Assembly (NCBI RefSeq): GCF_023278565.1
Contig: NC_064678.1
Location: 1,922,001 to 1,986,000 of the forward strand
Length of the DNA: 64,000 nucleotides
Source: Colletotrichum lupini
Lineage: Eukaryota > Ascomycota > Sordariomycetes > Glomerellales > Glomerellaceae
Direction: 5' to 3'
Shown piece by piece: positions 1-64,000 of this stretch; position 1 is the stretch's first letter; the number at the start of each line of letters is the position of its first letter. The position numbers and the translations under genes are program-made. The notes under the pieces were generated by a model, which was given only the letters and a program-made list of their open reading frames with translations, was not told the DNA's origin and made no database searches.

Positions 1-3000
1 AAGCGAGGCGGCGAGCGTTTGCCCGGGATGCGGAGGCGGGGTTGGCGAGAGAGACGATCGCAACTCCAGATCACTGCCAGGGTTTACGTATTCCCTGTCG
101 ATCTTCTGTGTTGCACGTTTGACTTGGGTCCTGATCCCAAGGCCTGGAGGCAATAAAACATGTAGAACCTTTTCTCGTGCCAAGTGATCAATCGTACGTC
201 TACACCGTTATCAACCCTACTTTGGGGATTGAGTGTTCTTGGCAAGAGGCTATGATGGTTTCCGAGACGCGAAGACAAGGCAGTGGATAGTCCATCTGTC
301 GATTGCGAAAGTGACCGCAATATTCAAGAGGGACATGTCTATGACAGCTGCTTTCCGGCTCAAAGAAGTACAATTTATCTTGAAGCTCCTGCGTTGACCC
401 TAAGCTTCGACGCTGTTCTCATGGAGACGCCTCAAGTGAGTCTGTCTCGGCCTCTGAACCAGAAGCTGTTATTCGATGGCACCTAGTTAGAACCCATTGC
501 CATATGAGCCGAGGTCTATATGCGCGGAAAAGTTCCTCATAGCTGTCGCGCTTCTGGTACGTCCTCCTTGCCATCGGCATAGTCGACGTCCTCCTCGTAT
601 CCATCGAGAGCCTAGACTTTGACGCGAGGTAGATAGCTATAAATGTGATCTCTCACGGCATCGTCAATTCTCAGAGCAACTATTCTATGCTTTCCGGACC
701 ATCCAGCTGCCCTGATCTATCGACTTCCTTTGATAACGGGCAGGTAATGCGTTTACCCGGCCAGATCTAACACCTAAGTCCTCGTATATCAGCGGGAAGA
801 ACATCTATATAAACAGCCGCAAACTTGCATCTATGCTACAATCTTCTGGCAGGGTCAATGAGGTATTGAATGCCCTTGTCATGAAACTTGGCCGCAGTCA
901 CAGTGACTACACGGCATGGGCAGTGCGACTCATCCTCAGGTAATTCGCTGTACCATGGCATCAACCCATATTCTATACGTCCGTCTTCTTCCCTCGCGCT
1001 TTATCGATCGGCAAAGGTCTATATCCCGCAGAGTACTCGAAATCCCACGTTAAGAAGAGAGAGCCAGGGACTGCTGAGAATTTAGGCCTCAAGGGGATGA
1101 TGAGGTGATGTACGACCCACGAAGTCGAACGCTTGGATAGTATCGTCGCGAAGCCCACACTCATTTCTGGTCTATTAGAGACCAGGGAGTAGAACACCTC
1201 TAATAAAACAAGAGCAACAGAACTAATGTCCGACACTGTGTGCTGTCTTCTCGTCCTCTTACTCTGGTCTCTAAGTACCGTGTATCAAATAGTCTTTGAG
1301 ATCACTTAGACAAGCCTTCTTGGTCCTTACCATTCATCAAGATATGCTACTAATGTGGAAGGTACATGATCAGCATCCTTCATACACAACGCCCTAGTGA
1401 TGCCGCTCCCTAAAAAGAGCACCCGACATCGTGGAATCAAAGCCATAGCCAAGAAACTGTGGTCACGACCATGGTAGTACCGCGGGAATGCTAGGAAACC
1501 GCACAAGAGCATACTGGACAAAGGAACTAACAGCTCCTTGAGCCCAACCATTACATCACTTTAATGCAGGTTTCACTTTCACATCATAAAAACCGCTCAT
1601 CTCCCGTCTTAAACACGATCTCTCACGAATACGTGAGCGAGGACTAACGATTCAAAGAGATAGATCACGTTCTTTCAGCAACTGTCCTTCGGGTGTGTGA
1701 ACACCCGCCTAGCGATCTAAAGGTGTCACTCTCGATGATGCAGAAATCAAGAACAGCGAATGGAAGGGCAAGAAGAACGAGCCGGCACCTCCTTCGGCAG
1801 AAACTCCATTCCAATCGACAATGCGAGGATCTCATCGACCTATATAGACTATAACCGACGTCCGATGATGGGTAAGGAGTCAAGTGCGAACTCGATCTTG
1901 TGGAGCTTACTTTGCTGCCCAGGGCGAGAGGTTCTTACATAGGTAGAGATATCGTCAAACTACATCATCTACGATGGTCTCACATTAAACACCAGATTGT
2001 CAAGAGAAAGGAACGCAGAGACCCAAGTTCATAAGGGCCCTACAGATGTCTCGGACGACCAGTCTCAACTCACCTTGTCCACAAAGATGTAGTATCTCAC
2101 TCAAAGCCAAGCGCTTCCAACATGCCGGCGCCGTCGTAAGCCCTAAGGCAAACCAGACATCGACATCCGTCAATGCGACAACCCAAACGAACGGACAAGC
2201 TACGCATAAGCCAAATGGCCGGCGCCCCCAAAACCCGCCGCTAGACAAATCGACGGCGTCATCACGGTCTCTCACTAATGTCAACAAAGTCAAAATCTTC
2301 CGTCGTCCGTGCCCTACGAGGGATCTAGCACCGGTAAGCCATCGACGTAAGAACTCAAGTAAGACTGCCGTCGTGCCGCGTCCTGCGCGGCTTCATCTAA
2401 ATGAAAAGCATCGCAATTGGAAGCTTGAAAGGGGGTAAATCGACAGCATCAAAAGGCGAGGGACGAATGACGAGGTGATATGCTCTAGAGAGTCCAACGA
2501 AATGTCCATCAGCCAGTCTAGTCCTTGGTCAGCTCTTCTCAATCAAGCCACGCCGCAGAGCTGCAGGGCTCAGAATCCTCTCACGGCGCGGCATACTCTC
2601 ACCATTCGACCGTATAGAAAATCGTTCCTAACCAACGAAGTAAAAGTCTGCAGGAACTATTCGATTCGCAGCTGCCAGATACCAACGCTCCACTTGGAGC
2701 TGTCAGTTTGAGTTCAGCCGGACTCTCTATGAGGCCAAAAGGCTTCTCACCCAACAAGCGTGTGTTGAGTTGGTGGTTCTGGTGACGTTAGTTCCCGAGC
2801 AAGCTCTGTTCGCCGTGGGGCCTCCAAGAAGCCTGTGCGCAGAAGGGTAAGGGGAGTCTCGACACCACAGGCTGCGTCGCTGTAGAAAGTTCTGTCGAGG
2901 CGATTGGGGGAAAACCAGTTCATCAAGTAGTCAAGCTGCCAACGCATCAAGCTCTGGGGCCAGCTGATTGTTAGTTAGCCAGCCCCAATGTCTCAGCACA

Positions 3001-6000
3001 GCCCAGCCTTCCCGCGAGACCCCAAAACGGCCTCTTGGACTTTTAGTACGAAGCCCGGCGCGCTTTCTAGCGACGGGGTGTGTGGTCCTTTGGTTTCCCG
3101 CTATCGCGCCAATCCCGCGTCTATGGGAAATACGCCGGGCGCCACTTGTGGATGACGGGTGCGGGCGGAAGGGTAATTTCTTCGCTATGGCTCCTTCGTC
3201 TGTGCGGCCACCCGTCCAACAACGACAGATTCGGATGATGCCAAAGTAAATATGAAAACTCTGGACCTCCTCTCCTCCAACAACCGCTGTGACAGACGTG
3301 AAGGAGTGTGAAAGCTGTGGGCGCTCGCACCTAGCCTTCATCACGTTACTCACTAGACTCAGAGTGCAGTCTGCGCACCCCTGCTGTCTCATCGGACCCA
3401 AGCCAATGGAAATGCCGAAACCCCTGTCTACTTGAATAGGCCCCTGGTCGCGGGATCTTTGGCGGCTACGATTGGAGAGGGAACAGGGGCCACAGGTGGG
3501 CTCGTCGTTGGTTCCAGTCCTGGAAGCGAGCGAAGACCCCGGGTGACTTCATCATTGCTCGGGCTCGCTCATAGAGACCGTCGACTTGTGACTCGATATC
3601 CGTGTCAATATGGTGGATTTATTTTGTTGGAACATTGAACATCCAGATGCTGCGTTGTCTTCGGAGTCAGCGAGACGATCCTGGCTTCACCGCCGCAAGT
3701 ACCGGTGACATGGCGATGGTTGTAGACTCGCGACCGTGCAAAACCCAGAGATCTGCGATTCCCCAAGACCGGGAGCAAGCCACAGAAGCAAACGGGTGCA
3801 AGGGTATCTGTGAGTGGCACAGACTCATAAATTGCAACCGAAAGCCGCGCTCCGTTGGCACTGAGCCACCCGAGACCCGCTTCGCCGGACTCGAGTGCCA
3901 CGTCACCAGCCTCACGACCCAGTGATGGCATGGGATCCGGATGAGGCGTGTGGCGGAGTGCAGGTTTTGCAGGTTTTGCATGCTCGTTTGCGGGCTGGTT
4001 GCCTCACCACAGTACCTTTCAGCGCCACCAAAGACGCCGTTGCGGAATTGCTCCTGCACCTCTGGCAGGGCCGCCGTCTCGCTTCGGCAGCAACTTGGCC
4101 TTGACCTTGCGGCATACGACGCAGCCGCAATCGCAACCCATTTACGGATACCAGGCCTTGGTTCAGTCCAGTTTAGACGCGGCCAGCGCATAATAGTCGC
4201 CACAGTCGAGCTGCAGGTTTCAGCTGCTCTGGTATGGCCGCTGTGTCTCCATTTGCGCTTGTCGTTACTGAGCATGTTGCCTGAAGGATCATGGCTCTTT
4301 GAGCTGCAAATCCCGTGATCCCAGTCGACCAGTACTCGTAGAGAGCCTTCGATGCCGCGTTTGATTTGGTTGGCCGATTGTATCGCCCAGATACCGCGCC
4401 GCTTTGGTTATCGGTTGAGGGGTCGACCTAGCCTCTAGGCTATGGGGGAAAAGGCCATGTTGCTATTCTCGTCGTATCCTGCATGCCGCAAATCATGCAC
4501 CCAATGTTGGTTAGAAGCCGATTGCTGGCCTGGCGACATGCGGATTTTGATGGTAAGCTCGTCGAGTATCACTTGTTGGCGTTTCTTTTGGACATCATAA
4601 TTGTTTATGCTGCCCATTATCCACGCCGTGCTCGTCAATGTGTGCGACAGGAGTTGTCATTTTCCTTGCAAGCGTAGGCTCCGAGACATTGGCAGCCCGT
4701 TGCGGGGGAAACGTTCGAGGCCGGCCTAAAAGTCAAGATGAGATATCATCTCTGACTAAGACTCATGACGCCAGTATCATCTCTTTTCAGCATAATCATC
4801 TTGAAAGAGACATTCGGTCGTGGAGTCAAAGTAGACGATTGGTGATGGACCGTTTCCGGGAGATGCGGGTAAGGAGAGACATGCATGAGGGGGAAATGGA
4901 CCTTCAGGGACCAAAGTTTTGGTGGTGGGAGATTGTGATGGGTCAGCCAGGTGATTGGCCCAAATTGTCCATTAAAAGGCCAATGAAGGACGGGGAGAGG
5001 GATCGCGCCCCTTCCTGCCCAGAAGTCCATTTCGAATAGAGCCAATCATACAATTGAGAATGCTCCAGACCCCGGACGAGGAGAATAGCAATACTCCTCT
5101 TCCAATAGTGGTTGGATGCTATACGCGGCCGACGGGGGCGATGGTCGTTGCTCGAGCGGATCTGGACTTTGAATGAGACAATATCAAACTCTAGTTTGCC
5201 CTGGAACAAGGGCCTTGAAGATGGGTTGGAGCGTTGCACTGTCTGCGAATGGAAGACTTCCAAATGTCTTCCATCACCAGACTGCCGTATCGAGCCGACT
5301 CTCACCCCCAAGTCACCCCACGGATAGGCAGGCTGTGAAGCTGACTCTGCGGGCAACGGGCCGTATCAGACGACCGGGTCGTGGGTGAGATTGCAAGGAC
5401 GGCGGGCCACTGGTGAGCGTATCATTGCCTGTTGTGCCGGAGAATATAACAATTGGGAGAATAGTTCGAATCCGTCGGTCCACCTTGCCCGGATCTTTTG
5501 GGACTATCTTGGATAAAGGAGGCTTCGAGGGTGTGCCGTACCATCCATCTCCTATTAGCTTAGTAGGCCAAGGGTCCGGTTCACCAAGTTTGACGACACC
5601 CTCAATGAATCCTAACTCGACTTACGAACAGACGTGAAAGCGCGTCTGATTGTTGGTGGCGCTTCCTGGTCGTTGGTTCGACGACGCGTCGTTGAGGCTT
5701 TTCGCTGCAGTCATCTATCATGGCCATGTATGGCGTCCAGTGGAAGTTTGCTACTACCTCGCCGCGGGGTCCTGCGTCGATCCTCCTGCGAGCGTCTCGA
5801 TCGAGTTGCTTTGAGGACTGAGCGTTCCAACCGATGTTTCCCTGTTGGTTTTCTCGAGGAGTAGGCCCGGAGAGTCGAGAGCAAATCAACCTGGTGCCGC
5901 AAAGCCCGTCAAGCCGGTTCAGTAACATTCTCTGTGATTAGGGGCAGAGTATGTTTGTTGATAGATGATAGATGGCATGAAAAGTCGATGATAGTCTCTC

Positions 6001-6240
6001 GGTACGATTGTGAGCTTGGTCTGTGTCTCTTTCGAGGCTTGTGCCCGCCCGAGCCGTCCACACCATCTCGAGGGTCGAGGGAATTCTAGCCGAAGAAAGC
6101 TCATGGTCATCAAGGATGAAGCGCCGAGGCAATCTGGAGATGTCGCCAAACAAGCGCCGGGCATTGGAGGAAGGGTGGGGCGTATGTGACAAGCGTAGCG
6201 GTAGCGTGGGCGATCAACAGGGAGGGTGGCACGAGAGCGA
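1..6240. other. No recognisable gene
   Basis: This stretch has balanced base composition. Its open frames are all under about 205 codons, overlap on both strands, and show no domain, signal peptide or plausible splice chain that I can recognise. It does not have the AT-rich, CA/TG-poor look of the right half, so it is not an obvious RIP-mutated relic. A short direct repeat of the word gcaggtttt lies near 3959-3978. It may be intergenic DNA, an untranslated RNA, or an old decayed gene; the sequence alone does not decide. Confidence 0.5.
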
Positions 6241-9200
6241 GACATGCAGAAACCTGTCCTCTCGGACAGCGTGAAAGTAAGACATGCAGTGGATCATTGA
6301 TGGATGACATGTTGACGACAGTTGACGACGCTGGTGAATCAAGCGGTTCTGAATTGTCTTGCTCGGTAGCAGGCGGTTGGACGGTGATAGTCTTCAGACA
6401 CGGTGGAGCGAGACGCAGGGGAAAGGCAGGATAGAACAGAGGCAGGTACTTTATCGAGAGGCAGATACGAAGCCACAACGAGGCCTGGTTGAACGTGTGA
6501 GGACTCCCATCCGGCACTTGTCGAGTGGGCAAAGTGGATCGTATTGTTCCGTAGAGTTAGAAATGACCAGGTGTCGAGAGGCTATGGGGGGCCTAGGGCT
6601 GGGATTGAGTGGATAATGTGAAGCGTTGGTACCGTAATGTGTAATGTATGGATATCGCTCTGTGTGTAGGCAGTCTGAGCGTTTTGGGCTAGAAAGCACA
6701 AAAGGCATGGCAAGAAAACGTGGTGGAGGAGAGTCAAGGTCGAGAAGAAGAAAAGAAAAAGACATGGATCGAGAGGCGACCGTTGGCCCCGCCTCACTCC
6801 ACGGGCCACACTGACCAGTGACACGGACCACTGGGCGACTGAGGTGCACGTTCCAACTAAGCTGAGCCGTCTTGACCCGCAAGTACGTACCGACAGCCGC
6901 TGCGCTAGAGCCAGATTGGGGCAGGTGCATTCAAGGCCCACTTTCTGGGCCGTCTGTCTGCTCCCTGGTCCTTCCTGCTGCTCCAGCCAGTGCTCCTTCT
7001 TCGTCTTCGGTCGCCATCCATGCTTCCCGTCCAAGTCGCTTCTTTCCCTCCCATCGTCGGGTCACGGGGTGTCTCCTTCCATTCCCTCCACCGTTCCTTC
7101 CAACAAACCAACTCTCAAATCTGAGCTTTTTTTGTGAGGGAAGGCACTTACCGGTACCATATCTTGTAACATCATTGGGCCATCTTACCACTCGCGGTCA
7201 TAGTCCCGTTTTCTCATCGACCCCGGGTCAATGTCCACCCGCCATCGCTGTTTCCCATTCGCAACGTGAAATTGTCAACCAAACACAACCAGTCTCTGTG
7301 CGCCGCAATCCATTCGACAGTGACATCCAGCGTCACCCCTGCCTTTCTCCGTCGATAACAGCAAACTTATTACTTTTGCCTTCTTACTCATACGACCAGG
7401 CCTGACTTTTCTACGGTACACTCCTGTCCGGTCTCGTCCTCTGATCTTTCTCACTCGTTCATGGCGGGGCGGGCCATCCCCCGTGTGCCCTCGGTCGCTG
7501 TCGCTCCAAGGGCATTCCCAGCCGCCAGCTTTGGGCGTTTGCCTCCCCGCCATCTCAACTTCTCAACTCAAGCTCGTCCAGTGTACTGCGTAAGTGTCGC
7601 CGAGACTCGAGACTTGTTCCCGCCCCGAGTCCCGTGCCCTCCAACCCAAACGAAACTACACTACACCGTAACGTGCACACTACCGCCCTCGCCGTCGGTG
7701 AGCTCGTGGGGTAAGGTACCGAGTAGCGCATGCCAACTGGCGGTAAGCACAGCCATCCTGCTCGCCTAATTTTGAGTCACACGTTCGGTTTCCGGTTCTT
7801 CCCATGACGGCACTTCAACGATGATATTCCTCTCGGTTTTCAAAAACAGCATCAAGATCGAATTCGACGTGCCGGCAAAAGTCTGTTTCCCCCCTTGGAG
7901 CCCCCTCTCCAGTCTTCTTCCCCCCCTCCCCAAAAGGCAAAAGGACCAGCATCCCAGAATCCCAGACGATGCAAAGGACCCCGAAAGCGGACAAGGGCAC
8001 GACAAGGGTTTGCGGCCCAATGACAACGTCGAGTGGCCTTGTCAAGGCTCTTTGCTGTTGCCATAGGACGAGCCGTGTATGCAGAGTCCAGGGCGAAAAA
8101 AAGCTACCCGCATGGCGGCGCAGTTGCCGTACGGAGTACGCAGTGCCTAGTAGCCAGCTTCGCGCCTCATCTTATGGCTGTTGATGCCAGGCGTCTCTCG
8201 AGTCCCCGACGTACTACTATTTTTTCTCGTCGTTTCTGGCCCATCAGGTAGTAACGGGTAATAGGTAGGCGACCCAGCTAAGGTATCTCTTTCACGACCA
8301 TTTTGCCATTTTTGAGTCTTGACCCCTCCGCCTACTCTCCGTACCCTGTACACATTGGCCTCTCATCGTCTTGCGTGCCTTTCTCAGCATTTTACCCTCT
8401 CGTCTTGGCTCCTAGCCAAAGCCCTCTAGCCCCTCTTTCGCACTTCGAGTCCCATCTGTATCCGTATCCTTCTCTAAGGTGTCTTGAAATACTCCCCAGC
8501 GGAGCCCGGAGCCCCCCCTATGCAACGCATCTGCACACTCCTCAGGTTGTTTCCACCGCGACAGGAGTTCGCATATTGATGTTCACCCAGCTCCCCCTTT
8601 CCGTCTTTTCCAGGCGTGCCGGGGGCTCTTGTAGTTTCTCTTTGCGTTTCCTCCATCTGTCAGGATGAGTCAACATAGCAATTGGCCCAAATTGCTGTAT
8701 GATCTGCTCCCTCCTGCCCGCGCTCCCTGTCAATGGCTGCCCAATCCCGAAGCGCCGTGCTCGGCGGTTGCAGCAGCTCACCTGACTTGAGCCCATGATG
8801 CGCAATTCTTGACCGCCGCAAGACCATGGCGAAATGTAGTATGTAAGTGTGGCCTGCGTAGGGATTGCACACCCCGACATAGGTATTGCGAGAGCACAGC
8901 CAGCCCGATATTCCAGAGACAAGGGTCTTGGAGCCATACGTAGGTAAAGACGAAGAAGAAACTAGCATCCAACATCTCATCTATTCGCACAGATACCTAG
9001 ATGGATGCAGCTGCAGCGATGCGAGAGATGGGATACTTTTTGTAGTACGTACACTCACACGCCCCAAGAAAAGGCACCTATCTTTGGTTGGGTACTTCCA
9101 TTGGGTTCCACCCCAGACCCCCCCCTTGGTGTGCGTGTGTGCCTCGCATTCCAATCCCGGTATATCGTGCAGAACGTACTGCTCCTGTCCCGCCGTCTGC

Positions 9201-10480
9201 ACTCTTGCTGCTAGTCATACCCCTGCTCGCTGGACCCGGCCGCCGTTGTCCATTCACGTTGTTCCAGTAGCCTGGGAAGCAACAAGCAAAGTGCAAGATA
9301 CTTTACCTGGATAAAGGTACTTCGCAAGAGGTAGATGGCATGCCCTGAAGTGGTGAGTGCCTACCCCGACGTATATACAATCCGATGTTGCCTTCTTTTG
9401 GCTTCGCCTTGGCTACCTACCTTATTGCTACGTAGCTGTAGCTTCCATCTCTCTTTCTTTTCTTATTTTTGCCTCATCCCAGTGCTCCTTGTTTCTTGTC
9501 AAGCCCTCTTGCCACGCTGCTTCACCTTAGATCTATCTACCCGTCGTCTCCCATCTCCATATTCCTGTCCGCCCACCCTCATTCTCACTCATCCATCTCC
9601 GCATCTCGACTCACAACTTGTCTCGACGACAACTCCCACTTAGCAAACCGGCGCATCACGGTCTGACTTGACTGTCTTGCTACGAAACGACGAATCACTT
9701 TTAACCTCTCTTGTCACCGTCATCCCTCTGTCACAAGAAGAGGGCTGGCTCATCTCTTCTCAGCGGCGCCAAGGTACTATCTATCTGCCTCTCTGTCTGC
9801 CTGTCTAGACTCTAGGCGCGGCCTTTTCCCCCACCATCTTTGAGACCCCTCTGAACCCCTCCACCACCACTACAACCATCCCGACCGAATCGGCTCTCCC
9901 ACGGCAGCCGCGCAACCTCGCACCACCCCACCACTTCACACCCTCACTATCGCAGCCCGGAAACCATCCCCCTTCTTCCGCGCCAGCCTTCCTTGTAAAC
10001 AATTTTTTTCTTCTCTCTCCTCACTTCTGGGTACGACCGTTCCGAGAGAAGCATAACTTCACATCTGCTGTGCCGCCCTTAATCATCCATCTTTCCCATA
10101 TAACACTTCCCTACAGTTCTTGGCCAGGCCTAATCTGAAGTCCCAGATCAAGGAACCCACCCCTCTGGGACCATCATCTGTATCTCTATCTTTCTGTTCG
10201 TCGACCGCGTCCGAAACCAGTATTCGTTCTCTGGCCTGCGAACTTCGTTCTGACCTGTCGTACAGCATTAGTCTCCGGGAAACACCACGTCGGATCAACA
10301 TTGAATTTTGACCGAGGTTCAATCAACAGGTTACTCTCGCCGCCGCCTCTTTGCCTCTGAGAGCCCCATAGCTGACTTCAAGCCAGACTTGTAGACATAA
10401 TTGTGGCAAAGACATGAGATAGTAAGGTTGCTGGATTATGGTGGACAGGCCCAGAGGTTTTCTCTCAAAACCGGGATATC
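6241..10480 (+). promoter_or_regulatory. Long pyrimidine-rich upstream region / probable leader
   Basis: No coding gene is recognisable. The plus strand is rich in CT runs, especially about 6950-7700 and 9400-10,100, as is common in promoters and long 5' leaders of filamentous ascomycete genes. Several short upstream ATG frames exist, for example at 9335 and 10,120. It leads directly into the large plus-strand gene at 10,481, so a long transcribed leader with upstream frames is the simplest reading. That is inference; no transcription start can be placed. Confidence 0.4.
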
Positions 10481-13400
10481 ATGGCAACCCGCCGCGCGGC
10501 TTTAGGCTTGCCGAGCCGCCCAGATGAACAGATACGAGCGAGAAGAGCCGCTGCCGCCGGATACATCGGACAGAGCGAGGATTTGCAGAACACCCCTCGG
10601 AGGATCCGCAGAGAAGGAGAAAACATCCGGATCGCCATTCAACAACCGGTGCAGACCAAACCTGCGCCGATGCCCTCGACGGCCTCCTCGCGGCGACCAT
10701 CTATTCCGATGCCTTCTACCCGGCCACCTTTAACCCATCAGACCCAGTCATGGAGTTCCAACAGCACGGCTGCCGAAAGACCCAGCCATGCTCCCATCAT
10801 GTCTGGCTCATCGACATCTGGCCAGTCTCAGTCGAGCGTTGCCAAGCCGAAACGCAACGTACTGCGGAGAAAGCAGTCGTCTGTCACCCCAAAGACACCA
10901 AGCCTACGTCACGATTCGAACAACACCGATTCAACTCGAGGAAGCTCATCTTCTTCAGCCCCACGATCCCGGTCTTCTTTGGAACCCGCCCCCTATCACC
11001 TTGACCGCGGCATGACCGAGAGCCCAACCGAGATTCGCATTGCACACGTTATCGATCTGCCCAAGACCCAAGCGCAACCTGTAACGATTTATCCCGAGCT
11101 TGATCGATATAGAGAGATCTATGGACGACCCTCCACGTCTTCCGAGGGATCTAGCGTTGATTTCCTCCACAGGCTGGCTACGCACGACCTCCCACCCCCA
11201 ACTCCCGTCTTCTCCGGCACCAGCAGCCAGTTGAGTGCTTTCAGTGGCAGCCCTTCCACTAGATTCTCTGAGTCAACGAGCCCGGGTCCATACAGCCGTG
11301 ATACCACTCCCACCTCCATGTCGTCACAATCGCCAGGACTGGTGGTTCCGATGCGACTTCCTGTGCCCAGAGTGAGGCAAGTGAGTCCGGCAGTAACACG
11401 GCCACCAGTCGCCCGGAGAAGAGCCGGCAGCATACCGAATGAGATGGAAGCGTTTAGCGCCGACCCCCAAGGGCTTGCCGCGGTACGCGAGTCTTTGACA
11501 TCGTCATCGTCAAACTCGACAGTTCGAGAAGGAGACCGCAAAGAGTCCAAAAAGAAGAAGAGGTTGTCGCCTCTACCTCCTAGCCCACCGCCACGGAAGT
11601 CGTCGCAGAAGTTTACCAAGGATCAAGACAAAGACGAGTCTCCATCCAAGGCCTCACGAGAGCCGGCTGTGCCAGTCATGGCAGCCCCGTCACCCGTTCA
11701 ATCTCCCCCACGACGGACACCAGCTGCTTCACCTAGGGCAACCCCCCCTGCTCGTCCCAGCCGAGACAACACACCAGACCTGCAATCCCAGCTGTTTGGT
11801 CCCTTGCCCATCATCCACAGCAATCTATCCTCATCTTCCTTGTTAGGCGATAAACGTGGACCGGAGCTGCAGTCATTGTCGCGATCAACGACTCCCCTGT
11901 CATACCCAGACAACCCTCAGCAAACCTCCCGTTTGCCGGTCGGCAGGGAGGCTACACCGGCCCCGCGCTCAGCAAATGCCGTGGACACGAAGAAGAAGAA
12001 CGACAGAACCGTCACTCGTACCCCGAGCCCCGGTACATCGACCTTTTCTCGGTTTCCCTTCTTTGGGCGGCGGTCCAAAACAGCGCCGGAGGTTCCTCAA
12101 GTCGACAAGAAGGACAAACCGGCTCGTAAGGGGCCAGCCGCCGGCACTGGGCATGAAGGCTACGGACGCCTGGGTGGTCTCCGAAGACGAAGTGGAAGTT
12201 CATCGACCAACTTGGCACGTCCTAGTCTAGGACCCGGTTCCTCTCAAGACAGCCTCAGCAGCAACCAGCCAACTGACCCTTTCCTCCTGGAGCGGATGAA
12301 CCCCGTCATCATTTCCGGCGGAGGACTCGTCGACAACAGAAATAACAGCGTAGACCTGGTCCGTTCAGAGAGCTATCAGAGCCTTGGATACGCCTCTGAG
12401 GTGTCCACAACTTCCAGTATTGGGCGAAGCCTAGCCCCATCAGCCATTCCTCGAGGTGGTCCTCATCCCTCCCTCAGCCGTCGCCGTCCCTCCGACAGTA
12501 GCGATTCCGAGGCAGTGACTATGAAGCCCACGCTAGCGTTCAGGCGATCCGTTCAGCGCTTGCGTTCGTCTCCGGACCAGAGTCCACTGAAGCTCCCTCA
12601 GCCCATCAACACCACTGGGATCACGTCGCCGTCGATTAACAGCCATGATACAAGCATTCTTACGGATGATTCGCAATTCGAAATGCATAGAGAGGTCATT
12701 CGTGGCCGCATTGCCGCAGCCACTGCGACAACACCGAAGAAGCTCACCAAGCGTACACGCTCTCCAAGGAAGTGGAATCTCTTCAGCCGATCCCAGAGCC
12801 AGCCGAACACCAAGAAGTCAGAGAAGGATGCGGTGCCAGTGGCTGCAACCGTGAAAGTAGTACAGCACAAGCCAGCTGCCTTCTACACTCTGATGGACGG
12901 TTCCGAGCAGGAAGACATTGGTACTCCAGACGTCGAGGAGATTCTTCGCGAGGCTGAAGTCTTTGATCTTCCATCCCCTCCGCCTGTTCTAAAAGAAAGA
13001 CGAACATCCTCTGCAAGCCAGACCAACAGGAGAGAATCCTTGAGCAGGCTTTTACAGCCAACCAAGTCATCGCAAGCTCGGAGAAACTCGGCGACCGCAA
13101 AGTCAACTTCAATCCCAGCGATTAGGTCCATGAAGCCTACTCACACACCTCAGTCTAGTGTTTCAAAGCCAGCTGAACCACGCCCAAGTCGCCTGCCTCA
13201 AGTTGGCCGGATTCCCAAGGTCGTGACCTCTCGTCCAGAGCACACCTCGTCGAGAAGCTTCTCTCGTCCTTTCAACAGAATCAGCATGCAGATACCGCCG
13301 CAAGCCGCAAGCTTCAACCCGGATTTCGTTGCTTTGGGTGCGACCCCAACCCCAGAGCTATCCACGCCCGAACTGTCTCGTGGAGAATCTACGGCGACCA

Positions 13401-14977
13401 GCGACAAGACCAACTCGGACCCTCGCTCTTCTCTTGTTCCCGTCAAGACGCCTGAGATGATACAAATCGGTAGAGAGTTTCTGGCGTTTTCTCCTCGAAA
13501 GAACTCTGAGTGCACCACAAGCACTGATTCCAGCAGTTTGGGCATGTACACACTTGCAGATGCCATGGCTTATGTGCCCGATCCGAATGCACCTCTTGTT
13601 GAGGACGAGATTTGGGATGAGTACAACGATCTAATCGGCGACGTACCGCCATCTGCGACATCATCAAAGGGCGCCCCGTTCCATCTCGAGACCCACGGCT
13701 CGCGAATGTCAAAGAGGTCTTTGAAGCCTCTCGAATCTCCCACCATTGCGCCGCCATCAAAAACTCTGGAGAAGAACGTCGAGGTCGAAGCGGGCGCTAC
13801 AACGTCTAGTGTCTATTCCGCCGATATGACCGAGCGTCTCAAGGCTGCCTTTGCGTTGAAGCCTGAGGGAGAAATCCTTGTACCTGTTGGCGAGATCCCT
13901 GCTAGAGTCATTGACCGCGAGAGCACTGAGCTAGCACGTAAGGCGACGGCCGCGTCTCAGAGAAGTAGCAGCTCGTCTCGCAGATCAAGACAGTCCGACT
14001 GCAGCTGCAAGTCTTCCGAGGATGAGTCGCCGCTCTCTCAAGTCAACCTTCGTGTCGGTTCGATGACGGTCAGCAAGTGGTTGTCTTTTGGTCATGTGCT
14101 CTTCAGCCCAGCCCGGGACCAGCTTCTGGATGTTGTCGGCTCGCTGAAGCGTCACTCCATCCTCGTTGTCGATGGCCTTGGTAACGATGACTGGTCGTTC
14201 TACGCGGCAGAGACATACCCTGCTGCTACCTTCTTCAACCTGTCACCCCGCGCGCCGTTGCCAGAGGAGCATAAGAACTCGTCAAGCTTCCCATTGAGCC
14301 CGCCAAACCACCATCAGGTTCAGTACCTCTCTCAGATGGACAAGTTCCCCTTTGGCGCAGAGAGCTTCACCTCGGTGGTCTTCCGCTTCCCTGCAGCCGC
14401 GCCTGAGTCTCACTATCGGAACATTGTTTCGGAAGCACGTCGAGTTCTCAAGCCGGGTGGCTACCTGGAGCTCTCGATCCTTGACGTTGATCTTAACAAC
14501 ATGGGCAACCGAGGTAGGCGTACTGTCCGCCGACTGAAAGAACGCATCCATGTGAACAACTCGGAAGTCAGCATTGGCTCGTCCTCCGACCTCATTCTGC
14601 GCCTCCTCGGGCGCAAGGGATTTTCCGATGTCAAGAACTGCCGCGTCGGCGTGCCAGTGGCGAGCGTGGTGACTCGGTCGGAGAGCGGCAGCAAGAAGCC
14701 ACCCGTCGCTGGCGCCCGGAAGGCTAAGGAAGTTCGCAGCCTTGCCGAGATGATGAACGAGGACGGCGATTCCGCCGATGAGAATATCACCAAGATGGTG
14801 GCCAAGGTGGGCCGATGGTGGTACAGCCGCTGCTATGAGAGCGCAGCTGGGACCATCAGCAAGAGCATCTGGTCTGATCGTGCTTTGCTTTCCGAGTGCG
14901 AGGAGCTGCGGACAAGCTTCAAGCTCATGGTTTGCTACGCACGTGTACCGGATAGGGCGCGAACCGCAAGTATCTGA
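10481..14977 (+). CDS. Large disordered protein with C-terminal methyltransferase-like domain
   Basis: A single uninterrupted exon encodes 1498 residues. Residues 1 to about 1185 are low-complexity and rich in Ser, Pro, Thr and Arg, with many SP/TP and RRxS-like sites, which suggests a phosphorylated, disordered scaffold. From about residue 1188 the sequence becomes globular and resembles a class I SAM-dependent methyltransferase: a beta-strand with VVDGLGNDD stands where motif I would be, then an acidic-hydrophobic strand, then the typical RVLKPGGYLEL segment near residue 1321. Motif I lacks the usual GxGxG, so activity is uncertain. ATG 10,481 is the first in the frame and begins MATRRAALG; nothing upstream argues for an earlier start. 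Proteins of this layout are known from filamentous fungi, but I do not recognise a named orthologue. Substrate and location are unknown. Confidence 0.85.
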   Translation: MATRRAALGLPSRPDEQIRARRAAAAGYIGQSEDLQNTPRRIRREGENIRIAIQQPVQTKPAPMPSTASSRRPSIPMPSTRPPLTHQTQSWSSNSTAAERPSHAPIMSGSSTSGQSQSSVAKPKRNVLRRKQSSVTPKTPSLRHDSNNTDSTRGSSSSSAPRSRSSLEPAPYHLDRGMTESPTEIRIAHVIDLPKTQAQPVTIYPELDRYREIYGRPSTSSEGSSVDFLHRLATHDLPPPTPVFSGTSSQLSAFSGSPSTRFSESTSPGPYSRDTTPTSMSSQSPGLVVPMRLPVPRVRQVSPAVTRPPVARRRAGSIPNEMEAFSADPQGLAAVRESLTSSSSNSTVREGDRKESKKKKRLSPLPPSPPPRKSSQKFTKDQDKDESPSKASREPAVPVMAAPSPVQSPPRRTPAASPRATPPARPSRDNTPDLQSQLFGPLPIIHSNLSSSSLLGDKRGPELQSLSRSTTPLSYPDNPQQTSRLPVGREATPAPRSANAVDTKKKNDRTVTRTPSPGTSTFSRFPFFGRRSKTAPEVPQVDKKDKPARKGPAAGTGHEGYGRLGGLRRRSGSSSTNLARPSLGPGSSQDSLSSNQPTDPFLLERMNPVIISGGGLVDNRNNSVDLVRSESYQSLGYASEVSTTSSIGRSLAPSAIPRGGPHPSLSRRRPSDSSDSEAVTMKPTLAFRRSVQRLRSSPDQSPLKLPQPINTTGITSPSINSHDTSILTDDSQFEMHREVIRGRIAAATATTPKKLTKRTRSPRKWNLFSRSQSQPNTKKSEKDAVPVAATVKVVQHKPAAFYTLMDGSEQEDIGTPDVEEILREAEVFDLPSPPPVLKERRTSSASQTNRRESLSRLLQPTKSSQARRNSATAKSTSIPAIRSMKPTHTPQSSVSKPAEPRPSRLPQVGRIPKVVTSRPEHTSSRSFSRPFNRISMQIPPQAASFNPDFVALGATPTPELSTPELSRGESTATSDKTNSDPRSSLVPVKTPEMIQIGREFLAFSPRKNSECTTSTDSSSLGMYTLADAMAYVPDPNAPLVEDEIWDEYNDLIGDVPPSATSSKGAPFHLETHGSRMSKRSLKPLESPTIAPPSKTLEKNVEVEAGATTSSVYSADMTERLKAAFALKPEGEILVPVGEIPARVIDRESTELARKATAASQRSSSSSRRSRQSDCSCKSSEDESPLSQVNLRVGSMTVSKWLSFGHVLFSPARDQLLDVVGSLKRHSILVVDGLGNDDWSFYAAETYPAATFFNLSPRAPLPEEHKNSSSFPLSPPNHHQVQYLSQMDKFPFGAESFTSVVFRFPAAAPESHYRNIVSEARRVLKPGGYLELSILDVDLNNMGNRGRRTVRRLKERIHVNNSEVSIGSSSDLILRLLGRKGFSDVKNCRVGVPVASVVTRSESGSKKPPVAGARKAKEVRSLAEMMNEDGDSADENITKMVAKVGRWWYSRCYESAAGTISKSIWSDRALLSECEELRTSFKLMVCYARVPDRARTASI

Positions 14978-17223
14978 GTCTTTCAAGTCTCTTCATTCCT
15001 TATTTGCTTCAGCCTGGTTTCCTTACTATCCTCGTTTCATACCACAACGCACATGACCAATTCCAACGTATCTTTGTTACAAGGGCATCATTATGGAAGA
15101 TTCGGAACGGAAGAGGAAGCATCACAAGATCAAAGAGGGCGCGAGCCCATGATCGACTCTGGCCTACAGTGGCTGAGTCTTTCCCCCTTTTATACAACGA
15201 AGCAGAGCAGCCGGTGAACACAGCACGGCGTTTGCGAGAGGGCTCATCTAACCCATTCATCCTTGGCTGAGTGGGCATGGATAGCCCTTTCACCATCCCT
15301 TACTATCATATTTCTTTACCATCTATACGCAAGCCATCACTGGCGAAATATGTAACACATAGTATTGGGTCTTGAAATCCGTGGTCCTGTATTTGTCGAC
15401 TGGCTGTGCCATGGCGGAAAGGCCTCTTTCTCTTCTCTCATCTATTTCTTTCACCACAAAAGTAAATGGCGCGACATTAATATTTTTCTACAACCTCATC
15501 AGCGATAGGACACTCTTTGGGAGCGGATTAGCAAGGAAAGCTGGACTGGACTAAACTTGGAACACAGTATGGGTATGAATAATGTGATGGCTGGGCCGTT
15601 GCGCTTCTCTTTTGGGTTGTCTCTCTTTCTTTCTCGCTCAATCGGAGCGTTGGGTTTTGGGACGTGGTATCATGGCAAGGGACGAAATGAGAGAGACAGA
15701 GGATGGGAAGCGTGGTGGCTCGAGGCCCAACAGGAGAGGAGGAAATTGGTAACGAGAGTACGGCATGATGAATCATGTTGGATGTCTGGACTGTCCTTGA
15801 AGCGTTTTGCATGGCACGAGATACCCCAATCTTTTAGTAGCGGAAATGAAATGATCTGATTCTAACGTTGTGTCTCTTCCTTGTGATCTTTACCGTGTAT
15901 CATCTCAACGGTTCCAGTGTTGTTCAGATGAAGAGTATCACCTGCCCAGCGCATTTGAGACCACCGGTTCTTGCAGGCCGTGACCCATGGTTTCCTTCTC
16001 ACCACGGGGTCATAAGGTCGTGGTTCCCGTTCCTGAATAATATGACGCAGCTAGCCCACTTGGGCTACTTACCTCCTTCCCATATCCAGAGTCCAATCTT
16101 CAGAGAATGCAGATTCCGCCTCGGAGAACGCTTGGCAACAGGTCTTGTGGTGCCTTCCCTCCATACCTGTTTGCCTCTCCAATCAGTAGGTACGCCTATT
16201 TTGCCCAATCCCCAAGCGGGATGGCGATGGGAGTGCTTGCTTTTGGTGATTCAGCTTACAGGAGAAGCTGCTGCTTCAACGTTGCCTTGGAGAACAAGAT
16301 GCAAGGATAAGGTGCTTGGTCTTCTCCCTTAGGAGAGATAAAAGTACTCTACCTGCCCCCAAGCTGACGTCCGTTTCCTCCCCTCTTCAACTTCACAGAC
16401 ACCATGTCGTCCTGCACCATTTTCCTGGCTTCAGGTTTGGCTGATGTTCCTGGAAGCAGACCAGCATCGAGACAAGGTTCGCTGCGAGTAAAAACTTCGT
16501 TCTTTGGAATCAAATTTCCTCACATCCAAACTTCGACATAAACTTCGACATGTAAACACAGCCATGGGACTTCGGAGTTTTAGGATAGTTCTTAGGAGTG
16601 TAGCTCTGTTGTTCAATATTAGGCTATCACGCGAAGTCGGTCGAGAGGAGAGATCCCTCCGAGTGGCAGAATACGACAGGCGTCCCAGGTCAGAACAACG
16701 GGCTCAAATCATCTGTATTCAGCTCACGTGGGTTTATTCAGTAGGTAGTTCACATACACACTCATCCACAGCATCGTCTCCACACTCATAGGAACTCGAA
16801 GGTGAAGGAAGCCCTCTAGCCCACGAGACTTGTTTGGTCGACACTGTGAATCAGATGCGTCTGTTGTTTTTCCTCGCCTCAGGCGTTGCAAAGGTCTTCT
16901 CAATCCTTCACCTCTTCACGCTGGACCGCGCTCACACTTGCCTTCTTCCATTCACAGGCTTTCTACCTCCCTTATTCACCCGCCTTAATCAAGACTCCCA
17001 AACAACCACCGCGTTTCTTCCCCTCTTAATCTCGGGCCCATGAAGGCTTCTTTCCTCCTTTCCAAATTCCACTCTCCTATTCATTGTGTCCCTTGCGACT
17101 CATCCCTCGACAGCTTCTTCCTTCTCGACCGAGCGCCGCCGGAACACACATCATCGCAACTCGATCGCCTCTTCAGCCATCCTTACCTGCTCATCTTTCA
17201 TCGTCCGTCATCTCACTGCGAAG
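14978..17223. other. Intergenic region
   Basis: This contains the 3' flank of the methyltransferase-like gene and the 5' flank of the gene at 17,224. No frame over about 155 codons occurs and none shows a domain. The last 350 bases before 17,224 are CT-rich, consistent with a promoter or leader. Nothing else was recognised. Confidence 0.5.
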
Positions 17224-18364
17224 ATGAGCTCCCACAATATCCCCAAGCGCAATGCCACCGGGGCATTTGCGACCCCAATCGATCCGCCTCAGCTTCGCGC
17301 TCACCCTCGCGCCCATCAACAGCAGGACGGCAACGAGAATCTCATTGATGAGACTGCCAAGATGGCAAAGAGGCTCACCGAGGGCCCCTCCCAGACCCAA
17401 TGCGTCTTTGGCAATGAAGACATTGCCCCCAGCACCAGCATTGCTGGCGTCTCCGGTCGCCTTGGCGATCCCAAACTTGCTTCGATGCAAAAGATGGTCC
17501 TCGACTCGGTTCCTGAGGGAAGTCAGGTCAAAATCATCTATCTCATCACCAAGGTAAGCCATCTCATCTCATACCATCTCACCAAGCCTCACCACCTTCC
17601 ATTACTACCATATTCACGCGTGATGCCGCTGCTAATGATAAATAAAGGAGAATGAGAACAACGACTTCCGAGCTGGAACTGATAACAATGCCGCTGCTGC
17701 ACAAGCTGGACCTTTCGAGGTGGGCCGCTTTGTTCAACAGAACAATGCGGTTCAGGACCGCACTCGCGCCCAGGTCCACCAGCACAGACAGGGTGAGGAC
17801 AATGATGAAGAGGATGAAGATGTCTCCCTGCGGCCTAGAAAGCGTCGCCGAGCTTCCTGCCGAGTCTCTCCTCTTCATATATCGCCTAGAGGCCTCAAGA
17901 CCGAGCAAGAGGACGAGGAGGAAAGTGAGAAGCAGATCAAGGAAGAGGTCGATGATGAGGTCGACGATGAGTTCAAGGAAGAGGTCGATGATGAGGTCAA
18001 GGAAGAGGTCGACGATGAGTTCAAAGAAGAGGTTGACGATGAGGCTCTCTTCTTTGCAGAACCCGACGAAGTCATCAATCGCAACTTCTCTATCACACGG
18101 GCCATGCACAGAACGACTCCCTCCCTATATGGTCTTCCTTCTGGAAATAGCTTTCCGTCATCGACTCGAACCGCTCAGCAGATCAACACCTCTGATGATA
18201 ACGATGATGGTGACGAGGACGACGGCGAGGAACCAGTGCAAGTCAGATACACTGGAAGTTACTTTGATAACTTTTTCGCCGCATATGATGCCGCCTTCTC
18301 CGCTGAGGATCCTTATCCCTATCTTCGGAGCTTGGATGATCTCGACTTCCCTGGACTGCGTTGA
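17224..18364 (+). CDS. Acidic repeat-bearing hypothetical protein (two exons)
   Basis: Exon 1 is 17,224-17,553 and exon 2 is 17,648-18,364, giving 348 residues. The 94-bp intron has donor GTAAGC, a CTAAT branch-like word and an AAG acceptor, and joins in phase 0 so that YLITK continues into ENENNDF. I chose the ATG at 17,224 (MSSHNIPKRN) because the upstream in-frame part reads like leader. Exon 2 carries a basic cluster RPRKRRR that could be a nuclear localisation signal, then a strongly acidic block of KEEVDDE-type repeats, then a second acidic run (DDNDDGDEDDGEE). The C-terminus is aromatic and acidic (YFDNFFAAYD). I recognise no family. A nuclear acidic protein is a guess from composition only. 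Confidence 0.7.
17942..18046 (+). repeat. Tandem repeat coding for KEEVDDE-type units
   Basis: Degenerate in-frame copies of gaagaggtcgatgatgag, alternating with gagttcaag, encode EEVDDE(V/F)(K/D) units. It is a coding minisatellite inside exon 2 of the acidic protein and could vary in copy number between strains. Confidence 0.75.
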
Positions 18365-18774
18365 TCAGAGCGATTGAGTACAATGGAGAGAGTATCATCA
18401 GCACTCACTAGCCTAGAGATACGCAAGAAGGTCTCGAGAGAAGCACTTGTGGAACAGGACTTCTTTGGTCTGCGGGTATTGATTTGCATTTGGACGGGCA
18501 GACGAGTGCTCTGGGCTTTCTGAAGGTTGTTTAACAAGGAAGACATGGAGTCAATGGGACAGAGAGTTTGTTGGTCACTAAGTGTAGTATTAGAACAAGA
18601 GGATGGTGAGAAGGGCTTGTACATGTACTTAAAGAAGAACTACAAGCTACCTTAGTTCACCCAGAGCTACCAATACACCCTGAGCCTGTAATCCTTTCAT
18701 GGACAGTGCTTTGAGTGAACCTCTTCCGATCTAGACTATAAAGAGAGAGTCCTGTTTGTAGGTCGTCAATTCAA
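18365..18774. other. Convergent intergenic region
   Basis: This lies between the stop of the plus-strand acidic protein and the stop of the minus-strand F-box gene, so it holds both 3' flanks. No gene was seen. Confidence 0.5.
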
Positions 18775-20367
18775 TCACCTGACGTTGCCAAGTGTGGTGC
18801 CCGTTGCGTACAGCATCCGAATGCTGCCAGAGTCACGATACACCTTAGGACCTGGCGAATACGTGTTGCTGGTACCATAAACGGGTGCAGTCCAAGACTT
18901 GTCATTGGGGGACTTATAGGAACCGTAGTCATACCAAGCACGGATGGTGAGTCTGTCGGGCCCGGGACCAAGTATGATTGAATAGTCTATTAGACAGCGT
19001 GAACAATGGCCATTCACTTCGATTCCCGGCTGATTGACTGCCAGTCTGACGGCGTTGCCAAGTTCCTTTGGGGGACCACCCCAAGATTCAGATCCACCGA
19101 TGTGCCGACAGATTCTCTCTGAAACTTGCCAAACTCCAAGGCCCTGCTGATAACTCAGTGCCCGCTGAGTATATAGTATGAACCTATCGGCTATAACTTT
19201 TGGCGCGGCGTGAAAAGAAGTCTTGGTCTTTTGGCCTGGAGAAGGGGCATACTCGAAGGTAAACGGTGACATGATCTTCTTCAAATACTCCTGGTTGGCG
19301 GCTGTTTCGGGTCGCATGAGCTTGAGTGCGAGTTGAACATGGCTCTCTCGAATGTCGAAACGGGATAAGAAACATGCTCTATTTGTGTCATATGGGCAAG
19401 TACGCAGCAGATGCCAAGGTACGTCGTTCGTATCAATGCGATGGAGCAGGTGGCAGCCTCCGCAGACCCAGTGGTTGGGTGAGGTGAATGCCAAACCAGC
19501 CAAAAAGTCTAGTTTTTGACTGACGGCAAGGCGAGTGAACAGCAGCCTCCAGTCTTTCTGGAGGAGAATTTGCATGTCTTTGCAGGTTTGACGCAAAATG
19601 AACTGGTCGTGCAGTTCAAGAAAGCTGATGATGTGGTACAGCATCTCATTCGGAAGCTTCAAGAAACTCGGTACCGTGCATGTCTGCGGTTGAACCCGGT
19701 GAGCTGGACCCTTCGCAAGCGCCTTCACCCTCTTGAAAGCCCTCCGGACCAAAACGCGGCCCAGAAACAGTCGCCGTACCACGCTTCCTTCCCTATCCCT
19801 CGCGGGACCAAATCGGCTTCGCAGGGCCCGCACGACACCTCGCAGGCTACAATCATCCTCCGCAGCAGCAGTCGCCCGCGCGGCGGACAGCACGCTCGCG
19901 TCGACTGTCGCGTGGACCCAGTTCCACACGGTTCGGTACTCCTTTCTGATATCGTCGCGCTCGACCACACCTTCATAGTACTCTGCAAGACGTGTTTTAA
20001 ACTCCTCACGAATGTCGTCGAGGGTGACTGCCGCTGGCGCAGGCGGCAGGGGCTGCTGAGGAGACCCGCCCGCCCTTGCCGAATAGGCCGCTCGTAACTC
20101 TCGGGAATACTGCTCTTTGAGTTGAACCTGTCGCCACGAAATCAGCTCATCAATCTTTGGGATGTAGAGGATCCGCTGCGTGGGATCCGAGGCGTTGGGT
20201 GGTGCTGTGGGGTCGATGTATTCCCAGATGTTGTGTTGGTAGGCCTGGAATTTTAGCTGTATCAGCCATGAAGGCCAATCCTTGCGATGTCTTAAGCGTG
20301 CCGTAGTCGGACATTCAGTCTTCATGGTGAAGGTTTGCGCAGTGGTACTAGACTGTGTGTTGTTCAA
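18775..20367 (-). CDS. F-box protein with copia Gag-like N-terminus
   Basis: An uninterrupted frame of 530 residues. Residues about 26-110 resemble the N-terminal Gag-like domain of Ty1/copia elements: a Trp-rich pattern (KDWPSWLIQLKFQAYQHN, then IWEYIDP) followed by a helical linker. Residues about 232-280 form a clear F-box beginning with LPNEMLYHIISFLELHD, followed by QTCKDMQ. The remainder has CGGCHLLH and other Cys/His-bearing segments often seen in ascomycete F-box proteins. F-box proteins link substrates to SCF ubiquitin ligases through Skp1. The Gag-like front could be a domesticated domain. Alternatively, two neighbouring genes happen to stay in one frame, or a short in-frame intron near 19,700 was missed. 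The substrate is unknown. Confidence 0.8.
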   Translation of the reverse strand: MNNTQSSTTAQTFTMKTECPTTARLRHRKDWPSWLIQLKFQAYQHNIWEYIDPTAPPNASDPTQRILYIPKIDELISWRQVQLKEQYSRELRAAYSARAGGSPQQPLPPAPAAVTLDDIREEFKTRLAEYYEGVVERDDIRKEYRTVWNWVHATVDASVLSAARATAAAEDDCSLRGVVRALRSRFGPARDREGSVVRRLFLGRVLVRRAFKRVKALAKGPAHRVQPQTCTVPSFLKLPNEMLYHIISFLELHDQFILRQTCKDMQILLQKDWRLLFTRLAVSQKLDFLAGLAFTSPNHWVCGGCHLLHRIDTNDVPWHLLRTCPYDTNRACFLSRFDIRESHVQLALKLMRPETAANQEYLKKIMSPFTFEYAPSPGQKTKTSFHAAPKVIADRFILYTQRALSYQQGLGVWQVSERICRHIGGSESWGGPPKELGNAVRLAVNQPGIEVNGHCSRCLIDYSIILGPGPDRLTIRAWYDYGSYKSPNDKSWTAPVYGTSNTYSPGPKVYRDSGSIRMLYATGTTLGNVR

Positions 20368-21839
20368 GAGAAGAGTCCAAGTAAGTGATGCTTTGGAAAG
20401 AGCTGGCCACGATCCGCTTCGTTTTGGCGAGGAACGCAGGCCTTTATAGATTTGGCGAACATTCTCACGAGGTTCTTGGGAACCTTGACGGAAAGGTTGG
20501 GTGCAGTATGGGGATGACTGAACTTAGCCGAAAGGGACGTCAAGGGTGGAAAGTCAAAAGAGGGAAAGGAGAAAGGGCGTTGTCATTTGAAGATGCGAGA
20601 TGACTTTTATCCAAATAATACAATCATCCCATCTGTACGGTCAATAATTTCCATACTCTGCGTCTTGTCTGAGCCTTGTCTCCTGTTCAAGTCAAGGTCT
20701 TTGGAACCATTTATGTCTTAATTACTTACTATTATTCTTTCTTATCCCTATTCATCTTTGTCTCCTTATCTAGACAATAATGATTAGGCGAGTTAAGGAG
20801 CAGTGCAAAAGAGCCACGATACGCAGCCATCCGTCGGCCATAAACCCGTAGTTCTCCTGTAACTAGCACATACGACCATACCCATTGGAAACCTCGGGAT
20901 CCCGTCCGCTCTCCCATAGATAAGCCAATGAGGGCCGGATTAGTAGTTGGGTCGGTGACGACCAGCGAATACCTGGTGTTGTATGTTTTCTTTTGACAAA
21001 TTCGATGAAGATATCGTGAGTTTTGTTGCGGTTGGTGACGGTGCATGTTCTTTGGTGACTTTGGTGGAGTTAGCGGGGTTAGTGGGGTTAGTGGGGTCGC
21101 GGCTTATGTTAAGACATGTAGAGGATGGCGGGGTTTGCTGTCTTTTGCTAGTACATGTTCTCTGTGTCACTGACGTGCAAACAGGTTCTGAAACAGATGA
21201 TTTGCCTTGGTATACTTCCAGCGATATCTTACAATTGCCATCTGAGAAGGGCTTGGCCCGCGTATTTGGGCAATAGGACTGGCCAGATCAGTTACCTTAC
21301 CGTAGTGTACTTCCCCGTACGATTACTCACCAAACGCATACGATGCGGCGGAACACATAAGAAGTTGTATGCTGGTCTTTGTCTCCATGCCGTTGAAAGG
21401 GATTGATAGTCTGTCGTCCCAAATAGCTAGCATTCCATGGCGACGAAGGAGACCAAGTGAACAAGTAATGGCAGCTGCGTCCTCGGCCGAATTGCTGTTG
21501 AACACAGTCAGCTCTTCTCAGTGGAACCTTGTAATCCCGGCCCGAATTTCATAATACCTTCCATGCCCTGTCTTGGGACATTCAAACTCACGAAATCATG
21601 ATAGAGTCATGCACAAATCTTCGTCAAGAGTCTGCACTGGCATAGAGTCATGGTTTGTCATGACGTAAGAGTGCTTTCGCTCCAGCGTGTCTGTCATGTA
21701 GATGCTCTCAATGATCACAAGGAGGGGAGATGTGTTCTCGAATTATCTCGCATGGTCTAGGTAGGGTGCAGGTTGTGTTCTTGGCTCCTAGATCCTTGCC
21801 TGGGAATGGGAGGAGATGAAAATTTGACTCCGGCTGTAT
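20368..21839. other. Intergenic region left of the peptide cluster
   Basis: Its left part would be the promoter of the minus-strand F-box gene, and its right part the 3' flank of the UstYa gene ending at 21,840. No recognisable coding frame occurs. It contains a short G-rich tandem repeat near 21,064-21,097. Confidence 0.5.
21064..21097 (+). repeat. 9-bp G-rich tandem repeat
   Basis: About three and a half copies of the word ttagtgggg (first copy ttagcgggg). Three GGGG runs are separated by five bases each, so the strand is a G-quadruplex candidate if the nearby GG is used. It is not the fungal telomere repeat TTAGGG. Confidence 0.6.
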
Positions 21840-22668
21840 CTACGGGAACGGTTTAGTTGTAACAGTCTTGCCGTACGTCTTCATTTGCTTTATCAGGCGC
21901 CTGTTATCACCACAATGCCGAACATCCTGAGAGCCATCAATGAAAGGCGCGATTGTACCGTTGGGCAGAATCGGCTGCTGCTCTATCGTACCATCCGCTG
22001 CGCAAAGAATGCTCTACATGAAGCATGTTAGCTCAGAGAAGCTACATGGCGACTTAGTGTTAGGGTCATAGGCACCTTGCGCATGTAGTCGAGGCAATGC
22101 GGCCAGTGATCGTGGTCGTTCCAGTCTAGTCCCGGGTCGATTCCCCGATGGGCTCCTTGCAGGACGCTTCGAAATATTGAGAGGCAGTGAAGTTGATGAA
22201 ACCTGTAGAATAGTGAGAACATTATTAGCGTGTGTTGTAGTGCGTTCTTTATTGGATGGAAGGTTGCACTTACATGGCGATGGTGGCGCTCATACCCATG
22301 CTACCTTGGGCGGGATCCGTGAGGTTGAATATGATGGAGCCGGAATCTCCTTCAACGTCTTCCCAGAGACTGTCGTACTTGGGATCCAGCGACATGTGAG
22401 CCCAACTCCGACCAAAGACTGCCTCGATTTGAGAAGGACCGGATTGTGCATTGTGATGAAAAACACTGTTGGGCGAGGTGAGAGCAAACGCCACGGCTGC
22501 CAGGATGAGTGACGTGGTGCAGGCGCAATAGACCAGTAGAAGAGTGGTCAGAGAAGCTAGGCTGTAGGGTCTTGCTGATATGTCTGGATACACGGTTTCT
22601 TCTTCAGAGGTTTCGTTGTCTGCTTCTCTACTCTGGAGCTGAGAGTACTTGGACTTTGGGTCCATCAT
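21840..22668 (-). CDS. UstYa-family (DUF3328) peptide-modifying oxidase, canonical
   Basis: I reconstructed three exons: 22,668-22,274, 22,202-22,076 and 22,013-21,840. Introns are 71 bp (GTAAGT...CAG) and 62 bp (GTGCCT...TAG). The 231-residue product has a cytosolic N-terminus, one membrane helix at about 38-63, and the two diagnostic UstYa motifs: HQLHC at 134-138 and HWPHC at 164-168, the latter followed by LDYMRK. The third exon adds ILCAADGTIE and the typical DVRHCGDNRR segment, which confirms the splice choices. In ustiloxin, asperipin and cyclochlorotine pathways such proteins act in the secretory route and oxidise, cyclise or halogenate the peptide. It is the leftmost member of the cluster and faces the same way as the next three genes. 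The substrate here is inferred from the precursor at 28,302. Confidence 0.9.
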
Positions 22669-23033
22669 CTCTACGTTGGATGGTGGATGGATGATGACGG
22701 ATTTACAGCGAAGGCTGGGGAGTGAGTGTTAAGAGACAATACAGCGGGGATGTCCACTACAAATACAAGTCGCCCATTGAATTTGCCTTCCCTGCCCCGC
22801 TATGTAGAGAGAGGGGGAAGACAGACAGACACGTCAAGGCCATGCTACACAGATTACAAACGTTTGACAAAGATAGTAATCACAAAGGATACTAGCGATT
22901 ACAGTTAGAAAATAAATGGCGGGAAGTTCTCATAAAATTGCAGATTAGGTTTCCTAAGTCATTTAACGAGCAAGATTCCGTACTAAGTAACTAAGCAGGC
23001 ACCTCCCTGCATTCGTCTCTACAGCGAGGAGCT
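22669..23033. promoter_or_regulatory. Intergenic region upstream of the UstYa gene
   Basis: A 365-bp spacer between the start of the minus-strand UstYa gene and the stop of the next minus-strand gene. It must hold the UstYa promoter. I see no clear shared operator. Confidence 0.4.
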
Positions 23034-23741
23034 TTACACGACGTTTTCTCTATCCAGCACTCGCAGCCCATCCCCTTCGCACTCGTGGTATCCCACTTCC
23101 AGGTGAATATTCACCGTCCCCCAGTCGTGCGCAAACGGATCCGCCAGCCACGCCTGGCAATGCACGCTGTGGTGCGCGTCCCGATCCCGGTTGGTGATGC
23201 CGCCCGTGGCCCGGAAGAAGCGCCGTAAATAAAAGGCGCAGTGCCAGTAATGCTGGCCCCAGGTCGAATATAGGCCATCGCCCTCCCCAAGAAGAACCTG
23301 ATCCAGCAAGACCTCTTCAAGAGAAGAACTTTTCGCTGCTTCTGTTACCTCGCTGTTGTTGTTGCGATAGTACTTCCAGCCCTCCAGGCCATGGAGCTTG
23401 ATGAAGTCGTCGTGTAAGTCGACGTCGAAGCAGTTGTGCGGCACCCAGCTGTATGACCAGAGCTGGAAATGGCAGCCCCTGGCCCGGGCTTCGTCTGGGT
23501 TCACGCCGCACCTTGTAATAACAGGAGCAGCTGGTGCAATGGCATTCGTGACCGCTGATGTCCGATTGATGATCAGAGGCACCGCCCACAGGATAGATGA
23601 GGCGATCACGCCAATGAGGAAAGGACCGAGGAACCTTTTCACGGACTCGAGCCTTGCGTGTTTTCGTTTGTTGCCAGTGTATGGTGATTCGGCGAGGAAA
23701 GGCTCGTCCTCGTCGTATTCAGCTTGAGGAACCGTCGTCAT
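23034..23741 (-). CDS. Divergent UstYa-like membrane protein (double HxxHC), paralogue 1
   Basis: A single exon of 235 residues. After a 36-residue polar tail comes a membrane helix at about 37-59, so it is probably a type II membrane protein with a lumenal domain. The lumenal part opens with CG...EARARGCHF and WVPHNC, a pattern shared by all four paralogues here. It carries HYWHC at 164-168 and HSVHC at 191-195. These match the UstYa signature in kind and nearly in spacing (27 residues against 29-30), but the rest differs from canonical UstYa. I infer an oxidase or partner working on the cluster peptide. The family is common in filamentous ascomycetes; this member has no known function. Alternative: an unrelated secretory membrane protein family. 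Confidence 0.85.
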   Translation of the reverse strand: MTTVPQAEYDEDEPFLAESPYTGNKRKHARLESVKRFLGPFLIGVIASSILWAVPLIINRTSAVTNAIAPAAPVITRCGVNPDEARARGCHFQLWSYSWVPHNCFDVDLHDDFIKLHGLEGWKYYRNNNSEVTEAAKSSSLEEVLLDQVLLGEGDGLYSTWGQHYWHCAFYLRRFFRATGGITNRDRDAHHSVHCQAWLADPFAHDWGTVNIHLEVGYHECEGDGLRVLDRENVV

Positions 23742-24352
23742 ATCGATTTCACGCCTTGTAAGGTGTCAGATCAATCAGGAAGCATCCCAGGTAATCAAAT
23801 ACAGAACTCACGAGAAACTGAGTGAATTGGTTCTCTTCAGTTGTGAGGTTCCTGCTCAGTGAGATCTGGTTTATGATGATGCCAATACAAATGCCGCTAC
23901 GAAACGACTCTTACTCTCTGTTCTGTCCCCTCCTCCTCTTCTTCTCGTCCTGCTCATCCCCCTCATCCTCGCACAAGACTTGATCCAAGCCGCGTTTTCG
24001 ATACTTCCTCACTATTTCTGTCTATAACGATATCACGATAACAGAAGTCCGTCAGTGCGACAGCGTTGCTTTGCCTCTCGAGCTAATGCATGCAGTCAAT
24101 GCTTGATTGCACCAACATGGCGAGTCGGAGTTCCGTCTCCAAGGTTGTTGTCTCTGCAATCACCACAGATACATCAGCCCAATCAGATGGTAGCAGATAG
24201 CCCACTCTGCTGAAGAGAAACACTTATCGAGCATCTTTGTTGCCGAGTTTACCGATGCGAGGTGATGAATTTTGCAAAAGTTCTGCATCGTGCAATTGTA
24301 TCAGACTTTCCCTCGAAACTACCAACCGGTTCTAGCCTCCGAGAGACAAGCA
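23742..24352. promoter_or_regulatory. Intergenic spacer / promoter of paralogue 1
   Basis: A 611-bp spacer between two minus-strand genes. It contains a pyrimidine-rich run on the plus strand at about 23,920-23,975. No gene was recognised. Confidence 0.4.
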
Positions 24353-25021
24353 TCAGCATCCTCCAAACACAACGTTTCCGCTCGTATCCATCTCGTCAAT
24401 CCCCTCAGCCTGCAGCGCCCTCCACAGCAGAAGCATGGTGCAGTGCTTGGAGTGATCAAAGTCCGCCGTTAGCTTATCCACCCTGCCACCATCGGCAAAT
24501 GCGCGCGCCTTTCGAACCAGCATCCACGCGCAGTGCGTCAAGTGTTCCCGCTCCGTGCCCCACCATTTCTCGCTCCTCCCGAGAGATGCGAGGTCTTCCA
24601 TGCTGAGCTCCTCTTCTCCGGCCTGGTCCCGCCAGTAACGCCAACGAGATTGGTTATGCGCTGCGCCCGCTGCCGCTTCGAATTCGGCTAGGCCGTAGCG
24701 GGGGCAGACGGCGGGCAGCCAGGCTTTTGCGAGAGCGTCAAAGGTGCATCCTGCCTGCTGAGCTTCGGCAACGCTGCTTCCGCAGCCAAGTTTCTGCCTT
24801 GGTGTTGTTGATTGTAGAAGCCGTAGGTGTAGGAATAGTAGAATCAGAAGCAAAGTTCCGAGTATTGCGACTGTCGCGAGTAGCGAGAACAATACGAGTC
24901 GGTTTGGCTGTCGGGTGGTAAGGCCTCTGGTCTTCGCAGGCGGATTGTCTGTAGTGTCGTCATTGAGCGACTGATACCTACAAGTCGGCGACGGAAGTTT
25001 CAATGCTTGTTGAGATACCAT
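24353..25021 (-). CDS. Divergent UstYa-like membrane protein, paralogue 2
   Basis: A single exon of 222 residues when started at the ATG at 25,021 (MVSQQALKLP). The frame runs open 63 codons further upstream, but that part reads like leader and would bury the membrane helix. The helix lies at about 41-69. The lumenal domain has the shared CG...EAQQAGCTF and AWLPAVC pattern, then HLTHC at 160-164 and HSKHC at 190-194, exactly 30 residues apart as in canonical UstYa. The C-terminus ends in Gly-Gly-Cys. It stands in the same orientation as its neighbours on both sides. The role, modification of the secreted repeat peptide, is inferred from context and motifs. Confidence 0.85.
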   Translation of the reverse strand: MVSQQALKLPSPTCRYQSLNDDTTDNPPAKTRGLTTRQPNRLVLFSLLATVAILGTLLLILLFLHLRLLQSTTPRQKLGCGSSVAEAQQAGCTFDALAKAWLPAVCPRYGLAEFEAAAGAAHNQSRWRYWRDQAGEEELSMEDLASLGRSEKWWGTEREHLTHCAWMLVRKARAFADGGRVDKLTADFDHSKHCTMLLLWRALQAEGIDEMDTSGNVVFGGC

Positions 25022-25317
25022 GTTGAGGATTTGATGATGGCTATAATGTGGTATTATGATATGCGGGTAGTATGTGGACTTGCCCTGTTGATATAGGAGA
25101 GGGCAAGGTAGGCGGTGCCAGGTATAAGCCAGGACCGTGTGGCATGCACGTCTTAACGGTGGAAACTTCAACTCTTGGTTTGCTGCGATTGATTCGAAAC
25201 TGCCTACCAAGTATTGAAGAGAACATCTTGGACTTTAAAAGTCCAGCAATATGTCACATACGTGATAACCAACCCCAATGTTCACGAAGTGCTGAAAATC
25301 AAAGATAGTCCTGTTTC

Positions 25318-26090
25318 TCACTCCATATCAGTGTTCAACGCCACCCCAGCCACAGTACCATACCCCGGATCCAAAAAGATCTTGCCGCAATGCTTGATAT
25401 GCTTCTCATTGTCTGACCGTGGCTCAACAATCTTCCCGTTGAACCGCGCCCTGTGCTCCTTTCTCCAGTAGAAAATACAGTGAAGAACATGCCAGTGGCC
25501 AGACATGTGGAAGCGCAGCTCTTCCTGATTATCCGCCATCTTCGCAATCTCTCCGACACTGATCTCTTGAGTATGCGCGGTGTCAGCCCAGTACGTCCAC
25601 TCGCCGTTAGGGCCGGGCCCAGAGCGCTCAAATTCGGCCGTCAGCTCGTCGTCCCGACAGTGCTCGGGGAGCCAGGCGGCGGCCAGAGAGTCGTATTTGC
25701 AGCCCAAAGTGACTGCTTCGGCGGTGGAATTTCCGCAATCGCAAGACGCGACTGCGGGTGCCGCGTGCAAGATGTCCGGAGTCGAGGTTCCCTCCGGGTG
25801 GGTGTGAGGGTGGAGGTTTGTTGGAGACTGGAGGAGGCTAACAAAGCCCAGGATTGCGAATGCAATCAAGATCAAGTCCTTCAAGGGTGAAATTGACGGC
25901 CTGGATAGTAGGCGATATCGTGAAGCTTTATGGCTTCGAAACCCCGTAGTCGAAGAGACTGAGTCGTCGTCACAGTTTTCGGCCATGAGAGACTGCTCTT
26001 CGTCGTGTGTACTATGCCTGGATGATTGTATCAGCCCCTGATTCTCTCCAAAGAAGCATCCTAGACTCACCATTTCTCTTTGGGCGCCAT
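25318..26090 (-). CDS. Divergent UstYa-like membrane protein, paralogue 3 (one intron)
   Basis: Exon 1 is only 20 bases (26,090-26,071), then a 53-bp intron (GTGAGT...CAG), then exon 2 (26,017-25,318), giving 239 residues. The splice produces MAPKEKWHSTHDEEQ. Without it the frame would start inside the intron with MVSLGCFF, which I reject. A membrane helix lies at about 53-70. The shared pattern CGNSTAEAVTLGC and AWLPEHC follows, then HVLHC at 183-187 and HIKHC at 213-217, 30 residues apart. It is divergently transcribed from paralogue 4, whose product also begins MAPK, suggesting the pair arose by inverted duplication. The activity is inferred. Confidence 0.88.
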
Positions 26091-26626
26091 TTTCAGCGTG
26101 GTCAGTGTCAATGTCAGAGCCAATGCTGGAAGACTTGTGGTTGAGGGAGATATTGATGTGAGAGATCGCGACCTGGGAGGATGTGCCTATGCACTTGAGG
26201 AGGGGGACTGGTTTACGGACTGGTTTACGCCTGTCTCAAACATGCTGATAGGCTTCCGGGCCTAGCATAGTTGCTTACCAGGTTAGTCCAAATACCCCTC
26301 CTTGATCTGCACGGTGACTTGGCAAACATACCAGGGTCGGTCGTGGGCCCGGAGGAAGGATCATCGATGCTATGCGGACTGTCACCTATAGCTGAGTGGA
26401 CCGAGATACATTAAGCTGATAACACAGTAGTAGGGACTTGGAAGGACTTCCGAGTGCCGTGTGATTCGAATGATATGTCCTGGAATAGAAAGATGGCCCG
26501 AACCACGAAGTTCCCAAGCCGAAGCCGCGGTTCTAAGCCATCAGTAATTATTCTTCTGGGGGACCCTCCGGTTCGCTCTTCGAATAGAATCTTCGGTTCC
26601 AGCCATCTTCCTTCTTTACACACTCA
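26091..26626. promoter_or_regulatory. Shared bidirectional promoter of paralogues 3 and 4
   Basis: A 536-bp spacer between two divergent start codons, so both promoters must lie here and the two genes are probably co-regulated. A small direct repeat (gactggttta twice) sits near 26,205-26,229. I see no certain zinc-cluster binding site. Confidence 0.55.
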
Positions 26627-27367
26627 ATGGCACCAAAACACAGTTACAGCCAAGTTTCTCAGACATCTGATGTCAAGTCCTCCATCGAGGAGGAGCTTGA
26701 CGAGAGCGACAATGGCCCCGAATCTGGACGCAAATCTAGCTTCCTCTCCCCCATATTCCTCATGATCTTTCTGAATGGATTGAGCCTTGTCTTTGGCATC
26801 GGAATTGGTGCTTCGGTCGTTGCAATGATTGCGCATAGGCCAGCAGCGCAACAACCCAACAATGCCAGACCAGTCGCCGGAACCATTGCCATGATTGACG
26901 GCATCGAGGCTCCAGGCACGCAGTGCGGCGATACCTGGCAAGAGGCCAAGGCTCTCGGCTGCCACTTTGATGTCATGGCATCACGCTGGTATGCTCCCGA
27001 ATGCTTCGACCAGACGGCCCTCGAAGGCATGCTCGACGAGCAGCCGTACGTCAACTTCACCTGGTACGAGGACAAGGAGCATACAAGAGTCTACCCCTCC
27101 GAGCTCGTCTTGCGGGGCGAGTTTGATAAGGTGTATCCCAGCGGAGACTATCACATCTATCACTGTCTCTACTTGTGGCGGAGACTTCATCACGCCGTGA
27201 TCAAGAATAAGCCTGTCGATGAGGATTTGCTCGAGTACGGCCACACGCTGCACTGCACTCGCATGATTATGCAGTGGATGGATCCAAGCATACCCAGGAC
27301 AACAATTTCCTCTGCCACAAGCGGGACGCCGTTTTGCAGGAGTAGCCGGTTGGGTCTGATGGTTTAG
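26627..27367 (+). CDS. Divergent UstYa-like membrane protein, paralogue 4
   Basis: A single exon of 246 residues starting MAPKHSYSQV. A hydrophobic helix at about 41-69 follows an acidic N-terminal tail. The lumenal domain has QCGDTWQEAKALGCHF and YAPEC, then HIYHC at 176-180 and HTLHC at 206-210, again 30 residues apart. It includes a possible N-glycosylation site (NFT). The last 35 residues, Ser/Thr-rich and then basic, look unlike the other paralogues, so a late frameshift or a missed terminal intron is possible. It is the only paralogue on the plus strand and points toward the precursor gene. The role is inferred from the cluster. Confidence 0.85.
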   Translation: MAPKHSYSQVSQTSDVKSSIEEELDESDNGPESGRKSSFLSPIFLMIFLNGLSLVFGIGIGASVVAMIAHRPAAQQPNNARPVAGTIAMIDGIEAPGTQCGDTWQEAKALGCHFDVMASRWYAPECFDQTALEGMLDEQPYVNFTWYEDKEHTRVYPSELVLRGEFDKVYPSGDYHIYHCLYLWRRLHHAVIKNKPVDEDLLEYGHTLHCTRMIMQWMDPSIPRTTISSATSGTPFCRSSRLGLMV

Positions 27368-28301
27368 TGAGAGGGTTGAATAGTTAGTGCAGGGGAAAGG
27401 ATTGTTGATTCGTTGGTGGACTTGGCACTGCTTGGGACCCTCACCTAAGAAGCTTAATCCAAAATATTACCGTTTTCAGATGTGCCCCTCTTGAATTGCG
27501 CCTTCTATTGGTTGCCGACTCTCTCCATTTCTTCAGCAATCACACCGCACAGGCCAGGTGAACTCAACTGAAATCGACGATTGCTTCGAGATTCAGGCTG
27601 GCATCTTCAAGTTTGACTGAAACCAGATAGCCAGAATTAGCGCTCTTTCATTCAGATGGGTCCTTCTCGGTGACTCTTGAGTCGGGTATCCGGCAACTTC
27701 TTGAGAACGCCAGTGGCAGAACAGCACATCAGATGGTGGCCAACATGACGTGACTGACCAAAGTCCCAAACGGTGAGCGGCTTTGGGTGTGAGCTGCACG
27801 TATCATTGTCCCACTCGAGGGAAATATGACCAGATGGGCACTAGTGTTGACTCTTCAAATTCATCTAAAGTTCAGAGTTGATAGGCGAATATACTTAATT
27901 CCACATGCGGAACGGTGGGTGCCAATATGCATGATCCTGAACGACATATTCCAGGAAGTAGCTAACCCTGACTGGTGATTGCTACACGAGCGACAATATG
28001 TCAGTTCGGGGTCGCCTCATACTCCGCTATATGTCTAATTGTCAAGCTATTCTCGGATGGATACAGGGTAGCATTCACTCGCAGTCCCAAAACAAGGTCC
28101 ATATGGACAATATGTGGCCCGGCCGTCCGAACACTTCTTATGGTATTATATACGCATGTCCCAGTTCTTCAGTCTAATAGATCATGCGATACTGTCAAGA
28201 CATCTTTCTTAGCCACAACCTTTAATCTACCAAATCAAAAGATCATCACTACTACTACAACAACTACTTCACATACTCTACCGCCAGACAATTCTTACAC
28301 C
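27368..28301 (+). promoter_or_regulatory. Promoter and leader of the precursor gene
   Basis: A 934-bp spacer. A TATA-like word (tattatatac) lies at about 28,144-28,153, some 150 bases before the start. The last 60 bases form a CA/CT-rich leader (ctactactacaacaacta), typical of strongly expressed secreted-protein genes in fungi. The precursor frame happens to stay open back to 27,975, but this part does not look like a protein. Confidence 0.5.
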
Positions 28302-28649
28302 ATGAAGCTAACGTTCGCCCTCACCGCCCTCCTTGCCACAACCGCCATGGCCGGAGTGGCAAAGATACGCCACGAGAACGAGACTCTTGAAGACAGCTAC
28401 AAACGTCGCTCCGTCAAAGCTGGAATCGTCCCTGTCAAAGAAGAAGACATCATTTCCCTCGGCGATAGAGCAGTGAAGGCCGGTATCGTGCCAGTGAAGG
28501 AAGAAGACATCATTTCTCTGGGAGACCGCTCAGTCAAGGCGGGCATCGTGCCAGTCAAGGAAGAGGACATCATTTCTCTGGGAGACCGCGCTGTCAAGGC
28601 TGGCATTGTTCCGGTGAAGGAGGAGGACATCATCTCACTCGGGGATTAG
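28302..28649 (+). CDS. Secreted repeat precursor peptide (putative fungal RiPP / Kex2-processed repeat protein)
   Basis: 115 residues. Residues 1-17 are a clear signal peptide (Lys, a long hydrophobic core, then ATTAMA). A short leader with an N-glycosylation site (NET) leads to a Kex2-type KRR at 34-36. Then come four tandem units (37-56, 57-76, 77-96, 97-115), each containing VKAGIVP, VKEED and IISLGD. Position 1 alternates Ser, Ala, Ser, Ala; all other positions are identical, and the last unit lacks the final Arg. Units end in GDR rather than KR, so cutting would be at single Arg. The organisation matches dikaritin-type precursors and lies among six HxxHC proteins. The unit lacks Tyr, Phe, Trp, Cys, His and Met. 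The mature product is unknown. Alternatives: an unmodified repeat peptide or a small cell-wall protein. Confidence 0.85.
   Translation: MKLTFALTALLATTAMAGVAKIRHENETLEDSYKRRSVKAGIVPVKEEDIISLGDRAVKAGIVPVKEEDIISLGDRSVKAGIVPVKEEDIISLGDRAVKAGIVPVKEEDIISLGD
28410..28646 (+). repeat. Four 60-bp in-frame core repeats
   Basis: Units are 28,410-28,469, 28,470-28,529, 28,530-28,589 and 28,590-28,646. Nearly all base differences are synonymous third positions. Units 2 and 3 share the longest identical stretch, which suggests partial homogenisation or a more recent duplication. Confidence 0.95.
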
Positions 28650-28777
28650 GCAGTCTTAGTCGATGACAGAGACTACTCGAGATTATGGAGGGCAATGGAG
28701 ATCTGTTGATGTTCTATCGATCTTCAATCAAGTAGCATGCGTTACAATGACATGGCTTCTGCCCAATACATGACAGC

Positions 28778-29803
28778 TCAAGGAAACAAGAACCTTCCAC
28801 CTCCAGTCTTTCCTACAGCGCCGTGATCTCTCAGGACCCTCATCGCTTCCTCGTGACCTCCAACCGCAGCGCTCTGCAGCGGAGTTTGCCCTCTTCGTCC
28901 CTTGAAGCTACAGGCATTCACATCAGCACCGGCCGCCAACAAGCGCTCTATCACATCCACTCGACCTGTCTCAGCTGCCGCATGCAACGCCATTGCATCC
29001 CCGTAGATTCCTCCCACGGCGTGGACATCAGCGCCTTCCCGAAGAAGAAGGTCGGCGACCTCGAGACGACCTCGCAGACATGCGCCCTGAAGAGCCGTGT
29101 AGCCCTTGTACTTTGCCGATGCCGCGTTGATATCAGCCCCGTGTTGGAGAAGAAGCTTCACTATCGCCAAGTAGCCGCCGCCCGCTGCGGCTTGCAGTGC
29201 CGTATACCCCGCCGTGGGTGAAGGCGGGGCGTTCACGTTGGCACCCATTTGCAGCAGTCGACTGACGAGATGCTCATGTCCTCGTTCTGCTGCTGCCTGG
29301 AGTGCCGTTCTTCCGTTATACCGCGTCACGACAACCGACGACGATGATGGTGTTGTTGGTGACCTGTACCCCGAAGGATGCGGTACAGGCTTCAATGACA
29401 CCTCGTCGACTCTGGCCCCCGCGCTGAGCAGGATATCAACGACCTTTTCGTTGCCGTGCCCGCAGGCTATCTGCAAGGCGTTCCTTTGGAAGTTGTTGCC
29501 CCCGCAAAAGTGGATATCGGCGCCGGCGTCGACAAGCATCTGCACGGCCTGTTCGTGGCCGCGCATGCATGCAGCCTGGACGGCCGTCTGTCCGTAGTAC
29601 CCGTGCGGGGGCTCGTTGACGGCCGCCGGGTCGGCGGCAAGGATGGCGCGGATTTGGTCCAGGTCTCCGCTTCTGGCGGCGAGCTGTAGCGGCGTCCAGC
29701 AGTACTCCTCTCCATCGTCAGTCTGCAGAGTCGGGTCCCACGCCGCGTCTAGAGGCGTCAGGGATTTGTGCATGACTGTTGGGCTCTGAGTAAGGCGAGC
29801 CAA
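28778..29803 (-). CDS. Ankyrin-repeat protein
   Basis: A single exon of 341 residues. About eight ankyrin repeats run from residue 37 to the end, each recognisable by patterns such as TALQAAAERGHEHLVSRLL followed by GANVN or GADI. The start is MARLTQSPTV; a second ATG ten codons later is also possible. There is no signal peptide or membrane segment, so it is probably cytosolic or nuclear and works by protein binding. It lies between the precursor and the second UstYa gene, on the opposite strand, with its stop only 128 bases from the precursor stop. Whether it belongs functionally to the cluster is unclear; it could be a scaffold, a regulator or an unrelated insertion. Confidence 0.88.
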   Translation of the reverse strand: MARLTQSPTVMHKSLTPLDAAWDPTLQTDDGEEYCWTPLQLAARSGDLDQIRAILAADPAAVNEPPHGYYGQTAVQAACMRGHEQAVQMLVDAGADIHFCGGNNFQRNALQIACGHGNEKVVDILLSAGARVDEVSLKPVPHPSGYRSPTTPSSSSVVVTRYNGRTALQAAAERGHEHLVSRLLQMGANVNAPPSPTAGYTALQAAAGGGYLAIVKLLLQHGADINAASAKYKGYTALQGACLRGRLEVADLLLREGADVHAVGGIYGDAMALHAAAETGRVDVIERLLAAGADVNACSFKGRRGQTPLQSAAVGGHEEAMRVLRDHGAVGKTGGGRFLFP

Positions 29804-30316
29804 GGCTCGGGAGGGCAGGTGGTATTCGTGGGATCGAGAGGATCAGGAGGGGTCCATCCAGCTTCGTGAGCTCTTAGGAAACGGAACTTCAGCTGTGATA
29901 CTGATAAGATGGCAACAGTTCAGGCAAAAGTAAGCCCCGTCAAATTTATGCTTGAAATTGCATGTTGCTTAGTGATGTGTTGTTGGCGACTGGAACGGCT
30001 GCATGTTGGTTGGCCAAGACGGGCGTTCGATCCTCTTACATGCGCTAGCTTACCGGATCCTGTTGCCTATCGATCGGGATTCGGCACACGTCTATCCTCA
30101 AGATGCGGGGATCAAAAGCGACATGGGTCCGGAGGGAGGTGAACGTTTAGATGAATATCACTATCTCTAGATGCCATCTCTGTATCGAGGACAATGAGCG
30201 ACAGTCTTACAGAGACTACTTCGCAACTCTCACCGTGATCATCTTGCACAACGCAAGCTGCTGTTCTCCGTTCATCCCTTGACCCAATTTCCTCGCCTCA
30301 TTCCAATTACGCAGCT
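29804..30316. promoter_or_regulatory. Bidirectional promoter between ankyrin and UstYa genes
   Basis: A 513-bp spacer separates divergent start codons, so both promoters lie here. No further gene was seen. Confidence 0.5.
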
Positions 30317-31338
30317 ATGCCTGGAAAGTGGGAGAAGCCTTTTCGCGATGAATCAGACTTGTCGTCTGAGGATCTCAGTCTAACCGATGAGACTCTCAGA
30401 GTACGACGGGCAGGACCTAGACGCCAAGTCTGGAGGTTATTGGGAGAAGCCGCTCTCGCAGTTGGAATCACCATACTAGGCGGAGTTGTCATTCAGGATA
30501 GAGTTCTTCCAAGGACTGGATTATTGCCCTACGGGCCAGTGCGTATGTAACCCCCCGGCTTGCCTCTTTTCATGAAAATCGCTAACAATCACTGCCATTA
30601 CCATTAGTTCCCCAGAAAGTTGTCACTTTCGGCAACACGGCTGGCTTTGGGCCGGATCTCGTATATGCGGACCGGCAGATGCTTCTGAACGCTACAAGAA
30701 TGGAAGAAGTACATGAGAACTGGCAGCAATTATATCCAAGTAAGTCATCTAGTTTACCCATGGGATATCGCTGACCTCCGCGTCACAGTCAGTCGAGGCT
30801 ACTTTGTGGCAGACGAAAATAGTGCAGAATACAAAGTCCAGTTTCCACCAGCAGACATCAGCGGCGTGTTATCCCCAGATGACAAGCGCAGCGGCTGGGT
30901 TCTCTCTGTATTTCATCAGATTCACTGCCTGGTAAGCATCTGAGAGCCACAATTCAGTGCTATGTTCCTTGCTGCCTAGGACAAAAAAGAGCTGACACCA
31001 ACCCATAGTCAATCATAACGACAAGGCTCGGCATCTCCCGAAAAGAGTTTGCAGACTGGGACCCATTCAAGTTAGGCCACACAGCGCATTGCATCGAGTA
31101 CCTGCGACAGAGTATCCTATGCTCAGGAGATACCAGTCTTGAGGGCGAGTCAGGATCGTGGTCGGAGAGTATCGGCTGGGGCCAGAACCATGTGTGTAGA
31201 GACTACGACGCGCTCTTGCGACTGGCGAACGAGAAGGCGGCCTGGGACCTCAGTCATGAGCGCGAGCCGGACCACTCCAAGCTCTTTGAGTCTAACATGG
31301 ATGACTGTGATTCAGAGAGTGGAGAGTACTGTCACTGA
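30317..31338 (+). CDS. UstYa-family (DUF3328) peptide-modifying oxidase, canonical, four exons
   Basis: Reconstructed exons are 30,317-30,542, 30,608-30,739, 30,789-30,931 and 31,009-31,338, giving 276 residues. All introns have GT-AG ends (GTATGT, GTAAGT, GTAAGC donors) and phases that agree. The N-terminal tail is polar, a membrane helix spans about 43-60, and the lumenal domain carries HQIHC at 162-166 and HTAHC at 191-195. HTAHC is followed by IEYLRQSILC and then GWGQNHVCRDYDAL, the usual UstYa ending. Known UstYa proteins oxidise or cyclise peptide cores in the secretory pathway. It is the right border of the cluster: a copia element begins 200 bases past its stop. Confidence 0.93.
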
Positions 31339-31537
31339 AAGGTCCTGTCCCGATGCCATCGACTCTGAAGGAATGAGGAGATTCTGCCTTTCCCCTATAT
31401 CCATGAGCATGAAGATCAACTATTTTTCGCATTTAATGATATCATCATCGCGAATTTCCAACTGTTGGCGAAGATTATGCGTATCACTCAGCCGTGACTC
31501 GGTTCTAATAAATGTCTCCATTAATAAAGACCAGATC

Positions 31538-31739
31538 TGTCGGATTAGAAGTCCAATTCGACCGCAGCATCCAGCCGACTGCGCAGGGGCCAATTGGGGG
31601 CCCTATATACGATTATCGTAGCCAGCCCAACCTACGGTTAGAACCTCCTTTTTACACCTACGCAGATATTTATATAGTTTAATTAATCTCTTCGTTAACT
31701 ACGGTTCGAACTAACTACTTTATAATAAGGATACTAATA
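31538..31739 (+). repeat. 5' LTR of copia element
   Basis: It begins TGTCGG and ends ACTAATA. Its first roughly 150 bases keep CA and TG dinucleotides that are lost in the 3' copy, so this end escaped most RIP. Confidence 0.88.
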
Positions 31740-34700
31740 TTAATTAGTAATTAAATTCTATTATTATAGATCGGTAAGGTATCTTATTACGTAAAAGAGA
31801 CGACCTCTTAATATTATATAGGATAGGAGATTCGTACTAATTAACTTTATAGAAGTAGACGAAAAAGGAGGCGATTCTTAAATACTATACGGAATTAAGT
31901 AATTATAGCCCTTTATTACTTACGAGAGGTCGATATTTATTACGTTAAACTATATTAATTAACGGAACCGCTTAAGCGACTAGCCTTTTACCGTCGCCCT
32001 AAGTAGCTTTTTTATTAAATAACTTTTCCGCGGCCGGCCCGCGATTAGAAATTAACTAAGTAATAGAAGGGATCGCTAATAAGCGATAATTACCTAACCG
32101 TAATTAAGCTACGAAAAAGACTGCTTAAAAGATATAAAATAGGGTACTAAGAGGCCGTAAAAGATAAGATCTCTAAGGTATCTAACCCTACTACGTATAA
32201 GTAATAAGTAGGCATTTTTAGTAATTTTTTTAAAATATACGATTTTATAAAAAAAAGGGCTTAATTTCGTTAACTATACTTAATAGCTTATACGGTTCCT
32301 AATAGCCTATATAGGTCCTCTACGAGCCGCCCGGCGTCTATTTTTAACTATTCCTATAGAATACCGCCCTAGAGGAGGTAGGTTAAAAAAGGAAGCTATT
32401 TAGAGATTATAGAGAGCACGAGGCTTAGGAGGCTAGAAGTGTATAGGATAGCGGAAATCGGTAACTAGTAAAGATCCTAAGACTAATTACTATATCTTCT
32501 TATAGTAATATAAACGTTTGCCGCTATTATTATAAAAAGGAACTACTAAAACCTTCCTTTTTATACTAAACGAAAAAGAGGATCTTAGTAAGTATAATAG
32601 CTAGCGATTTAAAAAGGTAATAGTAATTACTAAAAATAATAAAAACGAGAGTAGTAATAAGATAGCGAGAGGAAGCGGGAATCTCTTAGACCCCGATAAA
32701 TTCGTCGGGTAGTAAAAATACGGATTTACTACGACTAGCGCGCAAATTAAATATATCCTTATTAAGATTAAATACGCTAGCGACCGCTAATATAGGTATA
32801 AGTTAGAGCAAGCCCTTTAGTAAGTTAGGGTAAAAAAAAAGAGGACGAAACCCGATCTTAAATAGAATCCTAATCCCTTATAAGTAAGTAAATATTAACC
32901 CGGATTATTAGGGGACGTAGATATATAGAATCGTAAATTAGCCTAATAGTAAGTAAATTAACGCGGTATTAATCTATTTAACTAAGGTCTATAAAAAAAA
33001 GGGGCTATAGGGGCAACCCCTATTTTACGAGATTATAAACGACCTTAGTTATTAACTAAATAAATAGTTCGCGAGCATAAGCCTAGGGATTGCGAAAGTA
33101 GTTAATAAATTCCTTTATGGGCGAGGGGTATTATTAGCGTAATTATAATCGCGAGAGCTATACGAAATACTAATAATAATAATTATAGAGGAGGACTTCG
33201 TACTATAGAACTAAGTAAAGGTCGATAGAGCGTATAATCGCTTTAACGAATTTAAAAAAAGGGTAAACGACCCAGATTTCCTCCTTATAATTACTAATAG
33301 AAATCTATTATCGTAAAAGGATATACTAGGGCAAAATATAGCACTAGAAGTATAATAATCGATAATTCTGCCTATTTCGATCTATAACTTATTACCGCTA
33401 CTAATATAAAATTCGGTACTAATCGGCTAATAAGAAAGGAGGTAGATAACCTAAAGTTACTAATAGTACGTAGCGACGCAGGGATCGCATATAAATACCG
33501 AAAATTTAGTAGCGAATACGAGGTAATTTATAGACTTTAAAAAGATCTTCCTAAAAGAGAAATTATATTCTGGGGGGAAGTATGAGGTCTTATAAAAAAC
33601 CTTAATAATGTTTTATAATTATTACGAAAAAGTCGGAATTAGGGAATATTAGTACTATTTAGTAATTAATATCGTACTTATAGGCAAAGCCTCTAATTAT
33701 TATTACGAAGCGGTACGTAATCTCGATCGAAACGACTTTCTTAGTATAATTAACGTAATCCGAAGCCGCTTAGAGACCTATAATAGGAACTTAGAGCTCC
33801 TATTTAAGCTACGAGCGATTTCTTTTATATTTATAGCTAGGATAATAGAGGGCAAATTGCGAGTAGAGATCCTCGAAGAGCTTATCGATCGAATTAATAA
33901 GCTAGCGAAAACCTAGCTAAATAAGGGGATAAACGAGCGAAAAGTTAAATATTTTTATACCGTAGTTTAGCGTATATTAGAGATAAAAATTACCTTATAC
34001 TAAGTACCTAAAGACTACGAGACGCTCTACTCGAGGCTAAGATCTAGCTTTAATATTAAAGCGAGAATGCTACGCTAAACCTATTTCTAAATATACGACG
34101 GCCCTTAATAATAATATTAAGTCGATCGAACGTATAATAAGAAAAGAAAAGAGGCTAAATATAGTAATTACTAATAAGGAGGCCTAGATTCGTCAAATAA
34201 GTAGAGATTTAACTTACGGGTAGGGTAATAGAAAAGGCAATACTATATTTATAAAAAGGATAGATATTAGTTAAGTAACTACTCTAAAGAAGAGCGTATT
34301 AAATCGTATAAATAGTATAAAAAGTCGAGGGTAGTAGACGGTAAAACTAGCCCTTATTAGTTTAACTAATTCCTCGTTATATATAAGGGTAGATCCGGGG
34401 GCACGGAACCTAGCGACGATAGTTAAAATAGCGGCCTAAAGTATATACCCCCTATAAAAGATTTAGAAAATAAAAAAGATCTTACCCCTTATACTAACGA
34501 ATTAGATTATAATAAAATCGACGATATTAACTACTCTTTCTTTACCCCGTTAGCTTCTAGAAGATATACGAGGCTAAACGAATAGAGGATAGTAAAAGCT
34601 CTTAATAAGTAGGCTTTTATTTATAGATAATAAAAGAAGGTCCCTTAGATAACGGATACGGAGGCGGCTAAAAGGGTGAATTTAATAGGGCTAAAGCTTA

Positions 34701-37700
34701 TTATCTTAACGATTAAAGAGAAGACGCTATTTTTTTTAATATTTAAAGAAAAGGAACATAGTACCGAGCATATCTAGGGGTAGCTAGAGGGGTCCTTTTT
34801 ATACTACTTAGATCCTTCGAATACTAAGCTTATATAAGCATTCTACGCGAGCAAAAGGTACGGCCTAGACGATTTTTACGAGGTTATTTTAAATACTAAG
34901 GTATCATAATAGTTAACTAGAAGAAAAGGGTAATTCTAAGCGCTATAAAAGATCGCACTAGTAACGCTTAATACGTCGATAGCGGGTATTATAAAAATTA
35001 GTTTCGGTTTAGGTAAGGAAATCGTCGCCCTAGGTATAGTAAAAGTAGAGACATACTTCGGAACGATAACTTTCTATATTTTACTTATTAATACCCTATT
35101 TCTCTTATATTTAAAAGACATAGATCGACTAAGTATTATATTCGATAATACGAGGAATAGAATCTCTAGTAGTAAGTACTTTAAAATAGTCGAACGACGA
35201 TAGGGATATGCGTTTATAAAGCTCACTAATAATATAAAATCGATTAATTACCTAATAGAAAGTGAGCTTAGAAGATTATACCGGAGATTTGGGTACCCGT
35301 CGGTTACGAGGCTATATAACCTCCTAAAGTAATTAGGTAATAATAATATTAAAATAGGGGCGCTAGAGTAGTTAACGAAAGTATATTATTAATATTAAAT
35401 AAATGCGCAGAGCCTACGTAAATTTAAGTTTAAATTGCGTAATAAGCTTAACTTTAACTAGGAAATAGTCGTCGATATCTTCTATTTAAATAGTCGGCTA
35501 GTACTATATATAATCGACGTAGCTATATCTTTTTAAATAGGGCAATTCCTTTAGGATTTATAAGTAAAGATAGTGTGGGTAGCCCTACGAAAAAGCTAGA
35601 TTAATATATACTAGGGACCGCTAGACGGCATTAGAACCGACGCTAGTACTAGCTTTAAGTTAATAGAATTTAGAGATAATATAACGGCCTATAGTATATA
35701 GCTAAAAGTCGTACTTATTAAAGCGTATTATAGTATTAGAAAAGTAGAAAGGGTATACTAGTAGTTAAAAAGGGCGTTTAGAATTATTAAAAAAGAAAAT
35801 CCGGATTTTATTAATAACGAATGCCTTTAGATAGTACTTAAATACTATAACAATACTATAGGGCCTAACGGACTTATACTAACGCTATTAGTATTTAGAG
35901 CATATCTAAGAACGACCTTAGCCTTACTACCGTCGCTAGGCATAAGCTAACGAGCCCGAGTAATTAAAAAAGTAATACGAGCACTGCGCGAGGTAAGTAT
36001 AAAAAGGTAAGTTAACGAAGTAATTACTACGCGCAATAGGCCCGATATAGGGGATAATTTAGATATATTACTAAATTCGGATATATAAGTATAGTACGAA
36101 ATTACTTAATAATAAACTAGGCTATATAAGTTAATTTTTGTTAACGAGCGCTCTTATATAGTCGCGAGAGATCGCGACTAGCTACTCGAAGTATTAATTA
36201 TAATAGTTAGACCGTACTATATAGATCCTAACGAGGTAATTTCTAATTTATAAAAAAGAAAAGAGCTAGGGGAAACTATATAACCCGCGGTAGAGGTATA
36301 GGAAATTATCCTTAATAAAATCGTCGTAGTAGTACTAATAAATAACGAGGAAGAGGAAATTACTAAAAGGGCACTAATATTACTAGCGAGACGTCGCAAA
36401 AGACTACGACGGTAAGCCCTAACGTAGCAATTTATTATTAATAACGAGGTAATTAATACTTTTTATATAGTAAAAAAGAAAGCCGATTTCGAGCTAGTAG
36501 TTAAACTACGTAAAGAAGGCGTAATTATAACTATTAGAAAGCTATATAAGGGATTAGATCTTATCGAAATAGACACTTTTCGTAATCGAGGGGTCTATCG
36601 ATTTATCTTATATAACTTAGAAAAATATATAAACCTCCGCATATTTAAATTACGAATAGTTCGTAAGATTAAAGGGAAAGGAACACCCTAGCTATACGAG
36701 AAGTCTAAATACGTAATTTAGGGGTACGGCGACGTTAAAAAGGCGACGCTACTTATATAATCGCTTATTATATAGCGCTATAACTAACGATTAATAATAG
36801 CACTAATAGCATCGCTATAAAAGAAGGGATACGAGATTTAGAGCCGTAATATTACCTAGGCCTATACCTAATTAGCCACAGGGCTTATAAGGAAAATCCT
36901 AGCCTATTTACCGAAGGAAATGGCTAATAAGTACCTAGAAGGCACGATTATTAAAGTACTTAAGCTACTATATAGGCTCGCAAAATCGGGCACCTATTAG
37001 TAAGCTACTTACTACGATTTTTATATTAATTAACTATTAATAGTTACCTCTACGTACGACCCGTGCTTACTAATCGTAGAGTACGAAAGCGACTAATTTA
37101 GGATCGTCGGAATATAGACCGACGATATATTAGGCCTATTTAATATTAACTTTATAAAAAAGGAGGATAAGGAGCTTTATAAAGCGGGCTTTGTAATAAA
37201 GCTAAAAGAGGTCCTTATAATAAATACCCTCCTAGTGTTTAACGGTAAGATTTTTATAATCGAAGGGGAAAACGTCGTTTTTTAATAAAAGGGGTAGGGC
37301 GAGAAGATTAACCTCGTTAATCTAAATATAACTAACGTTAAAAAGTAATATAAGGCTAAGCTCGCGCGAGGGGTATATATTACGAGTATTTATTAATCCG
37401 AAGTAATTTTTAATTACGCTAGAGTAGTATAGGTTATAAATCTAACTAAATAAGACGTCGAGGTACTTAATAAGTAGCTTAAGTAGTAGTAGACGAATCT
37501 CGATTAAGGTCTCGTTTACTACCCGATCGACCTTACGATTAGTAAGCTCTACGTCTTTATTAATAAGTTATTTATAAATAATAACGACCTTACTTCGTAA
37601 TTAGGGTATATTATTATCCTAGTTAACGAGAGTATAGGTAAGAGCGAATTTACTATATACAGTAATATAATCTATTACTTATTAATTAAAAATAAGCGGG

Positions 37701-38181
37701 TAATAAAAAGTATACTAGCGTCGGAGGTTTATAGTATAGTTAACGGCGTTAATCTCTCTTACGCAATTTTAACGACGCTAAGGAAGATTACTAATCGAAT
37801 TAGCTTTTTACTTATTCTAATAATTATTTATACCGATTCCTACTCGCTATATAAATACCTTATTAAATTAAGAACGACGAAGGAAAAGAGGTTTATAATT
37901 AATATTATAGCCCTTAAGTAATCGTATAAAAGGTACGAGATACTCGAGATCTATTAAATTAATAATAAAAATAACCTCATAAACGTTTTTATAAAAGTAG
38001 TACTAAATAAGGGATTAGAGTAATTCGTAAGTAGCGGAAAAGTTACTATACGAATAGAGGGATAGGTTATATAAAAAAAGTAAAGAAAAGGGGGAAAAGG
38101 AGACGACTTAGTAAACGGGCCCGAGATCGAATTATACCTCTAACCGTAGCGGTTAAATTAATAAAAAAAAGAAAAAGTTAG

Positions 38182-38383
38182 TATTAGATTAGAAGTCTAA
38201 TTCGACCGCGGTATTTAGCTAACTACGCAGGGGCTAATTAGGGGCCCTATATACGATTATTATAGCTAGCCTAACCTATAGTTAGAACCTCCTTTTTATA
38301 CCTACGTAGATATTTATATAGTTCAATTAATCTCTTCGTTAACTACGGTTCGAACTAACTACCCTGTAATAGGGATACTAATA
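38182..38383 (+). repeat. 3' LTR of copia element
   Basis: It begins TATTAG where the 5' copy has TGTCGG, and ends ACTAATA. Most differences from the 5' copy are C-to-T or G-to-A. Confidence 0.88.
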
Positions 38384-38577
38384 AGATTATACTGGCCAGC
38401 GAGGTATTTGAACTGGTCGGACTGTCGCCCAGATACGCGAGCCGATCAAGCCCTTCACAAACGGCAAGTGTGTATCGCCGAACGTATACCGAGGCAAATA
38501 TTTGCTTCACAAACGCTTTCAGCTTACCTAGGTGGCAAGAAAGATATACTCGCAAAAGCACACAATACCGGACGCCG

Positions 38578-40606
38578 TCATCCCTGAGGATCCTTCGGAG
38601 CTTTCGATCCCACCCCTCGATAAACATCTCCCATGGGATGATCTTCCACGCCCTCAATGACTTGTTTCGAGGGTTCGGCGGTTGAGCCGTTGAAGATGGA
38701 GTCGATTTCTTCCAGAGTTTTGCCCTTCGTTTCAGGGAACAACCACCATATGACGACGAAAATGGGCACATTCCAGAGACAGTTTATGATGTAGTATCTC
38801 CATGAGATGTTTTGGATAGCGAGCGGAATCGCATAGCTCATGCCCGCTCCGATGAGGTAGCCAAGGGCCTGACCGACGCCAACGCCACGAGCTCTTTGGG
38901 TGTACTTGAGAATCTCCGGAGGGTACGAGTAGTTTAATAGCATCCTTCAAAATTGAGACCATCGATGTTAGTAGGCTATGAATCAAAGAAAAATGACTGC
39001 TGCATACCAAGACGAAAAAGCCGCCCAGTAGAAGATGAAGCAAACGGCTACGGCCCCTTTTGCGACTGCGGAATCTTTTGTAGTCTCAATACGTTGTTGT
39101 AGAATGGCAAGGGTAGCGAACGATGCAGCTATCACCATTGTTCCAATCACTAATGGAACGATCTCGTAGTGTTAGCGATAGAATCATGATGGCTTCGAAC
39201 CAGAACATGAGCTTCGACTGGAGAGACACTTGCAGAAAGATGACCTTCGTCCCATTTTCGAGACGAACCAAACGCCAAACATGGAACAAAGTGCAGCCCA
39301 TGCTGTGAGACCGACGTTAACCTGAAGAAGGGTCAAGGTATCGGTCACGCCAGTTCCACGGATGATGATAGTGAAGAAATATCTGCGGTCCGTTTGTCAG
39401 TAATTACAAGCTCCAGGGCTGAAAGTAGTCAGGGTGAAGGCGTCCATACGGCAAGAAATTGCTGCCATTGGTCTGAAAGAAGACGTTTGTTAAGACAGTG
39501 ATCAGAAATCTGCGAAAGTTGCGAGCTACACATATATTCCGTTTGATCAGTTTGGTTCCGTAATGCCTGCACTGACTTACCAGGAGATACAAGGGATTTC
39601 CAGGAATCTCTTTGCCTCATCTGAACCTCAAGTTCGACCGTCTGCTTGATCTGCTGAAACTCTGCCAGAATCTCGGGATCATTTCTGTTCCTCTGACTTA
39701 TCTTGATGAGAATATCGAAGGCCTGTATCATCGATAGATTTAGTAGAGTTACAATTTCATGATTGGGTCAAGGAATAGTATTGGTCCTTTACCTCATCTG
39801 CCTGATCCTTGGCTACTAGCCAACGAATGCTTTCTGGTGCAAAAGGCAGTATTAACAAGGCAATAGCAGGACCTACAATGTCGGCCTTGATAAGACATCA
39901 GTAACTGACGAACACATGAGTGACCCACCATGGAATCTTGGTTCATACCATTAGGCCCGCCCTCCATGCCCAATTTGAAGTTTTGTTGTAGACTCCCAGG
40001 TAGATGATACCACCCACCATGCCTGTGATAGGCAAAAAAGCAACCATGGCGTTTGTTGTTTCTTCTCGATACTTGGGTGGTCCAACCTCCATCAGCCATG
40101 ACGGTGCGCCAGTGCCCGTAATGATGAACGAAATACCCAATAAGAATCTTCCAAGAAGAAGCTGCACTTCTAGGTATCTGTTAGTGCTATTCTTTTCTTT
40201 GCCCAACCAAGACAAATGTGCTCGAAAGAGCATCGATGAAAGGCGTACTCTCTTGCGCTGAGGCTTGGAGAATGGCTCCAAGGAGAGCGATTGCTGAACC
40301 GACCATCAGACCTCTCCGACGGCCAAGCTTGTCCAACACAAAGCCAGCAAATGGAACTGCAAAAACACAACCAACGTAAAGAATTGTGACATTGAGGCCG
40401 GCCAGATCGGGAGTAAGCTCAAAATCTGTTCGATATTGCAGGTTAGAACAGAGCAAAATTGTGGCAAACAGAGCAAGGTTCTCGACAGTACAATTTTGGA
40501 AGGATTGCATAACGTTGAGACTATTTATAATAGCGACATCAAGAGAAAAGACACAGGTGCTCGCGATACACGCAAGCAACGTAACGACCAAAGCTGACGA
40601 GACCAT
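38578..40606 (-). CDS. MFS sugar-porter-type transporter (multi-exon)
   Basis: The stop is at 38,578; the start is uncertain, with an ATG at 40,606 (MVSSALVVTL) and possibly a short upstream exon. In translation order I see a first helix region with SLDVAIINSL, then LYVGCVFAVPFAGFVLDKLGRR (the DxxGRR loop), then LLLGRFLLGI, APSWLMEVGPPKYR, PESIRWLVAKDQADE, SWKSLVSP, a second KMGRR loop, GVGQALGYLIGAGMSYAIPL and the terminal PETKGKTLEEID. These are sugar porter signatures. At least six introns are needed; several are clear, such as GTAAAG and GTAAGT donors near 39,790 and 39,595. An exon junction near 39,150-39,230 is ambiguous but can be closed with an intron using a CTAAC branch site. It probably imports a sugar or a related compound. 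Confidence 0.75.
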
Positions 40607-41048
40607 AACTGCGATGTTGCGTTGTTGCTTTCCGAATATTCAACGCAGATGATGTTCCAGAGTCAGCAGCGGTGAAAATCAGATGGGCCAATCTCTGATG
40701 TAAATGTTTCCAGACTCGCGAGGTCTCTACCACTGATTTGGAACGTTGAATAGTCCGCAACCGGTCGGTGAACTCGGCCATGAAGCCCGACATACATGGA
40801 ACGCCTAAGCAGAGAATACTTGCGTACGTAGCTAATAATAGTTATCCTCGATAACCATCTCGGCGTAGAGCGATTCAAGTTCAGAATACTTAGTCGATTA
40901 CTCGGGCAATTCGGCCGATTCTCCCGTTGCCCCATGTTATGATATCGCACAATATGCAGATCGAGTCATCCTAACCATCGGTATTAGTTAGTGATCTCTT
41001 GAGAGTGGTATTGACGTAGTCACTTTTGGTTAAGCGAGGATCTCTTCC
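40607..41048. other. Upstream flank of the MFS gene
   Basis: Not RIP-mutated. It should contain the transporter promoter and possibly a short first exon. A frame at 40,539-40,793 overlaps it, but I cannot join it with confidence. Confidence 0.4.
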
Positions 41049-41253
41049 TATTAGTATCCCTATTATAGGGTAGTTAGTTCGAACCGTATTTAACGAAGAG
41101 ATTAATTAAACTATATAAATATCTACGTAGTAAGTATAAAAAAGAGGTTCTAATTATAAGTTAAGCTAGCTATAATAATTATAAATAGGGCCCCTAATTA
41201 GCTTATATATAGTCGGTTATATACTATAGTTAAATCAAACTTTTAATTTAATA
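41049..41253 (-). repeat. Inverted copia LTR
   Basis: A 205-bp reverse complement of the copia LTR, from TATTAGTATCC to ATTTAATA. It faces the LTR at 38,182-38,383 across the MFS gene. Confidence 0.85.
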
Positions 41254-41541
41254 TTAACTTTTTTTTATTTTTATTAATTTACTTATTATAGTTAGAAATA
41301 TAATTTAACCTTAGGTTCGTTTATTAAGTCGTTTTTTTTTCTCTCTTTTCTCTATTCTTTTTATATAACTTAATTTTTTATTTATATATTAACTTTTTTA
41401 TTATTTATAAATTACTTTAACTCCTTATTAAGTACTTTTTTTATAAAAGCGTTAGTAAAGTTATCGTTATTATTAATTTAACGGATCTTAAGTATTTTGT
41501 ACTTTTTATATAATTACCTAAAAACTATAATATTAATTATA

Positions 41542-44500
41542 GGGAATTAATATACGGGCATCGTAAATTAATATACGGGCGTCGCTTTTATATAAGCATT
41601 ACTATTTTACTTTTTAATTAGTTTAAAAAAATAGTACCTCCTTATAAAAGCGGTAAGGGTAACTATATTAATATAGCTATTCTAACTATCCTCTCTAACT
41701 TAAGCTTTAATTTAAGATTTTTAAAAATAAAAATACTATTATAACCTACGTACTTATTTAAAACCGCTATATTATTTATTTAAAATTTATAAATCTTAAA
41801 TAAGTTAGTAATTTAAGTTTTAATAAATCTTAAATAGGTAAGGCTTTTTCTTATTATATATTTAAAATATATAAAGAGTAAATTATAATAACGTCTGCCT
41901 AACTACCTCTTTTAACGTAGTTATAATAATTTATTATTATTATAGATTATTTTTTACTAGCTGCGTTTTTTTTAAATACTAAGCTATATTAGCCGTTTAC
42001 TTATATAAATTTTTATTATCCTCTTCTTATTAAAAACACTAAACTAGCTCTTTATTTATTACTTAAATAAGCTCGATATTTAGTTTTAACTTAGCTAACT
42101 TATTTTTTTTATAAGCTTAGTTAGCGTTAACTTATTTTTATTTTTAAATAAGTAGCCTTATTTTTTATTATTAATACCTTAGTTATTATAAATAGTACGA
42201 GCTTAACTAACTAATTAGCCTTTTTTAAATAAGGCTAGTTATAATAAAATAAGCTATATTATATTCTTTAGCTTATTACGAAGGGATATAATAATTTTAA
42301 AGTTAAGGACTTAATAATATAAATTTAAAAAAGACGTTTCTTAAAAACGCTACTAAAAGTATACTTCTTATTTATTAAAAATAGCTAAATTTAATATTTT
42401 AAAATAGATCTTATAGTAATATAAAATACTTAGCTTAATTAAAATAATATAATTTAAACTATAAGATCTAAGAAGTTCTAAAAATAGCCTCTTATTAAAT
42501 AGTATTACTTTTTTTATAAACCGGCCTTACGTCCTAATTAAAATAAAATATTTTAAAAAAAGTATTATTTAAAGTTCGCTTAGGTATTTAAAACGAGTAC
42601 TTATATATTTTTAGTTTATAAGTACCTCGTCTTTTATATAAACCTAGTAAAATCGTAGCTCTTAATTATTAATTATATTTTATATAATATTAATAAGCTG
42701 ATATAAGTAACTAAAACTATTTAAAAAATAACTCTTAATATTATTATTACTTAATTTAGTATTAAAAATAATATAAGTACTAAAGTTCTAATATTTTTAA
42801 ATAAAATAACGGGCTTACTATACTTTTAAAAGTAGGTATATTACGTAAAAATACTAAAGAATTAGGCATTAGTTATTAAACTCTTTATAAAGCTTAGTCT
42901 AGGCTTTTTTAAAAGTATACTTAGTTTTAATAAAAATAATAAGCTTTTATATTATAAGGACCTTATAATACGTATAAAGGGGGGGCTTATTAATAAGCAT
43001 ATTAATATAGGCCTTATCTTTATTACTTAGTATAATTATTACTTATATTAATAACTAATATCTCTCGTTATTAAACCTATTACTATTATTATTATAACTA
43101 CGGTCCTTAACTTATTTTTATTTAGCCCTAAGTATAATATTAGAGTTAATATAATAAATATAAAGTTATTATTAAATATTTAAAAACTACTTATTTAGTA
43201 TAGCCTTTATTTATTTATCGTAGTTTATAATAATAATAATAGGGTAACGGACTAAGTATTAGTTTATAAATTAATAAATACTTACTAAGAGAAATTAAAA
43301 ACCCTTTAGTTTTTTATTATTAATAAAGCTAAACGTAGTATTATAAATAGATTTAAAATAAGTTTACTTAGTAACTTAAAAAAGAGAGAGCTTAAAATAA
43401 TTAGTATTATAAATATTATTAAAGCTAATTACCTTAGGGAATCGCTTTTATATTTAGAAATAGTAAAAAAAGATTTAAATAAGGTTAATAAGGTAGTTTA
43501 GCTCGTTATTTATTTATTTTATTACGTATAGGATATTTTATTTATTAAATAGCTTAATTAACGCTATAGTTAGTAAGTATTTAGTTAGTTAGTTTTAGTT
43601 TATATAAGCTTTAGTATTATAAATATCTCGCTAAGTAAATAAGGACTTTAAGAACTACTCTTAAATAATAATATATATATTACGAGCCCAAATCCTAACT
43701 TATTAGCTTATAATTTTAATAATATCCTTAACTACTTTAATAAGCTTATAATATAAAAAGTATATAGAGGTTTTAAAACTAAGGCTATAATTATATTAAT
43801 TATACTAGGGGTTTAAATAATAACATAATAACTATTTATCCTCTTTTTAAGCCTCGGTAATAACTTATTATTTATAACCGTATTTATAAAACTTATATGA
43901 TTAAATATTAGCGTTTTATATAAGCTTAGGTTTATTAAACCGATTATATTAAAAAGTATATTAAATAATTTAGCTGTAAGTTTTATACTTATTCTACTTT
44001 ATAATACTAAATTTATTAGCTTTTATAAAGTTATTAACTTAGTTAAAAAGGGTATTATAAGTTTATTTTAAATTATTAAAAATTAGTAAGTTTAGGATTT
44101 AGGTTATTAAAAAAAAAGAGGATCGGTTATTTAAAATATAATAAGAGGCTATAGTTTAAAAAGATATTTTATTTTAAATAAAAGATAGCTATAGGAGTAG
44201 ATAGGGTAGTAAGTTAACTTAAGGACCTTATATTTATTATTATTAATAAATATATTCTTATTATTAAAGTAATATTATTATTAGCTATTAATTAGTTTTA
44301 ATAACCTATTTAATAAGCTAAAGAGTATTATTAAATTACTTTATTATAAGATAGGAAGGTTATTAAGATTATTCGTTAAGGAGAGAGGGGTTATGCTTTA
44401 AAAAAAGTTATAAAAAAGTAGTCCGCTAGGTTTTTATTATTCCTTTAGGAAAATAATAAGTAAAATAGAATATAAGCTCTATATTAAATAATCGTTTATA

Positions 44501-44973
44501 AGAGGTTATATATTTTATAATATATTAATTAAGAGCTTAATAATAAGGTTATACTATTTTTTACGATTACTAACTTTATAAAATTAGTTAATATTAGGGT
44601 AGTTACTTTTTAAAAAAGGAGATAATAGTAGTTAGTTAAATAATAATAAAAAGTTATAATTAATTAGTAATTACTTTTATAAAGGGAGAAGTCTCTTAGT
44701 AAGAGTATTATTTTAAAATTAGCCCTAGGGAACGTTTCTAATTTTAATTATAAAAACTATTATGAGTAAATATTATAAATTAGATTTCGAAGCTTAATAA
44801 TATAACTTAAGCGTAAAAGGAGTAAAAAAATAAAGGCTTAGGATACTTTATAGGTATTTAGTAAAATTTAACTATATTAATAATTTTTTTAAATTAATTA
44901 AAAAGTAGAATAGCGACGCCTATATAAGAGCGACGCCCGTATATTAATTTATAATACCTATATATTAATTCCC
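41542..44973. mobile_element. 3.4 kb terminal-inverted-repeat DNA transposon, degenerate
   Basis: The ends are near-inverted: the left begins GGGAATTAATATACGGGC and the right ends with the complement of GGGAATTAATATATAGG. Both contain a second inner copy of ATTAATATACGGGCGTCGC. The flanks read aattaTA before and TAattata after, consistent with a TA target duplication; a 6-bp aattat reading is also possible. It sits exactly inside the inverted copia fragment, whose sequence resumes on the other side. The interior is extremely AT-rich and I could not recognise a transposase, so the superfamily is undecided (Tc1/mariner or Fot1-like if the duplication is TA). Confidence 0.75.
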
Positions 44974-45214
44974 TAATTATAGGCCTCTTTTCTTTCGTTA
45001 TTCCTAATTTAATAAAGTATTTATATAATAAATAAGAATTAATATAAATAACTATTAAGATTAATAAAAAGCTAAGTCGATTAGTAATCCTCTTTAGTAT
45101 TATTAAAATTATATAAATAAGGTTAACGTTATTAATTATATTATAAACTTTTAATATAAATATACTTCTTATTATCTACTTATTTTTAGTTAATAAGTAA
45201 TAAATTATATTATT

Positions 45215-45853
45215 TTTAGTACGTATAGCTTTAACAAGGTAATACGGGATATGCTTATAAAGAATATAAAAATAAACATTCATATAGAAGCAAGAATATA
45301 TGAATATAGGGGAAATAAGCGTATATAAAAGAGGTTTTTATAGTAAAGAGAGTAATATAATTAAATTACTATATAAGAAGTTGCTTGCTTAACGAAAGGT
45401 CTAGGTAGGTAAATATACGCCTATATATAGGCATAAAAACCTCCTACTAGAATATTCCATTGCTTATTAATTATAATATAATTAATAAGCGTATACGTAA
45501 GTGAATGCGTAATCGTAGTACGTAATTCCGCCTCGAGTAAATTCCAGATTATTCAGTTACCTTCCAGTACTTTCCATTGCTCACGTAAGCTTATATAAGC
45601 AGTATTGCTTACATAATCAATACCTATAATAATCTACAGAAATCGTAGATTAATATGGTATATAGTTTGCTTACGTAATATTGATAATAAGGCGAATAAT
45701 AAGGTAAACAAAGTTACCTTCGTAACAGTATTGCTTACATAATCAATACCTATAATAATCTACAGAAATCGTAGATTAATATGGTATATAGTTTGCTGAC
45801 GTAATATTGATAATAAGGCGAATAATAAGGTAAACAAAGTTACCTTCGTAATA
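45215..45853. mobile_element. Small insert without RIP signature, inside the copia fragment
   Basis: The copia match breaks near 45,215 and resumes near 45,853. Unlike its surroundings this piece keeps CA and TG dinucleotides (for example aagcaagaatatatg and ttccattgctcacg). It ends in a 126-bp tandem duplication and contains small palindromes such as taatctac...gtagatta. It could be a miniature element or solo LTR that arrived after RIP of the host. The exact borders are uncertain by about 15 bases. Confidence 0.55.
45600..45851 (+). repeat. 126-bp tandem duplication
   Basis: Copies at 45,600-45,725 and 45,726-45,851 differ at one base that I can see (gcttacg against gctgacg). They escaped RIP, or the duplication happened later. 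Confidence 0.9.
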
Positions 45854-48800
45854 TTATTATATATAATAAATTCGCTTTTACTTATACTCTTATGAACTAG
45901 GATAATAATATACCCTAGTTATAAAGTAAGGTTATCGTTATTTATAAATAACTTATTAATAAAAATATAGAGCTTATTAATTACTAAGTTAATTAGGTAG
46001 TAAACGAGGCCTCGATTAAAATTTACTTATTATTACTTAAGCTGCTTATTAAGTATTTTAACGTTTTACTTAGTTAGATTTATAGCCTATACTATTTTAG
46101 TATAATTAAAAGTCGTTTTAAATTAATATATATTTATAATATATACCCCTTATATAAGCTTAGCTTTATATTATTTTTTAACGTTAGTTACGTTTTAATT
46201 AATAAGGTTAATTTTCTTACTCTACCCCTTTTATTAAAAAATAATAGTTTCCTTTTTAATTATAAGAATTCCGTTATTAAATACTAGGGGGGCGTTTATT
46301 ATAAAGACCTTTTTTAGTTTTATTATAAAGCCCGCTTTCTAAAGCTCTTTATCCTCTTTTTTTATAAAGTTAATATTAAATAAGCTTAATATATTATTAG
46401 TTTATATTTTAATAATTCTAAATTAGTTACTTTCGTATTTAAAAACTAATAAGCACGGGTCGTATATAAATATAATTATTAATAATTAATTAATATAAAA
46501 ATCGTAGTATATAGCTTATTAATAAGTACCCGATTTTACGAGCCTATATAGTAGCTTAAATACTTTAATAATCGTACTTTCTAAGTACTTATTAACTATT
46601 TTTTTTAATAAATAAGCTAGGATTCTTTTTATAAGCCCTATAGCTAATTAAATATAAGCCTAGGTAATATTATAGCTCTAAATTTTATATCCCTTTTTCT
46701 ATAATAATATTATTAGTATTATTATTAACCGTTAGTTATAGCGCTATATTATAAGTAATTATATAAGTAGCGTTACTTTTTTAATATTATTATACCCCTA
46801 AATTATATACTTAGACTTCTCGTATAGTTAGGGTATTCCTTTTTCTTTAATTTTACGTACTATTCGTAATTTAAATATATAAAAGTTTATATACTTTTTT
46901 AAATCGTAGAGGATAAATTAATAAACCCCTCGATTATAAAGAGTATTTACTTTAATAAGATCTAATCCTTTATATAGCTTTTTGATAATTATAATTACGC
47001 TTTTTTTACGTAATTAAATTACTAATTTAAAATCGGCTTTCTTTTTTATTATATAAAAAGTACTAATTACCTCGTTATTAATAATAAATTACTACGTTAG
47101 GACTTATTATCGTAGTTTTTTATAACGTCTCGCTAGTAATATTAGTACTTTTTTAATAATTTCTTTTTTTTTATTAGCACTATTATAATAATCTTATTAA
47201 GGATAATGTTTTATATTTTTATTACGGGTTATATAGTTTCCCTTAGTTTTTCTTTGTTTTATAAATTAGAAATTACCTCGTTAAGATCTATATAATATAA
47301 TATAATTACTATAATTAATACCTCGAGGGGCTAGTTACGATCTTTTATAACTATATAAGAGCGCTTATTAATAAAAATTAATTTATATAGCCCGGCCTAT
47401 TATTAAATAATTTCGTACTATACTCGTATATCTAAATTTAATAATATATCTAAATTAACCTTTATATTAAGCTTATTACGTATAGTAATTACTTTATTAA
47501 CTTACTTTTTTATACTTATTTCGTATAGTACTTATATTACTTTTTTAATTACTTAGGCTCGCTAGTTTATATTTAATAATAATAATAAGGCTAAGGTCGT
47601 TTTTAAATATATTTTAAATATTAATAATATTAGTATAAGCCCGTTAGGCCTTATAATATTATTATAGTATTTTAGTACTATTTAGAAGTATTCGTTATTA
47701 ATAAAATCTAAATTTTCTTTTTTAATAATTCTAAACGCCCTTTTTAATTACTATACTCTTTTTACCTTTTTAATACTATAATATACTTTAATAATATAAT
47801 AAATTTAGGATATAGCTAGCAATAGGACGCTAATAACTTAATAACTAATATATAGATCGTATTATAAAAGAACTTTTTAAAAAATAAAGCTTTTATAAAG
47901 GACTTAATAAGTTTTAGTTTTATAATATACTTATACTTATATTATAGCCTCGCTAATTAAGTATTTATAGCTTAATTTTTTTATAATTCTAAAGCTTTTA
48001 TTTTTATAAAATAATTAGTATAAGTAATAATAAATTATAAAAACGAACGGAACGTTAATAAAATAATACCTAGCTATTAATAAAGAGCTATTAGTACTAA
48101 TAAGTTATAATTATTTAGAATTAATTACTTAACCCTATTCTATTTAGGAGAACGAGCCTATTATAGGGTAAGTCCTACCCGAATACTAGCGTTTATTAAA
48201 GAGCTAAATTGAAAAAATAATTAAGGTAAATTACCCTTACGGACTAATTACTTTATTAATACCCCGAGGACCTTATTTATTATAAACGGGGCGTTTATTA
48301 ATAACTAATGATTAAATATATAAAGTTAAAGTATATATAAAGGCGTAAATAGTATTAAAATAGCTAGTTTAGTAAACCCTATAAACTTAATAATAACCTA
48401 TTTTTATAAAATAATAGAAATAATAATTAAATATCGAAATTAAGAACGGCGTTAATATAAGGAGCTTATTTAATAGCTTACTAAGTAGTTAATAACGCGT
48501 TTAAGTTAATAAAAATATAAAAAGCCTCTTTTTTATAATTATAAACCGATTAGAAAAGAGTTTACGAGTACTTAAGTAATAAACTAAATTATTATTATAG
48601 AAGTAAGTAATAAGCTTTATATAAAAAGTATTATAAAATAGTATATTAAATAAGTTTTATTCAAAATATCCTTATTATTATAAACGTAATAGCGTAATTA
48701 TAAAAAGAGCTTTTAAGATCCCTTTTTTTAAAATAACTTCTTAGCGTTTATTTATTAATAATACGTAAATCCTAAGACTTAAGAATAGGAATATTATAAA

Positions 48801-49001
48801 GAGCTAAGGATAAAGAGGTTAAAAGAGGGCTAGACCCCTATTTAGTTCCTTACTAAGTAATTAGTAATTTATTATAATTTAAATATAGAAAATATAAAGA
48901 ATTCGAAAGTAGAGGTATATTAGTTCTTTTTTAAATTACTATTTTAGTTATAAGACTATTTAATTTATTATAAGGTTTTAATTAAGAGAGTATATAATAT
49001 A

Positions 49002-50040
49002 TAGTAGTTTTTTTTTTTAGCTTTATAAGCGCAAAAGATCGACCTTAATAGGATTACGCTTTTAAAAGAAATTATATAATATAATATACTTTTTAACTAT
49101 ATAATATATATAATATATTCTAAGTACGCGCTTAATATAATATAATAATTTTAATACGAAAACCGCTATATAATTTGGGATAGGTAAGCTACTTTTTACG
49201 TAGTAGCGCCGGTTAAAAAGGTTAATAGTAGAGGTTAGTTATAATAATTAATTATAATAGTTAGTTATAATAATTAAAAGCGGCCCTTAATTATAGAGGT
49301 TCTAAACTTTAATAGTAACGTAGAGGTTTTTTAAAAAAGGGCTAAATAGGCTAATATATATTACTCTTTATATTAGAGCTCGTAAAGATTTTTTTTATCT
49401 TTATCGCTTCTAATATCGCCTAAAGCCCTATTTAAACTAAATAAATTTACTAAATAAATCTACTAAATAAACTTATTAACTTATAAACTATTACTCTATT
49501 CTTAGTATATAGTTAATAATTAGTAGGCTAAAGATACTTATTAATAAGTTTACCCCTCTCGGGCTAAGTACCCTTAGTTAGTTTAATACTATAGCTATTA
49601 TAACTAATATAAGTACGCCCGAGGATTAGCAAAGTACTTTTTAATAATACGGAATTTAGCTAAGTAATAGTACGAATACCGTAAATAGCCGGGCTAATAT
49701 AAATATTAAAATCCGGTATATTAATATTAGTTTAAAAATTATATTTTATAAAGCTAAAAATCTTTTTAATATAAGTTATATTATAAATATAAAGGAATAT
49801 ATAAGGGGCCCCCTAACCCTTAATAAGAAGGAGTATATAATATAAGATCTAGCTATTTATATGGGCTAGTATTAAGAGGTTTTATATATATTAAAATAAG
49901 TATAGCTCGCCCTCTAAACGGCTAGAAGCGGGGGAAGGTTAGGAGTTTTAATTAGTAATTAAGTATAGAGCGTAATATACTTAGTTTTCTTTAATACGTA
50001 ATATATAATACGGCCCTAGCGGATTGCTCCGTCGGGGGGG
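49002..50040 (-). mobile_element. Non-coding retroposon copy A
   Basis: A 1039-bp element flanked by a 15-bp perfect duplication AGAGTATATAATATA (48,987-49,001 and 50,041-50,055). On the minus strand it begins with a C-run and CGACGGAGCAATCCG and ends in an A-run followed by CTACTA. No protein frame is recognisable. Long target duplications and an A-rich 3' end point to target-primed reverse transcription, not LTR integration. Confidence 0.75.
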
Positions 50041-51099
50041 AGAGTATATAATATAATTTATAAGGTTAATTAATTGTAATTATTAAATTAGTAAAAGGGT
50101 AGCGACTAGTTATAAAAAGATAGTAAAAAGAGGCTATATTTATTATTAAAATAACTATATTAAATATCCCCTTTTTATACAGAAAAGAGTAGGGAGAGCT
50201 TTAAAGGGCTAGGCTTTAGGGACTTATTAAAAGTAATATTATAAAAGCTATATAATAAGAGTATTCGTACTAAGCTATTATAAAAGCGTCGTAGTAATAA
50301 TATTAAGTACTTTACGTATAATAAAATAGGTTATATATTTAATAAATATTAAAAGAATAAGTTAGGAAGTAGGGGTAATAATAAGCTAACGTATTTCTAA
50401 TTAAAACTAACGTTAATAACTATCTAACGGGTTATTATTAAGTTAAGAATTATAGAAGTTAACTCGTTAGAAAACGAGTAAGCGTAAGTAATATACTTAA
50501 TATATTTATATTAAATATTAAAAGGGTATTAATAAAAATAATTATAAAGGGTAAAGTAATAGTTTTATAAAGTATTATTAAAAAGTTAATAAAAATTAAT
50601 ATAGATATATACTCTAAAATAAATATTATTAATACTAAGCTTATAACTTACTTAAGGTTAACCTTAGTTATTATTATAGCTCCCTTATTAAGGGACTTTT
50701 AAAATAAAGCCGTAAGCTAAGAAAAAGCCTATTAATTAACACTCTTTTTTATTAATTACTATAAGTAGCTAAAAAAGATTTAGTAACTATTTACTATAAT
50801 TAATAAGAATAAGAAAATAATAAACCTCTTATTATTATAACTATTAATAAGCTAAGAAGGTATTCGTATTAATATAATAACGAATATATAGTTATATAAG
50901 CCTATTTTAGTTACTAAACTAAAAGTAATAGCTCGTAATATTATTAAAAACCGTAAGAGGGCGTACGTATTATATATTATTATTATAAAAAGTATTATAA
51001 GGGTAATAGAGACTAAACTATAAGGGGGTTTATTACTAGAACTTTAATTAAAAATAGAAACGTTTAACGAGTAGTTAGTAAAAGGACCGTAGTTATATA

Positions 51100-52219
51100 T
51101 AATAGTTTTTTTTCTAGCTTTATAAACGCAAAAGATCGACCTAAACGGGATTACGCTTTTAAAAGAAATTATATAATACGGTATACTTTTTAACTATATA
51201 ATATACGTAATATACCCTAAGTACGCGCTTAATATAATATAATAATTTTAATACGAAAACCGTTATATAATTTAGGATAAGTAAGCTATTTTACGTAGTA
51301 GCGCTAGTTAAAAAGGTTAATAATAGAGGTCGGCCGTAATAATTAGCCGTAATAATTAGCCGCAATAATTAGCCGCAATAGTTAGAGGCTACCCTTAACT
51401 ATAAAGGTTCTAAACTTTAATAATAACGTAGAGGTTTTTAGAAAAAGGGCTAAATAGGCTAATATTTACTACTTTTTTACTATACTAGAGCTTATAAAGA
51501 TTCTTTTTATCCTTATCGCTTCTAATATTACCTAAAGCTACTCTCTATTTAAACTAAATAAATTTACTAAATAAATCTACTAAATAAACTTATTAATATA
51601 TAAACTACTACTTAAATAGCTAGTTAGATAACTAGTTAAGAAGTTAGTTAGTTAAAATACTACTTTAATAAGAACTTACTTTACTCTTAGTATATAATTA
51701 GTAATTAATAAGTTAAAAATGCCCGTTAATAAGTTTACCCCTCTCGGGCTAAGTGCCCTCGGCTAGCTTAATACTATAATTATTATAACTAACGTAAATA
51801 TGCCTAAAGATTAGTAAAGTACTTTTTAATAATACGGAATTTAGCTAAGTAATAATATAAACGTCGTAAATAGCCGGGTTAATATGGATATTAAAATCCG
51901 GTATATTAACGCTAGCTTAGAAATTATATTTTATAAAACTAGAAATCCCTATGATATAAGCTATATTATAAATATAAAGGAATATATAAGGGGCCCCTTA
52001 ACCCTTAATAAAAAGGAGTATATAATATAGAATTTAGTTACTTATACGGGCTAGTACTAAGAGGTTTTATATATATTAAAGTAGGTATAGCTCGCCCTCT
52101 AAATAAGCGGGGAAAGGTTAGGAGTTTTAATTAATAATTAAGTATAGAGCGTAATATACTTAGTTTTCTTTAATACGTAATATATAGTACGGCCCTAGCA
52201 GATTACTTTATCGGGGGGA
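51100..52219 (-). mobile_element. Non-coding retroposon copy B
   Basis: A 1120-bp copy of the same family and orientation as copy A. It is flanked by the 16-bp duplication GGACCGTA(G/A)TTATATA (51,084-51,099 and 52,220-52,235), with one transition. The A-run is followed by CTATTA. Confidence 0.75.
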
Positions 52220-54449
52220 GGACCGTAATTATATAGTAAAGTAAAATACTTAATTAACTTAGTTCTAAGTACTAAACTATTATATAATCCTATTTATTTA
52301 TTAAGTAAAAAATAATTTAATAAGCTTTATACGTATATTACTAAGAACTTAGCGAACGGTCGTATTATACTTTTAATTAATAAGGCTAAGGTACTAATCC
52401 TCTTTATATTAAAAAAGAATAGTACGCTACGCTTTTATATAAACTACTATAGGCTAAATAAAGTAATTATAAAAAATTAATACTTATTATTACTTATTAA
52501 TAAGCTTTTAAAAAAGCTTTATAAAGCGAAATAGATTTTAAAAATAAATATTAAGGATACTTATTACTATATTTAAATTAAAAAAGAAAACTAATAGAAA
52601 AAAGCGTTCTAGAGCTAATACGGTTATTTTAAATATATTATTATACTTTTTAAGTTAACGAACGTACTTACGACGTTCTAAGTATATATTTACTAAGCGC
52701 TCGCTAACTTATTAAATACTTATTATATAGTATATATAAACAATTTAATAATTTATTTAATAATAAAGGAGTAGTATATAGAGGATATTAAAAAGGTCCT
52801 TTAATATTTATAGTTATATAGGCTTTTTATTAAATTATTAAAGTGCTCGTTTTATTAAAAGAGGTTAAGTTTTTAAGTTATATTATTATATTAAAAAGAA
52901 TCGAGATTAACTTATTATAAGTGCGAACGATTACTAATTAAAAGGCGTTAGAGTTCATTAAGGATATTTAAGTATTCTTAGGGTTCTATAACTTTTATTA
53001 AAAGTTTATTATTAAATACTTAGGTATTATTATATTAATAATAGTATTATTAAAAATAGAAAAGGGGTAAATAAAGGATTTTTAATAAATTAAAGGAGTA
53101 AGCGAGGTATTTAATTAGCTAAAAGTTGTTTTTATTTTAGTAACTATACTTATATATTAAAACTTATAACGTATTATATAAATAAAAACCGACGCTTTAG
53201 TTAAAGTTATTATAGTAATTTTATTATAATAGGCTAATAAAAAATAGTAACTTATTACTTATTAATCATAAAAGCTCTTAAATACGGAGTAATAATAAGT
53301 TATAGGTTAATAAAAACTACTTATTATAATAAAAGGGTTAGAGTATGAAGCTTACTATTTCTAGGGCCTTTTATAAAGGTTTATAGTTCTAATAAACTAT
53401 TAAGTACTTAAGGGAGTAATTAATATACTAGCGTAGGACTTTTAAGAAAAGCTTATAAAATAAGTATATAAACTATTAGTATTTAATTTTAATTTAGAAT
53501 ACTAATGAAAAAAAACGAACTTAGTAAACGGTCTATTTAAGAGGCTAGATTATATAGAGGGGAAAGTATTTTATAAAAACGTTCTCTTTATACTAATTTA
53601 AAAACTATATTTTATTAGCGAATTACTACTTAACGTCCGGTAAGGGATAATTAGTTTAAAAAGATAAAATAATATTATTAAAATATAGGTTTAAGTAGTT
53701 AAGGCCTTTTTTTATAATCCTAGCTAGATATTAGTTAGCTTTAAAAATAAGGAATCCTTTTTTTTATATTAATAGCGTATTATAGGGCATATTAATAAAA
53801 TAATAATAGTTATTATTATAACGACTTAAGGTAAAAAAATAAAAAAGTTATTAGTAAACGCTCGTTAATAGTTTAATAAGGATAAAGAGGAGTTAAATAG
53901 AGCTAGGGTTATTATATTAAAATAGTATATTTTATATCTTATTATAAAAGAGCTTATAAGAAATAAAATAGTATTTACTTCTCATTTTTTATTAAAAATT
54001 AAACAGCTTATTAGAGAATTATAAGCTAAAAACGAGTTTTATATATTATAATTAATAAGAATTCGCGCTATAGTTAGTAAGCTAAGAGTATATTTACTTA
54101 ATAAATAAGATATATTATTTTTTAAAACAAACTTATTATTTTTTAAGTAAAGTCTTTTTAAATAGAGATCTTTTATTAATATTACGATAATTATAAGGTA
54201 GGTTGTATAGGAGCTATAAAAACTCTTAAGCTAATTTAAAAAAAGTTTTATTAAAAAGATATTTAATAAGATTTTTAAAAATACGTTAAGAATTATAAAT
54301 ATTATTTAGGAGTTATAACCTTAAGATATAAGCCGTACGGGTAGTTATAGTTATTACTACTACCCTTATATTTATTTTAAAAAATATTTATAAATTTTAT
54401 TATAAGGCTATTATTAAGTACTCGTAATAATAATATAAAGTATAATAAT

Positions 54450-55603
54450 CCCCTTAATAAAGTAATCCGCCGGGGCCGTACTATATATTATATATTAAGG
54501 AAAACTAAGTATAATACGCTCTATACCTAACCACTAATTAAAATAGTTAACCGACTTAATTATTATTTCCTTTTTATTAATAGCTTTTAACTTTCTACCG
54601 CCCGCTTATAGGGCGAGCTTTACTTATTTTAATATATATAAAACCTCTTAATACTAGCCTATATAAATAGTTAGGTTTAGTATAATCTATTTTTTTATAT
54701 AAGTATTATTATTACCTAGGGGGTCCTATAAGAGCTATTTAAAGCGCTAACTTATTACTTTAACTTTATATACTTTTAGCCCGTTTATCGTAATTATTAT
54801 AACTAAGCCGGTATTAATATATCAAATTTTAATATTTATACCGGCCTAGCTATTTATAATATTCGTACTATTACTTAGCTAAATTCCGTATTATTAAAAA
54901 GTACTTTACTAATCCTCGGGTATACTTACGTTAGCTACGATAGTTATAGCGTTAAGCTAGCCGAGGGTACTTAGCCCGAGAGGGGTAGACTTATTAACGG
55001 GTATTTTTAAAGTTCTAACTTACTAATTACTAATTATATATTAAGAATAGAGTAGGTTCTCGTTAAGGTAGTAGTTTATATATTAATAGGTTTATTTAGT
55101 AAATTTATTTAATAAATCTATTTAGTAAATTTATTTAGTAGATTTATTTAGTAAATTTATTTAGTTTAAATAAAGAGTAGCTTTAAATAATATTAAAAGC
55201 GATAAAGATAGAAAAAATCTTTGCGAGCTCTAGTACGAAGAGTAATAAATATTAGCTTATTTAGCCCTTTTTTTAAAAACCTTTATATTATTATTAAAGT
55301 TTAGAACCTTTATAATTAAAGGCCGCCTCTAATTATTATAGCTAATTATTATAGCTAACTATTATAACTAACTTTTATTATTAACCTTTTTAACTAGCGC
55401 TACTACGTAAAGAGTAGCTTACCTATTTTAAATTAAATAGCGGTTTTTATATTAAAATTATTATATTATATTGAGCGCGTACTTAAGATATATTATACGT
55501 ATTATATAATTAAAAAGTATACTATATTATATAATTTTTTTTAAAAGCGTAATCCTATTAAGGTCGATCTTTTATACTTATAAAGCCGAGAAAAAAACTA
55601 CTA
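54450..55603 (+). mobile_element. Non-coding retroposon copy C
   Basis: A 1154-bp copy in the opposite orientation. It is flanked by the 16-bp perfect duplication TATAAAGTATAATAAT (54,434-54,449 and 55,604-55,619). It ends GAGAAAAAAACTACTA. It is longer than copy A partly because an internal tttatttagtaaa repeat (about 55,080-55,165) has more units. Confidence 0.78.
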
Positions 55604-56599
55604 TATAAAGTATAATAATATTTTAATTATTATTTATTATATAATAAAGTTTGCGAAGTTCTTATTTACTATTGAAATACTTAACGTAATATAAATAGTA
55701 AGTATTTTATATTAAGAAGTTAAATATAAGTTTAGTATATTAAAAAATATTATTATAAATAGAGATAAGCTTTTTATAAGCGTATTTTAAAAAGAGTTTA
55801 TTAAGAAATAGGTAATATATTACTAATTATTTACTACGTACTATTTATAAACGGATAGTTAAATAGAGCGGACTTATTAAATATTAAAAAAGTATTTAAA
55901 GATTTATATTAAGGGCTTACTAAATAAATAAGTAACGTAATTAAAAGAGGCCGAGTTTATATATAATAATAGTTAATACTTTATTATAAAAGTATTTTTA
56001 TATATAATATTATATAGTTATTACCCTAAGTACGTTAAATATATATTTAATTATAAGGTTATAGTTTAGGGGGTTTAGAAAAGGGTTTAGAAAATTAAAA
56101 AGATTAGGGCTTAAGTTACGTAAGTATAAGTATAAGCCTTTAAGAGCTAAGTAGCTTATTATAATAAAAAATATACCTTAAAAAAGTTTAATTATAAAAA
56201 AGTCGTTAGCTTATTAATAAAGAATATATAATTTAAAAATAATAAACTAGTGCCGAAATATATTAAAATAATAATAGCTAAAAGGGTAGGGAAATAAGCT
56301 TACTAAATATATTTATTAAAATAATATTAAAGAATATATAATATTTTTTTAGTTTCTTAGTTTAAGCTATAGGGAAATTACTAAATAGTTAGTAATTAGA
56401 TAGCGAATTTCTTAGAGTTAAAAAATAAGTAAGATATTTAAGAAGTTAAAAAAATCGTTATAATATAAAATAAGGGAGGAAATTTATAATATTTTATTAA
56501 ATAAGCTAAGTAGTTTACTAAATATAATATATAAGAGCTTATTAAGTATTTTAAAAAAGTAATAGAAGTAGTTAAAAAATTCGAACGTTATAAAAAAAG

Positions 56600-58251
56600 A
56601 GTATATATAAAATAGAATAATAAACGTTAAGTTCGTAGCGAAAGGTTATTAAAAATAAGTTAATTAATAATATTTTATAAAACCCTTTTTATTTAGCTTA
56701 GCGTAATTTTTAAAAAGAAGATATAATATTATAACCCTTAATAATACGTTATTAAAAGATTATTAAAATTTAGTTATATAAGGGGAGTAATTTACGTAAT
56801 ATTAATAATAATAGTAGCGGCTTTAGTATATATTTTTAAAGTTTAATAATTAGTAATAGTAATTTATTTAATAAGCGAGAAGCGGGGAGGCTTTATACGC
56901 ATATTTAGCTAATTACTTAGAATAAGGCTATTAATTTTATTAATATTATAATAAATAAGAGGGAGGCGATTGAAGTTATATAAAGTATTATACGTATTAA
57001 TAATAGCGGTTTATAAAGCGTTCGCTACTTAGTTATTATTAAAAACTATAATAAGAAGTATAATAAGAGCCATAATAAGAAGTATAATAAGAGCTATAAT
57101 AAGAAGTATAATAGGAGTTATAATAAGAAGTATAACGGGAGCTATAATAAAAAGCAGAGTAAAAAATAAAATAAGGAGTATAATATTATTATTATTAATA
57201 ATAAGTTAAGGACGGGGGATGTTATTTAAGGTAACGCTCTTATAATCCTAATTAAACTAAGGGACCTTAGTAATATTAATATTCGTAAAGAACTTATTAA
57301 TATTAAATTACTTATTACGATCCGTAGTTTTAATTTTAATATAAATAATAACTTTATTAAGCTATTATAAAGCCTTTATTTAAAATAAAAAGAGCGTAAT
57401 ATTAATTTTATTAAAATTTAAAATAATATAACTAAGGGCTAGGGTACTTTTATTTATATTAAAAAGAGTATTATAAGTAGGGGTTAGTAAGTTATTAATA
57501 TTAAAGTAGCAGCGCTTATTATAATATTAAAAAAGAGAATTTTTTAAGTTATTACTAAGCTTTTTAAATTTGGTATTTTTATACTAAAACTTATTAAATT
57601 TAAACTTAAAGTTATCCCGCTCGTTATTATTATTAAGAATATAGTTAATAATAAAAGTACGCTTTTTAATAAGAATCCGAGTCTCGGGATTATAAAAAAT
57701 AGGGGTAGTACTATATATAATAATAATATAAATAAGTACCTTATTTATTAAGAACTTAGTAATACGTTTATAAAAAGTAAAAAAAGTAAGAAACTCTTAA
57801 ATATATATAATAATAACGCCCTAGGGAGTCTTTTTATAGTACTAAGTTAGAGTATTAAGGTTATTTTATAAAGCGGTCGTATAGCTATTATTATAAAAAT
57901 AAGCTAACTAGAGGTAACTAAAATAAAAAATAATCTTAGCCTTATTATTAATATTAAAAATACTAGCTTAAAAAAAGAAATCTAAATTAATAAAAAGAAA
58001 ATTTACTAAATAATTACTAACGACTTATTATAATTAAGATTAATAAGTTTAAATATTTATAGTTAGTAACGAGCTTTTAAAAAGTAGTTTATTTAAAATA
58101 AACCTTTTTTTATTATTACTTATTAACGGGTTAGTAATATAAATAGCGACCTTTTTTTATATATTAGTAATATAGTTAAAAATATAAAGAACGCAGCCGC
58201 GCTTATAGGAGTTAAAGCTATTTTATTCTTTAGTATCATAAAACTTTATAA
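56600..58251. other. AT-rich RIP-type DNA, element not identified
   Basis: Stop-filled on both strands, with no motif I can place. It may hold the 3' end of the gypsy element and part of another element. It contains a 24-bp tandem repeat. Confidence 0.4.
57045..57157 (+). repeat. 24-bp tandem repeat
   Basis: About five units of agctataataagaagtataataag with small changes. In one frame they would read as SYNKKYNK-type units, so it may be a relic of a coding repeat. Confidence 0.75.
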
Positions 58252-58544
58252 CCCCCCGACGGAGTAATTTACTAGGGCCGTACTATATATTACGTATTAA
58301 GAAAAACTAAGTATAATGCGCTCTATACCTAATTACTAACTAAAATAGTTAACTAACTCGACTATTATTTCCTTTTTATTAATAGCTCTTAACTTTTTAT
58401 TACGTAATTCTAACTACTTATAGGGTAAGCTTTACTTACTTTAATATATATAAAACCTCTTATTACTAGCCTACGTAAGTAGCTAGGTTTAGTATAATCT
58501 ATTTTTTTATATAAGTATTATTATTACCCAAGGGGTCTTATAAG
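58252..58544 (+). mobile_element. Retroposon copy D, 5' part only
   Basis: The first 293 bases match copy C (C-run, CGACGGAG, then the shared interior). The match is cut exactly where the gypsy LTR at 58,545 begins, so the gypsy element landed in this copy. Confidence 0.75.
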
Positions 58545-58770
58545 TGTTATAAAAGGGAACTCGAGGCAGGTCGGAACGCTGCTATATTGACCTAATAAAC
58601 TAAAGACTTAACGTAAAGAGGGAAAAAATAGAATAGTAAGTAGAAGCTAGCGGGCTGGCCTTTTAGGCCTAGCGGTCTAGCTCGTTACGTAACTACTAAG
58701 AGCTTAGCCTCGCAGCCTAAGGCTAAGCTATAGGGCCCACAGGGCCCTAATACCTACTACTATAATATTA
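58545..58770 (-). repeat. 3' LTR of the second gypsy element
   Basis: On the plus strand it runs from TGTTAT to ATATTA and is followed by a run of eight C then TTT. On the minus strand that is a purine tract AAAGGGGGGGG just before the LTR, the expected polypurine tract. Confidence 0.8.
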
Positions 58771-61700
58771 CCCCCCCCTTTATATTAAAGGGCGCTATCC
58801 GTAGTGCCGAAAATAAACCTTTAAATTACCCTTTATTTTAGTAAATCTATAGCCGTAATTACTATTCTTATATTATTATTATCCCTTAGTAATAGCGAAT
58901 TACTAGCCGCGGCGGCTTTTATTTATATATTTATATTCTATAACGGGCCCTTAGTAATTAAATATTAGTAATAGAATACCTAGAGCGCCGCTGGTATATA
59001 CCTAAAGCTCTTTATATTATACTAAGTCGGGTCCGTATTATATCCTTTTTAATTTACTTAGTACTATAGTTTTCCCTTATATAAGCGTAATTTAATAATT
59101 TTTAAGACCTCGTACTCCGGTTTATTATTATTATTAATAATTAGTAGTAGCGGGTCTTAGTTCTACTTAGGTAGTAAGTCGTTAGTAGCCTTTTTTAGCT
59201 TATTTAGGTAAAAGACTAAGTATACCCGGCTACTTACTAGTAGTTTTATAATTTATATACCCCCCTATCCGGCGCTAATAATAGGCTATAGCCCGGCCTA
59301 CGGTTATTATAATTTATTTATATTAGTAAACTTTTAGTACGAGGTATTAATAAAGACCTAGTCCCCTAGCTTTAGGTCGTCCGGGCGCTAGCGGCGGTTA
59401 GTATACCTCTTATATTATACCTAAGCGACTTTTATATTACCTTTAGTAGTTTCCTAGGCCTTATATATTCCTTAGGTTATACGCTACGCGTTAGTACGGT
59501 TTAGCTTTTTTTTTATAAAGCTAAATTAGTAAGTTTACTTAGACTAGTTAAAAGAGAGCCGTAGCTAACGACTAAATTTTACTTCGTATAGTAATAGCCC
59601 TATAGTCTTACTAAGCTAGGTAGTATAAGTAAAGTCGATTATAAGTAGTATATTACTTTAGTTATCTTAGTACTAGTTAACTAGTAGTCTTAATTACTAT
59701 AGGATATACTAGTTTAGTACTTCTATTTAGCTATCTATTTAGGGGTAGTTAGTTATTAATAACTATAACTTAACCCTATAGATCTTATAAAGCTCTCTTT
59801 AGAAGTTAAAAATAAATTAGGGGCCTCGGTTCGATATAATAGTTTTTAATAGGCCGAAGATAAGTAGTACTCGTTTATAAAATATCCGGCTTATATTCTT
59901 TACTATAATAGTTTTACAATAAGGAATAAATATCACCCTCTTATTTAAGTAGTTTATTATTACTTAAATATTATTAAATCCTTTTTAATTAGTAGGGATA
60001 GTTATAAAGTTAGTAGAAATGTACTATTACGGGTAGTTAGGTATTAAAAGTAGCCTTAGCTCCCCCGGGGGCTTATTATACGGCTTTTATAATTAGTAAT
60101 AAGTATAGTAGTTCCGTACGTATTAGTAAGTATCCGCCGTTAGGCCCGGCTAGTAGTATTATTATTTAATTATTTTTATAACCTTATTACGCCCTAGGTA
60201 GGCAAGGAGCTTTTATTTATAGACCTTATGGATAATTATAATACGAAGGTTCTCTTTCTTAGGTACTACAAGCTTCTTATTTATTATTAATAATCCGTTA
60301 TTTTAAATAGACTAGCGCTTACGCCCTTTAGTTATTAATACTTATATTAGCGCGAGGGACGCTATAGTAAGGTCTTTATTAAGCTTTAAAATTTTCTTTA
60401 TTAATAAGTACCCCTAGAGCTCGTTTTTTAGTAAGAGCGAGCTAACTATAAGCTATAGTTAACTAACTACGGCGCTTAATAGCGCTTATAGTTTTATTAT
60501 AATATTAAGGGATAGTAGTCCTAGCGGTAAGAGGACTTAGGTCCTATTAGCCTCTTTTAGTACTTACTAAGTATAAATATCCTCTATCTTTTATAAGAGG
60601 GTATTAGCTAGTACGTTCTCCTTCCCCGGGCGGTAATAGATCTAAAAGTTAAAGTCCGCTAGCGTACTAGCTTAGCGGGCTTATTATAAGTTAAGTAGGC
60701 GCTTAGTTATAAAGAATAGTAGTAGTTAATAGTTTATAATAATATCGAACCTATACTTATAGCTTATAAGCTCCGCGCGCTATTTTTTTAAATATAGTAC
60801 TATTATTAGCATTTTTTTATTATAAATAGCGTAATTAAGCTCTGCGCCGCTTATTATTTTTAAATAAAAAGCTACTAAGTATTATAACTTATTATTCTCT
60901 TATTATTATAATAGTGCTCTAGTATATATTAAGTTAGAAATATTGGTTTTTAGCTACGTTAGTAGCTCTAGTTTAAAGTAATAGAGGATAAGTACTAACG
61001 TTAGTACTAGCTTTATAGCTTTAAAAGCCGTCTTATAGTTAGTATTAAAGTTAAAAAGAACTCCCTTATTTATTAGCCTCGTAAGGGGCTTAGCTAGGTA
61101 GCCGTAGTCCTTTATAAATCTCTTATAAAAGTTATAAAACCCGAGGAAAGACTAAATACCCTTAAGTAATATAAATAGCTTTTAGTCTCTAATTATAAAG
61201 ACTTTCTTTTTATTAAGCTATATATTTTTTATAAAAACTACGAAGCCTAGGTACTTTATAAAAGCGATACTAAATTCGTACTTCTTAATATTTATTTATA
61301 AGCCTACTTTCCGTAAGCAGTCTAGTACTTTAGTAACGTATTCCTAGTACTAGAGGGGGTTATTTAAGAAGATTAGGATATTATTTATATATACTATATA
61401 AAAGTTATCTAGGTACTTTATTAATATTTTACTTATATATTATTAGTACGTAGTAGGCCTATTATAAAGCCCGAAGGGTACTATTTTATACTTATATACC
61501 CCGTAGCGGGTTTTAAACGTCGTTAAGTCCTTAGAGGCTAGGTTGAGGCGAATGCGGTAAAAAGCCTATTTAATATTTAGTTTAATAAATACCTTTGCCC
61601 TACTTAGCCGCGCGAGGGTTTTATTAATAAGTAGTAGTAAGTAGTAGTCTTTTTTTATAACTTTATTAAGCTTATAGAAGTTAATATAGAAGCGTAGATT

Positions 61701-64000
61701 ATTATTATACTTTTTTATAAATAGCGTTAGCGATATAAAAGGAGTATTATTTAGCTTAATAAATCCTTTTTATAAGTACTTTAGTAAATAGGCTCTTATA
61801 GCCTCTAGCTCTAGTATTAACTACTTATATAGAGGGTAGTAAGTTAGCTTTTCCTTATTACTATTTAAGAGCTCGATCTTATAGTTATATAGCTTATAAG
61901 GCGCTAATATATCGCTAGCTACTTTATTAAAGACGTCGGTCTAAGGCCGTAAATACTTTAGTAAGTTCGTTATTATAAGGTTACGAGTAACCTAGTTATT
62001 ATTATATAAGGGGTCTACTTCCTTCTTTTTATCCTTTATAATACGGTTAAGCTTATAGAGTAATATAGAGCTTATTTTAACGTCGTTTTACTTTAGGTTC
62101 TTTTTAAAATTAAGAGCGCTAATAAAAGTAATATCTATTTATATTATTACTAGGTATAGTTTTTGCTACCTAGACCTCTTTACGAGGGTAATATTAGTAT
62201 TATTAAGGGCGCGTTCTATTTTCTTCGTATCTTTAGCCTTATTTAACTATTATATTTAGCAGGCCGTCGTTTTTAGTAGGTATAATAATATCTTAATTAG
62301 TATACCCTTTACCCGCTACTACTAAAGCTTTTAGTTATAATAAGTTATATTTATTTCGAACAGGTCTTACTAGCGGTCGGTATTAATTTAGTATTATACG
62401 TCGATAACTTCTAAGGTATATAGGTCCTTAATATCCTTAATAATAATAAAGGGCGTCTCTTATAATAATAGGTCCTTAAGCTATATTAGCTATTAGTAGC
62501 GAATATTAGGGTTTATTTTATAATATTCGAACTATTTCTGCCCTAAGATTAGGTCGTAGCGGCCCGTATTAAGCTAAAAGAGGGGTGCTTTTAAAAGGAC
62601 CCGTTAATTAATATATAAGTTAGTAGTTTATATTACGCTAGTATTATCTAATCGCTCTCTATTAAACTTAGTAATAGGGATTGGGTATAGTAATTTATAA
62701 AATAGGGCTACGTAGAACTACTATAATAAAATGGTTACGTAGTTATTTATAAATCCGTACTTATTAGCTCCCGTATTAAGTAAAGTTCTTAAGTAAATTC
62801 TATATTTATTAAATATTAGTATAAGCTCTATTTTAAGGGGCTAGCCCCTTATAAAATCTTATAAGTTTATTAAATTAATTACTAATCTTCTATTTTTTTT
62901 ATACGTATCCCTTAGCTAGGAGTTTACTTTTACTAGGGGTTTTAGTTTTCTAAACCTAACTCTATTTTAATAGGGCCCGTAGTAGCGTTAATAGTAGCTA
63001 TAGTAGTCTTTAGCTTTTTAGGGTAGTCCTTAGAGATATGTTTAGTATTATTATAAACGAAGTAAGCGCTATTATTTTTAAGTTTTTAATATAGGGCTTT
63101 AGGGATCGTTTTACGGGTAGAAGTACGACCTCGGTCCTATTTAGTACCCCTAGTACCTCTATTATTTCTACTATTTTTATTATTTTTATTATTTTTACCC
63201 GAGGTTTAGTAAGTTTAGCTAGAAGCCTTAACCGGGCGGTCCTCTATAAAAGGGGGCTATATTACGTTAACTAGCTAAGTAACGTACTTAGTATATTTTT
63301 AAAAAGTGGCCGTGTTATTTAGGTACTTTAATATAGCCTAGTTATAAAAATATATAGGTAGCTTATTATAGAAACGGCGCTTTTACTAAGACTTTAAAAG
63401 CTTATTAATATACGCAAGCTTAGTAAATATAGAGCGCTTTTAATAAACGTTTTTAAGCGTAATTATAAGTATATTTAGCTTATAGCTAGCGTCGTTTATA
63501 GTAGTTAGGCTAGTATAAGCCGATTTAAGCTCGTAGAGTAGCTATTTAGTTATAGTAATTTCGTTAGAGGTTAGTATTAAGTATATAAATTCCGTAGCGC
63601 TATTTTTAATCTTATTAATAATATACTCTAAGTAGTACTTATCCGTATTATAATTAGTATTCTCTAAGCGCTTCGTAATATACTAGAGCTAGTAGTCGAA
63701 CTTAATACTAATATTATTACTTATAAAAATAGGTATATTAGGCATTTTTTAAGAGCCGTAGGTAACGGGATAGGACGAGGCTAGAGTAGTCTCGTAACTA
63801 CTCTACGTCTTTAAGTATACTAACTACTATTTTAGCGCGCTAAGGGTAGCGGTATTTTAAATAGAGCTAGCTTAGGAGCCGTTCTTTAATTACTCTAGCC
63901 TTTTAGCTATAGCTACGTTATTAATATAGGCTTAAATAAAGGCTTCTTTTATAATACGGAGCTCTATAGTAATAGTACGTATAAGGTCGAGGTTCTTATA
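58545..64000 (-). mobile_element. Second Ty3/gypsy element, minus strand, truncated by window end
   Basis: The 3' LTR is at 58,545-58,770. Reading leftward on the minus strand, a Gag zinc-knuckle relic (FVYNNTKHISKDYPKK) lies near 63,035-63,085. Reverse transcriptase lies at about 61,250-61,540, with KDLTTFKTRYGVYKYKIV, then VPFGL in the shifted frame, then IVYINNILIF in place of the catalytic YLDD box, then INIKKYEF and YLGFVV. Both catalytic Asp codons read as Asn, the G-to-A result expected from RIP. The 5' LTR lies beyond 64,000. The element is dead. Confidence 0.85.

What the first reader, a model, noticed from the sequence alone, without database searches (positions are those of the whole stretch)
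21840..31338. Putative new fungal RiPP cluster: one repeat precursor and six double-HxxHC membrane proteins
A secreted tandem-repeat precursor lies among two canonical UstYa proteins and four divergent relatives within 9.5 kb. UstYa proteins with such precursors define dikaritin-type pathways (ustiloxin, asperipin). Unusually, I see no P450, tyrosinase, methyltransferase, peptidase or transcription factor in the cluster, so chemistry might rest on the six HxxHC proteins. The precursor does not resemble the ustiloxin, phomopsin or asperipin type.
Basis: partly seen in the sequence, partly recalled or inferred. Interest (0 to 1): 0.92.

Follow-up and report, generated by a model that had tools for sequence, protein, structure and literature searches.

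The report
Fungal peptide cluster, six copper-type enzymes
A fungal chromosome carries a small secreted protein made of four near-identical 19-residue repeats beside six membrane proteins with the metal-binding signature of known peptide-modifying enzymes, probably a pathway for a modified peptide whose building unit lacks the aromatic residue that known relatives cross-link.

Summary
Within 9.5 kb lie a secreted precursor with four copies of [SA]VKAGIVPVKEEDIISLGD and six one-helix proteins, each with an intact double HxxHC motif. Two are clear PF11807 (UstYa) members. Four belong to a divergent family of at least 15 genes in this genome; 4 of 9 of its loci outside the window lie within 10 kb of a PF11807 gene (0 of 200,000 random placements reach 4). 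Two of these loci also hold classical KR-spaced repeat precursors, so the divergent family goes with repeat-peptide pathways. The window's repeats are saturated at synonymous sites but almost unchanged in protein (pS 0.81, pN 0.016): the peptide itself is under selection. Two features depart from known dikaritins: no aromatic residue in the unit, and no dibasic Kex2 site between copies (single Arg; a stop codon in its place after copy 4). Best reading: a UstYa-type multicore RiPP pathway acting on aliphatic side chains, with Arg-directed release. Substrate, chemistry and product are inferred. Synteny in other species and co-expression could not be tested. A new variant of a known kind.

The parts
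28302..28649 (+). precursor, 115 aa: signal peptide, pro-region, KRR, four repeats
   Evidence: open frame without intron; MKLTFALTALLATTAMA start read by eye as a signal peptide; only match in own genome
28302..28352 (+). putative signal peptide (17 aa, A-M-A at -3 to -1)
   Evidence: sequence read by eye; hydrophobic 19-mer at residues 4-22, mean 1.50; no signal-peptide program run
28401..28409 (+). KRR, the only dibasic site of the precursor, just before copy 1
   Evidence: dibasic pairs at residues 34 and 35 only
28410..28469 (+). repeat copy 1, SVKAGIVPVKEEDIISLGD-R
28470..28529 (+). repeat copy 2, AVKAGIVPVKEEDIISLGD-R
28530..28589 (+). repeat copy 3, SVKAGIVPVKEEDIISLGD-R
28590..28649 (+). 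repeat copy 4, AVKAGIVPVKEEDIISLGD-stop (stop codon where the others have R)
21840..22668 (-). UstYa-1, 231 aa, 3 exons, FHQLHC...HWPHC
   Evidence: PF11807 59.7 bits, E 4.8e-16; gene model
23034..23741 (-). divergent double-HxxHC protein d2, 235 aa
   Evidence: HYWHC/HSVHC; family members in own genome; no PF11807 match
24353..25021 (-). divergent double-HxxHC protein d3, 222 aa
   Evidence: HLTHC/HSKHC; PF11807 13.1 bits, below cut-off; nearest relative C9:1037k
25318..26073 (-). divergent double-HxxHC protein d4, 251 aa
   Evidence: HVLHC/HIKHC; no PF11807 match; 50% identical over 141 residues to the gene in KEP cluster B, C4:1626k
26627..27367 (+). divergent double-HxxHC protein d5, 246 aa
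   Evidence: HIYHC/HTLHC; PF11807 12.2 bits, below cut-off; low-confidence model puts each HxxHC near the start of a helix
30317..31338 (+). UstYa-6, 276 aa, 4 exons, FHQIHC...HTAHC
   Evidence: PF11807 83.9 bits, E 2e-23; gene model
28778..29773 (-). ankyrin-repeat protein, 331 aa, between precursor and UstYa-6; membership of the pathway doubtful
   Evidence: PF12796 192.3 bits

Best explanation
A ribosomal peptide pathway of the UstYa (DUF3328) kind. The precursor enters the secretory pathway (signal peptide, inferred). Four near-identical 19-residue units are modified in the ER/Golgi lumen by membrane-anchored double-HxxHC proteins, which by analogy with the characterised DUF3328 enzyme CctR are dimeric two-copper oxygenases. 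Since the unit [SA]VKAGIVPVKEEDIISLGD has no Tyr, Phe, Trp, His or Cys, the chemistry must fall on aliphatic, Lys, Ser or acidic side chains (hydroxylation, dehydrogenation, halogenation or aliphatic cross-links) and not on a Tyr/Phe cross-link. The tandem is freed from the pro-region at KRR by Kex2; the units are then separated after the single Arg at each boundary. Shown: genes, motifs, sequence kinship of the divergent proteins with UstYa (modest), their company with repeat precursors elsewhere in this genome, selection on the repeat peptide. Inferred: that the repeats are the substrate, copper use, both cleavage steps, the chemistry and any bioactivity.
For: Six intact double-HxxHC proteins with one TM-like stretch each; two over the PF11807 cut-off. 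Divergent family tied to UstYa: PF11807 is matched by 3 of 13 members scanned (best E 2.4e-6), every other Pfam family by one at most; one genomic member is over the cut-off at 27.2 bits (C2:4k); the profile comparison aligns both HxxHC motifs (E 9.7e-5, probability 58). 4 of 9 loci outside the window within 10 kb of a PF11807 place, 0 of 200,000 random placements reach 4. Same-genome clusters B (C4:1626-1630k: divergent gene, KEP with 10 IPFYP units, UstYa) and A (C5:803-814k: three divergent genes, KEP with 23 F[VI]TE units, UstYa). Repeat units: 69 synonymous against 4 nonsynonymous differences summed over 6 pairs, pS 0.812, pN 0.016; within the 19 residues only S/A after the Arg varies, and a stop replaces the last Arg. 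CctR chemistry: PMC12435403. Apparent cleavage after single Arg for KEPs expressed in P. pastoris: PMC9769878 passage.
Against: No relative of the precursor could be looked for outside this genome. No dibasic site between copies. All four divergent proteins of the window are below Pfam's cut-off; 10 of 13 branch members have no PF11807 match at E up to 1, and the profile match is modest (probability 58; 28 for the window's four alone). The structure model is poor (pLDDT 49, pTM 0.40). No shared promoter word above the null. An ankyrin gene interrupts the group. Five of nine outside loci of the divergent family have no PF11807 place near (counts of PF11807 being lower bounds), so the family also seems to occur without one.
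Confidence: 0.6

Rival explanations
1. The repeat gene makes an unmodified secreted peptide or repeat effector (linear signal or structural repeat protein); the HxxHC genes beside it work on another substrate.
For: No dibasic spacing and no aromatic residue; many repeat-derived fungal peptides are reported as linear (PMC9769878 passages); in Umemura's survey only 22% of KEPs have a DUF3328 neighbour (abstract).
Against: The only precursor with this repeat in the genome lies inside the densest HxxHC group seen, and three further loci of the genome have a repeat precursor beside HxxHC genes.
Confidence: 0.22
2. The enzymes modify a non-ribosomal or other small molecule, as CctR does for cyclochlorotine.
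For: CctR, a characterised DUF3328 enzyme, acts in a non-ribosomal peptide pathway (PMC12435403).
Against: No NRPS or PKS domain among the 19 window proteins or frames scanned with Pfam, a partial scan; a repeat precursor is at hand.
Confidence: 0.07
3. The core is in the pro-region (GVAKIRHENETLEDSYKRR, which holds the only Tyr) and the repeats are a recognition tail.
For: The only aromatic residue outside the signal peptide, and the only His, lie there; the only dibasic site ends it (sequence).
Against: Four copies held almost identical at saturated synonymous distance argue that the repeat is the product.
Confidence: 0.06

Closest known systems
[quoted passage not shown]
   Same: secreted multicore repeat precursor beside PF11807/DUF3328 genes; the phomopsin pathway has five DUF3328 proteins (PMC7329392 section 7)
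   Different: no Tyr/Phe in the unit; copies not separated by KR/RR/KK; no tyrosinase, methyltransferase or peptidase gene recognised in partial scans; four of the six enzymes from a divergent branch
Kex2-processed repeat proteins with DUF3328 neighbours (Umemura 2020, 1758 of 7878 KEPs)
   Same: architecture and company; 65.6% of repeated sequences in such KEPs contain Tyr, so Tyr-free ones are not rare
   Different: fails the survey's own definition (at least 3 repeats between KR, KK, RK or RR), so that survey's rule would miss it
CctR (DUF3328 two-copper hydroxylase of cyclochlorotine, PMC12435403)
   Same: single TM helix, HxxHC(x)nHxxHC towards the C-terminus; CctR's target is a C(sp3)-H bond
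   Different: [quoted passage not shown] d2-d5 carry conserved CG/GC/C cysteines before the first HxxHC; no copper test done here
Clusters A (C5:803-814k) and B (C4:1626-1630k) of the same genome
   Same: divergent-family gene(s), PF11807 gene(s) and a repeat precursor within about 11 and 4.5 kb
   Different: their precursors are KR-spaced with aromatic-containing units (F[VI]TE; IPFYP); one divergent gene of A has degenerate motifs

Membership tests
UstYa/DUF3328 (PF11807): UstYa-1 and UstYa-6 | profile score over Pfam cut-off; double HxxHC | tested here: met
   59.7 and 83.9 bits against 25; motifs
UstYa/DUF3328 (PF11807): d2-d5 | profile score over Pfam cut-off | tested here: not met
   13.1, 12.2 bits and two without match; one other genomic member of the branch is over it (27.2 bits)
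UstYa/DUF3328 (PF11807): d2-d5 | N-terminal TM helix and HxxHC(x)nHxxHC | tested here: met
   hydropathy and motif, 4 of 4
UstYa/DUF3328 (PF11807): d2-d5 | common descent by profile comparison or fold | tested here: inconclusive
   hhalign E 9.7e-5 but probability 58; fold model too poor
UstYa/DUF3328: all six | two copper ions bound per monomer, O2-dependent catalysis | not testable with these tools
   known for CctR only from the paper
dikaritin | class-defining DUF3328 enzyme in the cluster | tested here: met
   definition from PMC12048977 passages
dikaritin | signal peptide and tandem repeats in the precursor | tested here: met
   repeats; signal peptide by eye only
dikaritin | cores separated by dibasic KEX2 sites | tested here: not met
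   only dibasic stretch is KRR before copy 1; definition PMC9769878 passages
dikaritin | Tyr (or Phe) side chain available for the cross-link in the core | tested here: not met
   no F, W, Y, H or C in the unit
dikaritin | cyclised product | not testable with these tools
   no metabolite data
KEP (Umemura definition) | at least 3 repeats of 8 aa or more between KR, KK, RK or RR | tested here: not met

The most novel reading that the evidence does not exclude
A class of multicore fungal RiPP in which six two-copper HxxHC enzymes, four from a branch of the superfamily that Pfam mostly does not recognise, are the whole tailoring set and work only on aliphatic and charged side chains of a 19-residue, aromatic-free unit that is released after single arginines; surveys that ask for dibasic spacing and PF11807 would undercount such pathways.
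Probability: 0.4. Interest if true: 0.75.

Novelty: new variant of a known kind. Interest (0 to 1): 0.55.

Why it matters
A DUF3328 enzyme was shown only in 2025 to be a copper oxygenase (PMC12435403), and what sets the family's different reactions apart is open. A compact cluster with six double-HxxHC proteins and an aromatic-free substrate would make it testable whether such enzymes alone can build a ribosomal product on unactivated C-H bonds. The divergent branch, found with repeat precursors at three loci of one genome, would widen the search profile for fungal RiPPs, as would dropping the demand for dibasic spacing.

Tried and rejected
AlphaFold2 model of d5 on the 4-row alignment: pLDDT 49.3, pTM 0.40, so no fold search was made. 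Promoter words shared by the seven genes: none above random pieces. Pfam matches of the precursor (10 families, none over its cut-off) are taken as composition effects. Three strings of the repeat and one of cluster B in open-access papers: 0 papers (supplements not searched). Text searches were seen as listings. A search with the genome's size (5 of 2,469 papers listed) did not name the organism.

Considered and rejected: recent tandem duplication of the repeat unit (synonymous sites saturated); local tandem duplication of d2-d5 (the four are not one clade: 0% of 200 bootstrap trees; d4 joins the cluster B gene and d3 joins C9:1037k with starred support; 13 of 15 family members used, long branches, 7 of 10 inner branches open); chance ORF. 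In one search the units of clusters B (9 used) and C (13 used) were picked by exact motif, so their zero nonsynonymous changes are by construction; only their synonymous divergence (255 of 432 and 387 of 780 codon comparisons, against 66 of 114 in the window, with 4 nonsynonymous) is informative. Dropped before counts: the 32 PF11807 rows became 27 places (C2:4k is a divergent gene; exons merged at four loci); a divergent-family row at E 0.85 (C3:1086k) was left out; two partial members (C2:5790k, best E 0.002; C9:4632k) were left out of the alignment. Scan for repeat precursors at loci with PF11807 matches and no divergent gene: of six seen with 1.5-kb flanks, five showed none (C3:6854k, C7:3808k, C5:1459k, C1:2114k, C4:40k) and one did (C2:1107k); four seen over 30 kb (C9:2429k, C4:1706k, C8:91k, C7:4439k) showed only low-complexity frames. 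Of nine divergent-family loci outside the window, seven showed none within the about 1.5-kb flanks held.
Full report
What is there. The window is C5:1922001-1986000 of an unnamed 63.4-Mb genome in 12 contigs, by its genes that of a filamentous fungus. Between 21840 and 31338 lie, in order: UstYa-1 (-), d2 (-), d3 (-), d4 (-), d5 (+), the repeat precursor (+), an ankyrin gene (-) and UstYa-6 (+). The right border of the group is also the border of an AT-rich block with a strong RIP-like dinucleotide signature from about 31.4 kb (TpA/ApT 1.60 against 0.63 in the cluster; (CpA+TpG)/(ApC+GpT) 0.17 against 1.31). The five cluster genes measured (d2-d5, precursor) have GC3 of 0.60-0.67, against 0.58 for the neighbouring F-box gene and 0.64 for the ankyrin gene.

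The enzymes. All six have a TM-like stretch between residues 40 and 81 and two HxxHC motifs 27-30 residues apart. UstYa-1 and UstYa-6 are over the PF11807 cut-off. d2, d3 and d4 are 24, 18 and 23% identical to d5 and the four share CG, EA, GC, W, C and the two HxxHC. In the own genome this divergent family has at least 15 members, four of them in the window (the weakest, C2:5790k, at E 0.002). In a 13-member alignment one Cys, Gly-Cys, Trp and three of the HxxHC residues are invariant and the other three at least 90%; one member, C5:805k, has degenerate motifs (HLYSC). PF11807 matches 3 of the 13 (best E 2.4e-6), and the hhalign comparison with five UstYa proteins aligns both HxxHC motifs (E 9.7e-5, probability 58; with the window's four alone E 6.3e-4, probability 28). 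I take the branch as distant UstYa kin, not as proven members. The window's four do not look like a tandem duplication: they fall apart in the tree (weakly resolved, long branches).

The precursor. After a putative signal peptide and a pro-region ending in KRR come four units, [SA]VKAGIVPVKEEDIISLGD, joined by single Arg; after the fourth a stop codon stands where the Arg would be. Over the six pairs of copies there are 69 synonymous and 4 nonsynonymous differences (pS 0.812, pN 0.016); the four are the S/A exchange at position 1. So the copies are old and the peptide, over 18 of 19 positions without change, is what selection keeps. The synonymous divergence is like that in the repeat precursors of clusters B and C (with the caveat under Tried and rejected). 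The unit has no F, W, Y, H or C. The precursor has no other match in the genome.

Context in the same genome. A scan for repeat-bearing frames in the first 32 kb of the window and the 62 loci then held, many overlapping, completed by two short pieces, found three KR-spaced precursors beside HxxHC genes: A, C5:806769-807410 (+), 23 F[VI]TE units, with divergent-family genes at 803k, 805k and 813k and PF11807 places at 811k and 814k; B, C4:1627938-1628390 (-), 10 units (G)ADAEAEAIPFYPKR, with a divergent gene at 1626k (the nearest kin of d4, 50%) and a PF11807 gene at 1629-1630k; C, C2:1105845-1106447 (-), 15 QDDAKAY units, with a PF11807 gene at 1107.6k and no divergent gene found near. Of five groups that hold both a divergent and a PF11807 gene within 10 kb, three (window, A, B) have a repeat precursor; in the other two (C8:4412k, C2:5790k) none was seen, but only about 1.5 kb on each side of the divergent gene was held. 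Of nine divergent-family loci outside the window four lie within 10 kb of a PF11807 place; random placement of nine loci never reached four in 200,000 trials.

How it most likely works. See Best explanation. The catalytic analogy rests on CctR (PMC12435403; I read parts 1 and 2 of 3 and passages): homodimer, two coppers per monomer, activity lost on Ala mutation of the conserved His and Cys, O2 and electrons used, C(sp3)-H target. Release after single Arg is an inference from the unit boundaries; [quoted passage not shown] pastoris (PMC9769878, passages). Asp before the Arg makes it a poor Kex2 site by general knowledge (recalled), so another protease, such as a yapsin (recalled), is as likely.

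Comparison. Dikaritin precursors are described as repeats separated by KR, RR or KK (PMC9769878 passages), and the characterised products named in a review are cross-linked at Tyr, or Phe in victorin (PMC9233826 passages). Both features were tested and not met. In Umemura's survey (PMC7329392: outline, sections 7 and 13, passages) 1758 of 7878 KEPs have DUF3328 neighbours and 65.6% of repeated sequences there contain Tyr, so the lack of Tyr alone is not exceptional; by its rule the window's precursor would not be counted, as it fails the dibasic condition. Other papers were seen as passages only: PMC9632046, PMC12048977, PMC6339444.

Limits. Only the own genome could be compared. No expression, no metabolite. 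The absence of other tailoring genes rests on strict regexes and Pfam for 19 window proteins or frames (9, 10). The structure model is too poor to use beyond noting that both HxxHC of d5 lie at the start of predicted helices.

Noticed in passing
C4:1627938-1628390 (-), in L006/L026/L047: KEP with 10 units of (G)ADAEAEA-IPFYP-KR: the GA-DA-EA-EA run looks like a STE13 trimming signature, as in mating-factor precursors, yet the gene sits beside UstYa and divergent HxxHC genes; a HET-like frame (name by eye) lies at C4:1624502-1625380.
   Followed up: partly
C5:804792-805709 (+), L041: Divergent-family member whose two HxxHC motifs are degenerate (HLYSC and DYHQC) beside the F[VI]TE repeat precursor; perhaps a non-catalytic partner.
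   Followed up: no
C2:1105845-1106447 (-), L064/L004: KEP with 15 QDDAKAY units beside a PF11807 gene.
   Followed up: partly
window 31400-38200 and 41000-64000: AT-rich blocks (GC 0.22-0.33) with a RIP-like dinucleotide signature and frames that look like relics of mobile elements (by eye), split by a GC-richer island at 38.2-41 kb that holds exons of a sugar transporter.
   Followed up: partly
window 10418-14974 (+): Long open frame of 1519 aa without any Pfam match at E 0.01; its C-terminal part looks methyltransferase-like by eye (VLKPGGYLELS).
   Followed up: partly
window 17945-18044 (+): Short acidic repeat (EEVDDE.. units) inside a 240-aa frame.
   Followed up: no
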